From contig NZ_KB913037.1 of assembly GCF_000384295.1 (NCBI RefSeq), forward strand, positions 2,275,975-2,339,974: DNA of 64,000 nucleotides, in the 5' to 3' direction. The position numbers were made by a program, and so were the translations under genes. The stretch comes from Amycolatopsis balhimycina FH 1894 (GTDB taxonomy: Bacteria > Actinomycetota > Actinomycetes > Mycobacteriales > Pseudonocardiaceae). Positions 1 to 64,000 of this stretch are shown here, one piece after another. The notes under the pieces are model-generated. The model searched no databases, was not told the DNA's origin, and saw only the letters and a program-made list of their open reading frames with translations. Every line of letters starts with the position of its first letter. Position 1 is the first letter of the stretch.

Positions 1-1
1 C

Positions 2-2024
<2,023 letters not shown>

Positions 2025-2041
2025 TCAGCGTTGCGGCCTCA

Positions 2042-3907
2042 TCAGTCCGATGTGGACGCTTCCAGTGGCTCGTCGAGGCCGAGCAGGCCCCGCAGTTCGC
2101 GCGGCGTCACGGACAGGTCGTTGAGCTTCCTCGTGGCGGTCGTGTTCACGGCGGCTCGCAGAGCGCGATCGGGCCAAGGGAGCTCGCCGCCGGAAGCAGC
2201 GTCACGAACCGACTTCAGGCTTACCTCGAGCCGGTCCACCAGTGCTTCCCGATCGAGCCCACCCCGGGCGGTCATCCGGCGCACCTCGAGCATGACCGAA
2301 GCTGCGAACGCCTCCCGTGCGCCGGGATCTTCGATCAGGATCGCGGCCAAGTTCCCGGCATGTTCGTCGTAACAGGATTCGAGCCGGCGCAGCACGGTCG
2401 CGGCGACACCGACCGAATGGTTCTTGATCGCGGCGAGGTTGAACGTGAACGCGCCGACCCGGCCGTTCCGGACGATCTCGTCGCCCTCCCGAGGACCGCC
2501 GATCACCGAGACCGGACCGGACGGGACCCCGGACGGCCCGAGCAGGGCACCGGACCCGTCGACCTCCACGCCGCGCCCGGTACGCCGGTGCCGCACGGCG
2601 ATCTTCTTCCGCAGGAGCGCCGCCCAGAGCGCCGACCCGGTTCGTCCGTAGTCTGGCTCCCGTCCGAAGTTCGAGATCACCAGGTCCGCTTCGAGGGTTT
2701 GCGGCGACGACGCTCCGGCCACCGACACCATCAGCGTGCCTGCCTCGGTGCCGGCGATCCGGTCCACCTTTCCCGTGACGAGGGTGATCGGCCCGCCGCC
2801 GTCGATCGCCGCGTCCACGATCTCCGTCGTGTAGGCGACCGCGCCGACCCGCAGGGTGGCCAGCAGCGTCCCGTACTGGTCCAGGAGCCCACGCAGGTCG
2901 GCGGACGGGATCCGGGCCAGCACCCCGGGCAGGTGGGGCTCCCACGACTTCGAGACCCGTTCCGACACGACCGAAGGCGGAACGTCGGGGTGCTCGCGAG
3001 CGACGATCGCACACGCCCGCTCCCATTCGGCCACGACGCGCAGAAGCAGGTTCTGGCGGCCTTCGTAGCCTTCGCGGTGCAGCCGGGGCGCCGGCAGATC
3101 GAGAACGCGGTGCCGGTGGTCCGGCGGGTAGGTCCGCAGCATCCGGCCGGAGCGGGAGATCATGGCGATCTTTCCCCGGTGCCCGCGCCGCAACAGCAAC
3201 GCGGCCACGTCGTAGGCGGTGAGCAACGTGCCGATGATGACGACGGTCGCGTCCGGCCCGGTGCCGAGGATGCGCGCAACCCCCGCTTCGGAGTACGGGC
3301 GCCGCACGAAGGCCGGGTGGTTCACCACCTCGGCCGCGAAGGGGAGGTCCCGTTCTTCCAAGCCCGTCGCGATGACGACGTGGTCGGCCCGGAGAGTCAC
3401 GCGCCCGGGCTCGGCATCGCCGCCGGGCAGGCAGAACCGGTCGACGACGACGCAGTGCCCGCCGGCGGCGGCTTCCACGTCGACCACCTCGCCGTCGGCT
3501 TCGACCAGGCTCACGCCGTCCGCCGCCTCCCGCGCGGCCTGAGCCAGGCGGTCGGCCAGGTAGTCGGCGTAGATCCGGCGCGGCGCCGGCCCGGACTCGG
3601 TGAACCTGAAGCCACTCCACTCCGCGGGCCAGCCGGCCCGGTCGGCCTCGCTGTTCGCCCAGTCCACGAAATCGTCGACGTCCTCACGGAACATCGACAT
3701 CCGGCCCGCCTGGATGTTGAAGACGTGCTGCCAGTGGTTTCCGGCCCGGTGGTAGGCCACGCCCGCGCTGCGGTACCCGGGGTGCCGCTCGATCAGCACC
3801 ACCTGCACGGGTTCTCGCGCGAACTGGAGCAGCCGGACCGCGGTGGCAGTGCCTCCCAGACCCGCTCCGACGATGACCACCCGGGGAAACCGGTCCGAGA
3901 GCCGCAT
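2042..3907 (-). CDS. FAD/NAD(P)-binding protein (NAD_binding_9-like)
   Basis: 621 residues. The N-terminus has the dinucleotide-binding motif VVIVGAGLGG (residues about 9-18), then an ERHPGYRSAG segment binding the adenosine ribose. A second Rossmann-like motif follows near DATVVIIGTLLTAYDVA. This pattern matches large two-dinucleotide flavoproteins annotated only as FAD/NAD(P)-binding (NAD_binding_9 group), often found near secondary-metabolism or redox genes. No signal peptide or membrane segment is seen. The substrate is unknown. It stands alone; its promoter would be in the roughly 600-base gap to the right. An L-lysine/ornithine N-monooxygenase-like role is possible but not supported by a specific motif. 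Confidence 0.85.
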   Translation of the reverse strand: MRLSDRFPRVVIVGAGLGGTATAVRLLQFAREPVQVVLIERHPGYRSAGVAYHRAGNHWQHVFNIQAGRMSMFREDVDDFVDWANSEADRAGWPAEWSGFRFTESGPAPRRIYADYLADRLAQAAREAADGVSLVEADGEVVDVEAAAGGHCVVVDRFCLPGGDAEPGRVTLRADHVVIATGLEERDLPFAAEVVNHPAFVRRPYSEAGVARILGTGPDATVVIIGTLLTAYDVAALLLRRGHRGKIAMISRSGRMLRTYPPDHRHRVLDLPAPRLHREGYEGRQNLLLRVVAEWERACAIVAREHPDVPPSVVSERVSKSWEPHLPGVLARIPSADLRGLLDQYGTLLATLRVGAVAYTTEIVDAAIDGGGPITLVTGKVDRIAGTEAGTLMVSVAGASSPQTLEADLVISNFGREPDYGRTGSALWAALLRKKIAVRHRRTGRGVEVDGSGALLGPSGVPSGPVSVIGGPREGDEIVRNGRVGAFTFNLAAIKNHSVGVAATVLRRLESCYDEHAGNLAAILIEDPGAREAFAASVMLEVRRMTARGGLDREALVDRLEVSLKSVRDAASGGELPWPDRALRAAVNTTATRKLNDLSVTPRELRGLLGLDEPLEASTSD

Positions 3908-4222
3908 CTCTCGCCACTCCTGTCCTGCCGGCTTCGCGAGTGGTCACGTGTGCCGGCCGTTTGACAGTGAGCGCTGAGATTACCTTGAGCAGCCCGGGTC
4001 GCGCCGCGTCCGATCGTGTTCACGCATTCACCCGACCGGGTCGGACCGCCGACAAGCGGGCGATGCCGGCCGCGCCGGCGAACGCTTCTCGCGGAGGCGG
4101 AATCAGCCGTTCATCCACCGCGGCCGCGAGACAAAGCATGCGCACGAGAGGCCCCCGCCTTCCCATTGCAAGCTCGACACCATGAGCAAACTCGACCAAG
4201 GATGACACCGAGGAGGTCCGCG

Positions 4223-4477
4223 ATGAATGCCGGCAAAGCGAGCCGATGCAGAGTCGGCACCCCCGCCCTTGCCGGCTTCGACGGCATCGCTGCCGCGGTT
4301 CGTCCGATCGGCCGGAGGAACAGCCGCGGCATCATGATCGGCGGTGGCGGCAGTTGCCGTTGCCGGCCCGCAGCAAGGCCCAGCAGGCGCCTCCGGGGCG
4401 TTCATCTGCTTGCGGGCCGGTTCATCCGTGAACCGGTGGCATTCGCTGTGCTCGCGGGTTGGCTCATCGCGCAGTGA
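4223..4477 (+). CDS. Possible small protein of unknown function
   Basis: An 84-codon frame begins with ATG six bases after GAGGAGGT (about 4210-4217), an unusually strong ribosome-binding site for this window. The product is Arg/Gly-rich (SRCRVGTPALAGFDG at the start, FAVLAGWLIAQ at the end) and matches no family I know. Codon third positions are less GC-rich than in neighbouring genes, which argues against it. It could be a decayed gene that kept its initiation region, or chance. Listed only because of the start signal. Confidence 0.2.
   Translation: MNAGKASRCRVGTPALAGFDGIAAAVRPIGRRNSRGIMIGGGGSCRCRPAARPSRRLRGVHLLAGRFIREPVAFAVLAGWLIAQ
4417..4436. terminator. Small hairpin downstream of the GH5 gene
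   Basis: CCGGTTCA - TCCG - TGAACCGG is a perfect 8-bp inverted repeat with a 4-base loop, about 70 bases past the GH5 stop codon. There is no T tract. It may serve as a terminator or be a protein-binding palindrome. Confidence 0.3.
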
Positions 4478-4505
4478 GGGGGTCACAAGGCGAACGGTGA
4501 GGGTG

Positions 4506-6416
4506 CTACTCAAGCGCGGACCGGCAGAGCAGCGCGTCCGGCGTCCGGCTCGAGCCGATCCGGCCGGTGTAGGCGACGCCGGCGACGTACTCCCCCGGTG
4601 CGCACTGGCCCTTGTAGTTCCCGGTCGCGAAGTCGCCGCCGGGGTCACCGGACGGCCGGTTGTCGCCGCGGTCGAACCACACCGTGCGGCCCGTGCGGCC
4701 CGGCGGTGCCGCCGACCGGCCGCACAACACCGCCGAGAAGGCCGCGCCCCGGACGCTGTACCCGACGACCGCGTGGCCGGGCGGGCACTGCGTCTTGGTG
4801 TAGCCGGACGCCCAGTCCGTGTCGACGTAGGTCTCGTCGCGCACGACCACGTACCCGGCCGGGGCGCCGAGCGTCCCGGTACACAGGCCGCGGTTGCCGG
4901 TGTGGGCCAGGCCGGCGAGCCACTGGCCGTCCGGGCAGGCACCCTTGCGGGCGCCGGGGTCCCAGTCCGGCAGGGCCCGCACCTGGCGCGACTCCTGGAA
5001 GTCGCCGTAGTCCAGGTTCAGCATCGACCAGCGCTCGGCTGCCGGGATCGGCCCGGTCCGGGCGGGGGCGGAGATCAGCCGCTGCCACGCCGGGCCGCGC
5101 CAGTCCGTTCCGTCGAGCACGTCGATGCGGCGGCCCGCCGAGTCGTATTCGAGCAGGCCCCAACCGTCGCCGGAGCCGTTGGCCTGGAAGCCGACCGCGG
5201 GCCAGTAGGCGAAGTCCGTGTCCGTCTCGGCCAGGTAGTTCACGAAGTTCTCGAAGAACGCGCGCGACGCCGGGTCGGTGGTGTTGCGGCCTTCGCCGAA
5301 TTCACTGATCCACAGCGGCGCGGTGTAGTGCTTGCCGGTGTCGGCGGAGACGAAGAACGCCTGCCGGTACAGGATGTCCCGCAGTTCCTGGGGTGAGAGG
5401 TCGCGGTAGCGCGGATCGTGTGTTTCGCCGATCCCGGTCGCGCCGGAGTGGTTGGGCCCGGTGTAGCCGTAGAAGTGCGCCGAATAGACGAGCTTGCCCG
5501 AGTCGACGAGCGTGTGCGACAGCGTCCGGGCGGGTTCCAGCGTGGGCCGGCCGTGCGCGAAGCCGTCGATGGGCAGCCCGGTCCAGTTGATGCCCTCGAC
5601 GAAGATCAGCAGGTCCCGGTTCGCCTCGGTCAGGATGCGGTCGGCGACCTGCTGGCTCGCGCGCTGCCAATCGGTGCCGTTGCCCCAGCCCCAATTGGGA
5701 TCGTCGAAGGTGTTGCGACGGACCTCGTTGTACAGGTCGGCGCCGACGACGCGCTTGTTCGCGGCGTAGCGGCGCGCCATGAACAACCAGTCGTCCTGCC
5801 ACTGCTGCTCGGTCTGCGCGGTGTTCCAGCGTTCGTTGCCGTCGAGCCCGCAGCACCAGCGCGAGGTCGTGGTGTGGTTGTTGAGGATGACGGCGAACCC
5901 GCGCGCGGTCAGCCGGTCGACGACGCGGTCGTAGACCTGCAGCGGGGTCAGGCCGTGCAGGTCCGGGTTGGCGACCAGGTCCGGGACGGGCCGGGTGTCG
6001 TGGAGCATCGCGTTGGAGAACTGCAGCCGGACGCTGTTGAGGCCGAGCTGCGCGAGCCCGTCGACGACCGTGTCGATCGACGCGCGGTCGAGCCCGAGCG
6101 GGGTCTGGTAGGCCATCTCGCCGGCGTGGTGGTTCGCCGCGTCGGTCACGTCGCCGGAGCCGGTCCACGTTCCGCTCGCACCGTGCCAGTTGGCGGCCTT
6201 CAGCTTGAAGCGGTCGCCGTGCGCGTCGACGACGTACCGGCCGCGGGTGCTGAGCGGCCCGGTCCAGGACGGCGGGTCCGCCTCGGCCCGGGTCACGGGA
6301 ACCGCGAGAGCGGCGGCGGCGAGCAGGACGGCGAGCAGCGCACCCAAGATCCTCACGCAGGAAGTCAACCAACTCGCGGCCCGTCGGATAAGGGCCATAA
6401 GGAGGTCGTGAGTCAC
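4506..6416 (-). CDS. Secreted GH5 glycoside hydrolase with C-terminal Cys-repeat module
   Basis: 636 residues. The N-terminus has a positively charged stretch, a hydrophobic core (LGALLAVLLAAAALAVPV) and a likely cleavage near residue 43-47, so the enzyme is secreted. The catalytic domain shows the GH5 pattern: ILNNHT, then ADLYNEVRR with the acid/base Glu at residue 231, and LWISEFGEG with the nucleophile Glu at 372. After about residue 480 there are three copies of a module beginning D-W/F-x-x-G-x-x-K-x-x-C (about 484, 534 and 595) and ending near a second Cys (LC); their function is unknown, perhaps carbohydrate binding. Likely an endo-glucanase or related beta-glycanase. Start is GTG at 6416, with an ATG at 6398 as alternative. 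Confidence 0.9.
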   Translation of the reverse strand: MTHDLLMALIRRAASWLTSCVRILGALLAVLLAAAALAVPVTRAEADPPSWTGPLSTRGRYVVDAHGDRFKLKAANWHGASGTWTGSGDVTDAANHHAGEMAYQTPLGLDRASIDTVVDGLAQLGLNSVRLQFSNAMLHDTRPVPDLVANPDLHGLTPLQVYDRVVDRLTARGFAVILNNHTTTSRWCCGLDGNERWNTAQTEQQWQDDWLFMARRYAANKRVVGADLYNEVRRNTFDDPNWGWGNGTDWQRASQQVADRILTEANRDLLIFVEGINWTGLPIDGFAHGRPTLEPARTLSHTLVDSGKLVYSAHFYGYTGPNHSGATGIGETHDPRYRDLSPQELRDILYRQAFFVSADTGKHYTAPLWISEFGEGRNTTDPASRAFFENFVNYLAETDTDFAYWPAVGFQANGSGDGWGLLEYDSAGRRIDVLDGTDWRGPAWQRLISAPARTGPIPAAERWSMLNLDYGDFQESRQVRALPDWDPGARKGACPDGQWLAGLAHTGNRGLCTGTLGAPAGYVVVRDETYVDTDWASGYTKTQCPPGHAVVGYSVRGAAFSAVLCGRSAAPPGRTGRTVWFDRGDNRPSGDPGGDFATGNYKGQCAPGEYVAGVAYTGRIGSSRTPDALLCRSALE

Positions 6417-6582
6417 CGGCTGGAGCGGCAGCGCGCCGGGGTGGCCATCACAGCCTCCGCATCGCCGCGGCGATCGTCAACGCGGTGATCGTCATTGTCA
6501 TCCAGAACTCGCGCGCTCTCTCGGCCTCCGCGGGCGACCAGGCCCGGCCGGCACCGGTCAACCGTGTGGTGAGCGTGGTGCG

Positions 6583-6860
6583 TCGGACTGGGACCCGCAG
6601 GTCACGGACTTGATCACCGCCGGCGAGGTCCCGGGCCGCTGGGCGCTGCTGGACCGCCCGCCGCTGCGGCACTGGAGTCGCGGCCGGATCACGCTGCTGG
6701 GCGATGCGGCGCACCCGATGTTCCCAGCCGCGCCCGCCGGAAGACCAATCACCTGCCCGACGGTCCCGGGCAGCAGGCGCGGGACGCCGCCCTCGCCGGG
6801 ACGGACCCGTTGGTGCGCAACGGCTGGATCTACGGCTACGACGCCGAGTTCACCCGCTGA
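6583..6860 (+). pseudogene. Remnant of an FAD-dependent aromatic monooxygenase
   Basis: Two pieces in different frames resemble the C-terminal half of salicylate/3-hydroxybenzoate hydroxylases. The first reads SDWDPQVTDLITAGEVPGRW, then RGRITLLGDAAHPMFP, which contains the FAD-binding GD motif. Around base 6740 the reading shifts to another frame, NHLPDGPGQQARDAALAG then DPLVRNGWIYGYDAEFTR and a stop at 6858-6860. The section normally between GDAAHP and the C-terminal part is missing, and nothing N-terminal is visible. It is therefore truncated, internally deleted and frameshifted. Its last 11 bases overlap the end of the convergent aldehyde dehydrogenase gene. Confidence 0.8.
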
Positions 6861-8325
6861 CTTCGACCGACGGCGCCCAACGGCGGATGTCGGCGGTGCC
6901 GGAGGGCAGCCGGATGCTCTTGCTGTAGCCGTACTCGTGCAAGGTCTCCAGCGCGACTTCACGGCCGTACCCGCTCGCGCCGACGCCACCGAACGGAGTT
7001 CCCGTAAAGGCGCGGTTGTAGTTGTTCACCATGACGAACCCGGCCCGCAGCGCCCGGCTCACGCGCAGCGCGCGCTCCGAGTCACGTGTGAACACCGCGG
7101 CCAGCAAGCCGAAGTCGGTACCGTTGGCGATGCGGACCGCTTCTTCCTCGTCACGGAACGGAATGAGCGTCACCACCGGGCCGAAGATCTCTTCCTTGGC
7201 GATACGCATGTCCGGGTGGGCGCCGGTGAACAGCGTGGGCGGAACGTAGAACCCGCCGGCCAGGCGGGGGTCGTCCGGCAGTGGCGCCTGTGCCGCGATC
7301 GTCGCACCTTCCTTGACGCCGATGTCGATGTAGTCCAGTACTCGCTTGCGCTGGGCGGCGCTGACCATCGGTCCGACATGGGTCCCGGGGTCGGCGCCGT
7401 CGCCTACGCGCAGCCGCGGCACCGCTTCGGCGTAGCGGCGGACGACCTCGTCGTGGATGTCGGCCTGGACCAGGACGCGCGACGCCGCCGTGCACGCCTC
7501 GCCCTGGTTGAAGAAGCCACCCTCGATCGCCCACGGCAGCGCGGAGTCGAGGTCCGCGTCGCCGAAGATGATGAACGGGTTCTTGCCGCCGAGCTCCATC
7601 AAGGTGGGCGTCAGGTTGTCGGCGACGGTCTTGAGGACCGCCGAGCCGGTCGCGGGCGAGCCGGTGAGCGAGATCTTTCCGACGAGCGGGTGGCCGGCCA
7701 GCGCCGCGCCGATCCGGTTGGTGCCGGGAATGATGTGCACGACGTCGTCGGGCAGGATGGACTGGATGATTTCCACGAGCCGGAGGGCGGACAGCGGCGC
7801 CTGTTCGGGTGGCTTGATCACCACCGCGTTGCCGGCGGCCAACGCCGGGGCCAGCTTGCTCGCGGTGTGGATCGGCGGCCAGTTGAACGGCACGATCGCG
7901 CCGACGACACCGTACGGCTCGAGCAGCGTGAGATCCAGGACGTTCCCTTCGTCGCGGAACTGCCCCGGCATCGCCTCGCACAGGCTCGCGAACAACTCGA
8001 AGATCCCGATCGCGGCCATGAGGTCGAACTGCCGCGCCTGCGACAGGGGCTTGCCGTTGTCGCTCGTCTCGAGCGCGGCGATCTCGTCGGCGTTCTCGCG
8101 CACTGCCTGAGCGACCGCCCGCAGCCACCGGCCTCGCTCGCGGGGCGGCCGCGCCTTCCACGAGAGGTGCGCGTCGTAGGCGGCGCGCACGGCCGAGTCG
8201 ACTTCCTTCTCACCGGCGCCCTGGACCACGGCCAACGGCGCTCCGGTCGCGGGGTTCTCGACGGTGAAGCGGTCGGCGTCCTCTTCGGACGACCATTTTG
8301 TACGGACAACATTCACTTCGGACAT
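6850..8325 (-). CDS. Aldehyde dehydrogenase (NAD(P)+)
   Basis: 491 residues from the ATG at 8325, chosen because GAAAGAGG precedes it; a longer frame lacks a site. It has the full aldehyde dehydrogenase pattern: NWPPIHTASKLAPALAAGN in the cofactor domain, LMELGGKNP with the general-base Glu, and NQGEACTAASR with the catalytic Cys. It oxidises aldehydes to carboxylic acids in the cytoplasm. It lies 13 bases downstream of a MarR gene, which itself overlaps an amidohydrolase gene, so the three probably form one operon and the enzyme may process the aldehyde product of that pathway. The substrate (vanillin-like or aliphatic) cannot be read from sequence. Confidence 0.93.
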   Translation of the reverse strand: MSEVNVVRTKWSSEEDADRFTVENPATGAPLAVVQGAGEKEVDSAVRAAYDAHLSWKARPPRERGRWLRAVAQAVRENADEIAALETSDNGKPLSQARQFDLMAAIGIFELFASLCEAMPGQFRDEGNVLDLTLLEPYGVVGAIVPFNWPPIHTASKLAPALAAGNAVVIKPPEQAPLSALRLVEIIQSILPDDVVHIIPGTNRIGAALAGHPLVGKISLTGSPATGSAVLKTVADNLTPTLMELGGKNPFIIFGDADLDSALPWAIEGGFFNQGEACTAASRVLVQADIHDEVVRRYAEAVPRLRVGDGADPGTHVGPMVSAAQRKRVLDYIDIGVKEGATIAAQAPLPDDPRLAGGFYVPPTLFTGAHPDMRIAKEEIFGPVVTLIPFRDEEEAVRIANGTDFGLLAAVFTRDSERALRVSRALRAGFVMVNNYNRAFTGTPFGGVGASGYGREVALETLHEYGYSKSIRLPSGTADIRRWAPSVEVSG

Positions 8326-8338
8326 CGTGATGCCTCTT

Positions 8339-8800
8339 TCACAGTTCGCGGGCCGCAACGGCGACCCGTCCGAGCAGAGCTCTGAGCGTTGCGGTGTCCG
8401 CGTCCCCCAGCTGCTCGGTGATCTTCTGTTCGATCTCCGCGACGACAGCGTCGGCCAGGCCCAGCACCGCGCGTCCGGCCGCGGTGAGGTGCAGCTCCTG
8501 CACCCGCCGGTGCCGGGGATGCGTCCTGCGCTCCACCTGGCCCCGCTCCTCCAGCCGATCCGCCAGCGCGGCCACCGCTTGCGGGGTGACGCCCAGGCGG
8601 CGGGCCAGCTCCGCCCCGGTCAAGCCGGGATGGGTGTGGACGGAATAGAGCAGCGAATAGTGCGCCACCGACAATCCCAGCGAGCGCAGCCGCTGTTCCT
8701 TCAGCGCCTGCATGGCCAGCTCTGCCCGTCGGAGCGCCCAGGTCACCCGGTCGGACGCACGTCTCTCACCCTCCTGTGTGGACGGGGGACCGACGTTCAC
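8339..8800 (-). CDS. MarR-family transcriptional regulator
   Basis: 153 residues with a winged helix: LTGAELARRLGVTPQAVAAL is the recognition helix region and RRTHPRHRRVQELHLTAAG the wing. The GTG start at 8800 overlaps the TGA of the upstream amidohydrolase (GTGA), implying translational coupling. MarR proteins usually repress nearby genes until a phenolic or similar ligand binds. It is a close paralogue of the MarR at 26721-27212 (both contain DRVTWALRRA and the R-HPRHR-VQELHLT segment). A palindrome at 9814-9831 upstream of the operon is a good candidate for its operator. Confidence 0.92.
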   Translation of the reverse strand: MNVGPPSTQEGERRASDRVTWALRRAELAMQALKEQRLRSLGLSVAHYSLLYSVHTHPGLTGAELARRLGVTPQAVAALADRLEERGQVERRTHPRHRRVQELHLTAAGRAVLGLADAVVAEIEQKITEQLGDADTATLRALLGRVAVAAREL

Positions 8801-9759
8801 AATCCCAGGACGCGTTCCGCGTTGCCGTGGGCGATGCGCTCCAGGTCGGCCGGGGAATAGGGCGCGGTGCGCAGGAACTCGACCGCCTCGGCACTCGACT
8901 CGAACGGGTAGTCGATCGAGAACAGCACCCGGTCGATCCCGACCGCGTGGGTGGCGCCCAGCAGCGCGGCGTGCGACATGACACCGCTGGTGGTCACGTA
9001 CACGTTGTTCCGCAGGTAGTACGAGGGCAGCTGCCGCGTCCGGTCCTCGGGTGCCACGTGCGCGTAGCGGCTGTCGAGGCGGGCCAGCTGGAACGGCAGG
9101 AGCTCCCCCATGTGCCCCAACGTCAGCGACGCGCCCGGGAACTCGTCGAACACGCCGCGGTAGATCACCCGCAGCGCGTGGGCGGCCACCGTCGCGGTCC
9201 ACCCCCACGACGGCCCGGCCAGCACGGGATGTCCCTCGAAAACCCGCCAGTTGTCGGCCGGCACCGTGCCCGGGTGCAGGTACAGCGTCACCCCGAGACG
9301 CTCGAGTTCCGCCCAAACCGGCCTGAACTGCGGCTCGTCCAGGTAGTGGCCGCGCACGTGGTCGTTGTACAGGACACCCTTGAGCCCCAGCTCCTCCACG
9401 GCCCGGCGCAGCTCCACCACCGCGGCCGCGGGGTCCTGCAACGGAAGGGCCGCGAAGCCCGCGAATCGGTCCGGGTGCTCAGCGACCGCCTTGGCCAGGT
9501 GGTCATTGACAAGCCGCGCGGCGGCGACGGCCTCTCCTGGATCGCCGATCATCTCGAGACCGGGCGAGGCCAGCGAAAGAACCTGCATGTCGACGCCGTT
9601 CGCGTCCATGTCCGCCAGCCGCAGCTCGGCGAGATCGGCCAGGCGCCGGAACCACTCCTGCGCCGTCGGACCCGGCACCGCGAAGCCCTGCCGGATCGAA
9701 CCTTCCTGTTTGATCGCCCCGGGGACCGAGAACGCTTCTTCCACAGCGATAACGCGCAC
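8797..9759 (-). CDS. Amidohydrolase-2 family protein (decarboxylase-like)
   Basis: 320 residues from a GTG at 9759 preceded by GGAGGA. The family contains metal-dependent aromatic decarboxylases (ACMSD and gamma-resorcylate type) and hydrolases. Visible features are VRVIAVEEAF at the N-terminus, LYLHPGTVPADNW, LTLGHMGELLPFQ and RVLFSIDYPFE, the last with the conserved active-site Asp. The N-terminal HxH metal pair is replaced by VEEAF, as in the resorcylate/salicylate decarboxylase branch, where Glu takes that role. It is the first gene of an operon with MarR and aldehyde dehydrogenase and is divergent from an oxidoreductase. A non-oxidative decarboxylase of a hydroxybenzoate is the best guess. 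Confidence 0.85.
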   Translation of the reverse strand: MRVIAVEEAFSVPGAIKQEGSIRQGFAVPGPTAQEWFRRLADLAELRLADMDANGVDMQVLSLASPGLEMIGDPGEAVAAARLVNDHLAKAVAEHPDRFAGFAALPLQDPAAAVVELRRAVEELGLKGVLYNDHVRGHYLDEPQFRPVWAELERLGVTLYLHPGTVPADNWRVFEGHPVLAGPSWGWTATVAAHALRVIYRGVFDEFPGASLTLGHMGELLPFQLARLDSRYAHVAPEDRTRQLPSYYLRNNVYVTTSGVMSHAALLGATHAVGIDRVLFSIDYPFESSAEAVEFLRTAPYSPADLERIAHGNAERVLGL

Positions 9760-9813
9760 AATCTCCTCCAACCTGGCCCTGCTTGCCTTCACCGTACTCA
9801 AGTACCTGTCTTG

Positions 9814-9831
9814 CATCAAGCACTTGATGCT
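9814..9831. promoter_or_regulatory. Palindromic operator candidate for MarR
   Basis: GCATCAAG - CA - CTTGATGC is a perfect 8-bp inverted repeat in the divergent gap between the amidohydrolase-MarR-aldehyde dehydrogenase operon and the oxidoreductase at 9911. Its core ATCAAG-N2-CTTGAT also occurs at 26659-26674 next to the paralogous MarR gene. A further half-site (CTCAAGTAC) lies just to the left. Confidence 0.65.
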
Positions 9832-9910
9832 AATTAACTCCTTTAGAGTGAGCAAGGTCCCGCGGACGTCCGGCCGGAATACCGGTGCAGGTCGCGGGGT
9901 TGTCGCGGAC

Positions 9911-10852
9911 ATGGCAAAAGCAGTGGTGGCCACCGGCTTCGGTGGACCGGAGAACCTGTCCCTCGTGAACCGTGAGGTCCCTCCGCCGGGACCGGGGGAA
10001 GTGACGATCGAGGTACGGGCCGCCGGGGTGAACCCGTTCGACACCAAGGTGTACAGCGGCGCGTTCGGCACCGATCCGGCGACCTTGCCGATCTCGCTCG
10101 GCGTGGAGGTCGCCGGGGTGGTCACCGCCGTCGGGGATGGGGCGACCGGCCCGGCGGGGCCGCTGAGCGTGGGAGACGAAGTCGTCGCGCGCCCGAGCGG
10201 CGGCTATGCCACCGCGGTGACCGTCAAGGCCGCCGTCGTGGTGCCGAAACCGGCCGAAGTGTCGTGGGAGGTCGCCTCCGGCCTGCTCGCGGCCGGCGGC
10301 ACCGCCGTCCACGCGCTGACGCTGCTGGATCTCAAGGAGGGTCAGACGCTGGTGGTGCACGGCGCGTCCGGCGCGGTCGGCCTTCTCGCCGTGCAGCTGG
10401 CCGTGGCCGCGGGCGTCAAGGTCGTCGGCACGGCCGGCGGCACGCGTCACGAGTTGCTGCGCCGGCACGGCGCCGTACCGGTCACCTATGGCGACGGGCT
10501 GCTCGACCGGCTGCGCGAGGCGGCGCCGTCCGGGGTGGACGGCGTGTTCGACGTCGCCGGCACCGACGAAGCCATCGACGCGTCCCTCGAGCTCGTCAGC
10601 GACCCGGCGCAGATCGTTTCGGCGGTGGCGTTCGGCCGCGCGGCCGCCGGGATCCGGCTGATCGGCGGCGGACCGGGGGCCGATCCCGGCACCGAGATCC
10701 GGGGCGAGGCGTGGCGGACGCTGCTGCCGCTCGCGGCGCAGGGACGGCTCGAACTCCCGATCGGCCGGACGTTCCCGCTGTCCGAAGCAGCGGCCGCGCA
10801 CGAGCTGGTGGCCGGCGGTCACCCCGGCGGCAAGGTCGTGCTCCTGCCCTGA
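9911..10852 (+). CDS. NADP-dependent quinone-type oxidoreductase (zinc-free MDR)
   Basis: 313 residues from ATG 9911. It is a medium-chain reductase without zinc ligands: AAGVNPFDTKVYSGAFG in the substrate domain, a nucleotide-binding motif VVHGASGAVGLLAVQLA, and a C-terminal GKVVLLP. Such enzymes reduce quinones, enones or similar substrates with NADPH. It is transcribed away from the amidohydrolase operon with the MarR palindrome in between, so it may be under the same regulator. It is related to the oxidoreductase at 44544-45446 (both have PVTYGDGL). A convergent gene follows, separated by a strong hairpin. Confidence 0.9.
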   Translation: MAKAVVATGFGGPENLSLVNREVPPPGPGEVTIEVRAAGVNPFDTKVYSGAFGTDPATLPISLGVEVAGVVTAVGDGATGPAGPLSVGDEVVARPSGGYATAVTVKAAVVVPKPAEVSWEVASGLLAAGGTAVHALTLLDLKEGQTLVVHGASGAVGLLAVQLAVAAGVKVVGTAGGTRHELLRRHGAVPVTYGDGLLDRLREAAPSGVDGVFDVAGTDEAIDASLELVSDPAQIVSAVAFGRAAAGIRLIGGGPGADPGTEIRGEAWRTLLPLAAQGRLELPIGRTFPLSEAAAAHELVAGGHPGGKVVLLP

Positions 10853-10859
10853 CCGTCCC

Positions 10860-10890
10860 TGGGCCCGGGCCCGCGCGGGATCCGGGCCCA
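10860..10890. terminator. Bidirectional GC-rich hairpin
   Basis: TGGGCCCGG and CCGGGCCCA form a perfect 9-bp stem around a 13-base loop that can itself fold (CCCGCGCGGG). It sits eight bases after the stop at 10852 and ahead of the convergent stop at 10899, so it can end transcription from both sides. No T tract, as is common in actinomycetes. Confidence 0.65.
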
Positions 10891-10898
10891 CGACGTCC

Positions 10899-11747
10899 TC
10901 ACCGCTCACGGCGTGCGGTGGTGGCCAACGGCGTGGGCCCACGGTCGAGAAGATGTTTCAGGACGGTGGGATTGCCGGGATACCCGCTGCGGTCGTAGTG
11001 AGCGAACATCGTCAGCATCTCCAGCGCGGTCGGGAGGGGCAGCTCCGGCGGAAGCGGCCACTGCAAGGGCGAAACGTGCTCGGCCCGCAGGTCCACGCCG
11101 GTGGCCTGCCCGATCCGCTGGATCATCTCGCCCGCGGTCAGCCGTTCCGGCCCGGCCAGCTCGTAGCTCGCATAGACGTGCTCACCCGGCTCGGCGCAGA
11201 CCAGGCCGATGACTTCCGCCACGTCACGGAGATCGACGAGCTGGAACGACGCCGTGGGCCGGAACGGAAGCCGGACCACGCCGTCGCGAGGGGCCTGCAC
11301 GAACCGCAGCAGCGACTGCTGGTACATGGCGGGCTGCACGATCGTCCAGCCCACCGAAGACCGCCGGACCAGGCTTTCGGCATGCAGTTTGCGGACGTGG
11401 TGCGGCATGTCGGGCAGATTCGCGTGCAGCACCGAGTAGTACACGAAGTGCCCGACGTGCTCGGCTGTCACGGCACGCAGGGCGTCGGCGGTATGGGTCT
11501 CCTCGCCGGCGTCGAACGGCGGCGCGATGAACACCAGCGTGTCGCACCCGGTCACCGCCGCCCTCAGCGAGCCCGGCCCGTCGAGGTCGATGGAGACCAC
11601 GTCGTGCGCACCGGCCTCCCGGGCGGTCTCGGCGGAGCGCTCGCTGTGCACCAGGCCTCGGGTCCTGATCCCGCGCCGGGCGAGCTCGGCGACGACGTGC
11701 CGCCCCGTGTGACCGCCCGCTCCGATCACCGCAACCTGCTGTGTCAT
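10899..11747 (-). CDS. NmrA-like NAD(P)H-binding protein
   Basis: 282 residues. The Rossmann motif VAVIGAGGHTGRHV is at the N-terminus, and later segments (FVYYSVLH, WTIVQPAMYQQ, LVDLRDVAEV) are typical of NmrA/SDR-a5 proteins, which bind NAD(P) and either sense redox state or act as quinone reductases. The YxxxK pair is not obvious. Its ATG overlaps the stop of the upstream dehydrogenase (ATGA). It is the last gene of the seven-gene aromatic operon and ends at a hairpin. A reductase role in that pathway is plausible but unproven. Confidence 0.87.
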   Translation of the reverse strand: MTQQVAVIGAGGHTGRHVVAELARRGIRTRGLVHSERSAETAREAGAHDVVSIDLDGPGSLRAAVTGCDTLVFIAPPFDAGEETHTADALRAVTAEHVGHFVYYSVLHANLPDMPHHVRKLHAESLVRRSSVGWTIVQPAMYQQSLLRFVQAPRDGVVRLPFRPTASFQLVDLRDVAEVIGLVCAEPGEHVYASYELAGPERLTAGEMIQRIGQATGVDLRAEHVSPLQWPLPPELPLPTALEMLTMFAHYDRSGYPGNPTVLKHLLDRGPTPLATTARRER

Positions 11748-12868
11748 CCGGAAGCCATCCCTTCCGATGAGGGGTTGACGACGGTCATCCACATCGGCTT
11801 GTCGACGCGCTGCTGGATCGCGTCCACGGCTTTGATCGCGTCGGTGAGCGGGAACCGGTGGGTGATGAGCTCGTCGCACGCGAGGGCACCGGTCTCGAGC
11901 AACCGCAAGACCGCCCGCGTGTCGTTGCGGGTGCAGGCGCGCGTGGTGAGGAACCGCCAGCACCGCATCATCATCGCCACCGGTGGCAGCGCCAGCGGGG
12001 TGGCGTTGGCTCCCATGTGGACCAGCGAGCCGCCGGTGGCCAGTGCGGCCATCGCCTGGCCGGTGGCCGGTCCGTCCGGGATGAAGTCGATCACGGCATC
12101 GGCTCCGCCGGGCGCCAGTTCCCGCAGCCGTCCGGTCAGTGCGCCGCTCGCGGCCCAGCCTTCGGGAAGGTCGTCGAGGGCGACGAGACCGGTCGGCACG
12201 CCGGCCAGCCCGGCGACGGGCTCGAGCCGCGCACGGTCCCGGCCGACCAGGACGAGCTGCGCGATGCCGAAGTGTTCCGCGAGCTTGACGGTCGCGGTGC
12301 CCATGGTGCCGGTCGCGGCGGTCACGACGACGGTGGACCCGACCGGCAGGTCGGCGCACTTGAGCGCGCTCACCGCGTTGGCGAGGTCGTGCACCTTGGC
12401 CGCGACGTCGAAACCGACCGAGTCCGGCAGGGCGTCGATCAGCCAGTGCGGAACCCGGATGTACTCCGCGAGCCCGCCGTCGTGGTACTCCGCGTAGAGC
12501 GGCATGGCGCCCTGGCCGAGGGCCGCGTGCCCGAGCAGGGCGCTCTGGGCGCACATCATGTCGCGGTCGGTGCGGCAGTGGGCGCAGTCACGGCAGTTCA
12601 GGACCGGGTGCACCCGGACGCGGTCGCCCACGGTGCGGCCGCGCACGTCACGGCCGACGGCGGCGATGGTGCCGGCGGCTTCGTGGCCCACGGTGGTGGG
12701 CAGGTGTTTGAACACGCCCATCTGCAGCAGGCGCATGATGCCCGGAGCCAAGCCTGCCGAGGCGACTTTGACGACCACGTCGAGCGGACCGGGCTCCGGG
12801 ACGGGAACCTCTTCCAGGACCAGCGTTTCCGCGCCGCGATGGGCGCGGAGTGCGAGCATCGTGGTCAT
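11744..12868 (-). CDS. Zinc-type medium-chain alcohol dehydrogenase with altered catalytic site
   Basis: 374 residues from ATG 12868, preceded by GGAGG; the ATG overlaps the cupin stop (ATGA). The structural zinc loop is complete, CRDCAHCRTDRDMMC, and the catalytic-zinc GHE motif is present (VGHEAAG). The usual first catalytic zinc ligand, the Cys of a C-G-T/S-D motif, is absent: the position reads SAGLAPGIMRLL. The nucleotide-binding motif is TAATGTMGTATVKLA. Catalysis may therefore use other residues or differ from alcohol oxidation. Within the operon it would act on a hydroxyl or carbonyl intermediate of the ring-cleavage pathway. Confidence 0.88.
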   Translation of the reverse strand: MTTMLALRAHRGAETLVLEEVPVPEPGPLDVVVKVASAGLAPGIMRLLQMGVFKHLPTTVGHEAAGTIAAVGRDVRGRTVGDRVRVHPVLNCRDCAHCRTDRDMMCAQSALLGHAALGQGAMPLYAEYHDGGLAEYIRVPHWLIDALPDSVGFDVAAKVHDLANAVSALKCADLPVGSTVVVTAATGTMGTATVKLAEHFGIAQLVLVGRDRARLEPVAGLAGVPTGLVALDDLPEGWAASGALTGRLRELAPGGADAVIDFIPDGPATGQAMAALATGGSLVHMGANATPLALPPVAMMMRCWRFLTTRACTRNDTRAVLRLLETGALACDELITHRFPLTDAIKAVDAIQQRVDKPMWMTVVNPSSEGMASG

Positions 12869-13857
12869 GAGCAAACCTCCGCGCCGAGGGTGGCGAGCCG
12901 TTCGGGCGTGTAGGTGTCGGCGATGCGGCTGGTCTCGGCGATCTGCGGCAGTTCGCGGTGCGAGAGCAGGCTGAGGTAGGCACCGGCCTCGGTCGCGGCG
13001 CTGGCGTGGGCGATCCCGAGCGGGATGCGCACGAAGTCACCGGGCTCGAGGTCGACGACACCGCGCTGGGTGAGCAGGGTCCGGCGGCCGTGCGCCTGGT
13101 ACTGGATCTCGTCGGCGTCGAGGGTGCGCCGGTAGCGCCGCTCGCCGCCGGGGGCGACGCGCACGTGACCGAGCCGGATGCGGTCGGTCCCGTACAGCCA
13201 GGTGGTGGCCTGGCCGGGGTCGGGCCGCAGGAGCTGGATGCGGCGGCGCGCACCGTGGACGTGGCCGAGCAGCTGCTCTTCGTCGGCCGGGAAGACGGTG
13301 ATGTCGTGGCCGACCGAACCCATGCACTGGGTGATCGCCTCGTTGGCCTCCCCCGCCCGCCAGCCGGGGAACGCGGGGAACCTCGTCTGGGACTCGCGCG
13401 TGCCCGGCACCAGCTCGCTGACCGGCGCCGGAATGTAGAACAGCAGGTGGCTGTCGGCCACGCAGTAGTTGTCGTGCGCCACCCCACGGGGGATGCGGGA
13501 GAAGTCGCCGGGCCGGTGGTCGAGCACACCGAGCTCGGTCATCAGGGCACGTTCGCCGGCGATCTGGTAGGAAATCTCGTCCACGTCGCAGTTGCGGTGG
13601 TAGAACGGCTGCCGGCCCTCCAGGATCTGCCACTCGACGCGGACCTCGTCGTTCTCGTAGACACCGCGTGGCGGGGCGTACGGCAGATCCTGGTATTCCT
13701 GCGGGTAGTGCACCACCGACAACGGCGGGTGCTCACCCCACAGCTTGACCGGCACCTTCGGTGGGTGCGGAGGCGACAGAAGCAGGTGCTCGTCGCGTAC
13801 GACGCTCTGCAGAGGTTCCGCGGAACCCAGAGCGATGATGTCTTCGACTACCCGCAC
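12865..13857 (-). CDS. Bicupin protein, homogentisate dioxygenase-like
   Basis: 330 residues from a GTG at 13857 with GAGGAGG upstream. Two cupin repeats are visible. The first has FYHRNCDVDEISYQIAG and later GVAHDNY, supplying a His, acidic residue and His set that could bind iron. The second has RYRRTLDADEIQYQAHG and GIAHAS, where the first His is replaced by Arg, so it is probably structural. The HRN-DE pattern resembles homogentisate 1,2-dioxygenase, but the protein is shorter. It may be a second ring-opening or isomerising enzyme of this operon. Stop overlaps the next gene's start. Confidence 0.82.
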   Translation of the reverse strand: MRVVEDIIALGSAEPLQSVVRDEHLLLSPPHPPKVPVKLWGEHPPLSVVHYPQEYQDLPYAPPRGVYENDEVRVEWQILEGRQPFYHRNCDVDEISYQIAGERALMTELGVLDHRPGDFSRIPRGVAHDNYCVADSHLLFYIPAPVSELVPGTRESQTRFPAFPGWRAGEANEAITQCMGSVGHDITVFPADEEQLLGHVHGARRRIQLLRPDPGQATTWLYGTDRIRLGHVRVAPGGERRYRRTLDADEIQYQAHGRRTLLTQRGVVDLEPGDFVRIPLGIAHASAATEAGAYLSLLSHRELPQIAETSRIADTYTPERLATLGAEVCS

Positions 13858-13900
13858 GGGGAGGCCTCCTCGTCTCGAACTGGCATCGGCGCGATTGCCC

Positions 13901-14620
13901 TTATTTCTTCCGGCCCCAGAACATTTCGATGCCACGCCACTCGAACACGCGCGGATCGGCCACGCGGTCGCCGAAAGCGGCCCGGACCTCCTCACCCGAG
14001 TAGTACGGGATCTCGACGGGTGGGACGAACTCGAACATCTTCCGGAACCACTGGCTCAGGTGCACGTCGGCGTCGACGCGCGACTCGAAGGTCGGTCCCC
14101 GGAGGACCGCTTCGGCCAGCACGATCCGCCTTCCGGGCTTCAGGACGCGCAGGAGGTCACCGGCCGTCTCCGCCCAGTCGTCGCAATGCTGCGTGGCCTG
14201 GAGCACGGCGACGCAGTCGTAGGATTCGTCCTCGGCTCCGTCGGCGTAGTCCCACCGCCAGCACCCGCGCACTCCGTTGCGGCCCTTCGTACCGGACAGC
14301 ACGGCGCGGCGGCCGTCGAGGATGATCTCCGTCGAGTCGACCGTCCCTTCCGGACCGACGAGTGCCTGGATCTCCTTGTCCCAGCCCGCCGGACCGACGC
14401 CCTCCCCGATCAGCAGCACGCGGTCGCCGGGCCGCAGCTCCAGCAATCCGTACACGATCTCGGACACCGGCCTGGCCGGCTCGCGCCAGATGTAGGGCAG
14501 CCCGCCCGCGATCGACACCGCGAGCTCCCACTTCCGCCGCGCCTCGGGATCGCGGATCTCCGGACCCATCAGGTCCTCGTCCCAGGGCTGGATGTAGTCC
14601 CACGGGTTACCCGTCTCCAT
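13901..14620 (-). CDS. Class I methyltransferase-like protein
   Basis: 239 residues. The fold signature is seen in [15 protein letters not shown] (motif I, SAM binding), [16 protein letters not shown] (motif IV region) and [15 protein letters not shown] (motif V/VI region). It may be a SAM-dependent methyltransferase or a catalytically repurposed relative. Its position between AraC and the bicupin, with only 13 bases separating it from AraC, places it firmly in the operon. A methyltransferase is unusual in a meta-cleavage operon; O-demethylation or methyl transfer from the substrate is one possibility. GTG directly before the chosen ATG is an alternative start. Confidence 0.78.
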
Positions 14621-14633
14621 CACCTTCCACCTT

Positions 14634-15470
14634 TCATCGCAAAGTTGTTCGTCGCGTCGCCGACGGAAGTTCGCCGAAACGCTCGCGGTAGGCGGCCGCG
14701 AACCGGCCGAGATGGGTGAACCCGGCATTCAGGGCGATCACGCCCGTCTTCTGCCGGGACGCCGGCAACGCGGCACGGACCCGGTCCAGCCGGAGGTTGC
14801 GGACGTGCGTCATGGGTGACACGCCGAGGTGCTCGCGGAACGCCGCGTCGACCGTGCGCGCGCTGCGTCCCGCTGCCTGCGCGAGGTCCCCCAGCGTGAT
14901 CCGTTCGGCGAGGTGGGCCTCGATGTACTCGACGGCCCGGGCGAGGTACCGCGGACCGAAGTCTTCCGGAAGCAGCCCGGAATGCGTGTGGCGGTGCGCG
15001 AGCAGCAGGCTCGTGACGAGTGATCGCACCTCCGCCTCGCGGACGGCGGGCCGGCCCAGCAGGCCGTGCACGAGGTCGCGGATGCCCGGCCCGGTCGGCT
15101 GCGCGAGGTCGAGGGCGAGCGTGAACCGCGGATCCGTCCCGGGTTCCCGGCCGAGCAACGCGGTCAGTTCCCGCCGCACCAACCGGCGGTACAACCGGAC
15201 GACGAGCATCCCGGCCGGTCCCCCGCCGGGCCGGACCACCAGCCGCTCACCGGGGTTCACGACCGCGGCGACCGAGCGAGTGACCCGAAGCCGCTGCCCG
15301 TCCCGCTCGATGGGGAGTTCACCGAAGATTCCGAAGACCACGAGGTAGGACGATTCCCGCTGGGCCGAGGCGATCGCTTCGAGACCGAGGCCGGATGCGG
15401 CGAACCCGACGGCGAACTCGTCGTCAACGAAGCCGTGCACCGGCCGGTGAGACAACAAAGCCGAGCTCAT
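14634..15470 (-). CDS. AraC-family transcriptional regulator
   Basis: 278 residues. The N-terminal half is a ligand-sensing domain like that of NahR/XylS-type or AraC-binding-like regulators ([19 protein letters not shown]). The C-terminal half has two helix-turn-helix motifs: [20 protein letters not shown] and a second ending in [20 protein letters not shown], the AraC signature. Its ATG overlaps the dioxygenase stop (ATGA), so it is co-translated inside the operon it probably activates. Together with the divergent IclR it gives this operon two regulators. Confidence 0.92.
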
Positions 15471-16384
15471 GACGTCTTGCGCCAGCCCGGCAGCTGGCCA
15501 CCCCAGAGGTTGACGCTGCGCGGCACCGGGGTCCACCGGCGGGGCACGTAGGTGACACGGTCGTCGTGGAACTTCTCCATCTCCGCGGACAGCTCCACGT
15601 GGTTGCCGGCGGGGTCGTCGAAGAAGACGAAGAGGTTGTTGCCCGGCCCGTGCCGGCCCGGCCCCCACACGACGTCGACTTCTTCCTCGGTGAGCCGGTC
15701 GCACCAGGCCTTGAAGTCTTCCCACTGCGCCAGGTCGTAGGAGTAGTGGTCCAGTCCCGCCCGCGGGCCCCGCACGATCGCGAGCGTGTGGTGGTCGGAG
15801 TTGCTGCGCAGCCAGGCGAAACCGCCGTCGGCGAGCTGGTCCGAGATGCGGAATCCGGCCACCCCGGTGTAGAACGCGGCCATCCTGGCGACGTCGGTCG
15901 TGGCGAGCGTGACGTGCTGGTACTTGATCGGCCGCCGCCCGGTGTCCGCGGCGTGCTCACCCGAGCGCCGCACCGGACCGTGGAAGTGCACCGTGGTGCC
16001 GTCCGGGTCGGTGCACACCAATCCGGACGGCTCGGCCACGGCCTCGTCCACGAAGGACTCGTCCAACCGGGACACCGGGTGACCGGCTTCGCGAAGCCGC
16101 TTCTCCAGTGCGTCCAAGCCGCCAGGGTCGGCGATCTCGAAAGCGATGTGGTCCACCGCCGGTTCGCCGGGCAGCAGATCGATGACGTGGTGCCCGCGGC
16201 CCCAGCCGAGCCGCGCGCCGCCGCCCGAGAGCTCCGCCTGCGGTTCCATGCCGAGCACGCGGCAGTAGAACTCGCTGCACGCGGCGACATCGGGCACCCG
16301 CAGGCCGAGGTGTGACGTGGCGGTCCTGCGCAACGTCCCAGCGGTTTCCGGTTCGGGCAGGGTGACCCGTTCTTGGTGTGGCAC
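15467..16384 (-). CDS. Extradiol ring-cleavage dioxygenase (VOC type)
   Basis: 305 residues from a GTG at 16384 with AAAGGAA upstream. It has two vicinal-oxygen-chelate repeats. In the C-terminal, catalytic repeat the Fe(II) ligands of the type I extradiol family can be placed: His in KYQHVTLATTD, His in GLDHYSYDL and Glu in NHVELSAEMEK. Such enzymes open catechols next to the two hydroxyls (meta cleavage). It follows the flavin hydroxylase by 16 bases, so the hydroxylase probably makes its catechol. 2,3-dihydroxybiphenyl- or catechol-type substrates are possible. Confidence 0.92.
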   Translation of the reverse strand: MPHQERVTLPEPETAGTLRRTATSHLGLRVPDVAACSEFYCRVLGMEPQAELSGGGARLGWGRGHHVIDLLPGEPAVDHIAFEIADPGGLDALEKRLREAGHPVSRLDESFVDEAVAEPSGLVCTDPDGTTVHFHGPVRRSGEHAADTGRRPIKYQHVTLATTDVARMAAFYTGVAGFRISDQLADGGFAWLRSNSDHHTLAIVRGPRAGLDHYSYDLAQWEDFKAWCDRLTEEEVDVVWGPGRHGPGNNLFVFFDDPAGNHVELSAEMEKFHDDRVTYVPRRWTPVPRSVNLWGGQLPGWRKTS

Positions 16385-16400
16385 GTCCGTTCCTTTCGTG

Positions 16401-17969
16401 TTACGCGGCCGCCGTCGCGGGCCGCGCGGCCAGGTGCAAAGCAGTGAGGTCGGGTGCCTGACCGGCCGGCCACGTGGCAGCGACGAACCGATCCGGACGA
16501 AGCAGCACGAGCCGGCCCCGGTAGGCGGCGAACTCCTCGTCCAGACGGCCGTCGAGATCGATCAACGCGGTGAAGTCGCCGGCCGCGGGCATGCGGTCGT
16601 CGACCGGCACCTGCACCAGCGACGGTGACAGCACGGCCACCGATTCGGCCGCGCGGCGCACGTCGGCCGGGCCCACTCCGACACCCACCAGCGCCCAGCC
16701 CGGGCCGAGCGCGTCGTCCAGCAGCCGGATCCGCCTGCTGCCGGTGTCGAACACCCGTGGTTGCCCGACCGTCACCCCGACCAGCTCGCGTGGCCCCGAG
16801 AGCAGGCCGTCGGTGTAGACGTGGGGCGGGCGGAAGCGCATCTGCTCGAAGAACGAACGCCCCGCGTCGGTCTCCACCGCGGCGCCGATCAGCCGATCCC
16901 GGTGCCGTGCCAGGCGCGGGCGGGTCGTCATCACGATCCGGCCCAGGCGCTCCGACAGCCGCACGGTGGCTTCCGCGTGCGGTCGCCGTTCGGTCTCGTA
17001 GGTGTCCAAAGCGGACTCCGCCAGCCGACCGGCCAGCACATCGGTGATCTTCCACGCGAGGTTCGCGGCATCCCGGATGCCGGAGTTGAGGCCCTGACCG
17101 GCGAAGGGCGGCATCATGTGGGCCGCGTCGCCGAGCAGGAAGGTGCCGCCCACGCGCCAGCGGTCGGCAACCACGGCGTGGAACCGGTAGGTGACCAGTC
17201 GTTCGACCTGCGCGGGGGTGACCTCCCGGTAGGGCGCCAGCAACCGGCGCACCAAGCCGAGGTCCGGTCGCACGCCCGGTTCGCCTTCGCCCGGCCGCAG
17301 CAGGAACTCATACCGGCAGCGCCCGTCCCGCCCGGGGATGATGACGTGCGGGCGATCCGGGTCGCCGTGGTGCATCCCGTAGCGCTCGTCGTGCCGGTCG
17401 CCGAGCAGGTCGGCCACCAGCCACGCGTCGCCGTAGCTGCGGCCGGTCATGCCGATGCCCAGCTGTTCCCGGACGGTCGAGCGGCCCCCGTCGCACCCAA
17501 GCACGAAGCGGGCTCGCACCGGTCCTCGCGTGGTCTGCAGCTCGACACCGTCGGCGTCTTGTGCCAGCGCCGTGACGGCGGTCCCCAGATGCAGCGTGAC
17601 ATTCGGCCGGGCGCGCAGGTGCGCCGCGAGTTCGCGTTCCAGGTCCGGCTGTGCGAACGGGTTCTTGGACGGGTAGCCGAACCGGCACGGCTGGGCCGCC
17701 CGCGTCTGGAACACCGGCCGTCCGGTGGCGTCGTAGTAGCGGGTCCCCGTGCCGGGCACGATGATCTTCAGGATGCAGTCGGCCAGCCCGGCCCACTGAT
17801 AGACCCGCAACGACTCGTCGTCGATGCTGATCGCCTTGGGCTCGTCGCTGGTCCGGGTGCGGCGTTCGAGCACGGTCACCCGGACACCGCGCGCGGCGAG
17901 CAGCGCGGCCGCCGTCATCCCGACCGGTCCGGCGCCCACGACCACGACGTCGCTGTCCTGCCTGCCCAC
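16401..17969 (-). CDS. FAD-dependent aromatic hydroxylase (MhpA/PheA type)
   Basis: 522 residues from a GTG at 17969 (AGAAGGGA upstream). It is a group A flavin monooxygenase: VVVVGAGPVGMTAAALLAARG at the start, the DG motif region in VLGCDGGRSTVREQLG, and GTFLLGDAAHMMPPFAGQG with GLNSGIRDAANLAWK. The C-terminal thioredoxin-like domain marks the MhpA/phenol hydroxylase group. These add an ortho hydroxyl to phenolic acids or phenols using NAD(P)H and O2. It is the first gene of the operon, divergent from IclR, and feeds the extradiol dioxygenase. Confidence 0.92.
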   Translation of the reverse strand: MGRQDSDVVVVGAGPVGMTAAALLAARGVRVTVLERRTRTSDEPKAISIDDESLRVYQWAGLADCILKIIVPGTGTRYYDATGRPVFQTRAAQPCRFGYPSKNPFAQPDLERELAAHLRARPNVTLHLGTAVTALAQDADGVELQTTRGPVRARFVLGCDGGRSTVREQLGIGMTGRSYGDAWLVADLLGDRHDERYGMHHGDPDRPHVIIPGRDGRCRYEFLLRPGEGEPGVRPDLGLVRRLLAPYREVTPAQVERLVTYRFHAVVADRWRVGGTFLLGDAAHMMPPFAGQGLNSGIRDAANLAWKITDVLAGRLAESALDTYETERRPHAEATVRLSERLGRIVMTTRPRLARHRDRLIGAAVETDAGRSFFEQMRFRPPHVYTDGLLSGPRELVGVTVGQPRVFDTGSRRIRLLDDALGPGWALVGVGVGPADVRRAAESVAVLSPSLVQVPVDDRMPAAGDFTALIDLDGRLDEEFAAYRGRLVLLRPDRFVAATWPAGQAPDLTALHLAARPATAAA

Positions 17970-18029
17970 ACGTTGTCCCTTCTCCGACAGCCTGGTTTCC
18001 CGTTCCGGCGATCTCAGCCTCAGGCTATG

Positions 18030-18067
18030 GTCCTGTTTTATGAAACACAAGTCCTGTTTTACAGGAC
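18030..18067. promoter_or_regulatory. IclR operator candidate: repeated GTCCTGTTTTA with palindromes
   Basis: The 155-base gap between the hydroxylase operon and IclR holds GTCCTGTTTTA twice (18030-18040 and 18051-18061), 21 bases or two helical turns apart. The first is followed by TGAAACA, making TGTTT-N4-AAACA; the second forms GTCCTGT-TTT-ACAGGAC. This arrangement fits IclR-type operators. Confidence 0.65.
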
Positions 18068-18124
18068 AAACCCGAGGTGCGGCCGAGTACACCGGTGCCG
18101 GCCGTTTCGGTTAGGTTGTCGGGT

Positions 18125-18919
18125 ATGACAGGGGATTCGGCGCGCTCCGGCAGCACCTACCGGGAACGCAACTCCACAGCGGACAAAGCGCTGGACATCC
18201 TCATGATGTTCGACGACCAGCACCTGGCACTGTCCGCGGCGGACGTCGCCCGGCAGCTGGGCGTCGCCCGCTCGACCGCGTACCGCTACCTGCAAAGCCT
18301 CGTCGGCACCCAATTCCTCGAAGAAGCCGACACCGGGGGCTACCGCCTCGGCAGCCGAGTACTCGAGCTGGCACGGCTGGCCCGCCGCGGGCTCGGTCTC
18401 TCCGAAGCGGCGCGGCCGGTCATGCGACGGCTCGCCGCCGACGTCGGCGAAGTCGTCCTGCTCACCCGCCTCGCCGGCGCCGCGGTGATCTGCCTGGAAC
18501 GAGAGGACGCCGCCGCCCGCGCGGTCCGCATTTCCTACGAGCGCGGCGAAGTCCTCCCGATCAACGCCGGCGCGGCGGCCCACGTCCTGCTCGCCTGGCT
18601 GCCCCAGGAGCAGATCGACGCGGTGCTGGCCGGTGTGCGGTTCCCCGCCTTCACCGAACGCACCCTCACCACCAAGCGCGACCTCGCGCGCCGGCTGACC
18701 GAGACCCGCAAGCTCGGCTACGCGGCCAGCCGCGGCGAACTCGACCCGGACGTCCTCGGCGTCGCCGCCCCGATCCGCGACGAGAACGACGCCGTCGTGG
18801 CGGCCGTCAGCATCGCCGGGGTCTCCGCCCGCGTTCCCGACAGCCGGCTTCCCGCGCTCGCCGAAGCCGTCCGCGACGCCGCAACCGAAATCAGCGCGAC
18901 ACTGGCCCTGCGCGGCTGA
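18125..18919 (+). CDS. IclR-family transcriptional regulator
   Basis: 264 residues from ATG 18125. The N-terminal winged helix is visible in KALDILMMFDD and LSAADVARQLGVARSTAYRY, followed by the IclR effector domain (LTRLAGAAVICLERE, INAGAAAHVLLAWL, LGVAAPIRDE). Family members bind small organic acids or aromatics. It is transcribed away from the seven-gene aromatic operon, with repeated palindromic sites in the gap, so it most likely controls that operon and itself. Confidence 0.93.
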   Translation: MTGDSARSGSTYRERNSTADKALDILMMFDDQHLALSAADVARQLGVARSTAYRYLQSLVGTQFLEEADTGGYRLGSRVLELARLARRGLGLSEAARPVMRRLAADVGEVVLLTRLAGAAVICLEREDAAARAVRISYERGEVLPINAGAAAHVLLAWLPQEQIDAVLAGVRFPAFTERTLTTKRDLARRLTETRKLGYAASRGELDPDVLGVAAPIRDENDAVVAAVSIAGVSARVPDSRLPALAEAVRDAATEISATLALRG

Positions 18920-18928
18920 GCACCACGG

Positions 18929-19402
18929 CTAGCCCGCATCCCGCGGCAACGGAGTTCCCCAGTCGGCGCCGAGGATTTCGCGCAGCTGCTCGACCCGGTC
19001 CAGGCCCAGGCGCTTCGCCAGTTCGTCTTCGAGCTCGACGAGAACCTTGCGCGCGGCACGCAGCCGGTCGGCAGCTCTGGCGGTCGGACGGACCAGCTTG
19101 CTGCGCGCCGACGACGGATCCGGCCCGACTTCCAGCAGGTCGGCCTGGACCAGTTCACGCACCGCCTGGTGCGCCGACTGGCGCGTGGTGCCCATGCGCC
19201 GGGCCAGCTCCGCGATCGAGGTCCCGTCCCAGTCGACCTGGGCAAACATCTCGAACTGCCCCATGCTCAGCGCCGGATCGCCCTGGAGCGCGAGCCGCGA
19301 CTGCACGCCGTCCCGGTACCACCGGTAGGCCTTTCTGACCAAGGGCCCCAGGAGGGGACCGTCCTGGTCGAGCGTTTCGAACGCGGTTCTCTGCTGCGGC
19401 AT
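18929..19402 (-). CDS. MarR-family transcriptional regulator
   Basis: 157 residues. The winged helix is seen in TSIAELARRMGTTRQSAHQA and the following PDPSSARSKLVRPT wing. It is divergent from an SDR gene, and a perfect palindrome lies in the short gap, so it probably represses that gene. An alternative ATG at 19414 would add four residues and start within a few bases of the palindrome; the ATG at 19402 was chosen because GGGAAG lies just before it. It is only distantly related to the two other MarR proteins in the window. Confidence 0.9.
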   Translation of the reverse strand: MPQQRTAFETLDQDGPLLGPLVRKAYRWYRDGVQSRLALQGDPALSMGQFEMFAQVDWDGTSIAELARRMGTTRQSAHQAVRELVQADLLEVGPDPSSARSKLVRPTARAADRLRAARKVLVELEDELAKRLGLDRVEQLREILGADWGTPLPRDAG

Positions 19403-19417
19403 GCTTCCCAGCATACC

Positions 19418-19432
19418 GTCAGGTACCCTGAC
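19418..19432. promoter_or_regulatory. Palindrome in the MarR/SDR divergent promoter
   Basis: GTCAGG - TAC - CCTGAC is a perfect 6-bp inverted repeat in the 45-base gap between the two start codons. The gap is so short that one protein bound here would affect both genes. Confidence 0.55.
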
Positions 19433-19447
19433 AGTGTGCTGACATCG

Positions 19448-20203
19448 ATGACAAAAGTAGCGGTGATCACCGGAGCGAGCCGCGGAATCGGCGCGGCGGC
19501 GGCGGTGGAGTTCGGCCGGCGCGGCTATGCCGTGGTGGTCAACTACCACAGCCGCAAGGACGCGGCGGACGCCGTGGTCGAGGCGGTCGAACAGGCCGGC
19601 GGCAAGGGAATCGCCGTCCCCGGCGACATGCGTATGCGGGACGAGGCGGCCGGTCTGATCAACGCGGCGGTCGAGCACTTCGGCCGCGTGGACACCCTGG
19701 TGTGCAACGCCGCGATCCAGGTCAAGCGGGCCGCGTTCGCCGACCTGCCATGGGACGATTTCGCCGCCAAAGTGACCGACGAACTGGCCGCCTCCTACCA
19801 CGTCACGCAGCTCGCCCTGCCGATCATGCGGGAGCAGCGCTACGGCCGCCTGGTGTACGTGTCCAGCGGCATGGCGGAAGGCCCGGGCGCCCCGGACATG
19901 ATCGGGCACGGTACGGCGAAAGCCGCGCTGAACACCTTCGCCCGCTACATCGCGCACGAAGAAGGACCGCACCGCATCATCGCCAACGTCGTGGCACCCG
20001 GCTACGTCCGCACCGACGCCACCGCGGCGGCGGCCACGGCGCTCAGGGGCATCGAAGCGAGGATCACCGAGCACTCCCCGCTGCGCAGGGTGGCGGACCC
20101 GGTCGACATCGGCCGCGTGATCGCCATGTTCGGCAGTGAGGACTGCAGTTACGCCACCGGCGTCGTGGTGCCGGTGAACGGCGGCATCATGCTGGCGCAC
20201 TGA
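19448..20203 (+). CDS. Short-chain dehydrogenase-like protein lacking the catalytic Tyr
   Basis: 251 residues from ATG 19448; an in-frame GTG at 19436 is an alternative. The NAD(P) motif ITGASRGIGAAAAVEFG, the CNAAIQ motif and the Ser of YVSSGMAEG are all present. The active-site YxxxK motif is altered: the Tyr position is His (GHGTAK, codon at 19907-19909). The C-terminal GVVVPVNGGI end is normal. The protein may have different chemistry, weak activity or a binding role. It is divergent from a MarR gene that likely controls it. Confidence 0.88.
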   Translation: MTKVAVITGASRGIGAAAAVEFGRRGYAVVVNYHSRKDAADAVVEAVEQAGGKGIAVPGDMRMRDEAAGLINAAVEHFGRVDTLVCNAAIQVKRAAFADLPWDDFAAKVTDELAASYHVTQLALPIMREQRYGRLVYVSSGMAEGPGAPDMIGHGTAKAALNTFARYIAHEEGPHRIIANVVAPGYVRTDATAAAATALRGIEARITEHSPLRRVADPVDIGRVIAMFGSEDCSYATGVVVPVNGGIMLAH

Positions 20204-20236
20204 GAGAGCTGCCCGCTCGCAGCCGGACTGGCGTCG

Positions 20237-21115
20237 CTAGCGGGCGCTCTCGTCGGCCGAGGTGTCGATCTGGGTGGCGGCCCAGCTGGCGAGCAGGGCC
20301 AGCGCGTCACCGGACGGGGTGCCGGGTTCGGCGGTGTAGGCGGTCAGGGTGAGCTGTTCGCTGCTACCACTGAGCAGATCCATCGCGTCGAAATCGAGAT
20401 CCAGCGCACCGGCCACCGGGTGCCGGAAGGATTTGACGCCCGCACGGTGCAACCGGACGTTGTGCGCACCCCATCGGGTGCGGAAGGCGTCGCTGCGCGT
20501 GGCGAGTTCGCCGATGAGCTCGGACAGCTCGCGGCTGTGCGGATCGCGCCCGGCCTCGGTGCGCAGCAACGCCACCGTCGTGTCCGCCGCGTCGTCCCGA
20601 TCGGGGTAGAAGTCCTCGGCGCGGGGATCGAGGAAATTGAACCGCGCGATGTTCGCCCGGTGCGCCGGAACGTCGAGTACCGGGGCGTACAGCGCGCGCC
20701 CGAGCGCGTTGATCGCGAGGATGTCCAACCGACCGTTGCGCACGAAAGCCGCGGCCGTGGTCATCGAGTCGAGCAGGCGTTGCACGCTGGGCCGCAGCGT
20801 CGGCTTGGTGCGACGCCGCGGTGCCTTGGTGGTCTTGGCCGCACGGGCGAGGTTGAACAGGTGCGTTCGTTCGGCCTCGTCCAGCTGCAGGGCGCGGGAG
20901 ACCGCGTCGATGACCTCTTCGGACACTCCACTGATGTGTCCTTTTTCCAGCCGCGTGTACCAGTCCGTGCTCACCCCTGCCAGGATGGCGACCTCCTCGC
21001 GGCGCAGTCCTGGCACGCGCCGTCGGCCGCCACCCGGCGGCAGGCCCGCCTGCTCCGGGGTGATCTTGGCGCGCCTGGTGGTGAGGAAGTCCCGGATCTC
21101 CGCTCGGTGGTCCAT
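20237..21115 (-). CDS. Helix-turn-helix regulator, MmyB-like
   Basis: 292 residues from ATG 21115. The N-terminal XRE-type domain contains VPGLRREEVAILAGVSTDWY and TRLEKGH; the rest is the MmyB-like ligand-binding domain (RNGRLDILAINALGRAL, PVAGALDLDFDAMDL, LTLTAYTAEPGTPS). This actinobacterial family is often divergent from and controlling a redox or export operon. Here the divergent neighbour is the MFS exporter at 21295. A second member lies at 27261-28151. The motif GGGGGAG-N8-CCCC lies 36 bases upstream of its start. Confidence 0.92.
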   Translation of the reverse strand: MDHRAEIRDFLTTRRAKITPEQAGLPPGGGRRRVPGLRREEVAILAGVSTDWYTRLEKGHISGVSEEVIDAVSRALQLDEAERTHLFNLARAAKTTKAPRRRTKPTLRPSVQRLLDSMTTAAAFVRNGRLDILAINALGRALYAPVLDVPAHRANIARFNFLDPRAEDFYPDRDDAADTTVALLRTEAGRDPHSRELSELIGELATRSDAFRTRWGAHNVRLHRAGVKSFRHPVAGALDLDFDAMDLLSGSSEQLTLTAYTAEPGTPSGDALALLASWAATQIDTSADESAR

Positions 21116-21150
21116 ATAAGCCACCGTACGACGCTCCGCCCGTTGGAAGA

Positions 21151-21169
21151 GGGGTCGAATTTCTCCCCC
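21151..21169 (-). promoter_or_regulatory. Shared promoter motif GGGGGAG-N8-CCCC
   Basis: Read on the minus strand, GGGGGAG, eight bases, then CCCC. The same spacing recurs at 29331-29349 in another divergent promoter. It sits between the MmyB-like regulator and the MFS exporter operon, a position suited to an operator. Confidence 0.4.
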
Positions 21170-21294
21170 GATAACTCCGCCCTCCCACGCGGGCCCGGTG
21201 TTAGGTTTTGTCGAGGGTGGCCGCGCAGTTCGGCCGGCGAATATCAGACAACCGAGACCGAATTCCCCATTCGTGTACCAGGAGACCTTTCCGC

Positions 21295-22701
21295 ATGTCC
21301 TTTCCGGTGGCCGCCGGCAGCGCGGAACGCTGCGCCGGCCCCGCGGGTGCTCCGGCGCAAGCACGCCCGGCACTGATCGCGGCCGTGCTCGGGTTCTTCG
21401 TGATCACCCTCGACGCGGTCGTGGTCAACGTGGCGCTGCCGTCGATCCGGGCCGATCTCGGCGGCAGCGTGGCCGGGCTGCAGTGGGTGATCGACGCCTA
21501 CACCGTGTTGTTCGCCGCACTGCTCCTCACGGCGGGCTCTCTGACGGACCGGACCGGAGCTCGCCGGACGTTCGGCGCCGGCTTGGCGGGGTTCGTGCTG
21601 GCGTCGGTGGCCTGCGGCCTCTCGCCGACGCTGGCGGCGCTGGTGGCGGCACGGTTCGTACAGGGTAGCGCGGCGGCAGTGATGACACCGTCGTCGATGG
21701 CGATGATCCGCCAGGCGTTTCCCGAGCCGGTGACGCGCGGGCGGGCGCTGGCCATGTGGGCGATGGGGGGTGCGGTCGCCTCCTCGTCCGGGCCCGTTCT
21801 GGGCGGGGTGCTCGACGCGATCGACTGGCGGTGGATCTTCTTCGTCAACGTGCCCGTCGGCGCGTTGGCACTCCTGCTGCTCACTCGTGTTTCCCGGTCG
21901 TCCCGCCGTCCCGCCCCGGTCGACGCGGTGGGCCAGGTCACCGGCGTGCTCGCGATGGGCGGGCTGACCTACGGCGCAATAGAGGCCGGGACGGCGGGCC
22001 TGACGGCGCCCCGGGTGCTGGGCGCGTTCGCGATCGCCGTGGCGGCGCTGACGCTGTTCGTGGTGACGGAGCGGAGGGTGGCACATCCGATGACGCCGCC
22101 CGGGTTGTTCCGCTCCCCCACTGTGGTGATCATCGTGGCTACCGGGTTCGCGTTCATGGTGTGCTACTTCGGGTTGCCGTTCGTGTTCAGCCTCTGGTTC
22201 CAGGAGGTTCGAGGACTGTCCGCGTTGGCCACCGGCGTGGCGTTCCTGCCGATGATGCTGATCGGCGCGGCATTGACGCCGTTCTCGGCCCGGCTGGCGG
22301 AACGCTTCGGCCACAAGGTGCTCATCGTGGCCGGGCTGCTGTCGATGACGGCCGGATCGATCGTGCTGAGCCTGCTCCCGGCCTCGACTCCGCTCTGGGC
22401 GTTGTCGGCTCTGATGATGCTGGTCGGGCTCGGCGGCCCGCTGGTTTCGCCGCCCGCCGCCACCGTCCTGCTCGATGCCGTCACCGCCCGTGACACCGGG
22501 ACCGCGTCCGGTGTGTTCAACACCAGCCGCCAGGTCGGCGGCGCGCTCGCGGTCGCGGTGTTCGGCGCGCTGCTGGCCGACCCGGCCACGTTCCAGCAGG
22601 GAGTGCGCACCAGCCTGCTGCTCGCCGCGGCGGTCGCCGCCACGACCGCGATCGCCGCCCTGCGGTTGCGCATTGTCCGGACCACGCTGACGGACACCTG
22701 A
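21295..22701 (+). CDS. MFS drug exporter, DHA2 (14-TM) family
   Basis: 468 residues; about 14 membrane segments. Diagnostic pieces are ITLDAVVVNVALPSI in TM1, the motif A loop GSLTDRTGARRTF, and the motif C-like GGAVASSSGPVLGGVL. DHA2 transporters use the proton gradient to export drugs or toxic metabolites across the inner membrane. ATG 21295 follows CAGGAGACC. It begins a row of genes on this strand (DUF2255, carboxymuconolactone-decarboxylase-like, two aldo/keto reductases) with short gaps, probably one operon under the divergent MmyB-like regulator. Confidence 0.92.
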   Translation: MSFPVAAGSAERCAGPAGAPAQARPALIAAVLGFFVITLDAVVVNVALPSIRADLGGSVAGLQWVIDAYTVLFAALLLTAGSLTDRTGARRTFGAGLAGFVLASVACGLSPTLAALVAARFVQGSAAAVMTPSSMAMIRQAFPEPVTRGRALAMWAMGGAVASSSGPVLGGVLDAIDWRWIFFVNVPVGALALLLLTRVSRSSRRPAPVDAVGQVTGVLAMGGLTYGAIEAGTAGLTAPRVLGAFAIAVAALTLFVVTERRVAHPMTPPGLFRSPTVVIIVATGFAFMVCYFGLPFVFSLWFQEVRGLSALATGVAFLPMMLIGAALTPFSARLAERFGHKVLIVAGLLSMTAGSIVLSLLPASTPLWALSALMMLVGLGGPLVSPPAATVLLDAVTARDTGTASGVFNTSRQVGGALAVAVFGALLADPATFQQGVRTSLLLAAAVAATTAIAALRLRIVRTTLTDT

Positions 22702-22717
22702 AGATGAAGGGCGCCAG

Positions 22718-23092
22718 ATGACCGACTGGACCGACCAGGAACTGGACCGCATCGGCACTGCCGAAGAGCTGGAGATCACCACCCGCCGCGGCGACGGGTC
22801 GCTGCGCACGTGGGTGCCGATCTGGAGCGTGCGAGTCGGCGACAGCCTGTACGTGCGCTCCTACCGCGGCACTGAGGGCGGCTGGTACCGGCATGCGGCC
22901 GGCCAGGGCATCGCTCGTGTCCGCGCGACCGGCGTCGAACGCGACGTCACCGTCGAGCCCACCGGCGAAGACACGCCCGCGATCGACGACGCCTACCGCG
23001 GCAAGTACGCCCGCTACGCCGGCAGCCACCTGCCCCCGATGCTGTCCGACCGAGCCTCGGCCACCACGCTGCGGCTGCGGCCCCGCGACTGA
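22718..23092 (+). CDS. DUF2255 family protein
   Basis: 124 residues. The sequence (LDRIGTAEELEITTRR, WVPIWSVRVGDSLYVRSYRG, GGWYRHAAGQG) matches DUF2255, a small family with a split-barrel, pyridoxamine-oxidase-like look often found beside reductases. It may bind a flavin or another cofactor. It lies 16 bases after the exporter and 33 before the next gene. No catalytic residue can be assigned. Confidence 0.85.
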   Translation: MTDWTDQELDRIGTAEELEITTRRGDGSLRTWVPIWSVRVGDSLYVRSYRGTEGGWYRHAAGQGIARVRATGVERDVTVEPTGEDTPAIDDAYRGKYARYAGSHLPPMLSDRASATTLRLRPRD

Positions 23093-23125
23093 CAACGGAA
23101 CACCCGGCAAAAGGAGAAAGTGGAC

Positions 23126-24446
<1,321 letters not shown>

Positions 24447-24479
24447 GCCGGAGATCCTCGACCAGCTCGGAGGAGCAGA

Positions 24480-25469
24480 ATGGACTATCAGCATCTCGGC
24501 CGCACCGGCCTGCGGGTCAGCCGGCTCGGCCTGGGCACGATGAATTTCGGCATGACGACCGATCAGCCCGGTGCCTTCGAAATCATGGACACCGCCCTGG
24601 CGATGGGGATCAACTTCATCGACACGGCGGACGTCTACGGCGGACCTCAGTCGCCGGACATGGAGAAGGGCTACGGGGTCTCGGAAGAGATCATCGGCCG
24701 CTGGCTTTCCCAGAGCGGTGGCCGGCGCGAGCGGATTGTGCTGGCGACCAAGGTCTACCAGCCGATGGACACCGGGCCCAACGACCGGCGGCTTTCGGCC
24801 TACCACATTCGCCGGGCGTGCGACGAGAGCCTCCGCCGGCTCCGGACCGACCACATCGATCTCTACCAGATGCACCACATCGATCGGTCCACGCCGTGGG
24901 AGGAGATCTGGCAGGCGATGGACCAGCTCGTGCGCGAGGGCAAGGTGACCTACCTCGGCAGCAGCAACTTCGCCGGCTGGGACATCGCCACCGCACAGAA
25001 CGCCGCCACCACGCGAAACATGCTCGGCTTGGTGTCGGAGCAGAGCTTGTACAACCTCGCCTCCCGGACCGTCGAGCTGGAGATGATCCCGGCTCTTCGC
25101 CACTACGGTGTCGGGCTCATCCCCTGGAGTCCGCTTGCCGGTGGCCTTCTGGCCGGCGTCTTGCGGAAGGCGAACGAAGGCCGCCGCGCCGACGAGCAGC
25201 TGCAGCGACAGGTCGAGCGGCATCGCCCCCAGCTCGAACGATACGAGGCGCTCTGCGCGGAACTCGGCGAGCAGCCCGCCGACGTCGCGCTGGCGTGGCT
25301 GCTGCGGAACCCGGTCGTGACCGCCACGATCGTCGGGCCACGAACCAGCGAGCAGCTCAACCGCAGCCGGCGTGCGCTGGAGATATCCTTCTCCGAGGAG
25401 ACGCTCCGAGAGCTGGACGACATCTGGCCGGGCCCGGGAGGCGAAGCCCCGCAAGCCTACGCTTGGTAG
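24480..25469 (+). CDS. Aldo/keto reductase (Kvbeta/YghZ-like subtype)
   Basis: 329 residues from ATG 24480 with GGAGGAGC upstream. The barrel shows LGLGTMNFG, IDTADVYGG with the catalytic Tyr, LYQMHHIDRSTPWEE and a C-terminal TATIVGPRTSEQL cofactor motif. This subtype includes YghZ and L-glyceraldehyde-3-phosphate reductase-like enzymes. It is the last gene of the exporter operon. Its final 13 bases overlap the end of the decayed PadR gene on the other strand. Confidence 0.93.
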   Translation: MDYQHLGRTGLRVSRLGLGTMNFGMTTDQPGAFEIMDTALAMGINFIDTADVYGGPQSPDMEKGYGVSEEIIGRWLSQSGGRRERIVLATKVYQPMDTGPNDRRLSAYHIRRACDESLRRLRTDHIDLYQMHHIDRSTPWEEIWQAMDQLVREGKVTYLGSSNFAGWDIATAQNAATTRNMLGLVSEQSLYNLASRTVELEMIPALRHYGVGLIPWSPLAGGLLAGVLRKANEGRRADEQLQRQVERHRPQLERYEALCAELGEQPADVALAWLLRNPVVTATIVGPRTSEQLNRSRRALEISFSEETLRELDDIWPGPGGEAPQAYAW

Positions 25470-25830
25470 CGGTCGCCCCGATCTTCGCCTTCGGACCAAG
25501 AAATGCGGTCGGCTTCCAGGTCTTCGATCAGCTTCGCTGCCCAGTCCACTTCGGACTGCCGCTGGTGGTGCGCGAACCCGAAGTCCGACCAGGACACCTG
25601 GGGCAGCTCGCTCTCGCGCAGTTCCGCCACGATGACGTCGTCGGCCGCGATCCGCGCGTGCAGATTCGTCACTCGTGTCATGAGCTGGTCCAGGAAGTCG
25701 TGCCGGCCGAGCGCATGCCCGCCGACAGGGCGGGCTCAGCTTCGCCCTTCCGGTTCCCCGGACGCCGGCGCACGACCTGCGTCGCCTCGTACGGGTGCAT
25801 CGGCCGGTGGCTCAAGAGTGTTCGAGGATC
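25457..25830 (-). pseudogene. Split, internally deleted PadR-family regulator
   Basis: Two adjacent minus-strand frames carry opposite ends of a PadR protein. The first (about 25678-25830) contains TLLSHRPMHPYEATQVVRRR, the N-terminal winged-helix start typical of PadR, then loses similarity and ends at TGA. The second (25457-25681, ATG overlapping that TGA) reads RVTNLHARIAADD, then LPQVSWSDFGFAHHQRQSEV and DWAAKLIEDLEADRISW, matching the PadR C-terminal dimerisation helices. The rest of the winged helix and the first half of the dimer domain are missing. The 74-residue second part could still be translated but would not bind DNA. Confidence 0.65.
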
Positions 25831-25853
25831 ACCATGGCGCGGTGAGCGGGCTA

Positions 25854-26648
25854 TCAGGGCGCCGCGGTGGCATACCGCTCGGCCAGGGACGACCGGCTGC
25901 CCGCGGCGAGCAGCGCCCGTTCGGCCTCCTGGAGCCGATCCAGGGCCTCGGGCCCGGCCAAGCCCGGTACGCAGACCGTTTCCCGGCGGGCGACGGCGAC
26001 CGCGGCCGCCGTCGCGACCTCCTCGGGGGTCATCGCGTCCGGGCGGTTCCGGTTGGCTCCGCCGGACCACTCGGTCGCCACCTGGCCCGGGCAGACCACC
26101 GTGGCGTGGACCCCGCTGCCGGCCAGCTCCCCCGCCAGGGTCCGGACGAACGTGACGGTCGCGGACTTCGCGGCCGCGTACAGGGTGCGGGCCGGCATCC
26201 CGGGAGCACTCAGGCCCCCGCTGAAGGCGAGCAGCGACGCGACCGCCATGATGCCGCCCTCTCCCCGGGCGAGGAGGGAGGGCAGCACGGCGTGGGCGAG
26301 GGTGACCGGAGCAGTGGCGTTCAGCCGCCACAACGCGTCGAGATCGGCGGCCGGCACGTTCTGCAGCGGTGCATAGCCGGACGCCCCGGCGTTGGAGATC
26401 AGCAACCGCACGTCCCCCGCGGCAGCCCGCTCCGCGGCGGCCGCCAGCCCCTCGGGCGTGGAGAGGTCGGCGGCGAGGGTCTCCACCGCGGCACCTCGCT
26501 CGCCGGCCCGCGTGGCGACCTCCTGGAGGCGATCACGCCGCCGCGCGAGCAACACGAGGTCGTGGCCGCGCTCGGCGAAGGTCAAGGCCATTGCGGCACC
26601 GATGCCGCTGCTGGCGCCGGTGATCAGGGCGAGAGGTCGATTCGTCAT
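25854..26648 (-). CDS. Short-chain dehydrogenase/reductase
   Basis: 264 residues with a complete SDR pattern: LITGASSGIGAAMALTFA, SNAGASGY for the NAG motif, AVASLLAFSG with the Ser, and LYAAAKSA with the catalytic Tyr and Lys. It belongs to the DltE/YciK-like classical SDRs and would reduce or oxidise a carbonyl with NAD(P)H. It is divergent from the MarR gene at 26721; the palindrome in the gap, 11 bases from its ATG, makes direct repression by that MarR likely. Confidence 0.92.
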   Translation of the reverse strand: MTNRPLALITGASSGIGAAMALTFAERGHDLVLLARRRDRLQEVATRAGERGAAVETLAADLSTPEGLAAAAERAAAGDVRLLISNAGASGYAPLQNVPAADLDALWRLNATAPVTLAHAVLPSLLARGEGGIMAVASLLAFSGGLSAPGMPARTLYAAAKSATVTFVRTLAGELAGSGVHATVVCPGQVATEWSGGANRNRPDAMTPEEVATAAAVAVARRETVCVPGLAGPEALDRLQEAERALLAAGSRSSLAERYATAAP

Positions 26649-26658
26649 GCCGTCACTC

Positions 26659-26674
26659 TATCAAGTTCTTGATA
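26659..26674. promoter_or_regulatory. Palindromic operator candidate for MarR
   Basis: TATCAAG - TT - CTTGATA is a perfect 7-bp inverted repeat between the SDR and MarR starts. It shares the ATCAAG-N2-CTTGAT core with the site at 9814-9831, which lies near the paralogous MarR. Confidence 0.65.
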
Positions 26675-26720
26675 CATGACAAGTGCTAGGCAAACAGCAA
26701 GCACCTGTACGCTGTCGGGT

Positions 26721-27212
26721 GTGAGCAGCAGAATCAAGCCCGGTTCGGGCCAGGATGCACCCGGCGAGGAATCCCTCGATCGGGTGACATGGGCGTTGCG
26801 CCGGGCCGACCTGGCCATGCAGGCGGCCAAGGAGCCGCCGCTGCGCGCGGTCGGCGTGCCCGGCTCCCAGTACCAGGTGCTGATCAACTTGGAAACCGTC
26901 CCCGGGATCACCGCGGCGGAACTGGCCCGGCTGGTCGGCATCACCCCGCAGGCGGTCGCCCTGCTGACGGCGAAGCTGCTCGACCAGGGACTGATCGAGC
27001 GACGCGCCCACCCGCGGCACCGCACCGTGCAGGAACTCCACCTGACCGAGGCGGGCCGGACGGAGCTGAACAAGGCCGAGCACATCATCGGCGACCTCGA
27101 ACGGCACGTGCGCGAATCCCTGGGGGCGCAGCGGTACAAGCAGCTCCGCGCGCTCCTGAACCAGGTCATCGACGACCTTCCGAAGTGGACCCCGCCGGAC
27201 CCGCGTCCGTGA
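26721..27212 (+). CDS. MarR-family transcriptional regulator (paralogue of 8339-8800)
   Basis: 163 residues from a GTG at 26721. The winged helix is ITAAELARLVGITPQAVALL with wing RRAHPRHRTVQELHLTEAG. It shares DRVTWALRRA and most of the DNA-binding domain with the MarR at 8339-8800, including the recognition helix core GVTPQAVA/GITPQAVA, which fits the nearly identical palindromes near both genes. It probably represses the divergent SDR and itself. An MmyB-like regulator follows 48 bases downstream. Confidence 0.92.
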   Translation: MSSRIKPGSGQDAPGEESLDRVTWALRRADLAMQAAKEPPLRAVGVPGSQYQVLINLETVPGITAAELARLVGITPQAVALLTAKLLDQGLIERRAHPRHRTVQELHLTEAGRTELNKAEHIIGDLERHVRESLGAQRYKQLRALLNQVIDDLPKWTPPDPRP

Positions 27213-27260
27213 GGTCACTCGTCCGGTGCGACGTTCCCGCCGAGGAGGCACACTGAAGCC

Positions 27261-28151
27261 ATGAGCAGCGACAACGGCCGGCTGAAGGAAGTCGGGGACT
27301 TCCTGCGGGCGCGGCGCGCCGAGCTGAGCCCGCAGATCGTCGGACTGGCCGCCGGCCCGGTGACCCGGCGGGTGCCGGGCCTGCGCCGTGAGGAGGTGGC
27401 CCGGCTCGCGGCGATCAGCACGGACTACTACCGGCGGCTGGAGCAGGGCCGGATAGCGGCGTCCGGGCCGGTGCTGGACCAGCTGGCCCAGGTGCTGCGG
27501 CTCGACGACGACCAGCGGGCCTACCTGTTCGAGCTGGCCGGGAAGCCCGCCGGCAAGCCGCGTGTCACGCAGGCCCGGGCGATCAGCCCGCAGCTGCGCC
27601 GGCTGCTCGACCAGATGCCGGAAGCCGCCGCGCTGGTGCTCGGCAGCGGCATGGACATCCTCGCCTGGAACCGCCTGGCCGCCGCGCTGATCACCGATTT
27701 CGCCCGGATCCCCGAACACGAGCGCAATTACGTGCGAGTGGTGTTCACCGACCCCGCGATGCGCACGCTCTACCCGGACTGGGCGGACGTCGCCCGCAAA
27801 GCGGTCACGAACCTGCACATGGACGCCGCCCGGCACCCGGACGACCCCCGGCTCACCGAGCTGGTGCGGGAACTGTCCACCCGGGACGCCGACTTCCGGG
27901 ACTGGTGGCACGGTCAGCACGTCACGAGCAAGGGCCAGGGCACGAAACGGTTCCACCACCCGGTCGTCGGCGACCTCACCCTCGACTGGGACACGCTCAT
28001 CTGCGACACGGCCCCGGACCAGCACGTGATCGTGCTGACCGCCGAGCCTGGCACCCCCTCGCACGACGCGCTGCGCATCCTGGCCTCCTGGAACGGCGAG
28101 GAGGTGCCGGACGGCGACGGAACCCTCGCCGCCCGGCAACCACTGCCCTAG
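27261..28151 (+). CDS. Helix-turn-helix regulator, MmyB-like
   Basis: 296 residues. The HTH has VPGLRREEVARLAAISTDYY and RRLEQGR; the ligand-binding part has LGSGMDILAWNRLAAALI, HPVVGDLTLDWDTL and IVLTAEPGTPSHDALR. It is a paralogue of the regulator at 20237-21115. It is convergent with the DJ-1-like gene, only five bases apart. The redox genes at 28157-30443 are possible targets; their divergent promoter carries the GGGGGAG-N8-CCCC motif also found near the first paralogue. Confidence 0.92.
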   Translation: MSSDNGRLKEVGDFLRARRAELSPQIVGLAAGPVTRRVPGLRREEVARLAAISTDYYRRLEQGRIAASGPVLDQLAQVLRLDDDQRAYLFELAGKPAGKPRVTQARAISPQLRRLLDQMPEAAALVLGSGMDILAWNRLAAALITDFARIPEHERNYVRVVFTDPAMRTLYPDWADVARKAVTNLHMDAARHPDDPRLTELVRELSTRDADFRDWWHGQHVTSKGQGTKRFHHPVVGDLTLDWDTLICDTAPDQHVIVLTAEPGTPSHDALRILASWNGEEVPDGDGTLAARQPLP

Positions 28152-28156
28152 GCGGG

Positions 28157-28855
28157 TCAGCTCAGGGCTTTCACCAGTTCCCCGGCCAGCGGGACGGCCG
28201 AGGCCGGGTTCTGTCCGGTGTAGAGGGTGCGGTCGACCTCGACGTGCGGGCCGAAGGGTTCGCCCTCGCGGTAGTCCGCGCCCAGATCGCCGACCAGCCG
28301 ATCCTGCAACAGCCATTTCGCCCGGTCGGCGAGACCGTTCAGCTTTTCCTCGGCGTTGCTCAGGCCGGTCAGGCGGTAGCCGGCGAACGGGGATTTCCCG
28401 GCACCGTCGACAGTGGCCAGCAAAGCCGCCGGACCGTGGCAGACCAGGGCCAGCGGCTTGCCCGAGGCCAGCCAGGCGGTAAGGAGTTTCCCGGACGCCG
28501 CGTCGTCGGGCAGGTCCTCCATCGGTCCCCACCCGCCGGGGACGAACACGGCGTCGTAGTCCTCGACGCGCACGTCCTCGATCCGCATCGGGCGTGCCAG
28601 TTCGGTGGCGTCGCGCAACAGGGTCTTCATCCGCTCCGCGCCCTCGGGGCCGCCGTTGAACTCGGGGGTGAGGCTCGCGGGGTCGGCCGTCGGCGGGACA
28701 CCGCCCGGTGTCGCCGCCGCGATCTCGTAACCCGCCTGGGTGAACACTTCGTACGGGCCGAGGGCTTCTTCGGCCCAGAACCCGGTCGGCTGCCGGGTCC
28801 CGTCGGCCAGCGTCCAGTGGGTGGCCGCGGTGATCAGGTAGAGAATCTTCGTCAT
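28157..28855 (-). CDS. DJ-1/PfpI superfamily protein (Hsp31-like)
   Basis: 232 residues. The nucleophile elbow LALVCHGPAALL contains the conserved Cys, followed by the His of this superfamily. FVPGGWGPMEDLPDD and GFWAEEALGPYEVF are typical of the Hsp31/glyoxalase III and class I amidotransferase-like group. Such proteins act as glyoxalases, chaperones or isocyanide hydratases. Its ATG overlaps the stop of the SnoaL-like gene (ATGA), so the two are co-translated. Confidence 0.9.
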   Translation of the reverse strand: MTKILYLITAATHWTLADGTRQPTGFWAEEALGPYEVFTQAGYEIAAATPGGVPPTADPASLTPEFNGGPEGAERMKTLLRDATELARPMRIEDVRVEDYDAVFVPGGWGPMEDLPDDAASGKLLTAWLASGKPLALVCHGPAALLATVDGAGKSPFAGYRLTGLSNAEEKLNGLADRAKWLLQDRLVGDLGADYREGEPFGPHVEVDRTLYTGQNPASAVPLAGELVKALS

Positions 28856-29253
28856 CGCGTCGCCCCGTTCAGCGCCTGCTGCAGGACGTGGCTGTCGGCG
28901 GCCTGCCGCAGCGCCGCGAGCTTGCCGTCCCGGATGGTCCACAGGTGGATGAACCGGGCGTCCGCCATTTGCCCGTCCTTGGTCACGCCGTGGTAGTGGC
29001 CGGACACGAACACGTGACCGTCGTCGGTGGCGTAGTACTGCTCGGCCTGGGCACCGAAGGACTCGAAGTGCGGGAGGAGCGAGCCGAAGAAGTCGTTCAT
29101 CATGCTGTCGAAGCCGTGGTAGACACCGCCGAACGGAAAGCCCGGCGTGATGTCCCACTCGAGGTCCGGAGCCATGATCTGCGCCATCACGGCCGGATCG
29201 GCGTGCGATTCGTACAACCGGCGGGCGAGGGCGATATCGGGTGATTCGGGCAT
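28852..29253 (-). CDS. SnoaL-like / NTF2-fold protein
   Basis: 133 residues with the NTF2 cone pattern: ALARRLYESHADPAVMAQIM, LEWDITPGFPFGGVYHG, FVSGHYHGVTKDG and FIHLWTIRDGKLAALRQAAD. Members are isomerases, cyclases, hydrolases or stress proteins. It precedes the DJ-1-like gene and is divergent from a zinc alcohol dehydrogenase. A detoxification role for reactive carbonyls is a plausible reading of the group. Confidence 0.88.
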   Translation of the reverse strand: MPESPDIALARRLYESHADPAVMAQIMAPDLEWDITPGFPFGGVYHGFDSMMNDFFGSLLPHFESFGAQAEQYYATDDGHVFVSGHYHGVTKDGQMADARFIHLWTIRDGKLAALRQAADSHVLQQALNGATR

Positions 29254-29330
29254 GCTTGTTCCTTTGTGGACTGACAGGGGGGTACGGTCGCCAGCGTCGC
29301 AGTGAATCGCGGGGAATGCTCGTGGGCTGA

Positions 29331-29349
29331 GGGGGAGGGTTTTCTCCCC
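29331..29349 (+). promoter_or_regulatory. Shared promoter motif GGGGGAG-N8-CCCC
   Basis: GGGGGAG, GGTTTTCT, CCCC; within it GGGGAG-N6-CTCCCC is a perfect inverted repeat. It lies in the 155-base gap between the SnoaL-like gene and the alcohol dehydrogenase, and matches the spaced motif at 21151-21169. Confidence 0.4.
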
Positions 29350-29408
29350 TGCAGGAACGCCGTCGCGGATGGAATTCTCGCGCCGTACCGGCTGAAGCAG
29401 GGAGACAC

Positions 29409-30443
29409 ATGCGAGCGACACTGATCTACGGCGCCGGTGACGTCCGGATCGAGGACGTGCCCGATCCGAAGCTGATCGAACCCACCGACGCGGTGGTGCG
29501 GGTGCTGCGGGCGTGCATCTGCGGCAGCGACCTGTGGCCCTACGGCTCGCGTCCGGCCACCGAACAGGGTGACCGCATCGGCCACGAGTTCCTCGGCGTC
29601 GTCGAGGAGACCGGTTCCGAGGTCTCCGGACTGACGGCGGGCGATGTGGTCGTCGCGCCGTTCGTCTACGCCGACAACACCTGCGAATACTGCCGGGCCG
29701 GACTGCAGACTTCCTGCCCGCACGGCGGCGTCTGGGGTTCGCAGGGCGTGGACGGCGGTCAGGGCGAGGCCGTGCGGGTGCCCCTGGCGCAGGGCACGCT
29801 GGTCAAGCTGCCCGTCGGCGAGGATTCGGCACTGCTGCCCTCCCTGGTCACACTCGCGGACGTCTTCCCGACCGGGCACCACTGCGCGGTGACGGCCGGC
29901 GTGGGCCCGCGCACCACGGTGACGGTGATCGGCGACGGCGCGGTCGGGCTGTCCGCGGTGCTGGCCGCCAAGCGGCTCGGCGCGGAGCGGATCATCCTGA
30001 TGGGCCGGCACGCCGGCCGCACCGCACTCGGCCGGGACTTCGGTGCCACGGATGTCGTCGCCGAACGCGGCGCGGAGGGCAGCGCACGAGTGCGCGAGCT
30101 GACCGGTGGCTTCGGGACGCACACGGTGCTGGAGTGCGTGGGCACGCCGGCCACCGTGGAGACGGCCTTCGAAGTGGTCCGGGACGGCGGTACGGTCAGC
30201 CGGGTCGGTGCCCCGCAGTACTCCGAGGTGCCGCTCGGCTTCCCGGTGTTCGGCCGCAACATCACCCTCACCGGCGGGATCGCCCCGGTGCGCGCCTACA
30301 TCGAGGAACTGTTGCCCGACGTGCTCGACGGCGTCGTCCAGCCGGGCCGGGTGTTCGACCGCACCGTCGGCCTGGACGACGTCCCGGACGGCTACCGCGC
30401 CATGGCCGACCGGCAGGCGCTGAAAGTCCTCGTCCGTCCCTGA
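29409..30443 (+). CDS. Zinc-dependent alcohol dehydrogenase
   Basis: 344 residues from ATG 29409 with CAGGGAGA upstream. Catalytic zinc residues are present (ACICGSDLW with Cys, RIGHEFLG with His-Glu) and the structural zinc loop is NTCEYCRAGLQTSC. The Rossmann motif is TVIGDGAVGLSAVLAAKRLG. It would oxidise an alcohol or reduce an aldehyde with NAD(P). It is the first gene of a likely operon with the antiporter (15 bases on) and an amidohydrolase. Confidence 0.93.
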   Translation: MRATLIYGAGDVRIEDVPDPKLIEPTDAVVRVLRACICGSDLWPYGSRPATEQGDRIGHEFLGVVEETGSEVSGLTAGDVVVAPFVYADNTCEYCRAGLQTSCPHGGVWGSQGVDGGQGEAVRVPLAQGTLVKLPVGEDSALLPSLVTLADVFPTGHHCAVTAGVGPRTTVTVIGDGAVGLSAVLAAKRLGAERIILMGRHAGRTALGRDFGATDVVAERGAEGSARVRELTGGFGTHTVLECVGTPATVETAFEVVRDGGTVSRVGAPQYSEVPLGFPVFGRNITLTGGIAPVRAYIEELLPDVLDGVVQPGRVFDRTVGLDDVPDGYRAMADRQALKVLVRP

Positions 30444-30458
30444 CCCGGGAGTCACCCG

Positions 30459-32039
30459 ATGCTCGGCCTCGAACTCGTCGTGCTGCTCGGCCTGGCGGTC
30501 CTGCTGGGCCGGGCCGCGAGTGCCCGGTTCGGGATCGCCCCGCCGATAGCGCTCCTCGCAGCAGGCGTCCTGCTCGGCTTCGTGCCCGCCCTTCGTGCCG
30601 TCCACCTGCCGCCGGAGCTGGTGCTGCTGCTGTTCCTGCCCGCGCTGCTGTACTGGGAGAGCCTCACCACGTCGTTGCGCGAGATCCGCGCCAACCTGCG
30701 CGGCATCGTCTTGCTGAGCACCGTCCTGGTCATCGCGACGGCCGCGACGGTCGCGGTCGTGGCGCACGCGCTGGGCCTGCCGTGGGGGCCGGCGTGGGTG
30801 CTCGGCGCGGCCGTCGCCCCGACCGATGCCACCGCGGTCGGCGTGATCGCCCGGTTGCTGCCCCGGAGCCAGGTCACCGTGCTGCGCGCGGAAAGCCTGG
30901 TCAACGACGGCACCGCACTGGTGATCTACGGGCTCGCGGTCGGCGTCACCGTCGGCGAGGAGCAGCTCGGTGCTGCGCACGTGGGCTGGCTGTTCCTGCT
31001 CTCCTACGTCGGCGGGGCCGCGGCCGGGGCGGTGACCGGCTGGGTCGCGGCGCAGGTGCGCCGCCGTCAGACCGACCCGTTGACCGGGCAGGTCACCATG
31101 CTGCTGATCCCGTTCACCGCGTTCCTGCTCGCCGAGGCGATCCACGCGTCGGGCGTGCTGGCCGTGGTGGTTGCCGGTCTCATCATGAGCCAGGCCGCCC
31201 CACGCGGCGTCGTGCGTGCTGATATGCGCCTGCAGGCGCAAGCCTTCTGGACGATGGCCACCTTCCTGCTCAACGCCACCCTGTTCGTCCTGGTCGGACT
31301 GGAGCTCCAGTCCGCGGTGCGGGGCCTGACCGGCACCGCCCTGCCGCGTGCGCTGGGGGCGGTCGCCGCGGTCACGGCCGTGGTGCTCGCCGCGCGGCTG
31401 GTGTTCCTGTTCACGGTGCCGTACCTCGTCCGCCTGCTCGACCGCCGCCCGCGGCAGCGGGCGCGCCGGGTCGACCATCGGCCCCGGCTGGTCAGCGCGT
31501 TCACCGGCTTCCGCGGCGCGGTGTCGCTGGCCGCCGCACTGGCCGTGCCGCACCAGCTCGCCTCCGGCGAGCCGTTCCCGGACCGGGACATGATCGTGTT
31601 CGTCACTGGTGGGGTCATCGTGCTCACCCTGCTCCAGGGTCTCGTGCTCCCCCGCATCGTGCGGTGGGCCCGGCTGCCCCGCGACACCGCCGTCGAGATC
31701 GAACACCAGCTCGCCGAGACCCGCGCGACCGAGGACGCCCTTGGCGCCCTGCCCGGGCTCGCCGCCGGCCTCGGCACCGACCCGGACGTCGTCGACCGCG
31801 TGGGCCGGGAGCTCGGCGAGCGCCTGGAGCTCCTGCGAGCCGACGGCTCCGCCGACCACCCGGCCGTGCGCCACGACGAGCACTACACCGCGCTCCACCG
31901 GGCGCTGATCGCCCACAAGCGGGAAACCGTCGTGCGCCTGCGCGACGAACGCCACATCGACGACACCGTGCTGCGGCAGGTGCAGGCCGCACTCGACCTC
32001 GAAGAAGTCCGTCTCTCCCCCACCGAACCCGCGGAATGA
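30459..32039 (+). CDS. Na+(K+)/H+ antiporter, CPA1 family
   Basis: 526 residues with about 12 membrane segments followed by a cytoplasmic tail of about 120 residues. Signatures are AAVAPTDATAVGVIARLLP with the ion-binding Asp, RAESLVNDGTALVIY with the ND motif, and AFTGFRGAVSLAAAL near the end of the membrane part. The protein exchanges Na+ or K+ for protons across the inner membrane. The tail (RHDEHYTALHRALIAHKRET) is helical, as in bacterial NhaP/NHE-like proteins. Why it sits with dehydrogenase and amidohydrolase genes is unclear; pH balance during acid metabolism is one idea. Confidence 0.93.
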   Translation: MLGLELVVLLGLAVLLGRAASARFGIAPPIALLAAGVLLGFVPALRAVHLPPELVLLLFLPALLYWESLTTSLREIRANLRGIVLLSTVLVIATAATVAVVAHALGLPWGPAWVLGAAVAPTDATAVGVIARLLPRSQVTVLRAESLVNDGTALVIYGLAVGVTVGEEQLGAAHVGWLFLLSYVGGAAAGAVTGWVAAQVRRRQTDPLTGQVTMLLIPFTAFLLAEAIHASGVLAVVVAGLIMSQAAPRGVVRADMRLQAQAFWTMATFLLNATLFVLVGLELQSAVRGLTGTALPRALGAVAAVTAVVLAARLVFLFTVPYLVRLLDRRPRQRARRVDHRPRLVSAFTGFRGAVSLAAALAVPHQLASGEPFPDRDMIVFVTGGVIVLTLLQGLVLPRIVRWARLPRDTAVEIEHQLAETRATEDALGALPGLAAGLGTDPDVVDRVGRELGERLELLRADGSADHPAVRHDEHYTALHRALIAHKRETVVRLRDERHIDDTVLRQVQAALDLEEVRLSPTEPAE

Positions 32040-32046
32040 CCGACAC

Positions 32047-32994
32047 ATGACCCTGATCGACGTCCACGCCCACTTCGTCACCGAGTCCTATGTCCGCCAG
32101 GCCACCGCGGCCGGCCACGCGCATCCCGACGGGATGGGCCGATGGCCGACCTGGTCGGCCGCGGAACACCTGGAGCTGATGGACCGCCATGGCATCGAGA
32201 CCGCGCTGCTCTCGATGTCCTCCCCCGGCGTGCACTTCGGCGACGACGCCGCCGCGCGGCGGCTCGCCCGCGAGGTCAACGAGGAGGCCGCCGGGCTGGC
32301 CGCCCGCCACCCGGGCCGGTTCGGCTTCTTCGCCTCCCTCCCCCTGCCCGATGTGGACGGAGCGCTCGAGGAAATTGCCTACGCCGTCGAGGATCTCGGC
32401 GCGGACGGCGTCGTGCTGATGACCAATGCCCTCGGCCGGTACCTGGGCGACCGGATCCTGGATGCGGTCTTCACGGAACTGGGCCGCCGCCGGACCGTCG
32501 TCTTCCTGCACCCGACCTCGCCGGTGGGCTGGGAACACTCGGCACTGGGGCGGCCGCGGCCGATGATCGAGTACCTCTTCGACACCACCCGCACGGTGGT
32601 GGACCTGCTGATGGCCGGGGTGCTCGACCGTCACCCGGACATCCAGGTGATCGTCCCGCACTGCGGCGGCGCGCTGCCCGTCCTGGCCGACCGCGTCGAC
32701 GAGTTCAGGAAGATGTTCCTGAACTCGCCGGATGGGGCCGATGTGATCGAGCAACTGCGGCGGCTCCACTACGACATCGCGGGCCCCGCCTTTCCCCGCC
32801 AGGTTCCCGCCCTGCTCGGATTGGCCGACCCGGGCCGGCTGCTGTTCGGCAGCGACTACTGCTGGACCCCGCCGCCGGTCGCCGCCACGCACATCGCCGC
32901 CGTCGACGCCGCCGCACCACCGGCCGACGACGTCAGCTGGCGGTCGCTGACGACGGCCAACGCACAGCGCCTGTTCCCCCGGCTCGCCCGCTGA
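32047..32994 (+). CDS. Amidohydrolase-2 family protein (ACMSD-like decarboxylase)
   Basis: 315 residues. Metal ligands of the ACMSD/6-methylsalicylate decarboxylase branch are visible: HAH in IDVHAHFV, His in VVFLHPTSP, His in VIVPHCGG and Asp in LLFGSDYCW. These enzymes remove a carboxylate from an aromatic acid without oxygen. It lies seven bases after the antiporter gene and ends three bases from the end of the salicylyl-CoA operon on the other strand, so a hydroxybenzoate or methylsalicylate substrate would make biological sense. Unlike the amidohydrolase at 8797-9759 it keeps the HxH pair. Confidence 0.88.
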   Translation: MTLIDVHAHFVTESYVRQATAAGHAHPDGMGRWPTWSAAEHLELMDRHGIETALLSMSSPGVHFGDDAAARRLAREVNEEAAGLAARHPGRFGFFASLPLPDVDGALEEIAYAVEDLGADGVVLMTNALGRYLGDRILDAVFTELGRRRTVVFLHPTSPVGWEHSALGRPRPMIEYLFDTTRTVVDLLMAGVLDRHPDIQVIVPHCGGALPVLADRVDEFRKMFLNSPDGADVIEQLRRLHYDIAGPAFPRQVPALLGLADPGRLLFGSDYCWTPPPVAATHIAAVDAAAPPADDVSWRSLTTANAQRLFPRLAR

Positions 32995-32997
32995 GGG

Positions 32998-33693
32998 TCA
33001 AAGCCATCCCGGCAGCGGGGGCAGGTCCGGCCGCGGCACCCGGCCGGTCACCCAGCCGACGAGCTCGGCCGCGCGCCCGCGGGCCGTCGCGCCCGGATCA
33101 CCGGCGCCGAGCCGCCAGGAAGTATGCCGGTCCACCGGAGCGACCGTGACCGGCGGGCAGCCGTCCTTTCCGGACAGATTTGCGCAGACGTCGTCCAGCA
33201 GCAGATCCACGACACGGTCCGGGATTTCGTCGAAAACCGTGTCGTCCCCGAGGTCGGCCGCGTGCAGCCACACCTCCCGGATCCGCATCCACGGCACCTC
33301 CGCGGCCGGGATCGTGCGGCCCAGCGCACTGCGGACCTGAGCTGTCCACCCCTCGGGTGCCAGCCGGTCAAGTTCGCTGTCGAGCCGTTCCGCGCTGTCC
33401 ACAAGAAACGCTCGCAGCTCCGGCGGCGGCAGGACTGCAGACTCCTCGATCTCGGCCACCCGCTGGGAGCGGTCGGCGTACATCGGGGTTTCCACACCCG
33501 TCCGGGCCCACGTCGCGAGCCGCGCCAGTGCTTCCGCGTTGCGGGCCACGTGCCCGACGACGTGCGCCTTGCTCCACCCCGGCAGCCGGCTGTCCCTCCG
33601 GAAGTCACTGTCCGAAAGAGACTCGACGACAGCGAGGAAGTGTTTCGTGCCTTCGCGCACCCACGGCAGCGTCAGGGAGACTTCGTGCTTCAT
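32998..33693 (-). CDS. Mycothiol-dependent maleylpyruvate isomerase family protein
   Basis: 231 residues. The DinB-like N-terminal domain has LPGWSKAHVVGHVARNAEAL, where the His residues belong to the metal site, and IREVWLHAADLGDD supplies further ligands; the C-terminal part (SAERGR-like WRLGAGDPGATARGRAAELV) is the SCP-2-like domain of this family. It isomerises maleylpyruvate to fumarylpyruvate using mycothiol. Being last in an operon with gentisate dioxygenase and a fumarylpyruvate hydrolase-like gene, that substrate assignment is strong. ATG overlaps the ligase stop (ATGA). Confidence 0.9.
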   Translation of the reverse strand: MKHEVSLTLPWVREGTKHFLAVVESLSDSDFRRDSRLPGWSKAHVVGHVARNAEALARLATWARTGVETPMYADRSQRVAEIEESAVLPPPELRAFLVDSAERLDSELDRLAPEGWTAQVRSALGRTIPAAEVPWMRIREVWLHAADLGDDTVFDEIPDRVVDLLLDDVCANLSGKDGCPPVTVAPVDRHTSWRLGAGDPGATARGRAAELVGWVTGRVPRPDLPPLPGWL

Positions 33694-35333
33694 GCGGTCA
33701 CCCGGGCAGCGATGTCGGCGCGCAGCGCCTTCTTGTCGATCTTGCCCACCTTCGTCGACACCAGCTCGTCGACCAGCACCAGGTGCTCGGGCAGCTTGAA
33801 CCGGGCGACCCCACGCCCTTCCATGGCCGCCCGGATCTCCTCGAGCGTCACGGTGGCGCCGGGCCGCGGGACGACGTAAAGGCAGACGCGTTCGCCGAGC
33901 ACCGGGTCGGGCATCGCGACCGCGGCGACCTGGCTGACCGCGGGAAGCTGGTAGACGAGATTTTCGACCTCTTCGGCCGAGACCTTCTCGCCACCCCGGT
34001 TGATCATGTCCTTGTCCCGGCCTTCGACGATCAGGTTCCCGTCCGGGGTCATCCGGCAGATGTCGCCGGAGCGGTACCAGCCGTCGGCGGTGAAGGCGCG
34101 AGCGTTCTGCTCGGCGGCCTTGTAGTAGCCGCGCGGCGTGTAGGGCCCGCGGGTGAGCAGCGAGCCGGGCGCACCGGGTGGGACGTCCTGGTCGAGCTCG
34201 TCGACCAGCCGGATCTCGTCGGCCGGGCTCAGCGGGCGGCCCTGGGTAGTGCAGACGATTTCGTCCGGGTCGTCGAGCCGCGTGTAGTTCAGCAGTCCTT
34301 CGGCCATCCCGAACACCTGCTGCAGCGTCGCGCCGAGGACGGGCTTGACGCGGCGGGCGAGCTCGTCGGCCAGCCGGGCGCCGCCGACCTGCAGCACCCG
34401 CAGGCTCGCGAGGTCCCCGGCGCCATTTTCGACGGCGTGCTCCAGCCAGCGGCCCGCGACGGCCGGGACGACCGCGGTGTGCGTGACGCCCTCCGCCGCG
34501 ATCGTGGCGAAGACGCGCGCGGGCTCGGGCGAGGGCAGCATGACGACCGTGCCGCCGGCCAGCAGGGTGCCGAGGATTCCCGGGCAGGCCAGCGGGAAGT
34601 TGTGCCCGGCGGGCAGGCTCACCAAGTACCCGGTGTCGCCGTCCATCCCGGCGACTTCGGCGGACGCCATGGCGTTGTAGGCGTAGTCGTCGTGGGTGCG
34701 GGCGATCAACTTGGGCAGCCCGGTGGTTCCGCCCGAAAGCAGGAAGACCGCGACGTCCCGGCTGTCCGGTGCCGGGGGTACGACCGCCTCGCCGGGGCCG
34801 CAGAGCGCGCGCAGGTCGATGCTGTCCGGCCGGAGGTCGGTGCCAGCGACGAGGACGTGCCAGGGGCCTTCGACATCGGCGGCCAGCTCGTGGGCGAGCG
34901 CCTGGTGGTCGAAGTCGCGCAGCCGGTCGGGCACCGCGATGGCCGCGGCTTCGGCGTGCCGGGCCAGGTAGCTCAGCTCGTGGCGGCGGTGGGCGGGCAG
35001 CGCCATCACCGGCACGATCCCGGCCCGCAGGCAGGCGAGGGTGAGCACGACGAACTCCCAGCCGTTGCCGAGCTGCACGACGATCCGGTCCCCGGCGGCC
35101 AGGCCGAGGCCGAGCAGCCGAGCCGCGGCGGCGTCGGCCCGCCCGGCGAGTTCGGCGTGGGTGAGGCGGGTGCCGTCGGCCGCGTCGACCACGGCAGTGG
35201 CGCCGGGAACGCGATCGGCGACGTCGCGGAGGAGGTGACCGAGCGGGCTACCGCGCCAGTAGCCGTCGGCGGCGAACCGGGCGGCGTCCTCCTCGGGCCA
35301 GGGCACGGTGTGCTCACTGATCGGGGTGGGCAT
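33690..35333 (-). CDS. sdgA: Aryl-adenylating ligase, salicylyl-AMP ligase-like (DhbE/SdgA type)
   Basis: 547 residues. Adenylation motifs: FLLSGGTTGLPKLIARTH (A3), LQQVFGMAEGLLNYTRLDD (A5), WYRSGDICRMTPDG (A7), VEGRDKDMINRGGEKVSAEE (A8) and the A10 Lys in TKVGKIDKKAL. The close likeness to 2,3-dihydroxybenzoate- and salicylate-AMP ligases, starting with TPISEHTVPWPEEDAARFAADGYW-type N-terminus, points to salicylate. No carrier domain is attached or nearby, so the AMP ester is probably passed to CoA rather than a siderophore synthetase. AAGGAGG precedes ATG 35333; the start overlaps the preceding gene by 20 bases. Gene symbol by analogy with the Streptomyces sdg pathway. Confidence 0.88.
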   Translation of the reverse strand: MPTPISEHTVPWPEEDAARFAADGYWRGSPLGHLLRDVADRVPGATAVVDAADGTRLTHAELAGRADAAAARLLGLGLAAGDRIVVQLGNGWEFVVLTLACLRAGIVPVMALPAHRRHELSYLARHAEAAAIAVPDRLRDFDHQALAHELAADVEGPWHVLVAGTDLRPDSIDLRALCGPGEAVVPPAPDSRDVAVFLLSGGTTGLPKLIARTHDDYAYNAMASAEVAGMDGDTGYLVSLPAGHNFPLACPGILGTLLAGGTVVMLPSPEPARVFATIAAEGVTHTAVVPAVAGRWLEHAVENGAGDLASLRVLQVGGARLADELARRVKPVLGATLQQVFGMAEGLLNYTRLDDPDEIVCTTQGRPLSPADEIRLVDELDQDVPPGAPGSLLTRGPYTPRGYYKAAEQNARAFTADGWYRSGDICRMTPDGNLIVEGRDKDMINRGGEKVSAEEVENLVYQLPAVSQVAAVAMPDPVLGERVCLYVVPRPGATVTLEEIRAAMEGRGVARFKLPEHLVLVDELVSTKVGKIDKKALRADIAARVTA

Positions 35334-37374
35334 CGTCAGCCTCCTTACTCAGGATTACGGCGTCCAGCGCGACGAGACCGTCGTGGGTGAGCCGGAGCGG
35401 GTTGACCTCGATCTCGGCGAGGCCGGGGTTGGCCACGAGCAGGTCGCCGAGGCCGGCGGCGACCCCGGCGAGTTCGGCGGTGTCGAGTTCGGGCCCGCCG
35501 CGCCAGCCGGAGAGGAGGGCGCGCCCGGCGAGTTCTCCCGGCATCGCCGCGGCTTCGGCAAGGGACACCGGCGCGAGCCGGATGGCGACGTCGGCGAGGG
35601 CTTCGACGGTCGTCCCGCCCAGCCCGAGTAGCAGCACCGGCCCGAACACCGGGTCGCGGCGTGCCCCGAGGACGAGGTCGACGCCGGGCGGGGCCATCGC
35701 CTCGACCAGGAACCGCCGGGCGCCGGGCAGCCGGTCGAGGGCCTGGTCCAGCTCGGCGTGGCTCGCGACGCCGAGGTGGACGCCGCCGACCTCGGTCTTG
35801 TGCAGGATCGCCGCGTCGAGGATCTTCACGGCGACGGGCCCGCCCACCGCATCGAACGCGGCGTGGGCCTCGGCCCGGTTCGCGCACGCCCGGCCCGGCA
35901 TCGTCGTGACGCCGAGCCTGCCGAGCACCTGCTTGGCCTGGTGTTCGTCGTACGACCCCGCAGCAACGACCGGGGCCTGGTCTCGGGTTTCCAAAGCTGG
36001 GGGCACGGCTTGGCGGCGAGCGTCGCCAAGCAAAGCACCGACGGCCGCGGCGACTCCGCGCGGGTCGGCGGCCACCGCGATCCCGGCGTCGAGCAACGCC
36101 AGGCGGGTCGCGGTGACGGCGGGTCCGGTGCCACCGACGCCGAACACGACCGGGATCCCGCTCGCTTCGCGCAGCGCACCCGGCAGGTCGACGGCGTCGG
36201 GCTCGTGCAGCGCGTACCCGGCGAGCACGTCGACGCCGGGATCGGCGGCGACCGTGGCCAGGACCCGGCCCAGCTCGGGACCGGGGCGACCGGTGTCGAC
36301 GGGGTTCCGCTGGTAAGTCAACGGCGGCAGCAGCGTGGCGAGCGTGTCCTGAGTGGACTCCGCCAGCTCGGGCACCCGGGCCCGGCGGCCGCGCAGGTCG
36401 TCGAGCAGCAGCAGCCCGGGACCGGCCTGCGCGGTCACGACACCCACCCCGGGATCGGCGCCCGGCGGCAGCCGGGTGACCGACAGCGCGCCGACGGCGT
36501 CGACCAGCTCGCGCTCGTCGTCGACGAGCACCGCCCCGGCCTGGGCGAGGGCGGCGCGGGTGGTCCGCCAGGAGGTGGCCAGCGCGCCGGTGTGCGAGGC
36601 GGCGAAGGCGCCGACGTCGTGCTGCCCCACGACCAGGGCGACCACCGGCTTTCGGGCTGAGAGGCGGCACACGCTCGCGACCAGCCGCGGCCCGTCCGCG
36701 ACGGACTCGACGTGCAGGGCGACCGCGGCCGTGTCCGCGTCGTCGGCCAGGTGGTCGAGGACGTCGGGGGCGGTGACGTCGACGGCGTTGCCGAGGCCGG
36801 CCGCGAGGCTGAGCCCGTGCCCGGCCTCGGCGAGCAGGAAGGCCAGCGCGTGGTTGACTCCGCCGCTGGCGGCGACGACCGCGACGCGGCCCGGCCGGAC
36901 CTCGGCGACACCGGGCACGAAACTGGCCGTGACGCCCGCGTGCGGCGCAAGGAAGCCGCTCGTGTTCGGTCCGAGCAACCGGATCCCGGTCTCGGCGACG
37001 ATCTTGGCGAGCTGCCGCTGATGATCGACGCCTTCCCCGCCGGCCTCGGCGAACCCGCCACCGCAGACGACGGCGGCACGCACCCTGGCGGCCGCCGCCT
37101 CGGCCAGCACGGCTGAACACGCCGAGGCAGGCACGCAGATCATGGCGAGGTCGACGGGCCCGGCCGCGGCGGCGGCCCGGACGGAGTCATACATCGTTTC
37201 GTCGCGGCTGTTGACCAGGGCGAGGTGCCCGCCGAATCCGGACAGCGACCGGGCGAGCACGGCACCGAGCTTGCCAGGGCTGCGGGAGGCCCCGACCACA
37301 GCGATGCCCTGGGGAGCGAACATCGCCTCGAGTCCGGCGGCACGGGCGGTGCGGCCGGGAACGGTGGTCGTCAC
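35314..37374 (-). CDS. NDP-forming acyl-CoA synthetase family protein
   Basis: 686 residues from a GTG at 37374. Domain order is the Acd/Pat type: CoA-binding domain (GIAVVGASRSPGKLGAVLARS), succinyl-CoA ligase-like domains with the phosphorylated-His loop (AASHTGALATSW), then an ATP-grasp domain (SYDEHQAKQVLGRLG, AVKILDAAILHKTEVGGVHLG). It makes or breaks acyl-CoA thioesters using NTP. In this operon it probably transfers salicylate to CoA, alone or together with the adenylating ligase, or recovers CoA from gentisyl-CoA. Two activating enzymes in one operon mirrors the Streptomyces WA46 salicylate route (sdgA plus sdgB); the exact split of labour is inference. Confidence 0.87.
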   Translation of the reverse strand: MTTTVPGRTARAAGLEAMFAPQGIAVVGASRSPGKLGAVLARSLSGFGGHLALVNSRDETMYDSVRAAAAAGPVDLAMICVPASACSAVLAEAAAARVRAAVVCGGGFAEAGGEGVDHQRQLAKIVAETGIRLLGPNTSGFLAPHAGVTASFVPGVAEVRPGRVAVVAASGGVNHALAFLLAEAGHGLSLAAGLGNAVDVTAPDVLDHLADDADTAAVALHVESVADGPRLVASVCRLSARKPVVALVVGQHDVGAFAASHTGALATSWRTTRAALAQAGAVLVDDERELVDAVGALSVTRLPPGADPGVGVVTAQAGPGLLLLDDLRGRRARVPELAESTQDTLATLLPPLTYQRNPVDTGRPGPELGRVLATVAADPGVDVLAGYALHEPDAVDLPGALREASGIPVVFGVGGTGPAVTATRLALLDAGIAVAADPRGVAAAVGALLGDARRQAVPPALETRDQAPVVAAGSYDEHQAKQVLGRLGVTTMPGRACANRAEAHAAFDAVGGPVAVKILDAAILHKTEVGGVHLGVASHAELDQALDRLPGARRFLVEAMAPPGVDLVLGARRDPVFGPVLLLGLGGTTVEALADVAIRLAPVSLAEAAAMPGELAGRALLSGWRGGPELDTAELAGVAAGLGDLLVANPGLAEIEVNPLRLTHDGLVALDAVILSKEADDAHPDQ

Positions 37375-37390
37375 GTGAGGCTCTCCATCG

Positions 37391-37505
37391 GATCGGCGCG
37401 GCCAGGCAGAACCGCGGTCACCGCCCGGGCTCGGGCGGCGGTTGTCACGCCGGACTCCCCACGAGATCGGCGCGGCCGGACAGGATCGCGGTCACTGCCC
37501 GGTCC
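37391..37505. repeat. Imperfect tandem duplication at the 3' end of the hydroxylase gene
   Basis: Bases 37391-37430 and 37465-37505 are near-identical (start GATCGGCGCGGCC in both), 74 bases apart. The right copy is the end of the hydroxylase coding sequence (minus-strand peptide AVTAILSGRADL); the left copy lies after its stop and would read AVTAVLPGRADP in a different frame. Confidence 0.8.
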
Positions 37506-38992
37506 TGGTCGGCGTCCGGCTCGATCAGTAGAGCCGGCAGGCCTTCCGCCATGCGGGCTTGTTCGCAGACCAACGTCCGCGTCAGCGGCGTTCCACCGTG
37601 CACCGCCGCGAGCACCACGCTCTCGTCGCGGGCCAGCTCGGCCAGCGTCGCGAACACGGCCGGGAGGCCGGATTCGTCGTCCGGCGCGGCGACCAAGGCA
37701 CCCCGAGTACCGAAGCCGGTCGCCAGGGGCAGCGGCTCCCCCGTCCCCAGCACCGCTGAGCCGGAGATCCGGACTATCCGGCCACCGGTAGCCCAGCCGC
37801 GCCGCGAGAACGGTGTCTCCAGGGGCTCCGCGCCGTGCACATCGACCCAGCCGTGGTGGCCGGCGGCCACGAAACCCGGGTCCCGGCGGGCGAGCCGCGC
37901 ATCGGTGATGCTGCGGGACAGGAAGTGGTACGCGAACTGCCACGGCTCGAACTCGTCGTGGTAGCGGCCGAAGTGCTCCCACCAGGCCAGGCTCGGCCGG
38001 GCGGAGTCCTGGATGCGACGGACCGACGGCTGCGCGGCCGCTTCGTAGGCGGCCAGCGCGGCACCGAGGTCGCCGCCACGAGCGAGTGCATTCGCCAGCG
38101 CGACCGCGTCCTCCATCGCCATCTTCGTGCCGGAGCCGACCGAGAAGTGCGCAGTGTGCACGGCGTCGCCGAGGAAGGCGACCGGCCGCGGCACCAGGGT
38201 GTGCCAGCGGCTTGTGCGTCGGGTGCGGAAGTTGCCCCAGCGGGAGTTGTTGGTCAGCAACCGTTTCCCGTCGATCTGCTCGGCGAACAGCTTCTCCAGG
38301 TAGTCCTTGCTGACCGGGTCGCTCGGGCCGGGCGGCTGGGTGACGTCGAACTCGTCCAGCCCGGCACGGCGCCAGGACGCCTCGTCGGTCTCGACGATGA
38401 ACGTCGACGCCTCGTCGGAGATCGGGTAGCCGTGCACGGCGAACACCCCGTCCGGGCTGCGCTCGTGGACGAAGGTCAAGCCGTCGAACCGGTAGTCGGT
38501 GCCGAACCAGATGAACTTCGCCGTCGCCGTCTCCACCTCCACGCCCAGTGAGGCTTCGAGCTGCCCGCGGATCTTCGAGCCGGTGCCGTCCGCGGCGACC
38601 ACGAGGTCGTAGCCGGCGAGGTCGTCGAGGGTGACCTCGGTCGAAAACCGCAACTGGGCGCCGACGCCGCGGGCGCGGGCCTGCATCAGCGCCAGCAGCG
38701 TCCGCCGGGCGATGGCGGCCATGCCGTTGCCGCCGCAGCGGAGCCGCTCGCCCTTGAGCCGGACCTCGATGTCGTCCCAGTGCCTGCCGTGCTCGGCGAG
38801 GGCCTCGCGCAGGACCGGGTCGGCGTCGTGGATCCCGGCGAGGGTGCGGTCGGAGAACACGACGCCGAACCCGAAGGTGTCGTCGGCGCGGTTGCGTTCG
38901 AAGACCGTGACCTCGATCGACGGGTCGGCCCGGCGGAGCAGGGTGGCGAAGAACAGCCCGCCGGGGCCGCCTCCCGCGACGGCGACGCGCAT
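37445..38992 (-). CDS. sdgC: Salicylyl-CoA 5-hydroxylase-like FAD monooxygenase
   Basis: 515 residues. Flavin-binding AVAGGGPGGLFFATLLRR starts the protein, with FGFGVVFSDRTLAGI, VVAADGTGSKIR (DG motif) and VAFLGDAVHTAHFSVGSGTK (GD motif). The GFGVVFS and HFSVGSGTKMAMEDA segments are characteristic of salicylyl-CoA 5-hydroxylase and related CoA-thioester hydroxylases, rather than free-acid hydroxylases whose GD motif reads GDAAH. It would make gentisyl-CoA. Homologues of this group can be longer, with an added reductase domain; this one lacks it. ATG 38992 overlaps the previous stop by one base (TGATG). Confidence 0.88.
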   Translation of the reverse strand: MRVAVAGGGPGGLFFATLLRRADPSIEVTVFERNRADDTFGFGVVFSDRTLAGIHDADPVLREALAEHGRHWDDIEVRLKGERLRCGGNGMAAIARRTLLALMQARARGVGAQLRFSTEVTLDDLAGYDLVVAADGTGSKIRGQLEASLGVEVETATAKFIWFGTDYRFDGLTFVHERSPDGVFAVHGYPISDEASTFIVETDEASWRRAGLDEFDVTQPPGPSDPVSKDYLEKLFAEQIDGKRLLTNNSRWGNFRTRRTSRWHTLVPRPVAFLGDAVHTAHFSVGSGTKMAMEDAVALANALARGGDLGAALAAYEAAAQPSVRRIQDSARPSLAWWEHFGRYHDEFEPWQFAYHFLSRSITDARLARRDPGFVAAGHHGWVDVHGAEPLETPFSRRGWATGGRIVRISGSAVLGTGEPLPLATGFGTRGALVAAPDDESGLPAVFATLAELARDESVVLAAVHGGTPLTRTLVCEQARMAEGLPALLIEPDADQDRAVTAILSGRADLVGSPA

Positions 38993-39804
38993 CAGTCCTC
39001 CCGGACCACGACGTTGCGGAGCTCGCCGACGCCCTCGACCCGCGTGACGACGGTCGAGCCCGCCGCCAGGTACCGCGGCGGTTTGCGGGCGTGGCCCACT
39101 CCCCCGGGCGTCCCGGTGGCGATCAGGTCGCCCGGCACCAGCGTGATGATCTGCGAGATGTAGGCGATCAGCTCGGCCGGGCTGAAGACGAGATCGCTGG
39201 TGTCGGCCTTCTGGACGACGTCGCCGTCGACCTCGCACGAGATCTCGCCCGGAACCGTGTCGGTCACCAGCCACGGCCCGACCGGGGTGCTGCGCTCGAA
39301 CGTCTTGCCCTGCAGCCATTCCACCGTGCGGTTCTGGAAATCGCGGGCGGTGATGTCGTTGACGACGGTGTATCCGGCGATCGCGGCGGCCGCCTGCTCC
39401 GGGGTGGCGTGCCGGACCTGGGTGCCGATGACGACGCCGAGTTCGGCTTCCCAGTCCACCTTGGGCGAGCCCGCGGGCGCGACGATGGGGTCGGACGCGC
39501 CGACGAGCGCGCGGGCGAACTTGGCGAACAGCGTCGGGTACTCCGGGAGTTCCCGCCCCATCTCGAGGATGTGGGTGCGGTAGTTCAGCCCGACGCAGAA
39601 CACCTTCTCGGGCTTGGGGACCAGGGTCGCGTACTCCAAAGAGGACAACGGGTGCCGCGGGCCGTCGGCCGTGGCCGCGCGGTCGCGCCAGCCCGGGTCG
39701 GCGAGGAAGGTGCCGACGTCGGGTGCGCCCAGTTCGACGGCGTCGTGCTGGTCGACGCGGACCGCGGCCGTGCCCGCGGCCGTGCGGATGGTGGCGAGCT
39801 TCAT
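38992..39804 (-). CDS. Fumarylacetoacetate hydrolase family protein (likely fumarylpyruvate hydrolase)
   Basis: 270 residues. The FAH domain shows KVFCVGLNYRTHILEMGREL, the metal-binding E-x-E of DWEAELGVVIG and a later Asp in GYTVVNDITARDFQNR. The small FAH-type enzymes hydrolyse fumarylpyruvate, fumarylacetoacetate or decarboxylate similar diketo acids. Between gentisate dioxygenase (start/stop overlap ATGA) and salicylyl-CoA hydroxylase, fumarylpyruvate is the expected substrate, giving fumarate and pyruvate. The N-terminal 60 residues are an extension typical of the actinobacterial members. Confidence 0.9.
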   Translation of the reverse strand: MKLATIRTAAGTAAVRVDQHDAVELGAPDVGTFLADPGWRDRAATADGPRHPLSSLEYATLVPKPEKVFCVGLNYRTHILEMGRELPEYPTLFAKFARALVGASDPIVAPAGSPKVDWEAELGVVIGTQVRHATPEQAAAAIAGYTVVNDITARDFQNRTVEWLQGKTFERSTPVGPWLVTDTVPGEISCEVDGDVVQKADTSDLVFSPAELIAYISQIITLVPGDLIATGTPGGVGHARKPPRYLAAGSTVVTRVEGVGELRNVVVRED

Positions 39805-40895
39805 GCTTGAGCGTCCTCTCGGGAAGCGTCCTCTAAGGAAGTGCGGGTCAGGCCCAGTGCTTCGAACACGGGCTCGTCGGAGAAGCGGAAGGCGTCCAGG
39901 CCCGCGTCCGTGCGGATCGTCAGCGGCGCCCACGACGGGACCGCGAACACGTCACCGTCGGCGACGTCGTAGGTCTCGTCCCCGACGGAAACCGAGCCGG
40001 TGCCTTCGAAGACCTGCCAGACCGACGAGCCCGCCGTGCGGGTCGTTGCGGTATGCGCCCCCGGCCGCAGCCGGTGCATCTCGCAGCGGATGGTCGCCAG
40101 GCAGTCGCCCGCGGTGGCGGGGTTGGTGAAGCGCACGACGGCATGCCCGGGTTCGACGACGCCCGGCTGCCCCTCCTGCTCCAGTTCCAGCTGGGCGCGC
40201 AAGGCGGCGTCGGTGTGTTCCCAGCGGTACGCCTTGAGCGGGGACGCCGGTGTCGCGGGCGCGCCGACCGGCGTCAGGCCCGGGTGGCCCCAGAGGCGTT
40301 CGTTGCGGGAGGTCACCGGTGTCTCCCGGGTGCCCAGCTCATCCGGCCCGAACTCGAAGAACCCGCCGTCGAGCTGGCGCACCAGCGGGATGTCGAGACC
40401 GTCCAGCCACGCCATCGGGTGATCGGTGGTGTTGTGGTGCTCGTGGAAGTGCATGCCCGGGGTGAGCAGCAGGTCGCCGCGGCGCATCGCGACCGGGTCG
40501 CCCTCCACATTGGTCCAGACGCCCTCGCCATCGACGACGAACCGGAACGCCGTCTGCGTGTGCCGGTGCGCCGGGGCCTCTTCGCGCGGGCCCAGGTACT
40601 GGATCGCCGCCCACAACGTCGGGGTGGCGTACGGGGTTCCGGGCAGGCCGGGGTTGGCCAGCGCGATGGCGCGGCGCTCGCCGCCCCGGCCGACCGGGAC
40701 GAGCTCGCCCGCGCGCTCGGCGAGCGGGAGCAGGGTCGACCAGCGCCACAGCGCCGGAACCGCGGCCGGCCGCGGGGACGACGGCATCAGGTCGCCGATC
40801 TGCGTCCACAGTGGAGTCATGTGCGCCGCGGCGAAGCCGGCGTACAGCTCTTCGAGCTGTTCCTTCTCCTCCGGGGTGATCTCGGTCGAGGTCAT
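39801..40895 (-). CDS. sdgD: Gentisate 1,2-dioxygenase
   Basis: 364 residues, the usual length for the family. It is a bicupin: the N-terminal cupin has GPREEAPAHRHTQTAFRFVVDGEG with the His ligands for Fe(II), and MHFHEHHNTTDHPMAWLDG with another; the C-terminal cupin (WQVFEGTGSVSVGDETYDV) lacks the His set. PATPASPLKAYRWE is a conserved linker in gentisate dioxygenases. It opens gentisate to maleylpyruvate. It is the first gene of the operon, after a 108-base promoter gap with GAGGAGGAG just before ATG 40895. Confidence 0.93.
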   Translation of the reverse strand: MTSTEITPEEKEQLEELYAGFAAAHMTPLWTQIGDLMPSSPRPAAVPALWRWSTLLPLAERAGELVPVGRGGERRAIALANPGLPGTPYATPTLWAAIQYLGPREEAPAHRHTQTAFRFVVDGEGVWTNVEGDPVAMRRGDLLLTPGMHFHEHHNTTDHPMAWLDGLDIPLVRQLDGGFFEFGPDELGTRETPVTSRNERLWGHPGLTPVGAPATPASPLKAYRWEHTDAALRAQLELEQEGQPGVVEPGHAVVRFTNPATAGDCLATIRCEMHRLRPGAHTATTRTAGSSVWQVFEGTGSVSVGDETYDVADGDVFAVPSWAPLTIRTDAGLDAFRFSDEPVFEALGLTRTSLEDASREDAQA

Positions 40896-41003
40896 GCTGC
40901 TCGCTCCTCCTCGTCAACATTACAACAACTGTATGACGGTCGTCCGTATTTTGACACGTATTGTGCCGACATCGAAGCCCGGCTGAACGCCGTCCTTGCC
41001 GGG
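40896..41003 (-). promoter_or_regulatory. Promoter region of the salicylyl-CoA/gentisate operon
   Basis: The gap between PaaX-type regulator and gentisate dioxygenase is AT-richer than its surroundings. On the minus strand it reads ATACGG-ACGA-CCGTCAT, an almost perfect inverted repeat (about 40945-40962), then TTGTTGTAATGTTGAC and a strong ribosome site. The repeat is a reasonable operator candidate. Confidence 0.4.
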
Positions 41004-41822
41004 TCAGCTCACCGCGGACGCAGCCGCGGGCTCCAGCAGAGCGTCCACGCACGCCTCGGCCGGACCGCGCAGCAGGCTGTGCGCCTCGAGGAAAACCTCG
41101 TGGGCCGCGCGGCCGCGCCAGCCGGCCGGGAGCAGCTCGTACGGCAGATCCGGGTCGCGGAACGGGAACCGGCGGTAGTCGTGGATCAGCGTCATCCGCT
41201 CGACGAGCGACTCCGCTCCCCGCAGGTCTCCGTCGCGGTAGCGCGGCAGCCGCGGCCGGTACGCCTCCAAGAAATCGACGTACGCCCGGTCGAGTTCCGG
41301 CAGATCCCACGCCCGCGCGGCGATGTCGCGGTCGGCGTCGGCCCCCTCCGAACGGGACTGCAGCAGGTCGAGCTTCACCGACGGCTCGTCGTCGAACGCG
41401 GCCCGGACCTGGCCGCCGCGGGCGTGCGGGCTCACCCACACGGCAGGCGCCAGCGGCCCGAACCCCAGCCAGGCCAGCTTCTTGCGCAGCTGTTCACGCA
41501 CCGCCCGGTCGGACTCCGGGACCTGGTAGATCACCGTGTGCCAGATCCCGTCCCAGGGTGCGGTGGCGCGGCCGAAGATGCGCTCCCGCCCTTCGTCGAG
41601 CATCTCCCACGCCATGTCGGTGAGCGAGTACACCGTCTCCCGCCCCTGCCGCTCCGCCGCGAGCCAGCCTTCCTTGCGCAGCCGGGCGACGGCGACGCGC
41701 GTGGTCGGCTCCGGGACGTCGAAGCACCCGAGCAGGGCGACCAGCGCGCGCAGGCGCACCGCACCGCCGCGGTAGCGCAGGTAGTCGCCGAACAGGTCGA
41801 ACACCAACGACCGTGCCCGCAT
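41004..41822 (-). CDS. PaaX-family transcriptional regulator
   Basis: 272 residues from ATG 41822, chosen because GGGAGG lies five bases before it; the ATG at 41843 has no such site. The N-terminal winged helix (DYLRYRGGAVRLRALVALLG and PTTRVAVARLRKEGWLAAERQGRETVYSL) and the C-terminal PaaX domain (HDYRRFPFRDPDLPYELLPAGW) are both clear. PaaX proteins repress aromatic-acid genes and are released by the aryl-CoA intermediate. Salicylyl-CoA or gentisyl-CoA is the natural candidate effector here, since the operon downstream makes them. Confidence 0.92.
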   Translation of the reverse strand: MRARSLVFDLFGDYLRYRGGAVRLRALVALLGCFDVPEPTTRVAVARLRKEGWLAAERQGRETVYSLTDMAWEMLDEGRERIFGRATAPWDGIWHTVIYQVPESDRAVREQLRKKLAWLGFGPLAPAVWVSPHARGGQVRAAFDDEPSVKLDLLQSRSEGADADRDIAARAWDLPELDRAYVDFLEAYRPRLPRYRDGDLRGAESLVERMTLIHDYRRFPFRDPDLPYELLPAGWRGRAAHEVFLEAHSLLRGPAEACVDALLEPAAASAVS

Positions 41823-41882
41823 CCGTGCCTCCCGCCCAAACATGTATCACTGATCTGACGCTCGTGGGAATTTAGCATCACT

Positions 41883-43001
41883 TCAGACGGTCAGCACGAT
41901 CTTCCCGACGTGCTTGGCCTCGGCCTGGGCTTCGTGAGCTGCGGCGATCTGGTCGAAGGGGAACGTCTTCGCGACCGGCATCGAGATCTTGCCCCGCACC
42001 GCGAGGTCGAGGACCTGCCGCTGGTCCCCGCGGCTGTAACCCCGCGATCCCAGAATGGACAGGTGCTTGGTGAAGACGAGACCGAGGGGAAGCGCGGTCG
42101 TGTCGGTCAGCACGTCGGCCGCGGGGGTCGCCGCGAGCACGATCCGGCCGCCGAGGTCGGTGGCGCGGATGGCGAACCGGACGAGCTCCTCCGAGCCGTA
42201 GGCGTCGAGCACGACATCGGCTCCGATGCGGCCACCGCAGAACGCGCGGATCCGCTCGACCGCGTCCGGATTGCGATGGTCGAGCACGATGTCGGCCCCC
42301 GCCGCCCGGATTTCGTCGTGCTTGTCCGCGGAGCGGGTCAGCCCGATCACGAGATTCGCCCCGGCGAGGCGCGCGAGCTGCATCGCGGCGACGCCCACGG
42401 AGCTCGCCGCGGCCGTCACCACGACGACGTCGCCGACGCCGGTCCGGGCCAGTTTCACCATGTGCTGCGCGGTGGCGTAGGCCCAGAGGATCGGGGCCAG
42501 CTCCGTGAAGGCCGGCCCGTCCGCGGGGACCACCAGGACGTCGCCGGACTGCGCGGTCACGTACTCGGCGTTGCACCCGAAACGGGTGTGACCGGGTAAC
42601 TCGACTCCGATGCAGAGCCCTCCGTCACCGCGGTCGCAATACACGCACCGCCCGCACGCCGGAGCGGCCAGGAGCACCACCCGCTCGCCGACAGCCCGGT
42701 CCGACACACCTTCGCCGAGCGCCACGATCTCACCCGCACCCTCACGGCCCAGCTGGAACGGGAGCGAGGGAGCGGGCCGCCCGGGCACCTGGGGAGCGTG
42801 ACCGGACCGCCACCGGATGTCCCAGCCGTTGACCGCCATCGCCCGCATCCGGATCAGAATCTCCCCCGGACCCGGCGACGGTGTGGGGACCTCCTCGTAC
42901 CGAAGCACCTCCGGACCGCCGTACTCGTACAACCGTACGGCGTGCATCGTCGCGGGAATCGCTGCCGGCGCCTCGATCACGGTCGCCGGGGATGTCGTCA
43001 T
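41883..43001 (-). CDS. Medium-chain dehydrogenase/quinone-type oxidoreductase with structural zinc only
   Basis: 372 residues from ATG 43001 with AGGAGCAGAG upstream. The structural zinc loop is present (APACGRCVYCDRGDGGLC), but both catalytic zinc motifs are replaced (MAVNGWDIRW, LGREGAGE), so zinc-dependent alcohol oxidation is unlikely. The nucleotide motif is VVTAAASSVGVAAMQLARLAG. It is probably an NADPH-dependent reductase of enones or quinones. It is 60 bases upstream of the PaaX gene on the same strand and could be part of the same regulon. Confidence 0.9.
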   Translation of the reverse strand: MTTSPATVIEAPAAIPATMHAVRLYEYGGPEVLRYEEVPTPSPGPGEILIRMRAMAVNGWDIRWRSGHAPQVPGRPAPSLPFQLGREGAGEIVALGEGVSDRAVGERVVLLAAPACGRCVYCDRGDGGLCIGVELPGHTRFGCNAEYVTAQSGDVLVVPADGPAFTELAPILWAYATAQHMVKLARTGVGDVVVVTAAASSVGVAAMQLARLAGANLVIGLTRSADKHDEIRAAGADIVLDHRNPDAVERIRAFCGGRIGADVVLDAYGSEELVRFAIRATDLGGRIVLAATPAADVLTDTTALPLGLVFTKHLSILGSRGYSRGDQRQVLDLAVRGKISMPVAKTFPFDQIAAAHEAQAEAKHVGKIVLTV

Positions 43002-43106
43002 CTCTGCTCCTCGATAGCTTCGCCGGCGATCTCACCATTCGCGACGGCGCGCCGCCCACGTTAGGGCGCGATCAACGGCCCCCGCCAATATTCTGCGAGA
43101 AGTGGC

Positions 43107-43129
43107 TATCCGGCTGCCAGATCCGGATA
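43107..43129 (-). terminator. Hairpin after the LuxR gene
   Basis: TATCCGG - N9 - CCGGATA is a perfect 7-bp inverted repeat, extendable with one mismatch, eight bases past the LuxR stop at 43137. Confidence 0.5.
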
Positions 43130-43136
43130 ACCGGCG

Positions 43137-44411
43137 TTACGTGCGAAGTGCGGTCGCGCCCCACTCGTGCGCCAAAGCGGCCGCCTCGCCGCGAGAGCCG
43201 ACGCCGAGCTTGTCGAGGATGTTCGCCACGTGGAACTTCACGGTGGATTCGCTGATGTGCAATTCGCGGGCGATGTCCCGGTTGCGCCGGCCGAGCGCCA
43301 GCTGACCGAGTACCTCCAGCTCCCGCGCGCCCAGCACCGTCAGCGGGTCCTCGCGCGGGGTGTCCGGCGGTCCGAGCGGGACGCCGACCGTCACCGCCGT
43401 ACCCCAGCCCGGCACCGAGTCCACCTCCAGCCGTCCGCCCAGAGGGCCCAGTCGTTCCCCGACCCGGCGCGCGTCGAGAGCACCTCGGGACAGCGCGCCG
43501 GGGCCGTCGTCCCGCACGGTGGCGCGCAGTTCGGCCGCATCGATCTTCCAGCCGACATGGATCCGCCGCACCTGCCGCTGGTCGTCCAGCATCGTGTGCA
43601 CGACGGCCCGGACCACCGCGCGGGCCGTGGCGGCGACGTCGGCGGGCAGTACCCGGTCCACGCCTTCCTCCGCGCCGGGCGTACCCAGTTCGAGCTGCAC
43701 GCCGCGGGGGCGCAGGACGCGGCTCAGCGACTTGGCCAGCCGGTCGAACGCCTCGCCGACCCGCTCCTCGGCCATCGCATGGTCCAGTTCAGCCCGGGAA
43801 CGCAGCGCGTCCAGCGCGGTGACGGCGAGGTCGACGGCGCGGGTCCGGGCGTCCCCGTCGTCCAGCGAACGGTCCCGCAGGACGCCGAGCAGGGCGGTCA
43901 GCGCGGCCCCGTGCGCGTCGCCGAGGTCGGAGATGGCCAGTGCGCGGGCCGCCGCGGCCGCCCGTGACAAGGCCAGCCATTCGGGCACGGCCTCGTTCCG
44001 CAGGCCCTCCCGATGGGCGGTCACCATGTCCCACAGCGCCAGGGCGGCCACCTGGTGCTCCTCCGGCACCGGGGTGTCCTCGGTCAGTACGAGGACCAGC
44101 AGCGCACCCTGCTCGGCGGCGTCGCTGGCCAGGGCCAGCACCGGCACCTCGACGCCCGCCATAGTGGCCCGGCCCTGCCAGGTGCCTCGTGCGGGCATCA
44201 GCGGCCGGATCGCGGCGAGGTCGGCGGTCGTGACGGACGACCCCGGCGCGCCGGGCGACACGCCGTGGGTCTTGAACGGCGCGAAGGGACAGTTGGCGGC
44301 CAGCTGGGAAAGCGTCCGGTGGGGAATCGCCTCGGCGAACGAGGCGGACAGCAGCGCCTGGGTCTCGCTCAGCGGCGCCCGGATCACCTCGACAGCCGAC
44401 ATCAGGTCCAT
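43137..44411 (-). CDS. LuxR-type regulator with GAF-like and kinase-like ATPase domains
   Basis: 424 residues. The N-terminal about 170 residues look like a GAF-type sensor ([21 protein letters not shown]). The middle holds a helical segment and a histidine-kinase-like ATPase with [10 protein letters not shown] (G1) and [20 protein letters not shown] (G2), but no clear phosphoacceptor His box. The C-terminus is a LuxR helix-turn-helix: [20 protein letters not shown] and [20 protein letters not shown]. It therefore joins sensor, ATPase and DNA-binding parts in one chain. It is divergent from an oxidoreductase gene it may control. Confidence 0.88.
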
Positions 44412-44455
44412 GGGGTCGAGCGTAGACGGCGCGGCGCACGGTCCGCCTGTTCTTC

Positions 44456-44475
44456 CGGCCAGGTCGAACTGGCCG
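44456..44475. promoter_or_regulatory. Inverted repeat in LuxR/oxidoreductase gap
   Basis: CGGCCAG - GTCGAA - CTGGCCG is a perfect 7-bp inverted repeat between the divergent genes, 69 bases from the oxidoreductase ATG. It may be a LuxR site, though GC-rich repeats also arise by chance here. Confidence 0.35.
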
Positions 44476-44543
44476 AACGGATGGCCAGGGTGGAGCCGGT
44501 CGGTGTCCAAACTGGAGTCATCACCGGATCGAGGGAGTGCGAA

Positions 44544-45446
44544 ATGAAGGCAATCGTTTACGGGGAGTACGGCGGCCCGGAGGTCCTACGGCTGGAGGAC
44601 ATCGAGGAGCCGCACGCCGGGCCCGGTCAGGTGCGGCTGAAGGTCGTGGCCGCCGGCGTCAACCCGGTGGACTACAAGATCCGCCGGGGCTGGATGCCGG
44701 ACATGGCGCCCGCGTCCCTGCCGGCGATCCCCGGCGTGGAAGCGGCCGGCGTGGTCGACGAGGTCGGGCCGGGCGTCACCGGCGTCGAGGTGGGCGACGA
44801 GGTACTGGCCCCGACCGTGACCGGCTCCTACGCCGAGTACGCACTGGCCGACGACTTCGCCCGCAAGCCGGCCGGCCTCGGCTGGGAGACCGCCGCCGCG
44901 CTGCCGGTGGCCCTGGAGACCGCGGACCGCGTGCTCGACACCCTCATGGCGGCAGACGGGGAGACACTGCTGGTCCACGGCGCGGCCGGCCCGGTCGGCG
45001 CGTTCGGCGTCCAGCTCGCGGTGGCCCGCGGCGTCACCGTCCTCGGCACCGCGTCGCCGCGCAACCACGACTACCTGCGCTCGCTCGGCGCGTACCCGGT
45101 CACCTACGGCGACGGCCTCGCCGACCGGGTCCGGGCCCTCGCACCGCACGGCATCGACGCGGTCTTCGACGCCGCCGGGCAGGACGCCCTCGACGTGTCG
45201 ATCGAGCTGCGCGGCAGCACCGACCGGATCGTGACGATCACCGACCTGCGCGCCTTCGACCTGGGCATCGTGTTCTCCGGCGAAAGCCGGCGGTTCGGAG
45301 CGCAGCTCGCCGAGTACGCCCAGCTCGTCGCGGACGACGCGCTCAGCGTCCGCATCGCCGCGACCTTCGCACTGGCCGACGCCGCCCTGGCCCACGAGCT
45401 GAGCGAAACCGTCCACGCGGGCGGGAAAGTGGTCCTCATCCCGTAG
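44544..45446 (+). CDS. NADP-dependent quinone-type oxidoreductase (zinc-free MDR)
   Basis: 300 residues from ATG 44544 with GAGGGAG upstream. No zinc ligands. [19 protein letters not shown] and the nucleotide motif [17 protein letters not shown] are typical of quinone oxidoreductases. It resembles the enzyme at 9911-10852. A small monooxygenase-like gene follows after 56 bases; the two may act together on a quinone, for example oxidation by the small protein and reduction by this one. Confidence 0.9.
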
Positions 45447-45502
45447 CAAACGGGGCCGGCCGCCGCCGCACCACAACGTCCCCGCATACCGATGGAGGAA
45501 CC

Positions 45503-45874
45503 ATGCTCACCCTCAAGAACCTCGACGACTCCACCCCGTTCGTCGGCCAGCACGACGTGCAGACCGGATCGGTCACCATCATCAACACGTTCGTCGCACC
45601 CGAAGGCAAGACCGACGAAGTCCTGGCCGCATGGGCGGCCGACGCTCAGTACATGAAGGACACGGGGAACCTCCTCGCGGTGCAGCTGTACCACGGCATC
45701 GGCGGCAGCCGGCTGTTCACGAACGTTGCGGTCTGGAAGTCCCCCGCAGCCCTGCGGGCCGCGTTCACCACGCCGGAATTCGCCAAGCACACCGAGCAGT
45801 ACCCGGACGGCACCCTCGCCTACCCGCACCTGTACCGAAAGGTCGCCGTCGAGGGCATCTGCGAAGGCGAATGA
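45503..45874 (+). CDS. Antibiotic biosynthesis monooxygenase (ABM) domain protein
   Basis: 123 residues from ATG 45503 with TGGAGGAA upstream. The ferredoxin-like ABM fold is seen in VTIINTFVAPEGKTDEVLAAW and LYHGIGGSRLFTNVAVWKSPAALRAAF. Cofactor-free members oxidise phenols to quinones or degrade haem; many are of unknown role. It follows the oxidoreductase and ends at a gene-free stretch with a strong hairpin. Confidence 0.87.
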   Translation: MLTLKNLDDSTPFVGQHDVQTGSVTIINTFVAPEGKTDEVLAAWAADAQYMKDTGNLLAVQLYHGIGGSRLFTNVAVWKSPAALRAAFTTPEFAKHTEQYPDGTLAYPHLYRKVAVEGICEGE

Positions 45875-46272
45875 CGGTTACCATCCGGTTCTGAGCCTGG
45901 TCGGCTCACACTCCGCACATCGGGGCGGGGTCGGCCGCGCCGCATACGCAGGTCGTAGCCGACGGTCTTGGAGCGCCGGGCGCGGAGCCTGCGGCGGATC
46001 GGCTCGCACCGCGGCGCGGCCCAGCCGTGGGCAAGCAATGTGACCACTCAAGCCAACGTGGCTGCCGCCAGGCCGGGTGGCCGTCCTGCCAGCCCCATTT
46101 TGCCCCGGAGAGAACGGCCCTCCCACACGCCGGCGTCGGCGTGTGGTGCGCCCTATGTCGTACTGCCTTGCGGCTTAACCGGGGTACGAAGGTCGGTTGC
46201 GCGGGCCGGTGCCGGTCGATCACTCGTGTCCGTCTCCAGCGACTACTTCCGCACCAAGTGAAATAGCGGAGA
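45875..46272. other. 398-base gap between convergent genes
   Basis: No coding frame with a recognisable domain is visible on either strand. It contains the strong hairpin at 46123-46146. The start of this gap marks the left edge of a short region with unusual content (unknown membrane protein, broken AbiEii gene). Confidence 0.5.
46123..46146. terminator. Strong hairpin in the convergent gap
   Basis: CCACACGCCG - GCGT - CGGCGTGTGG is a perfect 10-bp stem with a 4-base loop. It lies 127 bases before the end of the membrane-protein gene, so it can stop transcription coming from the right and from the left. Confidence 0.55.
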
Positions 46273-46872
46273 TCAGCCGCGACGTAAAAGTTTCACGAGC
46301 TTGATCACCGCATCGGCAACAAGGTAGGTGCCGAACAGCGATGCCAGGATGACGGCGCCCAGTTCCAACGCTCCCAGCACCCGATTCGGCGTCTGGATGG
46401 CCACCGGGAAGCGCGCCCACCAGTAGATCGTCAGCATCAGGACGGCGACGACCACCCGGGTCACCAGCAGCGGCGTCGAGGTGCCCATGGCGTCGTTCGA
46501 GTCGATGTCCGACCGCGCCGAGGCCTCGAATTTCTTCGCGCTCGCGGCGAAGTCGGTGTTCGCTGCCGTAGTCTTGATCTTCCAAGCCTCATACGCATCG
46601 ACGACGTTGCTGTACAGATCGCTGGTCGCCTTCGTGCCGACGATCTCGATATGCGCCAATGCGTCGAGCATCTTGTCGCGGAGCTTCCGATGGTCCTCGA
46701 CTGTCTCGCAACGCGGTATTTTCGCCAGGCACGAAAACCCACGCGCGTAGGCCTCCCGCATGAGGTCCTGACTTTTCGCTCGCTTGCCCTGATAGGCGGT
46801 GACCATCGGCGCGACCACGGTGCCGGTCAGCCCGATGGCCGCACCCAACAGCGCTGCGGCTGCTGCGTCCAT
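46273..46872 (-). CDS. Membrane protein of unknown function
   Basis: 199 residues from ATG 46872, which follows GGGAGG at good spacing. One N-terminal hydrophobic segment (ALLGAAIGLTGTVVAPMV), a soluble, mostly helical middle of about 90 residues (KRAKSQDLMREAYARGF, KKFEASARSDIDSND), then two C-terminal membrane segments (VVVAVLMLTIYWWA and LGALELGAVILASLFGTYLV). No family is recognised. Codon use is less GC-biased than in neighbouring genes. Its neighbours are a broken AbiEii gene and gene-free DNA, so it may have arrived by transfer. A phage-defence or membrane-stress role would be guesswork. Confidence 0.75.
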   Translation of the reverse strand: MDAAAAALLGAAIGLTGTVVAPMVTAYQGKRAKSQDLMREAYARGFSCLAKIPRCETVEDHRKLRDKMLDALAHIEIVGTKATSDLYSNVVDAYEAWKIKTTAANTDFAASAKKFEASARSDIDSNDAMGTSTPLLVTRVVVAVLMLTIYWWARFPVAIQTPNRVLGALELGAVILASLFGTYLVADAVIKLVKLLRRG

Positions 46873-47153
46873 CAGCACCTCCCGGCCGCGTCGATCTGGT
46901 GATCATTAGTCGCTCCTGAGCCCGCTGGCGTTTCACGGAGCCAGACTGCGGCGTCATCGGCCCCGCTCTCGTCGGCAGACACCTGCGCCACTAGGTCGTG
47001 TTTCGTAGAGCGTCGATGTTGTGGCGTGTCGGTGATCGATAGCTGAAGAGGTCTCCGGTAGCGGCAGTGAGGCGGCATGACCTGACGACGTGCAGTGGGC
47101 GGTGCCTGGATCATCCGGCGCGCGTTGTTCAACGCTTCGAGAAACCGGTCGGC
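46873..47153. other. About 280 bases without a recognisable gene
   Basis: It lies between the membrane-protein start and the AbiEii remnant. Short frames exist but no domain is visible. It should carry the promoter of the membrane protein. A TAGGTCGTGTTTCGTAGAG stretch near 46993 has the look of an IS end, without a matching partner that I can find. Confidence 0.4.
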
Positions 47154-47381
47154 TTATAGCCCCGTCGGAGCAGCGAAGTCGAGGTCACCAGAGAACCGGG
47201 TATCGGCGAAGTACCCCTAGCGGAACGCGTTGCCGCCCTTGAGGACGAGCCGGTCGCTCGTGAGCGGGTCATCGCCATGCAGGCCAGCCAGCAGCCACCC
47301 GTACAGGTAGTCGCGCTGCACGTCGGCCGCATGCACCCCCAGGAGCTCGCTGGTGGCGTCGATTTCATCCCGGTCGATCAC
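47154..47381 (-). pseudogene. Truncated AbiEii-type nucleotidyltransferase (toxin family)
   Basis: From a GTG at 47381 the minus strand reads VIDRDEIDATSELLGVHAAD, then DYLYGWLLAGLHGDD and RLVLKGGNAFR, then an in-frame TAG at 47217-47219, and continues GYFADTRFSGDLDF before TAA at 47154-47156. KGGNAFR and RFSGDLDF are the signature of the AbiEii/AbiGii nucleotidyltransferase family (usually K-GG-T-A-L-R and R-F-S-x-D-x-D-F, with the metal-binding Asp pair). Only about 75 codons of a protein normally several times longer remain, with one internal stop. No AbiEi antitoxin gene is seen beside it. Confidence 0.82.
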
Positions 47382-47509
47382 CCGGGGATTTTCCTACCTC
47401 CGCTCCCTGCCCGCCAGTCGACTACAGCCCTGTGTCGGGCGAATAGTCCCCGGTCGGAGACGCGTTGCGATCGCTTCTGCGAATTGCGGGAGGCCGGACC
47501 GGGCTCCGG

Positions 47510-48103
47510 TCAGAGCAGGCCTTGGCCGCGGGCGTTGGCGATGAGCTGGGCCCGGTTGCGGGCGGCGAGTTTGTGCATCACCGTGCGCAGGTAGGTCTTG
47601 ACGGTGTTGATCGACAGGTTCAGCTCGGTGCCGATCTCGGGGTTGGTGTGCCCGGCCGCGACGAGCCGAAGTACGTCGTACTCGCGAGCGGTGACCGGCG
47701 TGGTGACGGAGGCGGGCGTGCCGTCGTGGAAGGCACCGGTGCGGGCGACGCTGCGGATCGCGTCCCGGATGGCCGTGCTGCCCGCGTGTTTCACCAGGAT
47801 GCCGCAGGCGCCGGCGGCCAGGGTCGGCGCCACGGCGGCGTGTTCAGGGAACGCGGTGAACAGCAGGATGCGGCTCTCCGGGCTGACCCGGTGCAGTTCG
47901 GGCACGACGTCGGCGGCGAGGCAGTCGGGCAGCCGCAGGTCGAGCAGCACGACGTCGGGTCGTTCCTCGGCGCAGACAGTGACCGCGGCGGCGCCGGTGC
48001 CCGCGCGGCCGACGACGACCATGTCGGGGTAGCGCTGCAGCTGGGCGGCCACGCCGTCGTGGACCACCGGGTGGTCGTCCACGATCACGATGCGGGTCAG
48101 CAC
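47510..48103 (-). CDS. NarL/FixJ-type response regulator
   Basis: 197 residues from a GTG at 48103 that overlaps the kinase stop by seven bases. The receiver domain has VIVDDHPVVHDG (acidic pocket), DVVLLDLRLPD with the phosphorylated Asp, and the Lys region ILVKHAGS; the LuxR helix-turn-helix is VTAREYDVLRLVAAGHTNPE and LNLSINTVKTYLRTVMHKL. It is the DNA-binding partner of the kinase encoded just upstream. The divergent hydrolase/ligase operon is the likely target. Confidence 0.93.
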   Translation of the reverse strand: MLTRIVIVDDHPVVHDGVAAQLQRYPDMVVVGRAGTGAAAVTVCAEERPDVVLLDLRLPDCLAADVVPELHRVSPESRILLFTAFPEHAAVAPTLAAGACGILVKHAGSTAIRDAIRSVARTGAFHDGTPASVTTPVTAREYDVLRLVAAGHTNPEIGTELNLSINTVKTYLRTVMHKLAARNRAQLIANARGQGLL

Positions 48104-49236
48104 GGCAGCCGTGCCCGCCAGATCGTGCCACCGTCCGGATCGGACACCACCCGCACCGAACCGCCCAGCCGGGCCAGCGCTTCGCCGGTGCTGGTGAGGC
48201 CGAGCCCCGGTGTGTGGCCCGGGCCGAGACCGACACCGTCGTCGTGCACCGCGATCGTCAGCCAGGGATCGCGTCGCTGCACCGAGACCGTGACGGCGCC
48301 GGCGTGGGCGTGTTTTTCGACGTTCAGCAGAGCTTCGCGGACCGCGGTGAGCAGGACGTCCGATCGGGACGGGGCGAGTTCGGGCGGGTCTTCGTCGAGG
48401 ATGACGAGTTCCGCGGGCAGGCCGGTGCGGTCGGCGAAAGCCGCGCAGTCGGCGCGCAGGGCGACCCCGAGCGCGAGCGCGGCCGGCGACGAGCGCAGCG
48501 TGCGCAACGAATCGCGCAGCGCGGTGGTCGCTTCCGCGGCCTGCGTCTGCAGCCGCTCGAGCCGGGCACGCAGTTCGGGGTCCGTCTTCGTGACCTCGGC
48601 GAGGTCGGCCATGCCGGACCCGATGGCGAACAACAACGCTCCGACGCTGTCGTGCAGGTCCGCCGCCATCCGCCGGCGCTCCTCGTGGACCGCGATCTCC
48701 CGGCTCAGGCGAGCGCGTTCGGCCACCGAAACCGCCAGCGCGGCCTGGGCCGCGACCGCCGAGGCGTGGTCGATGTCGCGGTCGCCGAACGTCCCGTCCT
48801 CCCGCGGGCCGAGGGCGAGGACACCCAGGGCTTCCCCGTCGCGCAGCAGCGGGACGGCCAGCACGCGCCGCACCTTTTCTCCTGCCATGTGCCGGTCGAA
48901 GTCGTGGGTGATTTCCTGGCTGCCGAAGTAGTCGTCCACCCACTCCGCGCGCCCGGCCTGGAACACCTTGCCGGTCAGGCCCGTGTTGGGCGGCACCTGG
49001 AGGGCGCGGAGCACGCCGGTCCAGTCGCCGGTGACCTGTTCGAGCGTCAGCACGCCGTCCGCGTCCGGACAGGCCGTCCACGCGACCTCCGAACCGTCGG
49101 CGAGCAGCGCCAAGGCGCGACGCAGCGCCTCGCCACGATCCAGCGCCGCGAGCAGGTCCGCGTACTGCTCCCCGAGCTCGAGGAGGGGGTGCGCCCGCAT
49201 GTCCACATCAAACACTTCCCCCACCGGCCCTGTCAC
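48097..49236 (-). CDS. GAF-domain sensor histidine kinase (HisKA_3 type)
   Basis: 379 residues if the GTG at 49236 is used; an ATG at 49200 would shorten it by 12. The first 190 residues are a GAF domain (LQVPPNTGLTGKVFQAGRAE, VRRVLAVPLLRDGEALGVLAL). The phosphoacceptor is the His of RRMAADLHDSVGALLFAIG, followed by the ATPase with REALLNVEKHAHAG (N box), VHDDGVGLGPG (G1) and GLGLTSTGEALARLGG. No membrane segment, so it senses a cytoplasmic signal. It pairs with the overlapping response regulator gene and is divergent from the CocE-like hydrolase. Confidence 0.93.
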   Translation of the reverse strand: MTGPVGEVFDVDMRAHPLLELGEQYADLLAALDRGEALRRALALLADGSEVAWTACPDADGVLTLEQVTGDWTGVLRALQVPPNTGLTGKVFQAGRAEWVDDYFGSQEITHDFDRHMAGEKVRRVLAVPLLRDGEALGVLALGPREDGTFGDRDIDHASAVAAQAALAVSVAERARLSREIAVHEERRRMAADLHDSVGALLFAIGSGMADLAEVTKTDPELRARLERLQTQAAEATTALRDSLRTLRSSPAALALGVALRADCAAFADRTGLPAELVILDEDPPELAPSRSDVLLTAVREALLNVEKHAHAGAVTVSVQRRDPWLTIAVHDDGVGLGPGHTPGLGLTSTGEALARLGGSVRVVSDPDGGTIWRARLPC

Positions 49237-49325
49237 GGGTCGCTACACCCGTTCGGGTGTGCCGGGGTGGCGCCGGGTCTGTCAGGGTCCGGTCGCTCTC
49301 ATCGGTGCGAGGAACGAGGCCACCA

Positions 49326-51008
49326 GTGCTTGACGTGACGATCGAACACGACGTGCCGGCCACCATGCGCGACGGCGTCGTGCTGCGGGCCGACGTGTAC
49401 CGGCCCTCGGCCGAGGGGCCGTGGCCGGTGCTGCTGGCCCGGCTGCCCTATGGCAAGAACCAGTCGTTGCTCGCCGCCGTGATGGACCCGGTCGGCAAGG
49501 CGCGGCGTGGCTTCATCGTCGTCGTCCAGGACACCAGGGGCCGCTTCGCCTCCGACGGCGAGTGGGAGCCGTGGACGCACGAGACGGACGACGGCTACGA
49601 CACCGTCCGCTGGGCCGCCGCGCTCCCCGGGTCGAACGGATCGGTCGGGATGTACGGGCCCAGCTACCTCGGCAACACCCAGTGGATGGCCGCGCTCGCC
49701 AAGCCGCCGGAGCTGAAGGCGATCTCGCCGATGGTCACCTGGGCCGAGCCCGACGACGGGCTCTTCGCCCGCGGCGGGGCGCAGGAACTCGGGATCACCG
49801 TGCCCTGGTCGCTCATGCAGGGCATCGACACGCTGCTGCGCCGGCACGCCGACGACCCGATGGCCCAGGGACAGGCACTCATGGCCCTGGTCGGCGACAC
49901 CGACGCGGTCGCGAACAGCACGTATTGGGAGCTGCCCGCCGGCCGCCACCCCGTCTTCGAACGGCACGGCATCCCGGAACTCGGCTTCGAACGCTCCCGC
50001 CGGGAACCCGAGTGGAGCGCGAACTGCCGCGTCGCCGGGCGACAGGCGGAAGTGGACCTGCCGAGCCTGCATTCCGGCGGCTGGTACGACATCTTCTGCC
50101 AGGGCACCCTCGACAACTACACGGCAATGCACGCGGCCGGCCGGACGGCGAACCTGATCATGGGCCCCTGGTCCCACACCGGGACCCTGGGGTACCTGGG
50201 CGACGTCAACTTCGGGCTGGCCGCGAGCACCGAACTCCTCGGCTTCCGCGGCCGGTTCGCCGACGTCGAACTCCGCTGGCTCCGCCAGTGGCTCGCACCG
50301 GACGACGCGGAGTCACCGCAGCCGGAGCTGCCGCCGGTCCTGCTGTTCGTCATGGGGATCAACCAGTGGCGCGAGGAGCAGGAGTGGCCACTCGCCCGCG
50401 CCGTCGACACCGGCCTGTTCCTGCGCGCGGGCAACCACCTCGCCTTCGAAGCCCCGGACGCCGGGGAAGGGACCGACGCGTTCGTCTACGACCCCGCCGA
50501 CCCGGTACCGACCACCGGCGGCGCACTGCTGATGTCGAACGAATTCCCGGCCGGTCCCTTCGACCAGGCCGAGGTCGAAGCCCGACCGGACGTCCTGGCC
50601 TACACGAGCGACCCGCTCGCCGAGGACCTCGAAGTCACCGGCCGCGTCCGGGCCCACCTCACCGCCGCGACCGACGCCCCGACGACCGACTGGGTCGTCC
50701 GCCTCTGCGACGTCGACACCCAGGGCGTGTCGCGGAACATCGCCGACGGGATCGTGCGCGCGGTGGCGACGCCGGGTGAGTTCACCGAGCAGGTCGTCGA
50801 CCTGTGGTCCACCAGCTACGTGTTCCGCGCCGGGCACCGCATCCGCGTGCAGGTCACTTCCAGCAACTTCCCCCGATGGGACCGCAACCTCAACACCGGG
50901 GACGGCCTGCGATCGCAAGCCGCCCACCAGGAAATCGCCCACGACGCGGCGCGGCTCTCCCGCATCGTGCTCCCCGTGATCCCGGCTTCCGCGGAAGGTC
51001 AGGCGTGA
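49326..51008 (+). CDS. CocE/NonD family hydrolase (X-Pro dipeptidyl-peptidase S15 fold)
   Basis: 560 residues from a GTG at 49326. The alpha/beta hydrolase domain has [28 protein letters not shown] and the nucleophile motif [13 protein letters not shown] (Ser in G-P-S-Y-x-G). The C-terminal jelly-roll domain ends with [20 protein letters not shown], typical of cocaine esterase and glutaryl-acylase relatives. It hydrolyses an ester or amide. The stop overlaps the next gene's GTG (GTGA), and that gene encodes an acyl-CoA ligase, so the acid freed here is probably activated at once. Confidence 0.92.
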
Positions 51009-52642
51009 ACGGCAGTTACGCCTCCGGCACTTCCGACGTGCCCTTGCTCGGCGACACCATCGGGGACAACTTCGACCGCACGGTCGCCGCGGACCCGGAT
51101 CGCGAGGCCCTGGTCGAGGTGCCGACGGGACGGCGGTGGACCTACGCGCAGCTGGGCGACGAGGTCGACGCCCTCGCTCTGGGGCTGCTGGAGGCCGGAG
51201 TCGCCAAGGGAGACCGGGTCGGCATCTGGGCGCCGAACACGGCCGAGTGGACGCTTCTGCAGTACGCGACCGCGAAGATCGGCGCCATCCTGGTCACCAT
51301 CAACCCGAGCTACCGGACGCACGAACTCGAGTACGTGCTGAAGCAGGCCGGGATCTCGGTGCTGGTGTCGGCACGCGAGTTCAAGACCTCCGACTACGCC
51401 GGGATGATCGAAGAGGTCCGCGGGAACTGTGCAGAGCTGCGTTCGGTGGTGCTGATCGGGACGCCGGAGTGGGACGGGCTGCTGGCGGCCGGTCGACGCG
51501 GGGACGCGGCCCGGCTGGCGAAGGCGCAGGCCGCGCTGTCCCCGGACGATCCGATCAACATCCAGTACACCTCCGGGACGACCGGCTTCCCCAAGGGCGC
51601 GACGCTGTCGCACCACAACATCCTCAACAACGGCTACTTCGTCGGCGAACTCTGCGGCTACACGGCCGACGACCGGGTGTGCATCCCGGTGCCGTTCTAC
51701 CACTGCTTCGGCATGGTGATGGGCAACCTGGCCTGCACCTCCCACGGCGCCACGATGGTCATCCCGGCGCAGGGCTTCGACTCGAAGTCCACTCTGGACG
51801 CGGTGGAGCGGGAGCGGTGCACGTCGCTCTACGGAGTGCCGACGATGTTCATCGCCGAACTCAACCACCCGGACTTCGCGGACTACGACCTGACGAGCCT
51901 GCGCACCGGGATCATGGCCGGGTCACCGTGCCCGGTCGAGGTGATGAAGCAGGTCGTGTCCCGGATGGGCATGGAGCAGGTCACCATCTGCTACGGCATG
52001 ACCGAAACCAGCCCCGTCTCGACCCAGACCCGCGTAGACGACTCGCTCGAACTGCGCGTCTCGACCGTCGGGCGAGTGCACCCGCACCTGGAGGTCAAGC
52101 TGGTCGACCCGGCCACCGGCCTGACCGTGCCCCGCGGCGAAGCGGGCGAACTGTGCACCCGCGGCTACTCGGTGATGCTCGGCTACTGGAACGACCCGGA
52201 GAAGACCGCCGAGGTGATCGACGCCGCACGCTGGATGCACACCGGCGACCTCGGAGTCATGGACGCAGACGGGTACGTCAACATCACCGGCCGGATCAAG
52301 GACATGGTCATCCGCGGCGGCGAGAACATCTACCCCCGCGAGATCGAGGAATTCCTCTACACCCACCCCGACATCGTCGACGCCCAGGTCATCGGCGTCC
52401 CCGACGTCAAATACGGCGAAGAGCTCTGCGCCTGGGTCAAGCTCCGCGATCGCGCCGGCGAGGTGACGGCCGAGAGCCTGCGCGCGTTCGCCACCGGGAA
52501 ACTCGCGCACTACAAGATCCCGCGGTACGTCCTGGTCGTCGACGAGTTCCCGATGACCGTCACCGGCAAGGTCCGCAAGATCGAAATGCGGGAGAAATCC
52601 ATCCGGCTCCTCGACCTCCGCGAAGCCGCGATCACGGCTTAG
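51005..52642 (+). CDS. Fatty-acyl/aryl-CoA ligase (AMP-binding)
   Basis: 545 residues. Adenylate-forming motifs are complete: [73 protein letters not shown] and the C-terminal Lys in [13 protein letters not shown]. It belongs to the FadD/AMP-binding ACS_2-like group acting on medium-chain or aryl-alkyl acids. It is translationally coupled to the CocE-like hydrolase. Its last 11 bases overlap the end of the convergent GntR gene. Confidence 0.93.
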
Positions 52643-53309
52643 CCGGCTGCCTACGGCGTCCGATGAGAACGTCGAAAGCTTCGCCGCGGTGGGCCGCGAA
52701 GAGATCGAGGGCGGTGTCCCGATCGCGGGCGCGCAGGGCGTCGGAGAGTTGCCGGTGTTCGGCCGGGACGCAGGTGAGGTAGCCCTCGGACTCGACGCCG
52801 ATGCGGGTCAGCAGGAACAAATACACCTGGGACCGGATCGCCTGCCACGCCTCGTTCAGCCGCCGGTGCCCCGATGCGGCGTAGACGGCGTCGTGGAAGT
52901 CGATGTCGCAGCCCACCATCTCATGCTCGTCCCGCGCCCGCTCCATCCGCTCCACAACCTGATCGATCGCCGTCAACTCGGCGTCCGTAGCGGTGGCGAT
53001 CACCAGCCGGACCGCGAGCTGTTCCAGCGCCGCACGCAGGCTGTCGAGCTCGGCGACGTCCTCATCGGACAACGTCGTCACCGTCGCACCACGATGCCAT
53101 TCACTGCGAACCAGACCCTCACGTTCCAACCGGAGCAGAGCCTCCCGGACCGGACCACGGCTCACACCCAACGCCGCCGACAGCTCGACTTCGCGCAACT
53201 GCGCACCAGGCGGGTAAGCACCACCGAAGATGGCGTCCCGGACCCGATCGGCAACCTCGTCGGCCAACCCCCGACGACGCGCGGGTACCACCCCACCCGG
53301 TCCACTCAT
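52632..53309 (-). CDS. GntR-family regulator, FadR subfamily
   Basis: 225 residues. The GntR helix-turn-helix is [20 protein letters not shown] and [20 protein letters not shown], followed by an all-helical FCD domain ([17 protein letters not shown] with the metal-binding Asp/His and a later [12 protein letters not shown]). FCD regulators bind carboxylic acids. It is divergent from a VOC gene and a strong palindrome lies between them. It could respond to the acid or acyl-CoA made by the neighbouring hydrolase and ligase. Confidence 0.92.
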
Positions 53310-53403
53310 CGCCGTCCTCCCTCTCGCAACGTTCCCCTTCAGCATGACCGTCGCCCACGGCCGCCGGCCGTGCGGGGGCTCACACCCGGATCACTTGCGC
53401 TCA

Positions 53404-53431
53404 CTTGTCACAATGTTAACATTACGACAAG
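53404..53431. promoter_or_regulatory. Near-perfect 28-bp palindrome, GntR operator candidate
   Basis: CTTGTC, two bases, AATGTTAACATT, two bases, GACAAG, all centred on one axis (12 matched pairs, two mismatched pairs). It sits between the GntR start (53309) and the VOC gene (53463), in an AT-rich island. FadR-type GntR proteins often use T-x-G-T-x-n-A-C-x-A operators, which this resembles. Confidence 0.7.
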
Positions 53432-53462
53432 AGCCAGGCCACCGGAAGGGACCACCACGAAA

Positions 53463-53894
53463 ATGACCGTCCTCGACTCACCCATCCCCCGCTTCCACCT
53501 CGCCATGCCCGTCGACGACCTGGCCGCCGCCCGCACCTTCTACGGCGACGTGCTCGGCCTGGCCCAGGGCCGCAGCGCCGAGACGTGGATCGACTGGAAC
53601 CTGCGCGGCCACCAGTTCGTCACCCACCTCGCGCCGGCGCGGCCCGAGCGGATCCACAACCCGGTCGACGGACACGACGTGCCCGTCCCCCACTTCGGCC
53701 TGATCCTCACCGTGCCGCAGTTCCAGGAACTGGCCGACCGGCTGCGCGCCGCGAACACCGAGTTCGTCATCGAGCCCTACGTCCGCTTCGAGGGGCAAAC
53801 CGGCGAACAGTGGACGATGTTCCTGCTCGACCCGGCCGGCAATGCCCTGGAGTTCAAGGCCTTCGCCGACGACTCCCAGGTCTTCGCCGCCTGA
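53463..53894 (+). CDS. VOC-family protein (glyoxalase/dioxygenase fold)
   Basis: 143 residues. The VOC fold is visible in [43 protein letters not shown] and [18 protein letters not shown], where His and Glu positions could bind a metal. It resembles single-domain glyoxalase-like proteins; the specific reaction is unknown. It is divergent from GntR and likely controlled by it. An NAD(P)-binding protein gene follows after 19 bases. Confidence 0.88.
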
Positions 53895-53913
53895 ACACCC
53901 CAGGAGAACAATC

Positions 53914-54579
53914 ATGAACGTGTTCGTCATCGGAGCCGCCGGAGGCATCGGAAACCGCCTCGCCCGGCTCCTCACCGCCCGCGGCGACACCGTCACCGGC
54001 ATGCATCGCAACCCCGCTCAGGCGGAAACCGTGCGCGACACCGGCGCCCGCCCGCTCAGCGGCGATCTCATCGAGGACACCGTGGACCAGCTCGCGGAGA
54101 AGATCAGCGGCCACGACGCCGTCGTGTTCTCCGCCGGCGCCCACGGAACCGGCATGGACAAGACCACGCTGATCGACGGCCACGGCCTCGAAAAAGCCGC
54201 CACCGCGGCCGCGCAGGCCGGAGTATCCCGGTTCGTCCTCGTCTCCGTGTTCCCGGACGCGTTGCGCGGCAACGACACCAGCGAGGGCTTCGAGCACTAC
54301 GTCAAGGTCAAGAAGACCGCCGAGGTGTTCCTGACCCACACCGACCTGGACTGGATCATCGTCCGCCCCGGCACCCTCCTCGACGAACCCGGCACCGGTC
54401 GCGTCACCGCCGGACCCGCCATCGAATACGGCGACATCCACCGAGACGACGTCGCCGCATTCATCGATGCAGCCCTGCACGAGCCCGCTCTCCGGCGGGT
54501 CATCGTCGAAGTCACCGCCGGAGACACCCCGATCGCCGAGGCTATCGACCGGTTGGCTACTGCGCGAACAGCGCGTTGA
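53914..54579 (+). CDS. NAD(P)-dependent atypical SDR (YwnB/BVR-B-like)
   Basis: 221 residues from ATG 53914 with CAGGAGAAC upstream. The Rossmann motif is VIGAAGGIGNRLARLL, and FVLVSVFPDALRG, DLDWIIVRPGTLLD and DIHRDDVAAFI are typical of SDR-a5 proteins related to biliverdin reductase B. It is probably an NADPH-dependent reductase or a redox sensor. It pairs with the VOC gene. Its last 23 bases overlap the end of the convergent sugar-binding protein gene. Confidence 0.9.
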   Translation: MNVFVIGAAGGIGNRLARLLTARGDTVTGMHRNPAQAETVRDTGARPLSGDLIEDTVDQLAEKISGHDAVVFSAGAHGTGMDKTTLIDGHGLEKAATAAAQAGVSRFVLVSVFPDALRGNDTSEGFEHYVKVKKTAEVFLTHTDLDWIIVRPGTLLDEPGTGRVTAGPAIEYGDIHRDDVAAFIDAALHEPALRRVIVEVTAGDTPIAEAIDRLATARTAR

Positions 54580-55906
54580 CCTGCTGATTCGCCGCCTTGA
54601 GCGAGTCCGGCTCGGCGGTGAGGCTCATGATCGCGTCCATCGCCGGGTTCATCACCGCCTGCAGCTCGGTCCAGTGCTGCGCCACCGGGGCCAGGTGCGT
54701 ACTGTTCTCGTCGATCGGCACCTGGAATGACGCTGTGTCGATGCCCTGCTTGGCGAAGGCGTCCTTCGAGACCTGTGCCGAGGACTCCACCGCGGGGAAG
54801 GCGACCCCTTCGGCCGCGGTCAGGTCCTGGCAGGCTTTGGAGCCAAGGAACGCCACCAGTTTCTTGGCTTCGTCAGGGTGCCGGGTTCCGGCCGCGATGT
54901 TGTCCGCGAGCCCGTTGAACATCGAAGCGCGCTGACCGTTCGGGCCGGCCGGCACCGGGGCGATCGTCGTCTTCACGCCCTTCATCTGGAAATAGGTCTT
55001 CGTGTTCCAGCTGCCCTCGGTGACCATCGCGTACTTGCCCGCGCCGTAGTTGTCGGGCTGGCGCCCCACCTTGCCGCCGCCGGCCACCTGGAGCGTCGGC
55101 AGGTACCCCTTCTTCGCCAAGGACTGGAACCACCCGATCGTCTCGAGGAACTTCGGATCGCCGTAGTTCCACCGGGTGCCCCACGGGTTCTTGTCGGAGT
55201 GGGTCCAGCCGTCACTGAAGGCGTACTGGCTCCATTCCGTCTGCCCGAACCCCCCGCCGGAAGCGTTGAGGCCCAGGCCGTACACCGCGACGTTCGCCTT
55301 GTCGAAGCCGGGCTGGTCGCCGCGGACGCCCTTCTTGTCGACCGTCAGGTGCGCGATCGTCTTCTCGAACGTCCCACCGTCCCGCGGATTCCAGGCCATC
55401 GTATTCAACTGCTGGGCCGTGATCCCGGCGTCGTCGAGCATCTTCTGGTTCGCAAAGACCGCGACGGTGTCGTAGTCCTTCGGAAGGCCGTAGCGCTTGC
55501 CGTCTTGGCCGACCCACAGGTCGGCCAGGCCCTTGCGGTAGCTCGACAGGTCCACCTGCTTCGACTCGACGACGTCGTCGATGGGCATGATCTGGTTCTG
55601 GCTCGCCAGCTCCGGGTAGTGGTTCAGGTGCGAGACGAACACATCCGGGCCTTCACCGGACACCAGACCCGCGGTGAGCGTGGTCCAGTAGTCGTCCCAC
55701 CCGTACTGGGTGATCTTGACCCCGATGCCCGGGTTCGCTTTGCTGAAGGCATCCGCGCACTTCTGGTACCCGGGCTGCTGCGCCGAATCCCAGATCCAGT
55801 AGTTCAGGGTGACGTCTCCGGAGCTGCCCGCCGTGCTCGAGCAGCCGGCCAGGACCAGGGCGCTCGCCGCGGCGGCGGCGACGAACCGGCTTCGTTGCCA
55901 CTTCAT
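54557..55906 (-). CDS. Sugar ABC transporter substrate-binding lipoprotein
   Basis: 449 residues. The N-terminus is a lipoprotein signal: basic residues, then AAAAASALVLAGC with lipobox Cys at about residue 22, so the protein is anchored outside the membrane. The rest is a family 1 binding protein (NYWIWDSAQQPGYQKCADAF, GPDVFVSHLNHYPEL, KYAMVTEGSWNTKTYF). It binds an oligosaccharide, likely alpha-galactoside given the GH36 gene in the operon. It is last in the gene order, whereas binding proteins often come first. Confidence 0.93.
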   Translation of the reverse strand: MKWQRSRFVAAAAASALVLAGCSSTAGSSGDVTLNYWIWDSAQQPGYQKCADAFSKANPGIGVKITQYGWDDYWTTLTAGLVSGEGPDVFVSHLNHYPELASQNQIMPIDDVVESKQVDLSSYRKGLADLWVGQDGKRYGLPKDYDTVAVFANQKMLDDAGITAQQLNTMAWNPRDGGTFEKTIAHLTVDKKGVRGDQPGFDKANVAVYGLGLNASGGGFGQTEWSQYAFSDGWTHSDKNPWGTRWNYGDPKFLETIGWFQSLAKKGYLPTLQVAGGGKVGRQPDNYGAGKYAMVTEGSWNTKTYFQMKGVKTTIAPVPAGPNGQRASMFNGLADNIAAGTRHPDEAKKLVAFLGSKACQDLTAAEGVAFPAVESSAQVSKDAFAKQGIDTASFQVPIDENSTHLAPVAQHWTELQAVMNPAMDAIMSLTAEPDSLKAANQQVNALFAQ

Positions 55907-55927
55907 CGGGGGTTCCTTTCCGCCGGG

Positions 55928-56863
55928 CTACTTCAGCCCGGTCGAGCCGATCGAGCTGATGACGCGTCTGCCGAGCAGGGCGAAGAGCACGAGGATGGGA
56001 AGGGCGGAGACCAGGGTCGCCGCCATGAGGCCGGCCCAGTCCGGATTTCCCTGGGGCGTCTGGGACCGGAACACGCCGAGCGCGACCGTGAGCACGCGCA
56101 CGTCGTCGGCCTTGCCGACCAGCAGCGGCCAGAAGTAGTCGTTCCAGGAGGTGATGTACGTGAGAATGGCCAATGTGGACAGTGGGGCGGAGCTCATCGG
56201 GAGGATGAGCCGGAAGAAGATGCGGGGGCGGCCCGCGCCGTCGAGGATCGCGGCTTCTTCGAGCTCCCGCGGGATCGCGAGGAAGAACTGGCGCAGGAAG
56301 AACACCGCGAACGGCGCCATCAGCAGCGTCGGCAGGACGATGCCGAGGAAGGTGTTCAACAGCCCCAGGTCCCGCATGAGGACGAAGTTCGGCAGGATGG
56401 TGAAGATCGGCGGCACCATCATGGCGGAGAGGAAGAGGAAGAACACGGCATTGCGCCCCGGCCACCGCAACCGGGCGAACGCGTAGGCCGCCATGGCGCT
56501 GAAGAACGTCTGGAACACCGTGGTGGAGGTCGCGACGATCACGGAGTTGCGGAGGTAGAGCCAGAAGTGCAGCGAAGCACCCGAGCCGCCGTCGGCTCGG
56601 GCCTCGGCGGGTGTGGCCAGCCCGAGGACCCGTTTCCAGCCGCCCAGGCTGAAGTCGGCCGGGAGCAGGTTGCCGCTGTTGGCCGCCAGGGCGCCGTTGC
56701 TCGAGAACGACGTCCGCAGCATCCAGTAGAAGGGGAACAACGTCACCAGCAGGACCAGGCCGAGGACGGCCCACGCGATCGTCCGGCCGATCCCGCGCGG
56801 CCTGCGCACCGGCGTCGACGCGTCGGGGGCCGCGACGGAAGCCCGCGGCAGCACCGTGGTCAT
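55928..56863 (-). CDS. Sugar ABC transporter permease (MalG-like)
   Basis: 311 residues with about six membrane segments. The EAA loop that contacts the ATPase is EEAAILDGAGRPRIFFRLILP. VLGLVLLVTLFPFYWMLRTS forms the first segment, after a soluble N-terminus of about 30 residues. It is the inner-membrane partner of the MalF-like protein encoded 10 bases upstream. No ATPase gene is present; actinomycetes often use one shared ATPase (MsiK) for several sugar transporters. Confidence 0.93.
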   Translation of the reverse strand: MTTVLPRASVAAPDASTPVRRPRGIGRTIAWAVLGLVLLVTLFPFYWMLRTSFSSNGALAANSGNLLPADFSLGGWKRVLGLATPAEARADGGSGASLHFWLYLRNSVIVATSTTVFQTFFSAMAAYAFARLRWPGRNAVFFLFLSAMMVPPIFTILPNFVLMRDLGLLNTFLGIVLPTLLMAPFAVFFLRQFFLAIPRELEEAAILDGAGRPRIFFRLILPMSSAPLSTLAILTYITSWNDYFWPLLVGKADDVRVLTVALGVFRSQTPQGNPDWAGLMAATLVSALPILVLFALLGRRVISSIGSTGLK

Positions 56864-56873
56864 GGCTCGCTCC

Positions 56874-57752
56874 TCACGCCAGGTCCGACTGGCCGGCCCG
56901 GGTGAGCCGCAGTTGCAGGAGGCTCACCACGGCGAGGACGACGAACAGCACGACCGACACGGCCGAGGCGTAGCCGAACTTGAACCGGCCGAAGGCGAGT
57001 TCGTAGATGTAGTAGTAGAGGACGCGGGTCGAGTTGACCGGACCGCCCTGGGTGGTGACGGCGACGGTGTCGAACGTCTGGAACGAGCCGACCACACTGA
57101 CGACGAGGACCAGTGCCAGCACCGGGCGCAGCAGCGGGAGCGTGACGCGCCAGAACATCTTCGCCTCGGTTGCCCCGTCGATCGCCGCGGCCTCGTAAAC
57201 GGTCTTGGGGATCGTCTGCAGCCCGGCGAAGATGAGCAGGGCGGTGTAGCCCAGGTGCCGCCAGACGTTGACCAGCGCAATCGTCGGGATGGCCAGCGCC
57301 TGGTCGCCGAAGAACGCCATCCGCGACAGGCCCAGCCAGTCCAGTACCTGGTTCCCGATGCCGAGCTGGTAGTCGAGGATCCAGAACCAGACGAGGGCGA
57401 CGATCACGTTCGCCACCAGGTACGGCGTGAGGATCAAGCCACGGATCACCATGGACCGCGTCAGCCGGTGCATGAGCACCGCGATCCCCAGCGCGAGGAC
57501 GGTCTGCACGCCGATGTTGATCACGACGTACTCGAGGGTGACCCACAGGGCGTTCCAGAAGACCGGGTCGGCGGCGAGCTGCCGGTAGTTGCCGGCCCCG
57601 ACGAACTTCCCGGGCTGGAAAACGCTGAAGTCGGTGAAACTGTAGAAGAGCCCGCGCGCCGCGGGGACGAGGGTGAAGGCGAGCAGGCCCACCGCGGCGG
57701 GCGCGACGAACAGCCAGGCGGCGCGCGTTTCCCGGGCCGGCAGGAACTTCAC
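56874..57752 (-). CDS. Sugar ABC transporter permease (MalF-like)
   Basis: 292 residues with about six membrane segments (AWLFVAPAAVGLLAFTLVPA, TLEYVVINIGVQTVLALGIA and others). The EAA loop is YEAAAIDGATEAKMFWRVTLP. It forms the channel with the MalG-like protein downstream. It lies 10 bases after the alpha-galactosidase stop, so enzyme and transporter are on one transcript. Confidence 0.93.
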   Translation of the reverse strand: MKFLPARETRAAWLFVAPAAVGLLAFTLVPAARGLFYSFTDFSVFQPGKFVGAGNYRQLAADPVFWNALWVTLEYVVINIGVQTVLALGIAVLMHRLTRSMVIRGLILTPYLVANVIVALVWFWILDYQLGIGNQVLDWLGLSRMAFFGDQALAIPTIALVNVWRHLGYTALLIFAGLQTIPKTVYEAAAIDGATEAKMFWRVTLPLLRPVLALVLVVSVVGSFQTFDTVAVTTQGGPVNSTRVLYYYIYELAFGRFKFGYASAVSVVLFVVLAVVSLLQLRLTRAGQSDLA

Positions 57753-57762
57753 CTCCGCCTCC

Positions 57763-59934
57763 TCAGTGCTCGGCGATCACGTGGATCAGCTGCAGCTGTT
57801 CCGGCTGCAGCGCGGGTGCCTGGAAGCCGGCCGTGGCCAGTGCGGCGCCGGACAACGTCAGCGGCCGGTCCGCCCAGCCCGGGAACGCGGGCAGCCCGTG
57901 CCGTCGCGGCCGCTCGACGGCGGACAGGAACCGCACGGTGTACCGGGTTCCGGCGTCCAGCATGGGCAGCCGGACGCGTCCGGGCGGGGCCCAGGCGCCG
58001 GTCTGCAGGGCGACGAACGCGAAGAGCGCTTCGGCGCGATCCTGGGCGACGACGCCGTGGAGCCAGTGCGCCGGGTCCGGGTGATCGCCGCGGACGACGG
58101 TGCCACTGTGCAGGAGCGGCCGGAACTGCTTGTGCAGCGCGATCCAGGCCGTGAGTTCGGCGAGTTCGGTCTCGCTCGCCGACGTCAGGTCCCACTCCAT
58201 GCCGAAGTGACCGAAGAACGCAGTGCCGGCGCGGAAGTCGAGGGTGTGCGTGCGGCCGGTGGTGTGCGCCGTCGGCGCGCCGACGTGCGAGCCGAGCATT
58301 TCCGGGGGTAGGAGCAAACCGGTCCAGCGCTGGATGTGCTGCCGCTCGAGCGCGTCCAGGCAGTCGCTGGCCCAGATCCGTTCCGTCCGGGCGAGGATCT
58401 CGAGATCGGCGCGCCCACCGCCCGACGAACAGGACTCGATCTCGAGGCCCGGGTGCTTCGCGCGGAGCTCGTCCAGCAGCCGGTAGAGTGCTCGGGTCTG
58501 GTCGTGCACTCCGGCCGTGCCGCTCGCGGTGTGCCCGGCGTCGACAAGATCGCGGTTGTGGTCCCACTTGAGGTAGCCGACGCCGTTCTCGGTGACCAGT
58601 GCGTCCAGGCGTTCCAGCACGTAGGCATAGGCGTCCGGCCGGGAGATGTCCAGCACCTGCTGGTGCCGCGCCTCCGGCGGGAGCCGCGCGTCCGGCCGGA
58701 GGATCCATTCCGGGTGCGTGCGGGCGAGGTCGGAGTCCGGGTTGATCATCTCGGGTTCGACCCAGAGCCCGAACTGCATGCCGAGCGAGCGGACGTGGTC
58801 GGCGATCGGGCGCAGGCCGTCCGGCCACACCTGTTCGTCGACGAACCAGTCACCCAACCCCGCGTTGTCGGCCCGGCGGCCGCGGAACCAGCCGTCGTCG
58901 AGTGTGAACCGTTCCGCGCCGACCTGCGCGGCCAGCTCAGCGAGCTCGCGCAGTTTCGCCGGATCGTGGTCGAAGTAGACCGCCTCCCAGGTGTTGAGGG
59001 CGATCGGCCGCGGTGAACCGGGGTGCTCGAGCCGGCTCCGCAGGTCCGCGTGGAACCGCCCCGACAGAGCGTCCATGCCATCGCCGTGGGAACCCAGCAG
59101 CGTTGGACAGGCGTAGGACTCGCCCGGAGAGAGGATCATCTCGCCGGGAAGCAGGATCTCGCCGCCGGCGAGGATCGCGGTGCCCGCGGCGTCGCGCTCG
59201 GCGTAGGTGGTGTGGTTCCCGCTCCAGGCCGTGTGCACGCCCCAGACCTCGCCGCGGCGGAAGCCGAAGCCGGGCTCACCGGCGAGCATGAGCAGGGTCG
59301 CGTCGAGGCCGGTCCGGCCGCGGCGTCCGCTGCGCACGTAGGAGCCCAACGTGAACGGATGCCGTTGTGGGGCGCGCTCCCGCAGGTGCCGCCCGGAGAA
59401 GTCGAGCAGTTCGAGTGCGGTCGTCGGGACCGGCAGGTTGAGGGTCAGCGCGTCGAGGCCGTAGGCGTCCTCACCGATGTTCGTCACCGTCGCGCCCAGC
59501 CGCACCACCCCCGACGGCGAGAGCGCCACGCGCAGCTCGAGAGCCAGTCCGGCGGCAGCGTCCTGCGCGGCCGTGATCAGGGTGCCGTCCGCCGTCAGGT
59601 CCACCGCGGTCTTCGTGAACAGCGGGGAGAACGCGCGACCGGCGCGGCTGCCGGCGATGCCGGGTGTTCCCGACCAGCCGGTGGCTGCTTCGGCCAGGAC
59701 GCCGACGGGGAGCGGGTCGTCGATGCTGTTGGAGACGACCGGCGGCCGGGCCGCGCGCACCAAGTCCCCCAGCTCGGCTTCGGTGGGCTGTCCGAGATCG
59801 GCGCCCCAGTACACGATGCGAGGCAGGCGGTCGCCGGTCGCGTCGAGCAGGAGGCTGGTGCCGGCGGCCGCCAGGTGGACCACGCCGGGACCCGCCGGTT
59901 CGTCGTTGCCTTCGGTGAACGTCATCGTCAGCAC
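57763..59934 (-). CDS. Alpha-galactosidase, GH36 family
   Basis: 723 residues, normal for the family. The barrel contains GVGYLKWDHNRDL with the nucleophile Asp at residue 458 and ESCSSGGGRADLEI followed by RIWASDCLDALERQ with the acid/base Asp at 524; FGLWVEPEMINPDSDLARTH is also typical. It removes terminal alpha-galactose from melibiose, raffinose or galactomannan fragments. No signal peptide, so it acts on imported sugar. It is first in the operon with the ABC transporter. The frame starts with GTG at 59934, with ATG at 59925 as an alternative; neither has a good ribosome site. Confidence 0.94.
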   Translation of the reverse strand: MLTMTFTEGNDEPAGPGVVHLAAAGTSLLLDATGDRLPRIVYWGADLGQPTEAELGDLVRAARPPVVSNSIDDPLPVGVLAEAATGWSGTPGIAGSRAGRAFSPLFTKTAVDLTADGTLITAAQDAAAGLALELRVALSPSGVVRLGATVTNIGEDAYGLDALTLNLPVPTTALELLDFSGRHLRERAPQRHPFTLGSYVRSGRRGRTGLDATLLMLAGEPGFGFRRGEVWGVHTAWSGNHTTYAERDAAGTAILAGGEILLPGEMILSPGESYACPTLLGSHGDGMDALSGRFHADLRSRLEHPGSPRPIALNTWEAVYFDHDPAKLRELAELAAQVGAERFTLDDGWFRGRRADNAGLGDWFVDEQVWPDGLRPIADHVRSLGMQFGLWVEPEMINPDSDLARTHPEWILRPDARLPPEARHQQVLDISRPDAYAYVLERLDALVTENGVGYLKWDHNRDLVDAGHTASGTAGVHDQTRALYRLLDELRAKHPGLEIESCSSGGGRADLEILARTERIWASDCLDALERQHIQRWTGLLLPPEMLGSHVGAPTAHTTGRTHTLDFRAGTAFFGHFGMEWDLTSASETELAELTAWIALHKQFRPLLHSGTVVRGDHPDPAHWLHGVVAQDRAEALFAFVALQTGAWAPPGRVRLPMLDAGTRYTVRFLSAVERPRRHGLPAFPGWADRPLTLSGAALATAGFQAPALQPEQLQLIHVIAEH

Positions 59935-59937
59935 GCA

Positions 59938-59960
59938 GTTAGTTTCATCACAACACTAAC
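59938..59960. promoter_or_regulatory. ROK operator candidate upstream of alpha-galactosidase operon
   Basis: GTTAGT - N11 - ACTAAC is a perfect 6-bp inverted repeat directly before the GH36 start. A TTGACA element (minus strand, 59969-59964) lies beside it, so bound protein would block that promoter. The divergent ROK gene starts at 60051. Confidence 0.6.
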
Positions 59961-60050
59961 GTGTGTCAAGGAGGCGATTTCGGCCTCATCTCCCCGCGAC
60001 TTTGTTTCAGAAGTGACATAACGAGCCACTCCGGCGGGTAGGCTCGGCCG

Positions 60051-61214
60051 GTGAGTTCCGGAACCCGCGAAGGCCGGGCACAGACGGCAGCCCCCTGGCC
60101 ACAGCTGCCCGAGGCCGCCCGTCAGGTGCTCCTCGAGGTGCTCGTCCACGGTCCCATCTCGCGCGCCGAGATCGCCGCGCGATTGCAGGTGTCGCGGCCG
60201 ACACTGAGCCGGATCACGCGACAGCTCTTCGATGACGGCCTGCTGGCCGAAGGCGGGACGCAGCTGCGTTCGACGACCGGGCGCCCTTCGGAGCTGCTGC
60301 ACGTCAACGGCGCCGCTCGGCACTTCTTCGGCGTGAAACTGACCGGCGACCACCTCTACGCCGTGGTCACCGACCTCAACGCCGAGGTGGTGGCGTCGGT
60401 CAACACTCCCCTGCGCTCGGCGGACGTCACCGAGGTCGTCGGCCAGATCGCCGAAGTCGCCTCGGCGCTGCGGACCACGTTCCCGGACCTGACCGCCGCG
60501 GGCGTGACGCTGGCCGGCACGGTGCGCGCGGGGTCGGTGCACGGATCCGCGTATCTGCACTGGTCCAATGTCCCGCTGGCCGACCTCGTCGCCGAGGCGA
60601 CCGGCCTCCCCACCGCGGTGGACAACGACGTCCAGGCACTGACCGCCGCGGAGCACTGGTTCGGCGCCGGTGCCGGGCTGCGGGCCCTGGTCCTCGTCAC
60701 GATCGGCGTCGGCATCGGTTGCGGCCTGGTGCTCAACGGCGAACTCGTCGAGGGCGCGCACGGCACCGCGGGGCGGGCCGCTCACCTCGTCGTCGACCAG
60801 TCCGGACCGGTGTGCGACCTCGGGCACCGCGGCTGCGCCGCCAGCTACCTCCTGAACGAGTCGATCGTGCGGGCACTCGGCGCCGCGGACTACGCCGACG
60901 CCGTCGCGCAGGCCCGGGCGGGCGAGCCCGCGGCGCGGCGGGTGTTCGGCGATGCCGGTTTCGCACTCGGCATCATCATCGGCACGGTCGCGAACCTCGT
61001 CGACCCGCAGAAGGTCGTGCCGACCGGCGACGGGTTGCCGCTGTACGAGGTGGCCGCCGATCGGGTGCGGGAAGGTATCGAGAAGTCCTACGAACCGGAT
61101 CCCGCGCAGCTCGACCTCGACGTGCAGGCCTTCGACTTCGGCGAATGGGCGCGTTCCGGTGCCGCACTGGCCATCCGCGCCGCGCTCACCGGCCGCACCG
61201 TCACCGCCGGCTGA
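60051..61214 (+). CDS. ROK-family transcriptional regulator
   Basis: 387 residues from a GTG at 60051. The N-terminal winged helix is ISRAEIAARLQVSRPTLSRI, followed by a ROK sugar-kinase-like domain: TAVDNDVQALTAAEHWFGAG, VTIGVGIGCGLVLNGELVEG and GPVCDLGHRGCAASYL. The last is the ROK zinc motif (C-x-C-G-x-x-G-C) with one Cys replaced, so zinc binding may be weak. ROK repressors bind a sugar or sugar phosphate. It faces the alpha-galactosidase/ABC operon and probably represses it. Confidence 0.92.
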   Translation: MSSGTREGRAQTAAPWPQLPEAARQVLLEVLVHGPISRAEIAARLQVSRPTLSRITRQLFDDGLLAEGGTQLRSTTGRPSELLHVNGAARHFFGVKLTGDHLYAVVTDLNAEVVASVNTPLRSADVTEVVGQIAEVASALRTTFPDLTAAGVTLAGTVRAGSVHGSAYLHWSNVPLADLVAEATGLPTAVDNDVQALTAAEHWFGAGAGLRALVLVTIGVGIGCGLVLNGELVEGAHGTAGRAAHLVVDQSGPVCDLGHRGCAASYLLNESIVRALGAADYADAVAQARAGEPAARRVFGDAGFALGIIIGTVANLVDPQKVVPTGDGLPLYEVAADRVREGIEKSYEPDPAQLDLDVQAFDFGEWARSGAALAIRAALTGRTVTAG

Positions 61215-61256
61215 TGCTTTACAACTCGATCGCGTGCAGCTAACGTCTTCCCCGCC

Positions 61257-61270
61257 TGAGAGCGCTTCCA
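61257..61270. promoter_or_regulatory. LacI/CebR-type operator candidate
   Basis: TGAGAGCGCTTCCA is close to the symmetric TGGGAGCGCTCCCA used by actinobacterial LacI regulators of CebR type. It lies 46 bases before the GTG of the secreted SGNH esterase, in promoter position. Confidence 0.55.
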
Positions 61271-61315
61271 AGTCGACCGTCCACAGTGGCCGGTCGATCG
61301 CCCTCAGGAGGTATC

Positions 61316-62416
61316 GTGCACAGATTCCTCGGCTACTGCGCACTTGTGCTCACCGCGCTGGTCGCCGTTCTCACCGTCCCCACGGCCGCGGCCGCCGCGG
61401 CGCCCGTGCGCATCATGGCGCTCGGCGATTCGATCACCGGCTCGCCGGGCTGCTGGCGCGCACTGCTCTGGCGGCACCTGCAGAGCACCGGACACACGAA
61501 CACCGACTTCGTCGGAACGCTGCCGGCCCCTGGCTGCGGGTTCGCATACGACGGCGAAAACGAAGGCCACGGTGGCTACCTGGCCACCGGCATCGCCAAC
61601 AACAACCAACTGCCCGGCTGGCTCGGCGCGACCCGGCCGGACATCGTGCTCATGCACCTCGGCACCAACGACATCTGGAGCAACATCGGCACCACGACGA
61701 TCCTCGACGCCTACAGCCGCCTGCTCGGCCAGATGCGAGCGAGCAATCCCGCGATGAAGGTCCTCGTCGCGAAAATCCTCCCGATGAACCCGGCCAACTG
61801 TGCCGCCTGCGGCCGGCGCGTCGTCGATCTCGACAACGCCATCCCCGGCTGGGCCCAGGCACATTCGACGGCCGCATCCCCGATCACGGTCGTCGACCAG
61901 TGGACCGGGTTCAGCACCTCCGCCGACACCGTCGACGGCGTGCACCCGAACAGCACCACCGGAATCCAGAAGATGGAAAGCCGGTGGTATCCGGCGCTGA
62001 CCGCGGCCCTGGGCGGTGGCAGCACGCCGACCGGCGCCACCGTGGTGGGCGGCCAATCCGGGCGGTGCCTCGACGTCACCGGTGCCGGCACGGCCAACGG
62101 GACCAAGCTCCAGCTCTGGGACTGCAACGGCCAGTCCAACCAGGCGTGGACGTTCGGCTCGGCCGGCGAGATCAGGGGCGGGAGCGGCCGCTGCCTCGAC
62201 GCCGCCGGGCAAGGCACGTCACCGGGCACCGCGGTGGACATCTGGGACTGCACCGGCCAGGCCAACCAGCAGTGGACGCTCAACGCCGACGGCTCGATCA
62301 CCGGACGGCAGTCCGGTCTCTGCCTCGACGCCAGTGGCCAGCAGACGGCCAACGGAACTCCGGTGGCGCTCTGGACCTGCAACGGGCAGGCGAACCAGCG
62401 CTGGTCCCGGCGCTGA
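61316..62416 (+). CDS. Secreted SGNH esterase (CE3-like) with ricin-type lectin domain
   Basis: 366 residues from a GTG at 61316 with CAGGAGG upstream. The signal peptide is FLGYCALVLTALVAVLT followed by TAAAAAAPV. The SGNH domain (about residues 32-230) has MALGDSITGSPGCW with the nucleophile Ser, MHLGTNDIW with the oxyanion Asn, and DGVHPNSTTG with Asp/His. The C-terminal about 120 residues are a beta-trefoil with three repeats of the QxW type (NQAWTFG, NQQWTLN, NQRWSRR). It resembles acetyl-xylan esterases of family CE3 and would remove acetyl groups from polysaccharides outside the cell, held by the lectin domain. Confidence 0.92.
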   Translation: MHRFLGYCALVLTALVAVLTVPTAAAAAAPVRIMALGDSITGSPGCWRALLWRHLQSTGHTNTDFVGTLPAPGCGFAYDGENEGHGGYLATGIANNNQLPGWLGATRPDIVLMHLGTNDIWSNIGTTTILDAYSRLLGQMRASNPAMKVLVAKILPMNPANCAACGRRVVDLDNAIPGWAQAHSTAASPITVVDQWTGFSTSADTVDGVHPNSTTGIQKMESRWYPALTAALGGGSTPTGATVVGGQSGRCLDVTGAGTANGTKLQLWDCNGQSNQAWTFGSAGEIRGGSGRCLDAAGQGTSPGTAVDIWDCTGQANQQWTLNADGSITGRQSGLCLDASGQQTANGTPVALWTCNGQANQRWSRR

Positions 62417-62424
62417 GAAGATCG

Positions 62425-62454
62425 CACGCGGACCGGGCCCGCCCGGTCCGCGTG
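62425..62454. terminator. Bidirectional terminator hairpin
   Basis: CACGCGGACCGGG - CCCG - CCCGGTCCGCGTG is a perfect 13-bp stem with a 4-base loop, nine bases after the esterase stop and 11 before the convergent LacI stop. It is the strongest hairpin in the window. Confidence 0.8.
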
Positions 62455-62465
62455 TCGTCGGGAGG

Positions 62466-63482
62466 TCAGCGCCGGCGCACCGGCCCGGTGCTCCCCCGGA
62501 CCGCGAACACCGGAGTCGAGGCGCACGTGTCGACAGCTTTCTCACCGTCGATCTTCCGCCGCAGCACGGACACCGCCAGCGCACCGAACTCGGCGATCGG
62601 CCGTTGCACCGCGGACAACGCCGGGCGGACCAGCCGGCAGAGTACCGAGTCGTCCCACGCGACGATGGACAGGTCCGCCGGGACCCGGAGACCGAGCCCC
62701 TGCGCGGCCACCAGGCCACCCACCGCCATGACGTCGTTGTCGAACACCAGCGCGGTCGGGGGCCGCTTCGACTTCAGGACGCGGCGGGCCGTGTCCGCGC
62801 CGCCTTCCTCGCTGTAGTCGGCGTGAACCGTGCGCGCGTCCGCCAGGCCGAGGTGGCATGCCGCGGCCGCGAACGCATCCGTTCGGGTCCGTGTTTGCAG
62901 GAACGTCTCGGGACCGGCGACGCGGACCACGGACCGGTGGCCGAGGGCGGCCAGGTATTCGAGCACCCCCCGCATCGTCTGCCGGTCGTTCATCCACACC
63001 GAAGGCACGTCCAGCCGGTCCAGCGGACCGCCGAGCGCGACGGCGGGCAAGCCGATCGCGGCAAGCTCGTCCGGCCGGGTGTCGCCGATCCGGAGGTCGA
63101 GCAGGAAGACTCCGCCCACGGCCTGCTCGCGGTGCCAGCGCCGGTGGATTTCGAGCTCGGCGGAAGAGTTCGGCGCGGTCTGCATCAGCAGCGACACCGA
63201 TCCCGGGGCCAGCTCTCGCTGGATCCCGGACATGAGGGCGCCGAAGAACGGCTCCCCGGCGAGCCCGGTCGCCGACCGGTTGACCACCATCCCCAGCGCC
63301 CGGGACCGGCGAACGTGGCGATGGGTTCCGCCGCCCGGCGTCCAGCCGAGCTGCCGGGCGATCTCGACGACCCGGTTGCGCGTCGCCTCGGAGACCCCAC
63401 GGCGGCCGTTGAGCGCATAGGAGACGGCCCCTTGCGACACCCCGGCGTGCGCGGCGATTTCCCTGATGGTCGGACGCTTCAT
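62466..63482 (-). CDS. LacI-family transcriptional regulator
   Basis: 338 residues from ATG 63482 with CCGGAGGTGTG before it. The LacI headpiece TIREIAAHAGVSQGAVSYAL with hinge GRRGVSEATRNRVVEIARQLG is complete. The sugar-binding domain shows SRALGMVVNRSATG, GVFLLDLRIGDTRPDELA and TALVFDNDVMAVGGLVAAQG. It likely responds to a plant-polysaccharide fragment. Candidate targets are the esterase gene (LacI-type site at 61257-61270) and the GH26-like gene. Confidence 0.93.
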   Translation of the reverse strand: MKRPTIREIAAHAGVSQGAVSYALNGRRGVSEATRNRVVEIARQLGWTPGGGTHRHVRRSRALGMVVNRSATGLAGEPFFGALMSGIQRELAPGSVSLLMQTAPNSSAELEIHRRWHREQAVGGVFLLDLRIGDTRPDELAAIGLPAVALGGPLDRLDVPSVWMNDRQTMRGVLEYLAALGHRSVVRVAGPETFLQTRTRTDAFAAAACHLGLADARTVHADYSEEGGADTARRVLKSKRPPTALVFDNDVMAVGGLVAAQGLGLRVPADLSIVAWDDSVLCRLVRPALSAVQRPIAEFGALAVSVLRRKIDGEKAVDTCASTPVFAVRGSTGPVRRR

Positions 63483-63555
63483 CACACCTCCGGACAAACC
63501 GGTTCAGCCGCAGGCCACCCCGCAGTCGCAAATCTTCGCGAATTCGACGAGACCC

Positions 63556-63583
63556 GCCCCGGACGGAAGAATCCGTCCGGGGC
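63556..63583 (-). terminator. Terminator hairpin after the GH26-like gene
   Basis: GCCCCGGACGGA - AGAA - TCCGTCCGGGGC is a perfect 12-bp stem with a 4-base loop, starting nine bases after the stop codon. No T tract follows. Confidence 0.8.
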
Positions 63584-63592
63584 GAGAGCCGG

Positions 63593-64000
63593 TCACTTCA
63601 GATTGGGAACTTCGTCCCTCGTGACCACGTACGAACTGTTGTACGTCTTCTGCAGCTGGCTGATCGAGTTGTGCGAGGTGTTGGTCAGCCAGTCGGTGTG
63701 CCAGGTGTTGAACATGACCCACCGCGTGTTCGACGACTGCAGCTGGTCCGGGTCGGGGATCGGGCCGTTCTCGTGCAGCGCGATCGGGATCGTGCCACCG
63801 ACGATGTTCCTGGTGGCGTTGAACAGGCCGGTCTGCGGTCCGTAGTCACCGGCGTAGGTGTCCGAACCGGCGATGTCGACGAAGGACTTTCCCGGGTAGA
63901 ACGACGAGCTCGGCTGACCGTTGAACGGCAGCAGCCAGACCAGGTTGTCGAGCCCCTTGGTGGTGGTGAAGTAGTTGTACTCGAACTGCCACAGCCGCTT
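63593..64000 (-). CDS. GH26-like beta-mannanase, C-terminal part only
   Basis: The frame runs off the right edge; only the last 135 codons are visible. They read TTKGLDNLVWLLPFNG, FYPGKSFVDIAGSDTYAGDY, then GTIPIALHENGPIPDPDQL, and end in WVMFNTWHTDWL and SSYVVTRDEVPNLK. The G-DNLVW, YPG-x-x-x-VDI-x-G-x-D-x-Y and xLxExG pieces match the late barrel strands of GH26 endo-beta-mannanases; the Glu of LHENG is the likely nucleophile. With GH36 nearby it suggests galactomannan use. The N-terminus and any signal peptide lie outside. Confidence 0.75.
   Translation of the reverse strand, partial: KRLWQFEYNYFTTTKGLDNLVWLLPFNGQPSSSFYPGKSFVDIAGSDTYAGDYGPQTGLFNATRNIVGGTIPIALHENGPIPDPDQLQSSNTRWVMFNTWHTDWLTNTSHNSISQLQKTYNSSYVVTRDEVPNLK

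Follow-up and report, generated by a model that had tools for sequence, protein, structure and literature searches.

The described pathways closest to the locus considered here resemble it in the classes of enzyme they use. In isoflavone catabolism, the cupins IfcD1 and IfcD2 act downstream of the hydroxylase IfcA and the extradiol enzyme IfcB (PMC11069340). In the Mhq pathway of Burkholderia SFA1, the intermediates are 2-methylhydroquinone, trihydroxytoluene, and 2,4,6-trioxoheptanoate (PMC8571283). We analyzed a 64,000-nt stretch of DNA from Amycolatopsis balhimycina FH 1894 (NZ_KB913037.1), here called the window, in which positions 10899..18919 hold an operon that gene families and strong co-occurrence mark as aromatic catabolic. 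This operon combines two conserved blocks in a mosaic, namely, IclR-hydroxylase-extradiol, which recurs in family relatives, and methyltransferase-like (MT-like)-bicupin-MDR-NmrA, which recurs in Streptomyces; the two are joined through an AraC gene.

The initial annotation, made from the sequence alone, had named an operon with these six enzyme-like genes, an embedded AraC gene, and an IclR gene facing it. Analysis of open reading frames and searches of Pfam and NCBIfam confirmed all of them (Table 1). Seven minus-strand genes run from 17969 down to 10899 in the order hydroxylase, extradiol dioxygenase, AraC, MT-like, bicupin, MDR, and NmrA, opposite the plus-strand IclR gene. Of the four ATGA junctions that had been claimed, three are in-frame overlaps (extradiol/AraC at 15470, bicupin/MDR at 12868, and MDR/NmrA at 11747), but at the fourth, near 14637 where AraC stops, the ATGA is not in the reading frame of the MT-like gene, whose start is at 14623 or 14620. 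The hydroxylase and extradiol genes are separated by 16 bases, and the MT-like and bicupin genes by 43.

Table 1. Features of the operon, its divergent regulator, and neighboring genes (window coordinates)
Feature	Position	Strand	Evidence or remark
Group A flavin (FAD) hydroxylase, MhpA-like, operon gene 1	16401..17969	-	Pfam FAD_binding_3 2.2e-66; NCBIfam NF004829
Type I (VOC) two-domain extradiol dioxygenase (predicted)	15467..16384	-	closest PDB chain 3b59, E 1.7e-32
AraC-family regulator	14634..15470	-	Pfam HTH_18 + AraC_binding_2
MT-like protein, class I fold, degenerate SAM motif I	13901..14620	-	start may be 14623
Bicupin, homogentisate dioxygenase-like in fold	12865..13857	-	complete candidate metal site H87/E94/H128, N-terminal cupin
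MDR dehydrogenase/reductase without catalytic Cys, structural Cys4 retained	11744..12868	-	family search + 23-row alignment
NmrA-like NAD(P)-binding protein, operon gene 7	10899..11747	-	Pfam NmrA 6.3e-26
Divergent IclR regulator	18125..18919	+	Pfam IclR_C 5.8e-38; start possibly further upstream
Candidate IclR operator, GTCCTG - 15 - GTCCTG - 5 - CAGGAC	18030..18067	+	
Quinone-oxidoreductase-like MDR	9911..10852	+	homologues 56-59% near Streptomyces-type cassette in 4 loci
Amidohydrolase-type decarboxylase (gamma-resorcylate / 5-carboxyvanillate decarboxylase-like)	8797..9771	-	2dvt E 1.2e-69
MarR-type regulator	8339..8800	-	GTGA 4-base overlap with amidohydrolase gene; 71% homologues in L010, L015
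Aldehyde dehydrogenase	6850..8325	-	80-81% homologues in L011, L012

The hydroxylase scores 411.1 bits against the NCBIfam subfamily model NF004829, above its cut-off of 390, and 457.9 against the equivalog model NF004831, below the cut-off of 546. The extradiol enzyme belongs to the two-domain VOC family, as evidenced by Glyoxalase domains (Pfam) and full-length matches to solved extradiol enzymes. Its motifs QH.TL, DHYSYDL, and NH.ELSAEM are retained in all eight aligned rows and supply H, H, and E as candidate ligands, at what we take to be the His-His-Glu metal-ligand positions of a type I extradiol enzyme. By family and ligands, it is a predicted ring-cleaving type I (VOC) dioxygenase. 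Homologues of the hydroxylase (57-68%) and of the IclR protein (54-59%) are each encoded in the flanks of 8 of 12 family relatives; among fetched loci, the window hydroxylase (68%) and extradiol enzyme (78%) are closest to those of L047.

Three relatives of two genera (L046, L051, and L052) carry a sister operon with the order IclR, hydroxylase, extradiol, FAA hydrolase, NMT1/TAXI-like, bicupin, and MDR. It shares with the window the IclR gene, the operator, the hydroxylase, the extradiol enzyme, the bicupin, and the MDR, in the same order outside a replaced middle, where the relatives have the FAA hydrolase and NMT1/TAXI-like genes while the window has AraC and MT-like. No MT-like, AraC, or NmrA match was found at the sister loci, and a class II aldolase-type gene lies nearby. 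The Streptomyces-type cassette (L005-L018) shares up to four genes with the second block, MT-like-bicupin-MDR-NmrA, in the same order and at 39-78% identity. It differs in its surroundings, which comprise a PF21274-type hydroxylase, a short VOC protein, in many loci SnoaL_4 and an FAA hydrolase, and TetR, with at most a distant IclR (31-35%). Because the cassette stands there beside a different hydroxylase and a short VOC protein, it and the upper block are separable. In trees, the window bicupin and MDR group with MT-linked Streptomyces proteins (89/92 and 92/89; the decisive forks are not starred).

The co-occurrence proposed as a check on the operon proved strong. Of 28 MT-like loci, 14 have an adjacent bicupin gene, and in the fetched flanks of family relatives the bicupin is found with the hydroxylase in 8/12, with the extradiol enzyme in 6/12, and with IclR in 8/12. 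The supposed uniqueness of the gene set has to be given up in favor of the mosaic and its sister operon. What survives of that claim is that the exact seven-gene order was seen in no other fetched locus and that literature searches found no paper with the gene set or an assigned substrate, nor any published description of the sister operon.

The operon (10899-18919) encodes no hydrolase, hydratase, or aldolase, as had been noted, but a paralogous hydroxylase-FAA hydrolase locus, 1.24 Mb distant, weakens the case for a missing lower pathway. At this locus, the FAA hydrolase shares 60-63% identity with the one in the relatives' operons, and the hydroxylase shares 56% with that of the window; a lignostilbene-dioxygenase-like gene is there too. 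The "missing" hydrolase may come in trans because the same exact palindrome lies at the IclR gene of this locus. With its own IclR and hydroxylase, the paralogous locus could serve another substrate. The sole DmpG-type aldolase match of the genome is at 10.08 Mb, near an acetaldehyde-dehydrogenase homologue.

The palindrome belongs to the candidate operator at 18030-18067, to which, we infer, the IclR protein binds. In the 10.86-Mb genome, its exact form occurs at two places (window 18051-18067 and G000:C1:1053424-1053440), in each case at the IclR gene of a locus that also encodes a homologous hydroxylase; at the second, the third half-site matches at only 2/6. Because the backward control gives the same genome count (2 forward and 2 reverse each), only the placement of the palindromes serves as an argument. 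Operator-like sites also recur between IclR and the hydroxylase in L046, L051, and L052, upstream of the bicupin in L047 and L048, and at the FAA hydrolase start in L053 and L054 (third half-site 4/6). In 100 random 20-kb sequences, no palindrome matching at 11/12 or better came with a third half-site of 5/6 or better. A site with 11/12 and 5/6 at L051 2514 is near no recognized gene, and this threshold yielded no site in L004, L049, L050, L056, or L057.

The second block contains two proteins, MT-like and bicupin, whose automatic names fit their sequences badly. In the MDR protein, AG[LV]A[PT]G replaces the motif bearing what is presumably the catalytic-zinc Cys; all 23 aligned rows share this replacement, so the reported lack of that Cys is real and a family trait. 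The bicupin was rightly called homogentisate dioxygenase (HGD)-like and is so in fold, as the top four entries by Z in structure comparison are HGDs (19.9, 19.8, 19.4, and 18.7; next, 16.6). By Foldseek E-value, quercetinase and oxalate decarboxylase come first and HGD is at rank 21. Identity to homogentisate 1,2-dioxygenase is 13%, and the candidate metal site is complete in the N-terminal cupin, unlike the second cupin, where Arg occupies position 243 in 106/121 sequences (H87 in the first cupin), E250 is kept in 117/121 and H284 in 103/121, and any His at 238-248 is found in only 4/121. In HGD from L089, the YHRN...E and SHGPD motifs, which we take to hold the catalytic ligands, sit in the C-terminal part. 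Both bicupin halves match the HGD N-cupin best by sequence, and the pairing of cupin domains with HGD is not firm. Bicupin homologues occur in fungi too.

The MT-like protein has the Rossmann-like fold of class I SAM methyltransferases, whose motif I is GxGxG. The family keeps this fold with a degenerate glycine motif: the first G is present in 120/121 sequences, the second in 81/121, and the third in 36/121. The window's own protein carries GEGVG, and RebM and MitM carry GCGIG and GCGVG. Position 98, the acidic residue after strand 2 and presumably the ribose contact, is E in 117 and D in 4 of 121. Members are found alongside several kinds of ring-cleavage cluster. A tentative and on the whole doubtful idea is that they are non-methylating enzymes that decarboxylate, hydrolyze, or tautomerize extradiol products, that in the window one has displaced the relatives' NMT1/TAXI-like gene (and class II aldolase-type gene) beside bicupin-MDR, and that the HGD-like-fold enzyme processes the opened ring via its N-terminal instead of its C-terminal cupin.

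On balance, we lean toward an IclR-controlled mosaic meta-cleavage operon for a di- or trihydroxybenzene-type phenol. The phenol presumably induces the operon under IclR control. The flavin hydroxylase would act on a ring of the dihydroxybenzene type (as in hydroquinone or resorcinol), adding OH ortho to one already there. The VOC dioxygenase would open the catechol or trihydroxybenzene so formed, and an FAA-fold hydrolase supplied in trans by the paralogous locus would split the beta-dicarbonyl product. By analogy with IfcD1/D2, bicupin and Cys-less MDR would take later steps on the ring-opened product.

Close homologues of the genes at 6850-10852 accompany the cassette in some Streptomyces-type loci, and a decarboxylase homologue (80-81%) lies near it in 6 of 14. 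The decarboxylase shows full-length similarity to 2dvt (residues 8-322). Taking the metal ligands of 2dvt to be E8, H10, H164, and D287, the counterparts of E, H164, and D287 are present and that of H10 is Ala. This enzyme may supply the pathway with a decarboxylated dihydroxybenzoate. At about 33-42 kb, the window also holds a gentisate-type operon.

Bicupin and MDR may instead form a separate branch, merely co-regulated. In a rival reading, two unrelated pathways share only a promoter, hydroxylase-extradiol for one phenol and MT-like-bicupin-MDR-NmrA for another compound. The blocks do stand apart in Streptomyces, and Arthrobacter has hydroxylase-extradiol-FAA hydrolase-IclR with an MT-like gene and without a bicupin. 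However, in several relatives bicupin and MDR share an operon, or a similar operator, with hydroxylase-extradiol-FAA hydrolase, and Phaeobacter plasmid pGal_C110 carries the same gene classes together; we consider two pathways unlikely. A plant-polyphenol or flavonoid A-ring pathway like fde or ifc, in which hydroxylase, VOC extradiol, and cupin would work on a flavonoid ring and leave a smaller aromatic acid for the window's gentisate-type operon, seems distinctly improbable. It would fit the gentisate-dioxygenase-like genes that neighbor both the Phaeobacter set and, in 6 of 14 Streptomyces-type loci, the cassette, and ifc has the same classes (a group A FMO, a glyoxalase-type extradiol, and two cupins), but the available portion of the source describes those cupins merely as cupin superfamily (PMC11069340), and the operon yielded no glycosidase gene and none specific to flavonoids. 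Finally, decay to a dead end by loss of the FAA hydrolase and NMT1-like genes, both absent where the sister operon has them, is very improbable. Elsewhere, the genome offers a single NMT1-like match, at 29% identity, but the operon has intact reading frames throughout, three overlapping junctions, and a complete operator, and a close homologue of the FAA hydrolase is encoded in trans.

The meta-cleavage reading would place the operon in a family found here in actinobacteria and an alphaproteobacterium and for which literature searches returned neither substrate nor description. The recurring operator-like sequence makes the regulon of this family traceable. Also, if the MT-like protein proves SAM independent, the annotation of a group of "methyltransferases" near ring-cleavage genes changes.

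The operon resembles classical mhp/dmp meta-cleavage in its MhpA-like hydroxylase and type I extradiol enzyme, whereas the hydratase, aldolase, and acetaldehyde dehydrogenase of those systems are not in it. For the Mhq pathway, we assume the order of the intermediates and the classes of MhqA and MhqB. The available part of its description mentions no bicupin or MT-like gene, but its intermediates fit a hydroxylase, an extradiol enzyme, and a hydrolase, a likeness of enzyme classes only (PMC8571283). In Herbaspirillum seropedicae, which degrades naringenin by the fde pathway, FdeE reportedly works with the Rieske protein FdeD (PMC8552027), for which the window operon has no gene; the likeness, again of enzyme classes only, is that an FAD monooxygenase and an extradiol enzyme open the A ring (PMC11069340, PMC8552027, PMC11303751). 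No MT-like, MDR, or NmrA gene is mentioned in the available account of the Variovorax ifc isoflavone pathway, and its likeness is by enzyme class only: a group A FMO, then a glyoxalase-type extradiol enzyme, and then a cupin acting on a ring-cleavage product (PMC11069340).

The operon of seven minus-strand genes faced by a divergent IclR gene is an intact, mosaic member of a meta-cleavage family, and the window covers bases 2275975-2339974 on the single contig of a 10.86 Mb genome. Its last four genes, hereafter the cassette, encode a methyltransferase-like (MT-like) protein, a bicupin resembling homogentisate dioxygenase (HGD), a dehydrogenase without its catalytic Cys (MDR), and an NmrA-like protein. 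The literature searched, as far as its text was available, describes related pathways only, and no description of a meta-cleavage family with this gene set was found there. The initial annotation counted four ATGA junctions; three in-frame four-base overlaps stand (15470, 12868, and 11747) and the fourth does not. An ATGA at the AraC stop is in a different frame from the MT-like gene and may account for the extra count. In a Streptomyces cassette (L016, 14452-14691), NmrA is directly followed by a short stretch that shares 55% identity with the window AraC regulator over residues 4-79 of the latter.

Features of the window and of the paralogous locus (G000, own genome)
Feature	Position	Strand	Remark
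Flavin hydroxylase, type I extradiol dioxygenase, AraC regulator, MT-like, bicupin, MDR dehydrogenase, NmrA-like genes, in this order	17969 down to 10899	-	
IclR gene	from 18125	+	divergent
GTCCTG-15-GTCCTG-5-CAGGAC	18030-18067		candidate operator, between hydroxylase and IclR
Quinone-oxidoreductase-like gene	9911-10852		close homologue near cassette in some Streptomyces-type loci
Amidohydrolase gene	8797-9771		close homologue near cassette in some Streptomyces-type loci
MarR and aldehyde dehydrogenase genes	nearby		close homologues near cassette in some Streptomyces-type loci
Gentisate-type operon	32998-40895	-	separate from main operon; NCBIfam equivalog cut-offs not reached
PaaX regulator of gentisate-type operon	41004-41843	-	
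L075, paralogous locus	G000:C1:1043000-1062900		HsaA-like monooxygenase, aldehyde dehydrogenase, lignostilbene-dioxygenase-like enzyme, hydroxylase, FAA hydrolase, IclR

Relatives of the operon were compared using rough gene calls (a simple GC-based choice of open reading frames), with matches kept in the gene-presence table if they covered at least half of the query and with L093 and L094, duplicates of L005 and L011, counted once. The bicupin is present in 13 of 297 family genomes, own genome included, at 14 places; flanks were fetched for 12, all except the own locus and a second occurrence in genome G060. These 12 flanks carry the hydroxylase (at least 55% identity) in 8, the extradiol dioxygenase (at least 60%) in 6, IclR in 8, MDR in 10, an NMT1-like gene in 6, and a class II aldolase-type gene in 9, and an MT-like gene in none. 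In L046, L051, and L052, IclR faces hydroxylase-extradiol-FAA hydrolase-NMT1-like-bicupin-MDR; since L046 belongs to the genus of the window and L051 and L052 to one other genus, these amount to approximately two independent cases of that order.

Among 28 MT-like loci, in which the family scan covered part of the genes, the bicupin adjoins the MT-like gene in 14 (L009 is ended by its contig), accompanied by MDR in 13, NmrA in 11, and the amidohydrolase (about 80% identity) in 6. In trees built from rows passing thresholds of 75% length and of 42% identity for the bicupin or 45% for the MDR, the window bicupin and MDR cluster with their MT-linked counterparts (89/92 and 92/89, neither fork starred). 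The window hydroxylase and extradiol dioxygenase are, among the fetched loci, nearest to those of the family relative L047 (68% and 78%), and an Arthrobacter locus (L004) combines an MT-like gene with hydroxylase-extradiol-FAA hydrolase-IclR, the bicupin being absent. Together, the trees, the kinship with L047, and the gene set of L004 indicate that the window operon is a mosaic and that the MT-like gene is found with either half alone. Co-occurrence through many independent events was rejected as a reading, since the MT-linked bicupin and MDR rows form a single group in the trees; the 14 Streptomyces-type loci are counted as about one origin plus transfers.

NMT1-like or class II aldolase genes occur in none of the 14 MT-linked bicupin loci (L009 spans just 3 kb) and have no match in the window, and one or both occur in 9 of the 12 bicupin loci without MT-like. 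This mutual exclusion is weak evidence that the MT-like gene replaced them. The NMT1/TAXI-like gene of L052 (8544-9506) and its homologues belong to catabolic operons, flanked there by the FAA hydrolase and bicupin genes. Their products may act as enzymes, not transporters, because decarboxylases are among the related folds.

The operator-like sequence of the window recurs among its relatives. L046, L051, and L052 carry the layout in the gap separating IclR from hydroxylase, and L047 and L048 carry it ahead of their bicupin gene, matching 11-12/12 in the palindrome and 5-6/6 in the third half-site; copies that match at 4/6 in the third half-site stand at the start of the FAA hydrolase gene (L053 and L054) and of IclR (L047). 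When the three best sites per sequence were taken from 100 random 20-kb sequences, no sequence reached 11/12 or better in the palindrome together with 5/6 or better in the third half-site, and 11 reached 11/12 or better counting the palindrome alone. Nevertheless, there is counter-evidence: one L051 site (11/12, 5/6) is near no recognised gene, as are weaker sites in L055 and L095, although one of five in L095 precedes an FAA hydrolase gene. Scans found no second copy within the window and no such site in L004, L049, L050, L056, or L057. Searching the own genome for the exact palindrome gives two places, one in the window and one where IclR of the paralogous locus starts, the latter with a third half-site matching at just 2/6. 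A backward control gave an equal number of palindromes in this genome; the palindrome count is therefore no evidence, and placement is.

That paralogous locus, at about 1.05 Mb, encodes a hydroxylase 56% identical to that of the window, an FAA hydrolase 60-63% identical to that in relatives' operons, and an IclR (60%), with a short VOC-like frame on the opposite strand. Its lignostilbene-dioxygenase-like and aldehyde dehydrogenase genes lie upstream, and it is perhaps a stilbenoid or lignin-fragment pathway. Given this locus and 16 FAA-family matches in the genome, of which two overlap and belong to a single broken stretch, supply of an FAA hydrolase in trans to the window operon is plausible, not proven. 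The broken stretch (G000:C1:1004463-1005108), one piece of which has an internal stop, is probably a pseudogene.

Two enzymes of the operon are worth biochemical work. Alignments comprised the window with 31 of 120 listed MT-like homologues (A1) or 28 of 120 listed bicupins (A2); residue counts over 121 rows used all 120 listed (of 208 and 488 found) plus the window. Across such rows, the second cupin of the bicupin has His at column 284 in 103 of 121 and lacks the first His, with Arg 243 in 106 of 121. Against solved structures, the bicupin had no significant hit by sequence-only search (best E 0.12) and reached just E 0.0025 by profile search; its structural comparison needed the predicted model. 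Because the own genome lacks any match to PF04209, the HGD family, HGDs of L089 and L090, from two genomes of the same order, served for comparison. Fungi such as Exophiala, Talaromyces, and Oidiodendron carry homologues about 48-52% identical to the Phaeobacter bicupin, which suggests that the enzyme is old or was transferred.

The hydroxylase scores above the cut-off of NF004829, the model for the MhpA-like subfamily. The structure nearest to the extradiol dioxygenase is 3b59, an entry named just glyoxalase/dioxygenase, and the candidate His-His-Glu ligands are kept in 8 of 8 aligned rows. All 23 MDR rows lack the catalytic Cys yet retain the four structural Cys; the lack is therefore a trait of this subfamily, perhaps a reductase. 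For the amidohydrolase, the likeness is to gamma-resorcylate decarboxylase (2dvt, E 1.2e-69), three of whose four metal ligands have counterparts in it.

In other phyla, a hydroxylase-VOC-FAA hydrolase core occurs on plasmids of Variovorax (L081 and, by annotation only, L105, where no cupin gene is annotated), Aminobacter (L082), and Phaeobacter (L079). The MT-like protein matches one of 72,556 plasmid records, from a Streptomyces. Plasmid pGal_C110 of Phaeobacter gallaeciensis (L079) carries hydroxylase, FAA hydrolase, VOC, IclR, bicupin, and MDR genes together with two TAXI-type proteins, a class II aldolase, and dienelactone hydrolase genes, all adjoining a 3-hydroxybenzoate/gentisate cluster. 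The gentisate-type operon of the window encodes a mycothiol maleylpyruvate isomerase domain protein, an aryl-acid AMP ligase (DHB-AMP-ligase-like), a salicylyl-CoA 5-hydroxylase-like FAD enzyme, an FAA hydrolase, and a gentisate-dioxygenase-like cupin; among the 14 Streptomyces-type loci, 6 have homologues of this gentisate dioxygenase close to the cassette. ABM-domain genes (four family loci and Phaeobacter), WrbA in Aminobacter, and the quinone-oxidoreductase-like gene accord with quinol chemistry, though they are no proof of it.

Among known systems, 4-hydroxypyridine catabolism was rejected because its ring-cleaving enzyme, according to the part of the source available, belongs to the amidohydrolase family (PMC7356986). 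Hydroxylation, extradiol cleavage, and FAA-type hydrolysis fit trihydroxybenzene pathways, namely, Mhq and the A-ring cleavage of fde and ifc, as far as the accessible portions of their descriptions go. The Mhq intermediates reportedly follow the order in which we name them. They are 2-methylhydroquinone, trihydroxytoluene, and 2,4,6-trioxoheptanoate in the text available (PMC8571283), and A-ring cleavage is covered by similarly partial sources (PMC11069340, PMC8552027, and PMC11303751). In ifc, the accessible text has two cupin proteins acting on a pyranone after the hydroxylase and extradiol enzyme (PMC11069340). Likened by enzyme class alone, these cupins would be the closest precedent, within the text available, for the place of the bicupin.
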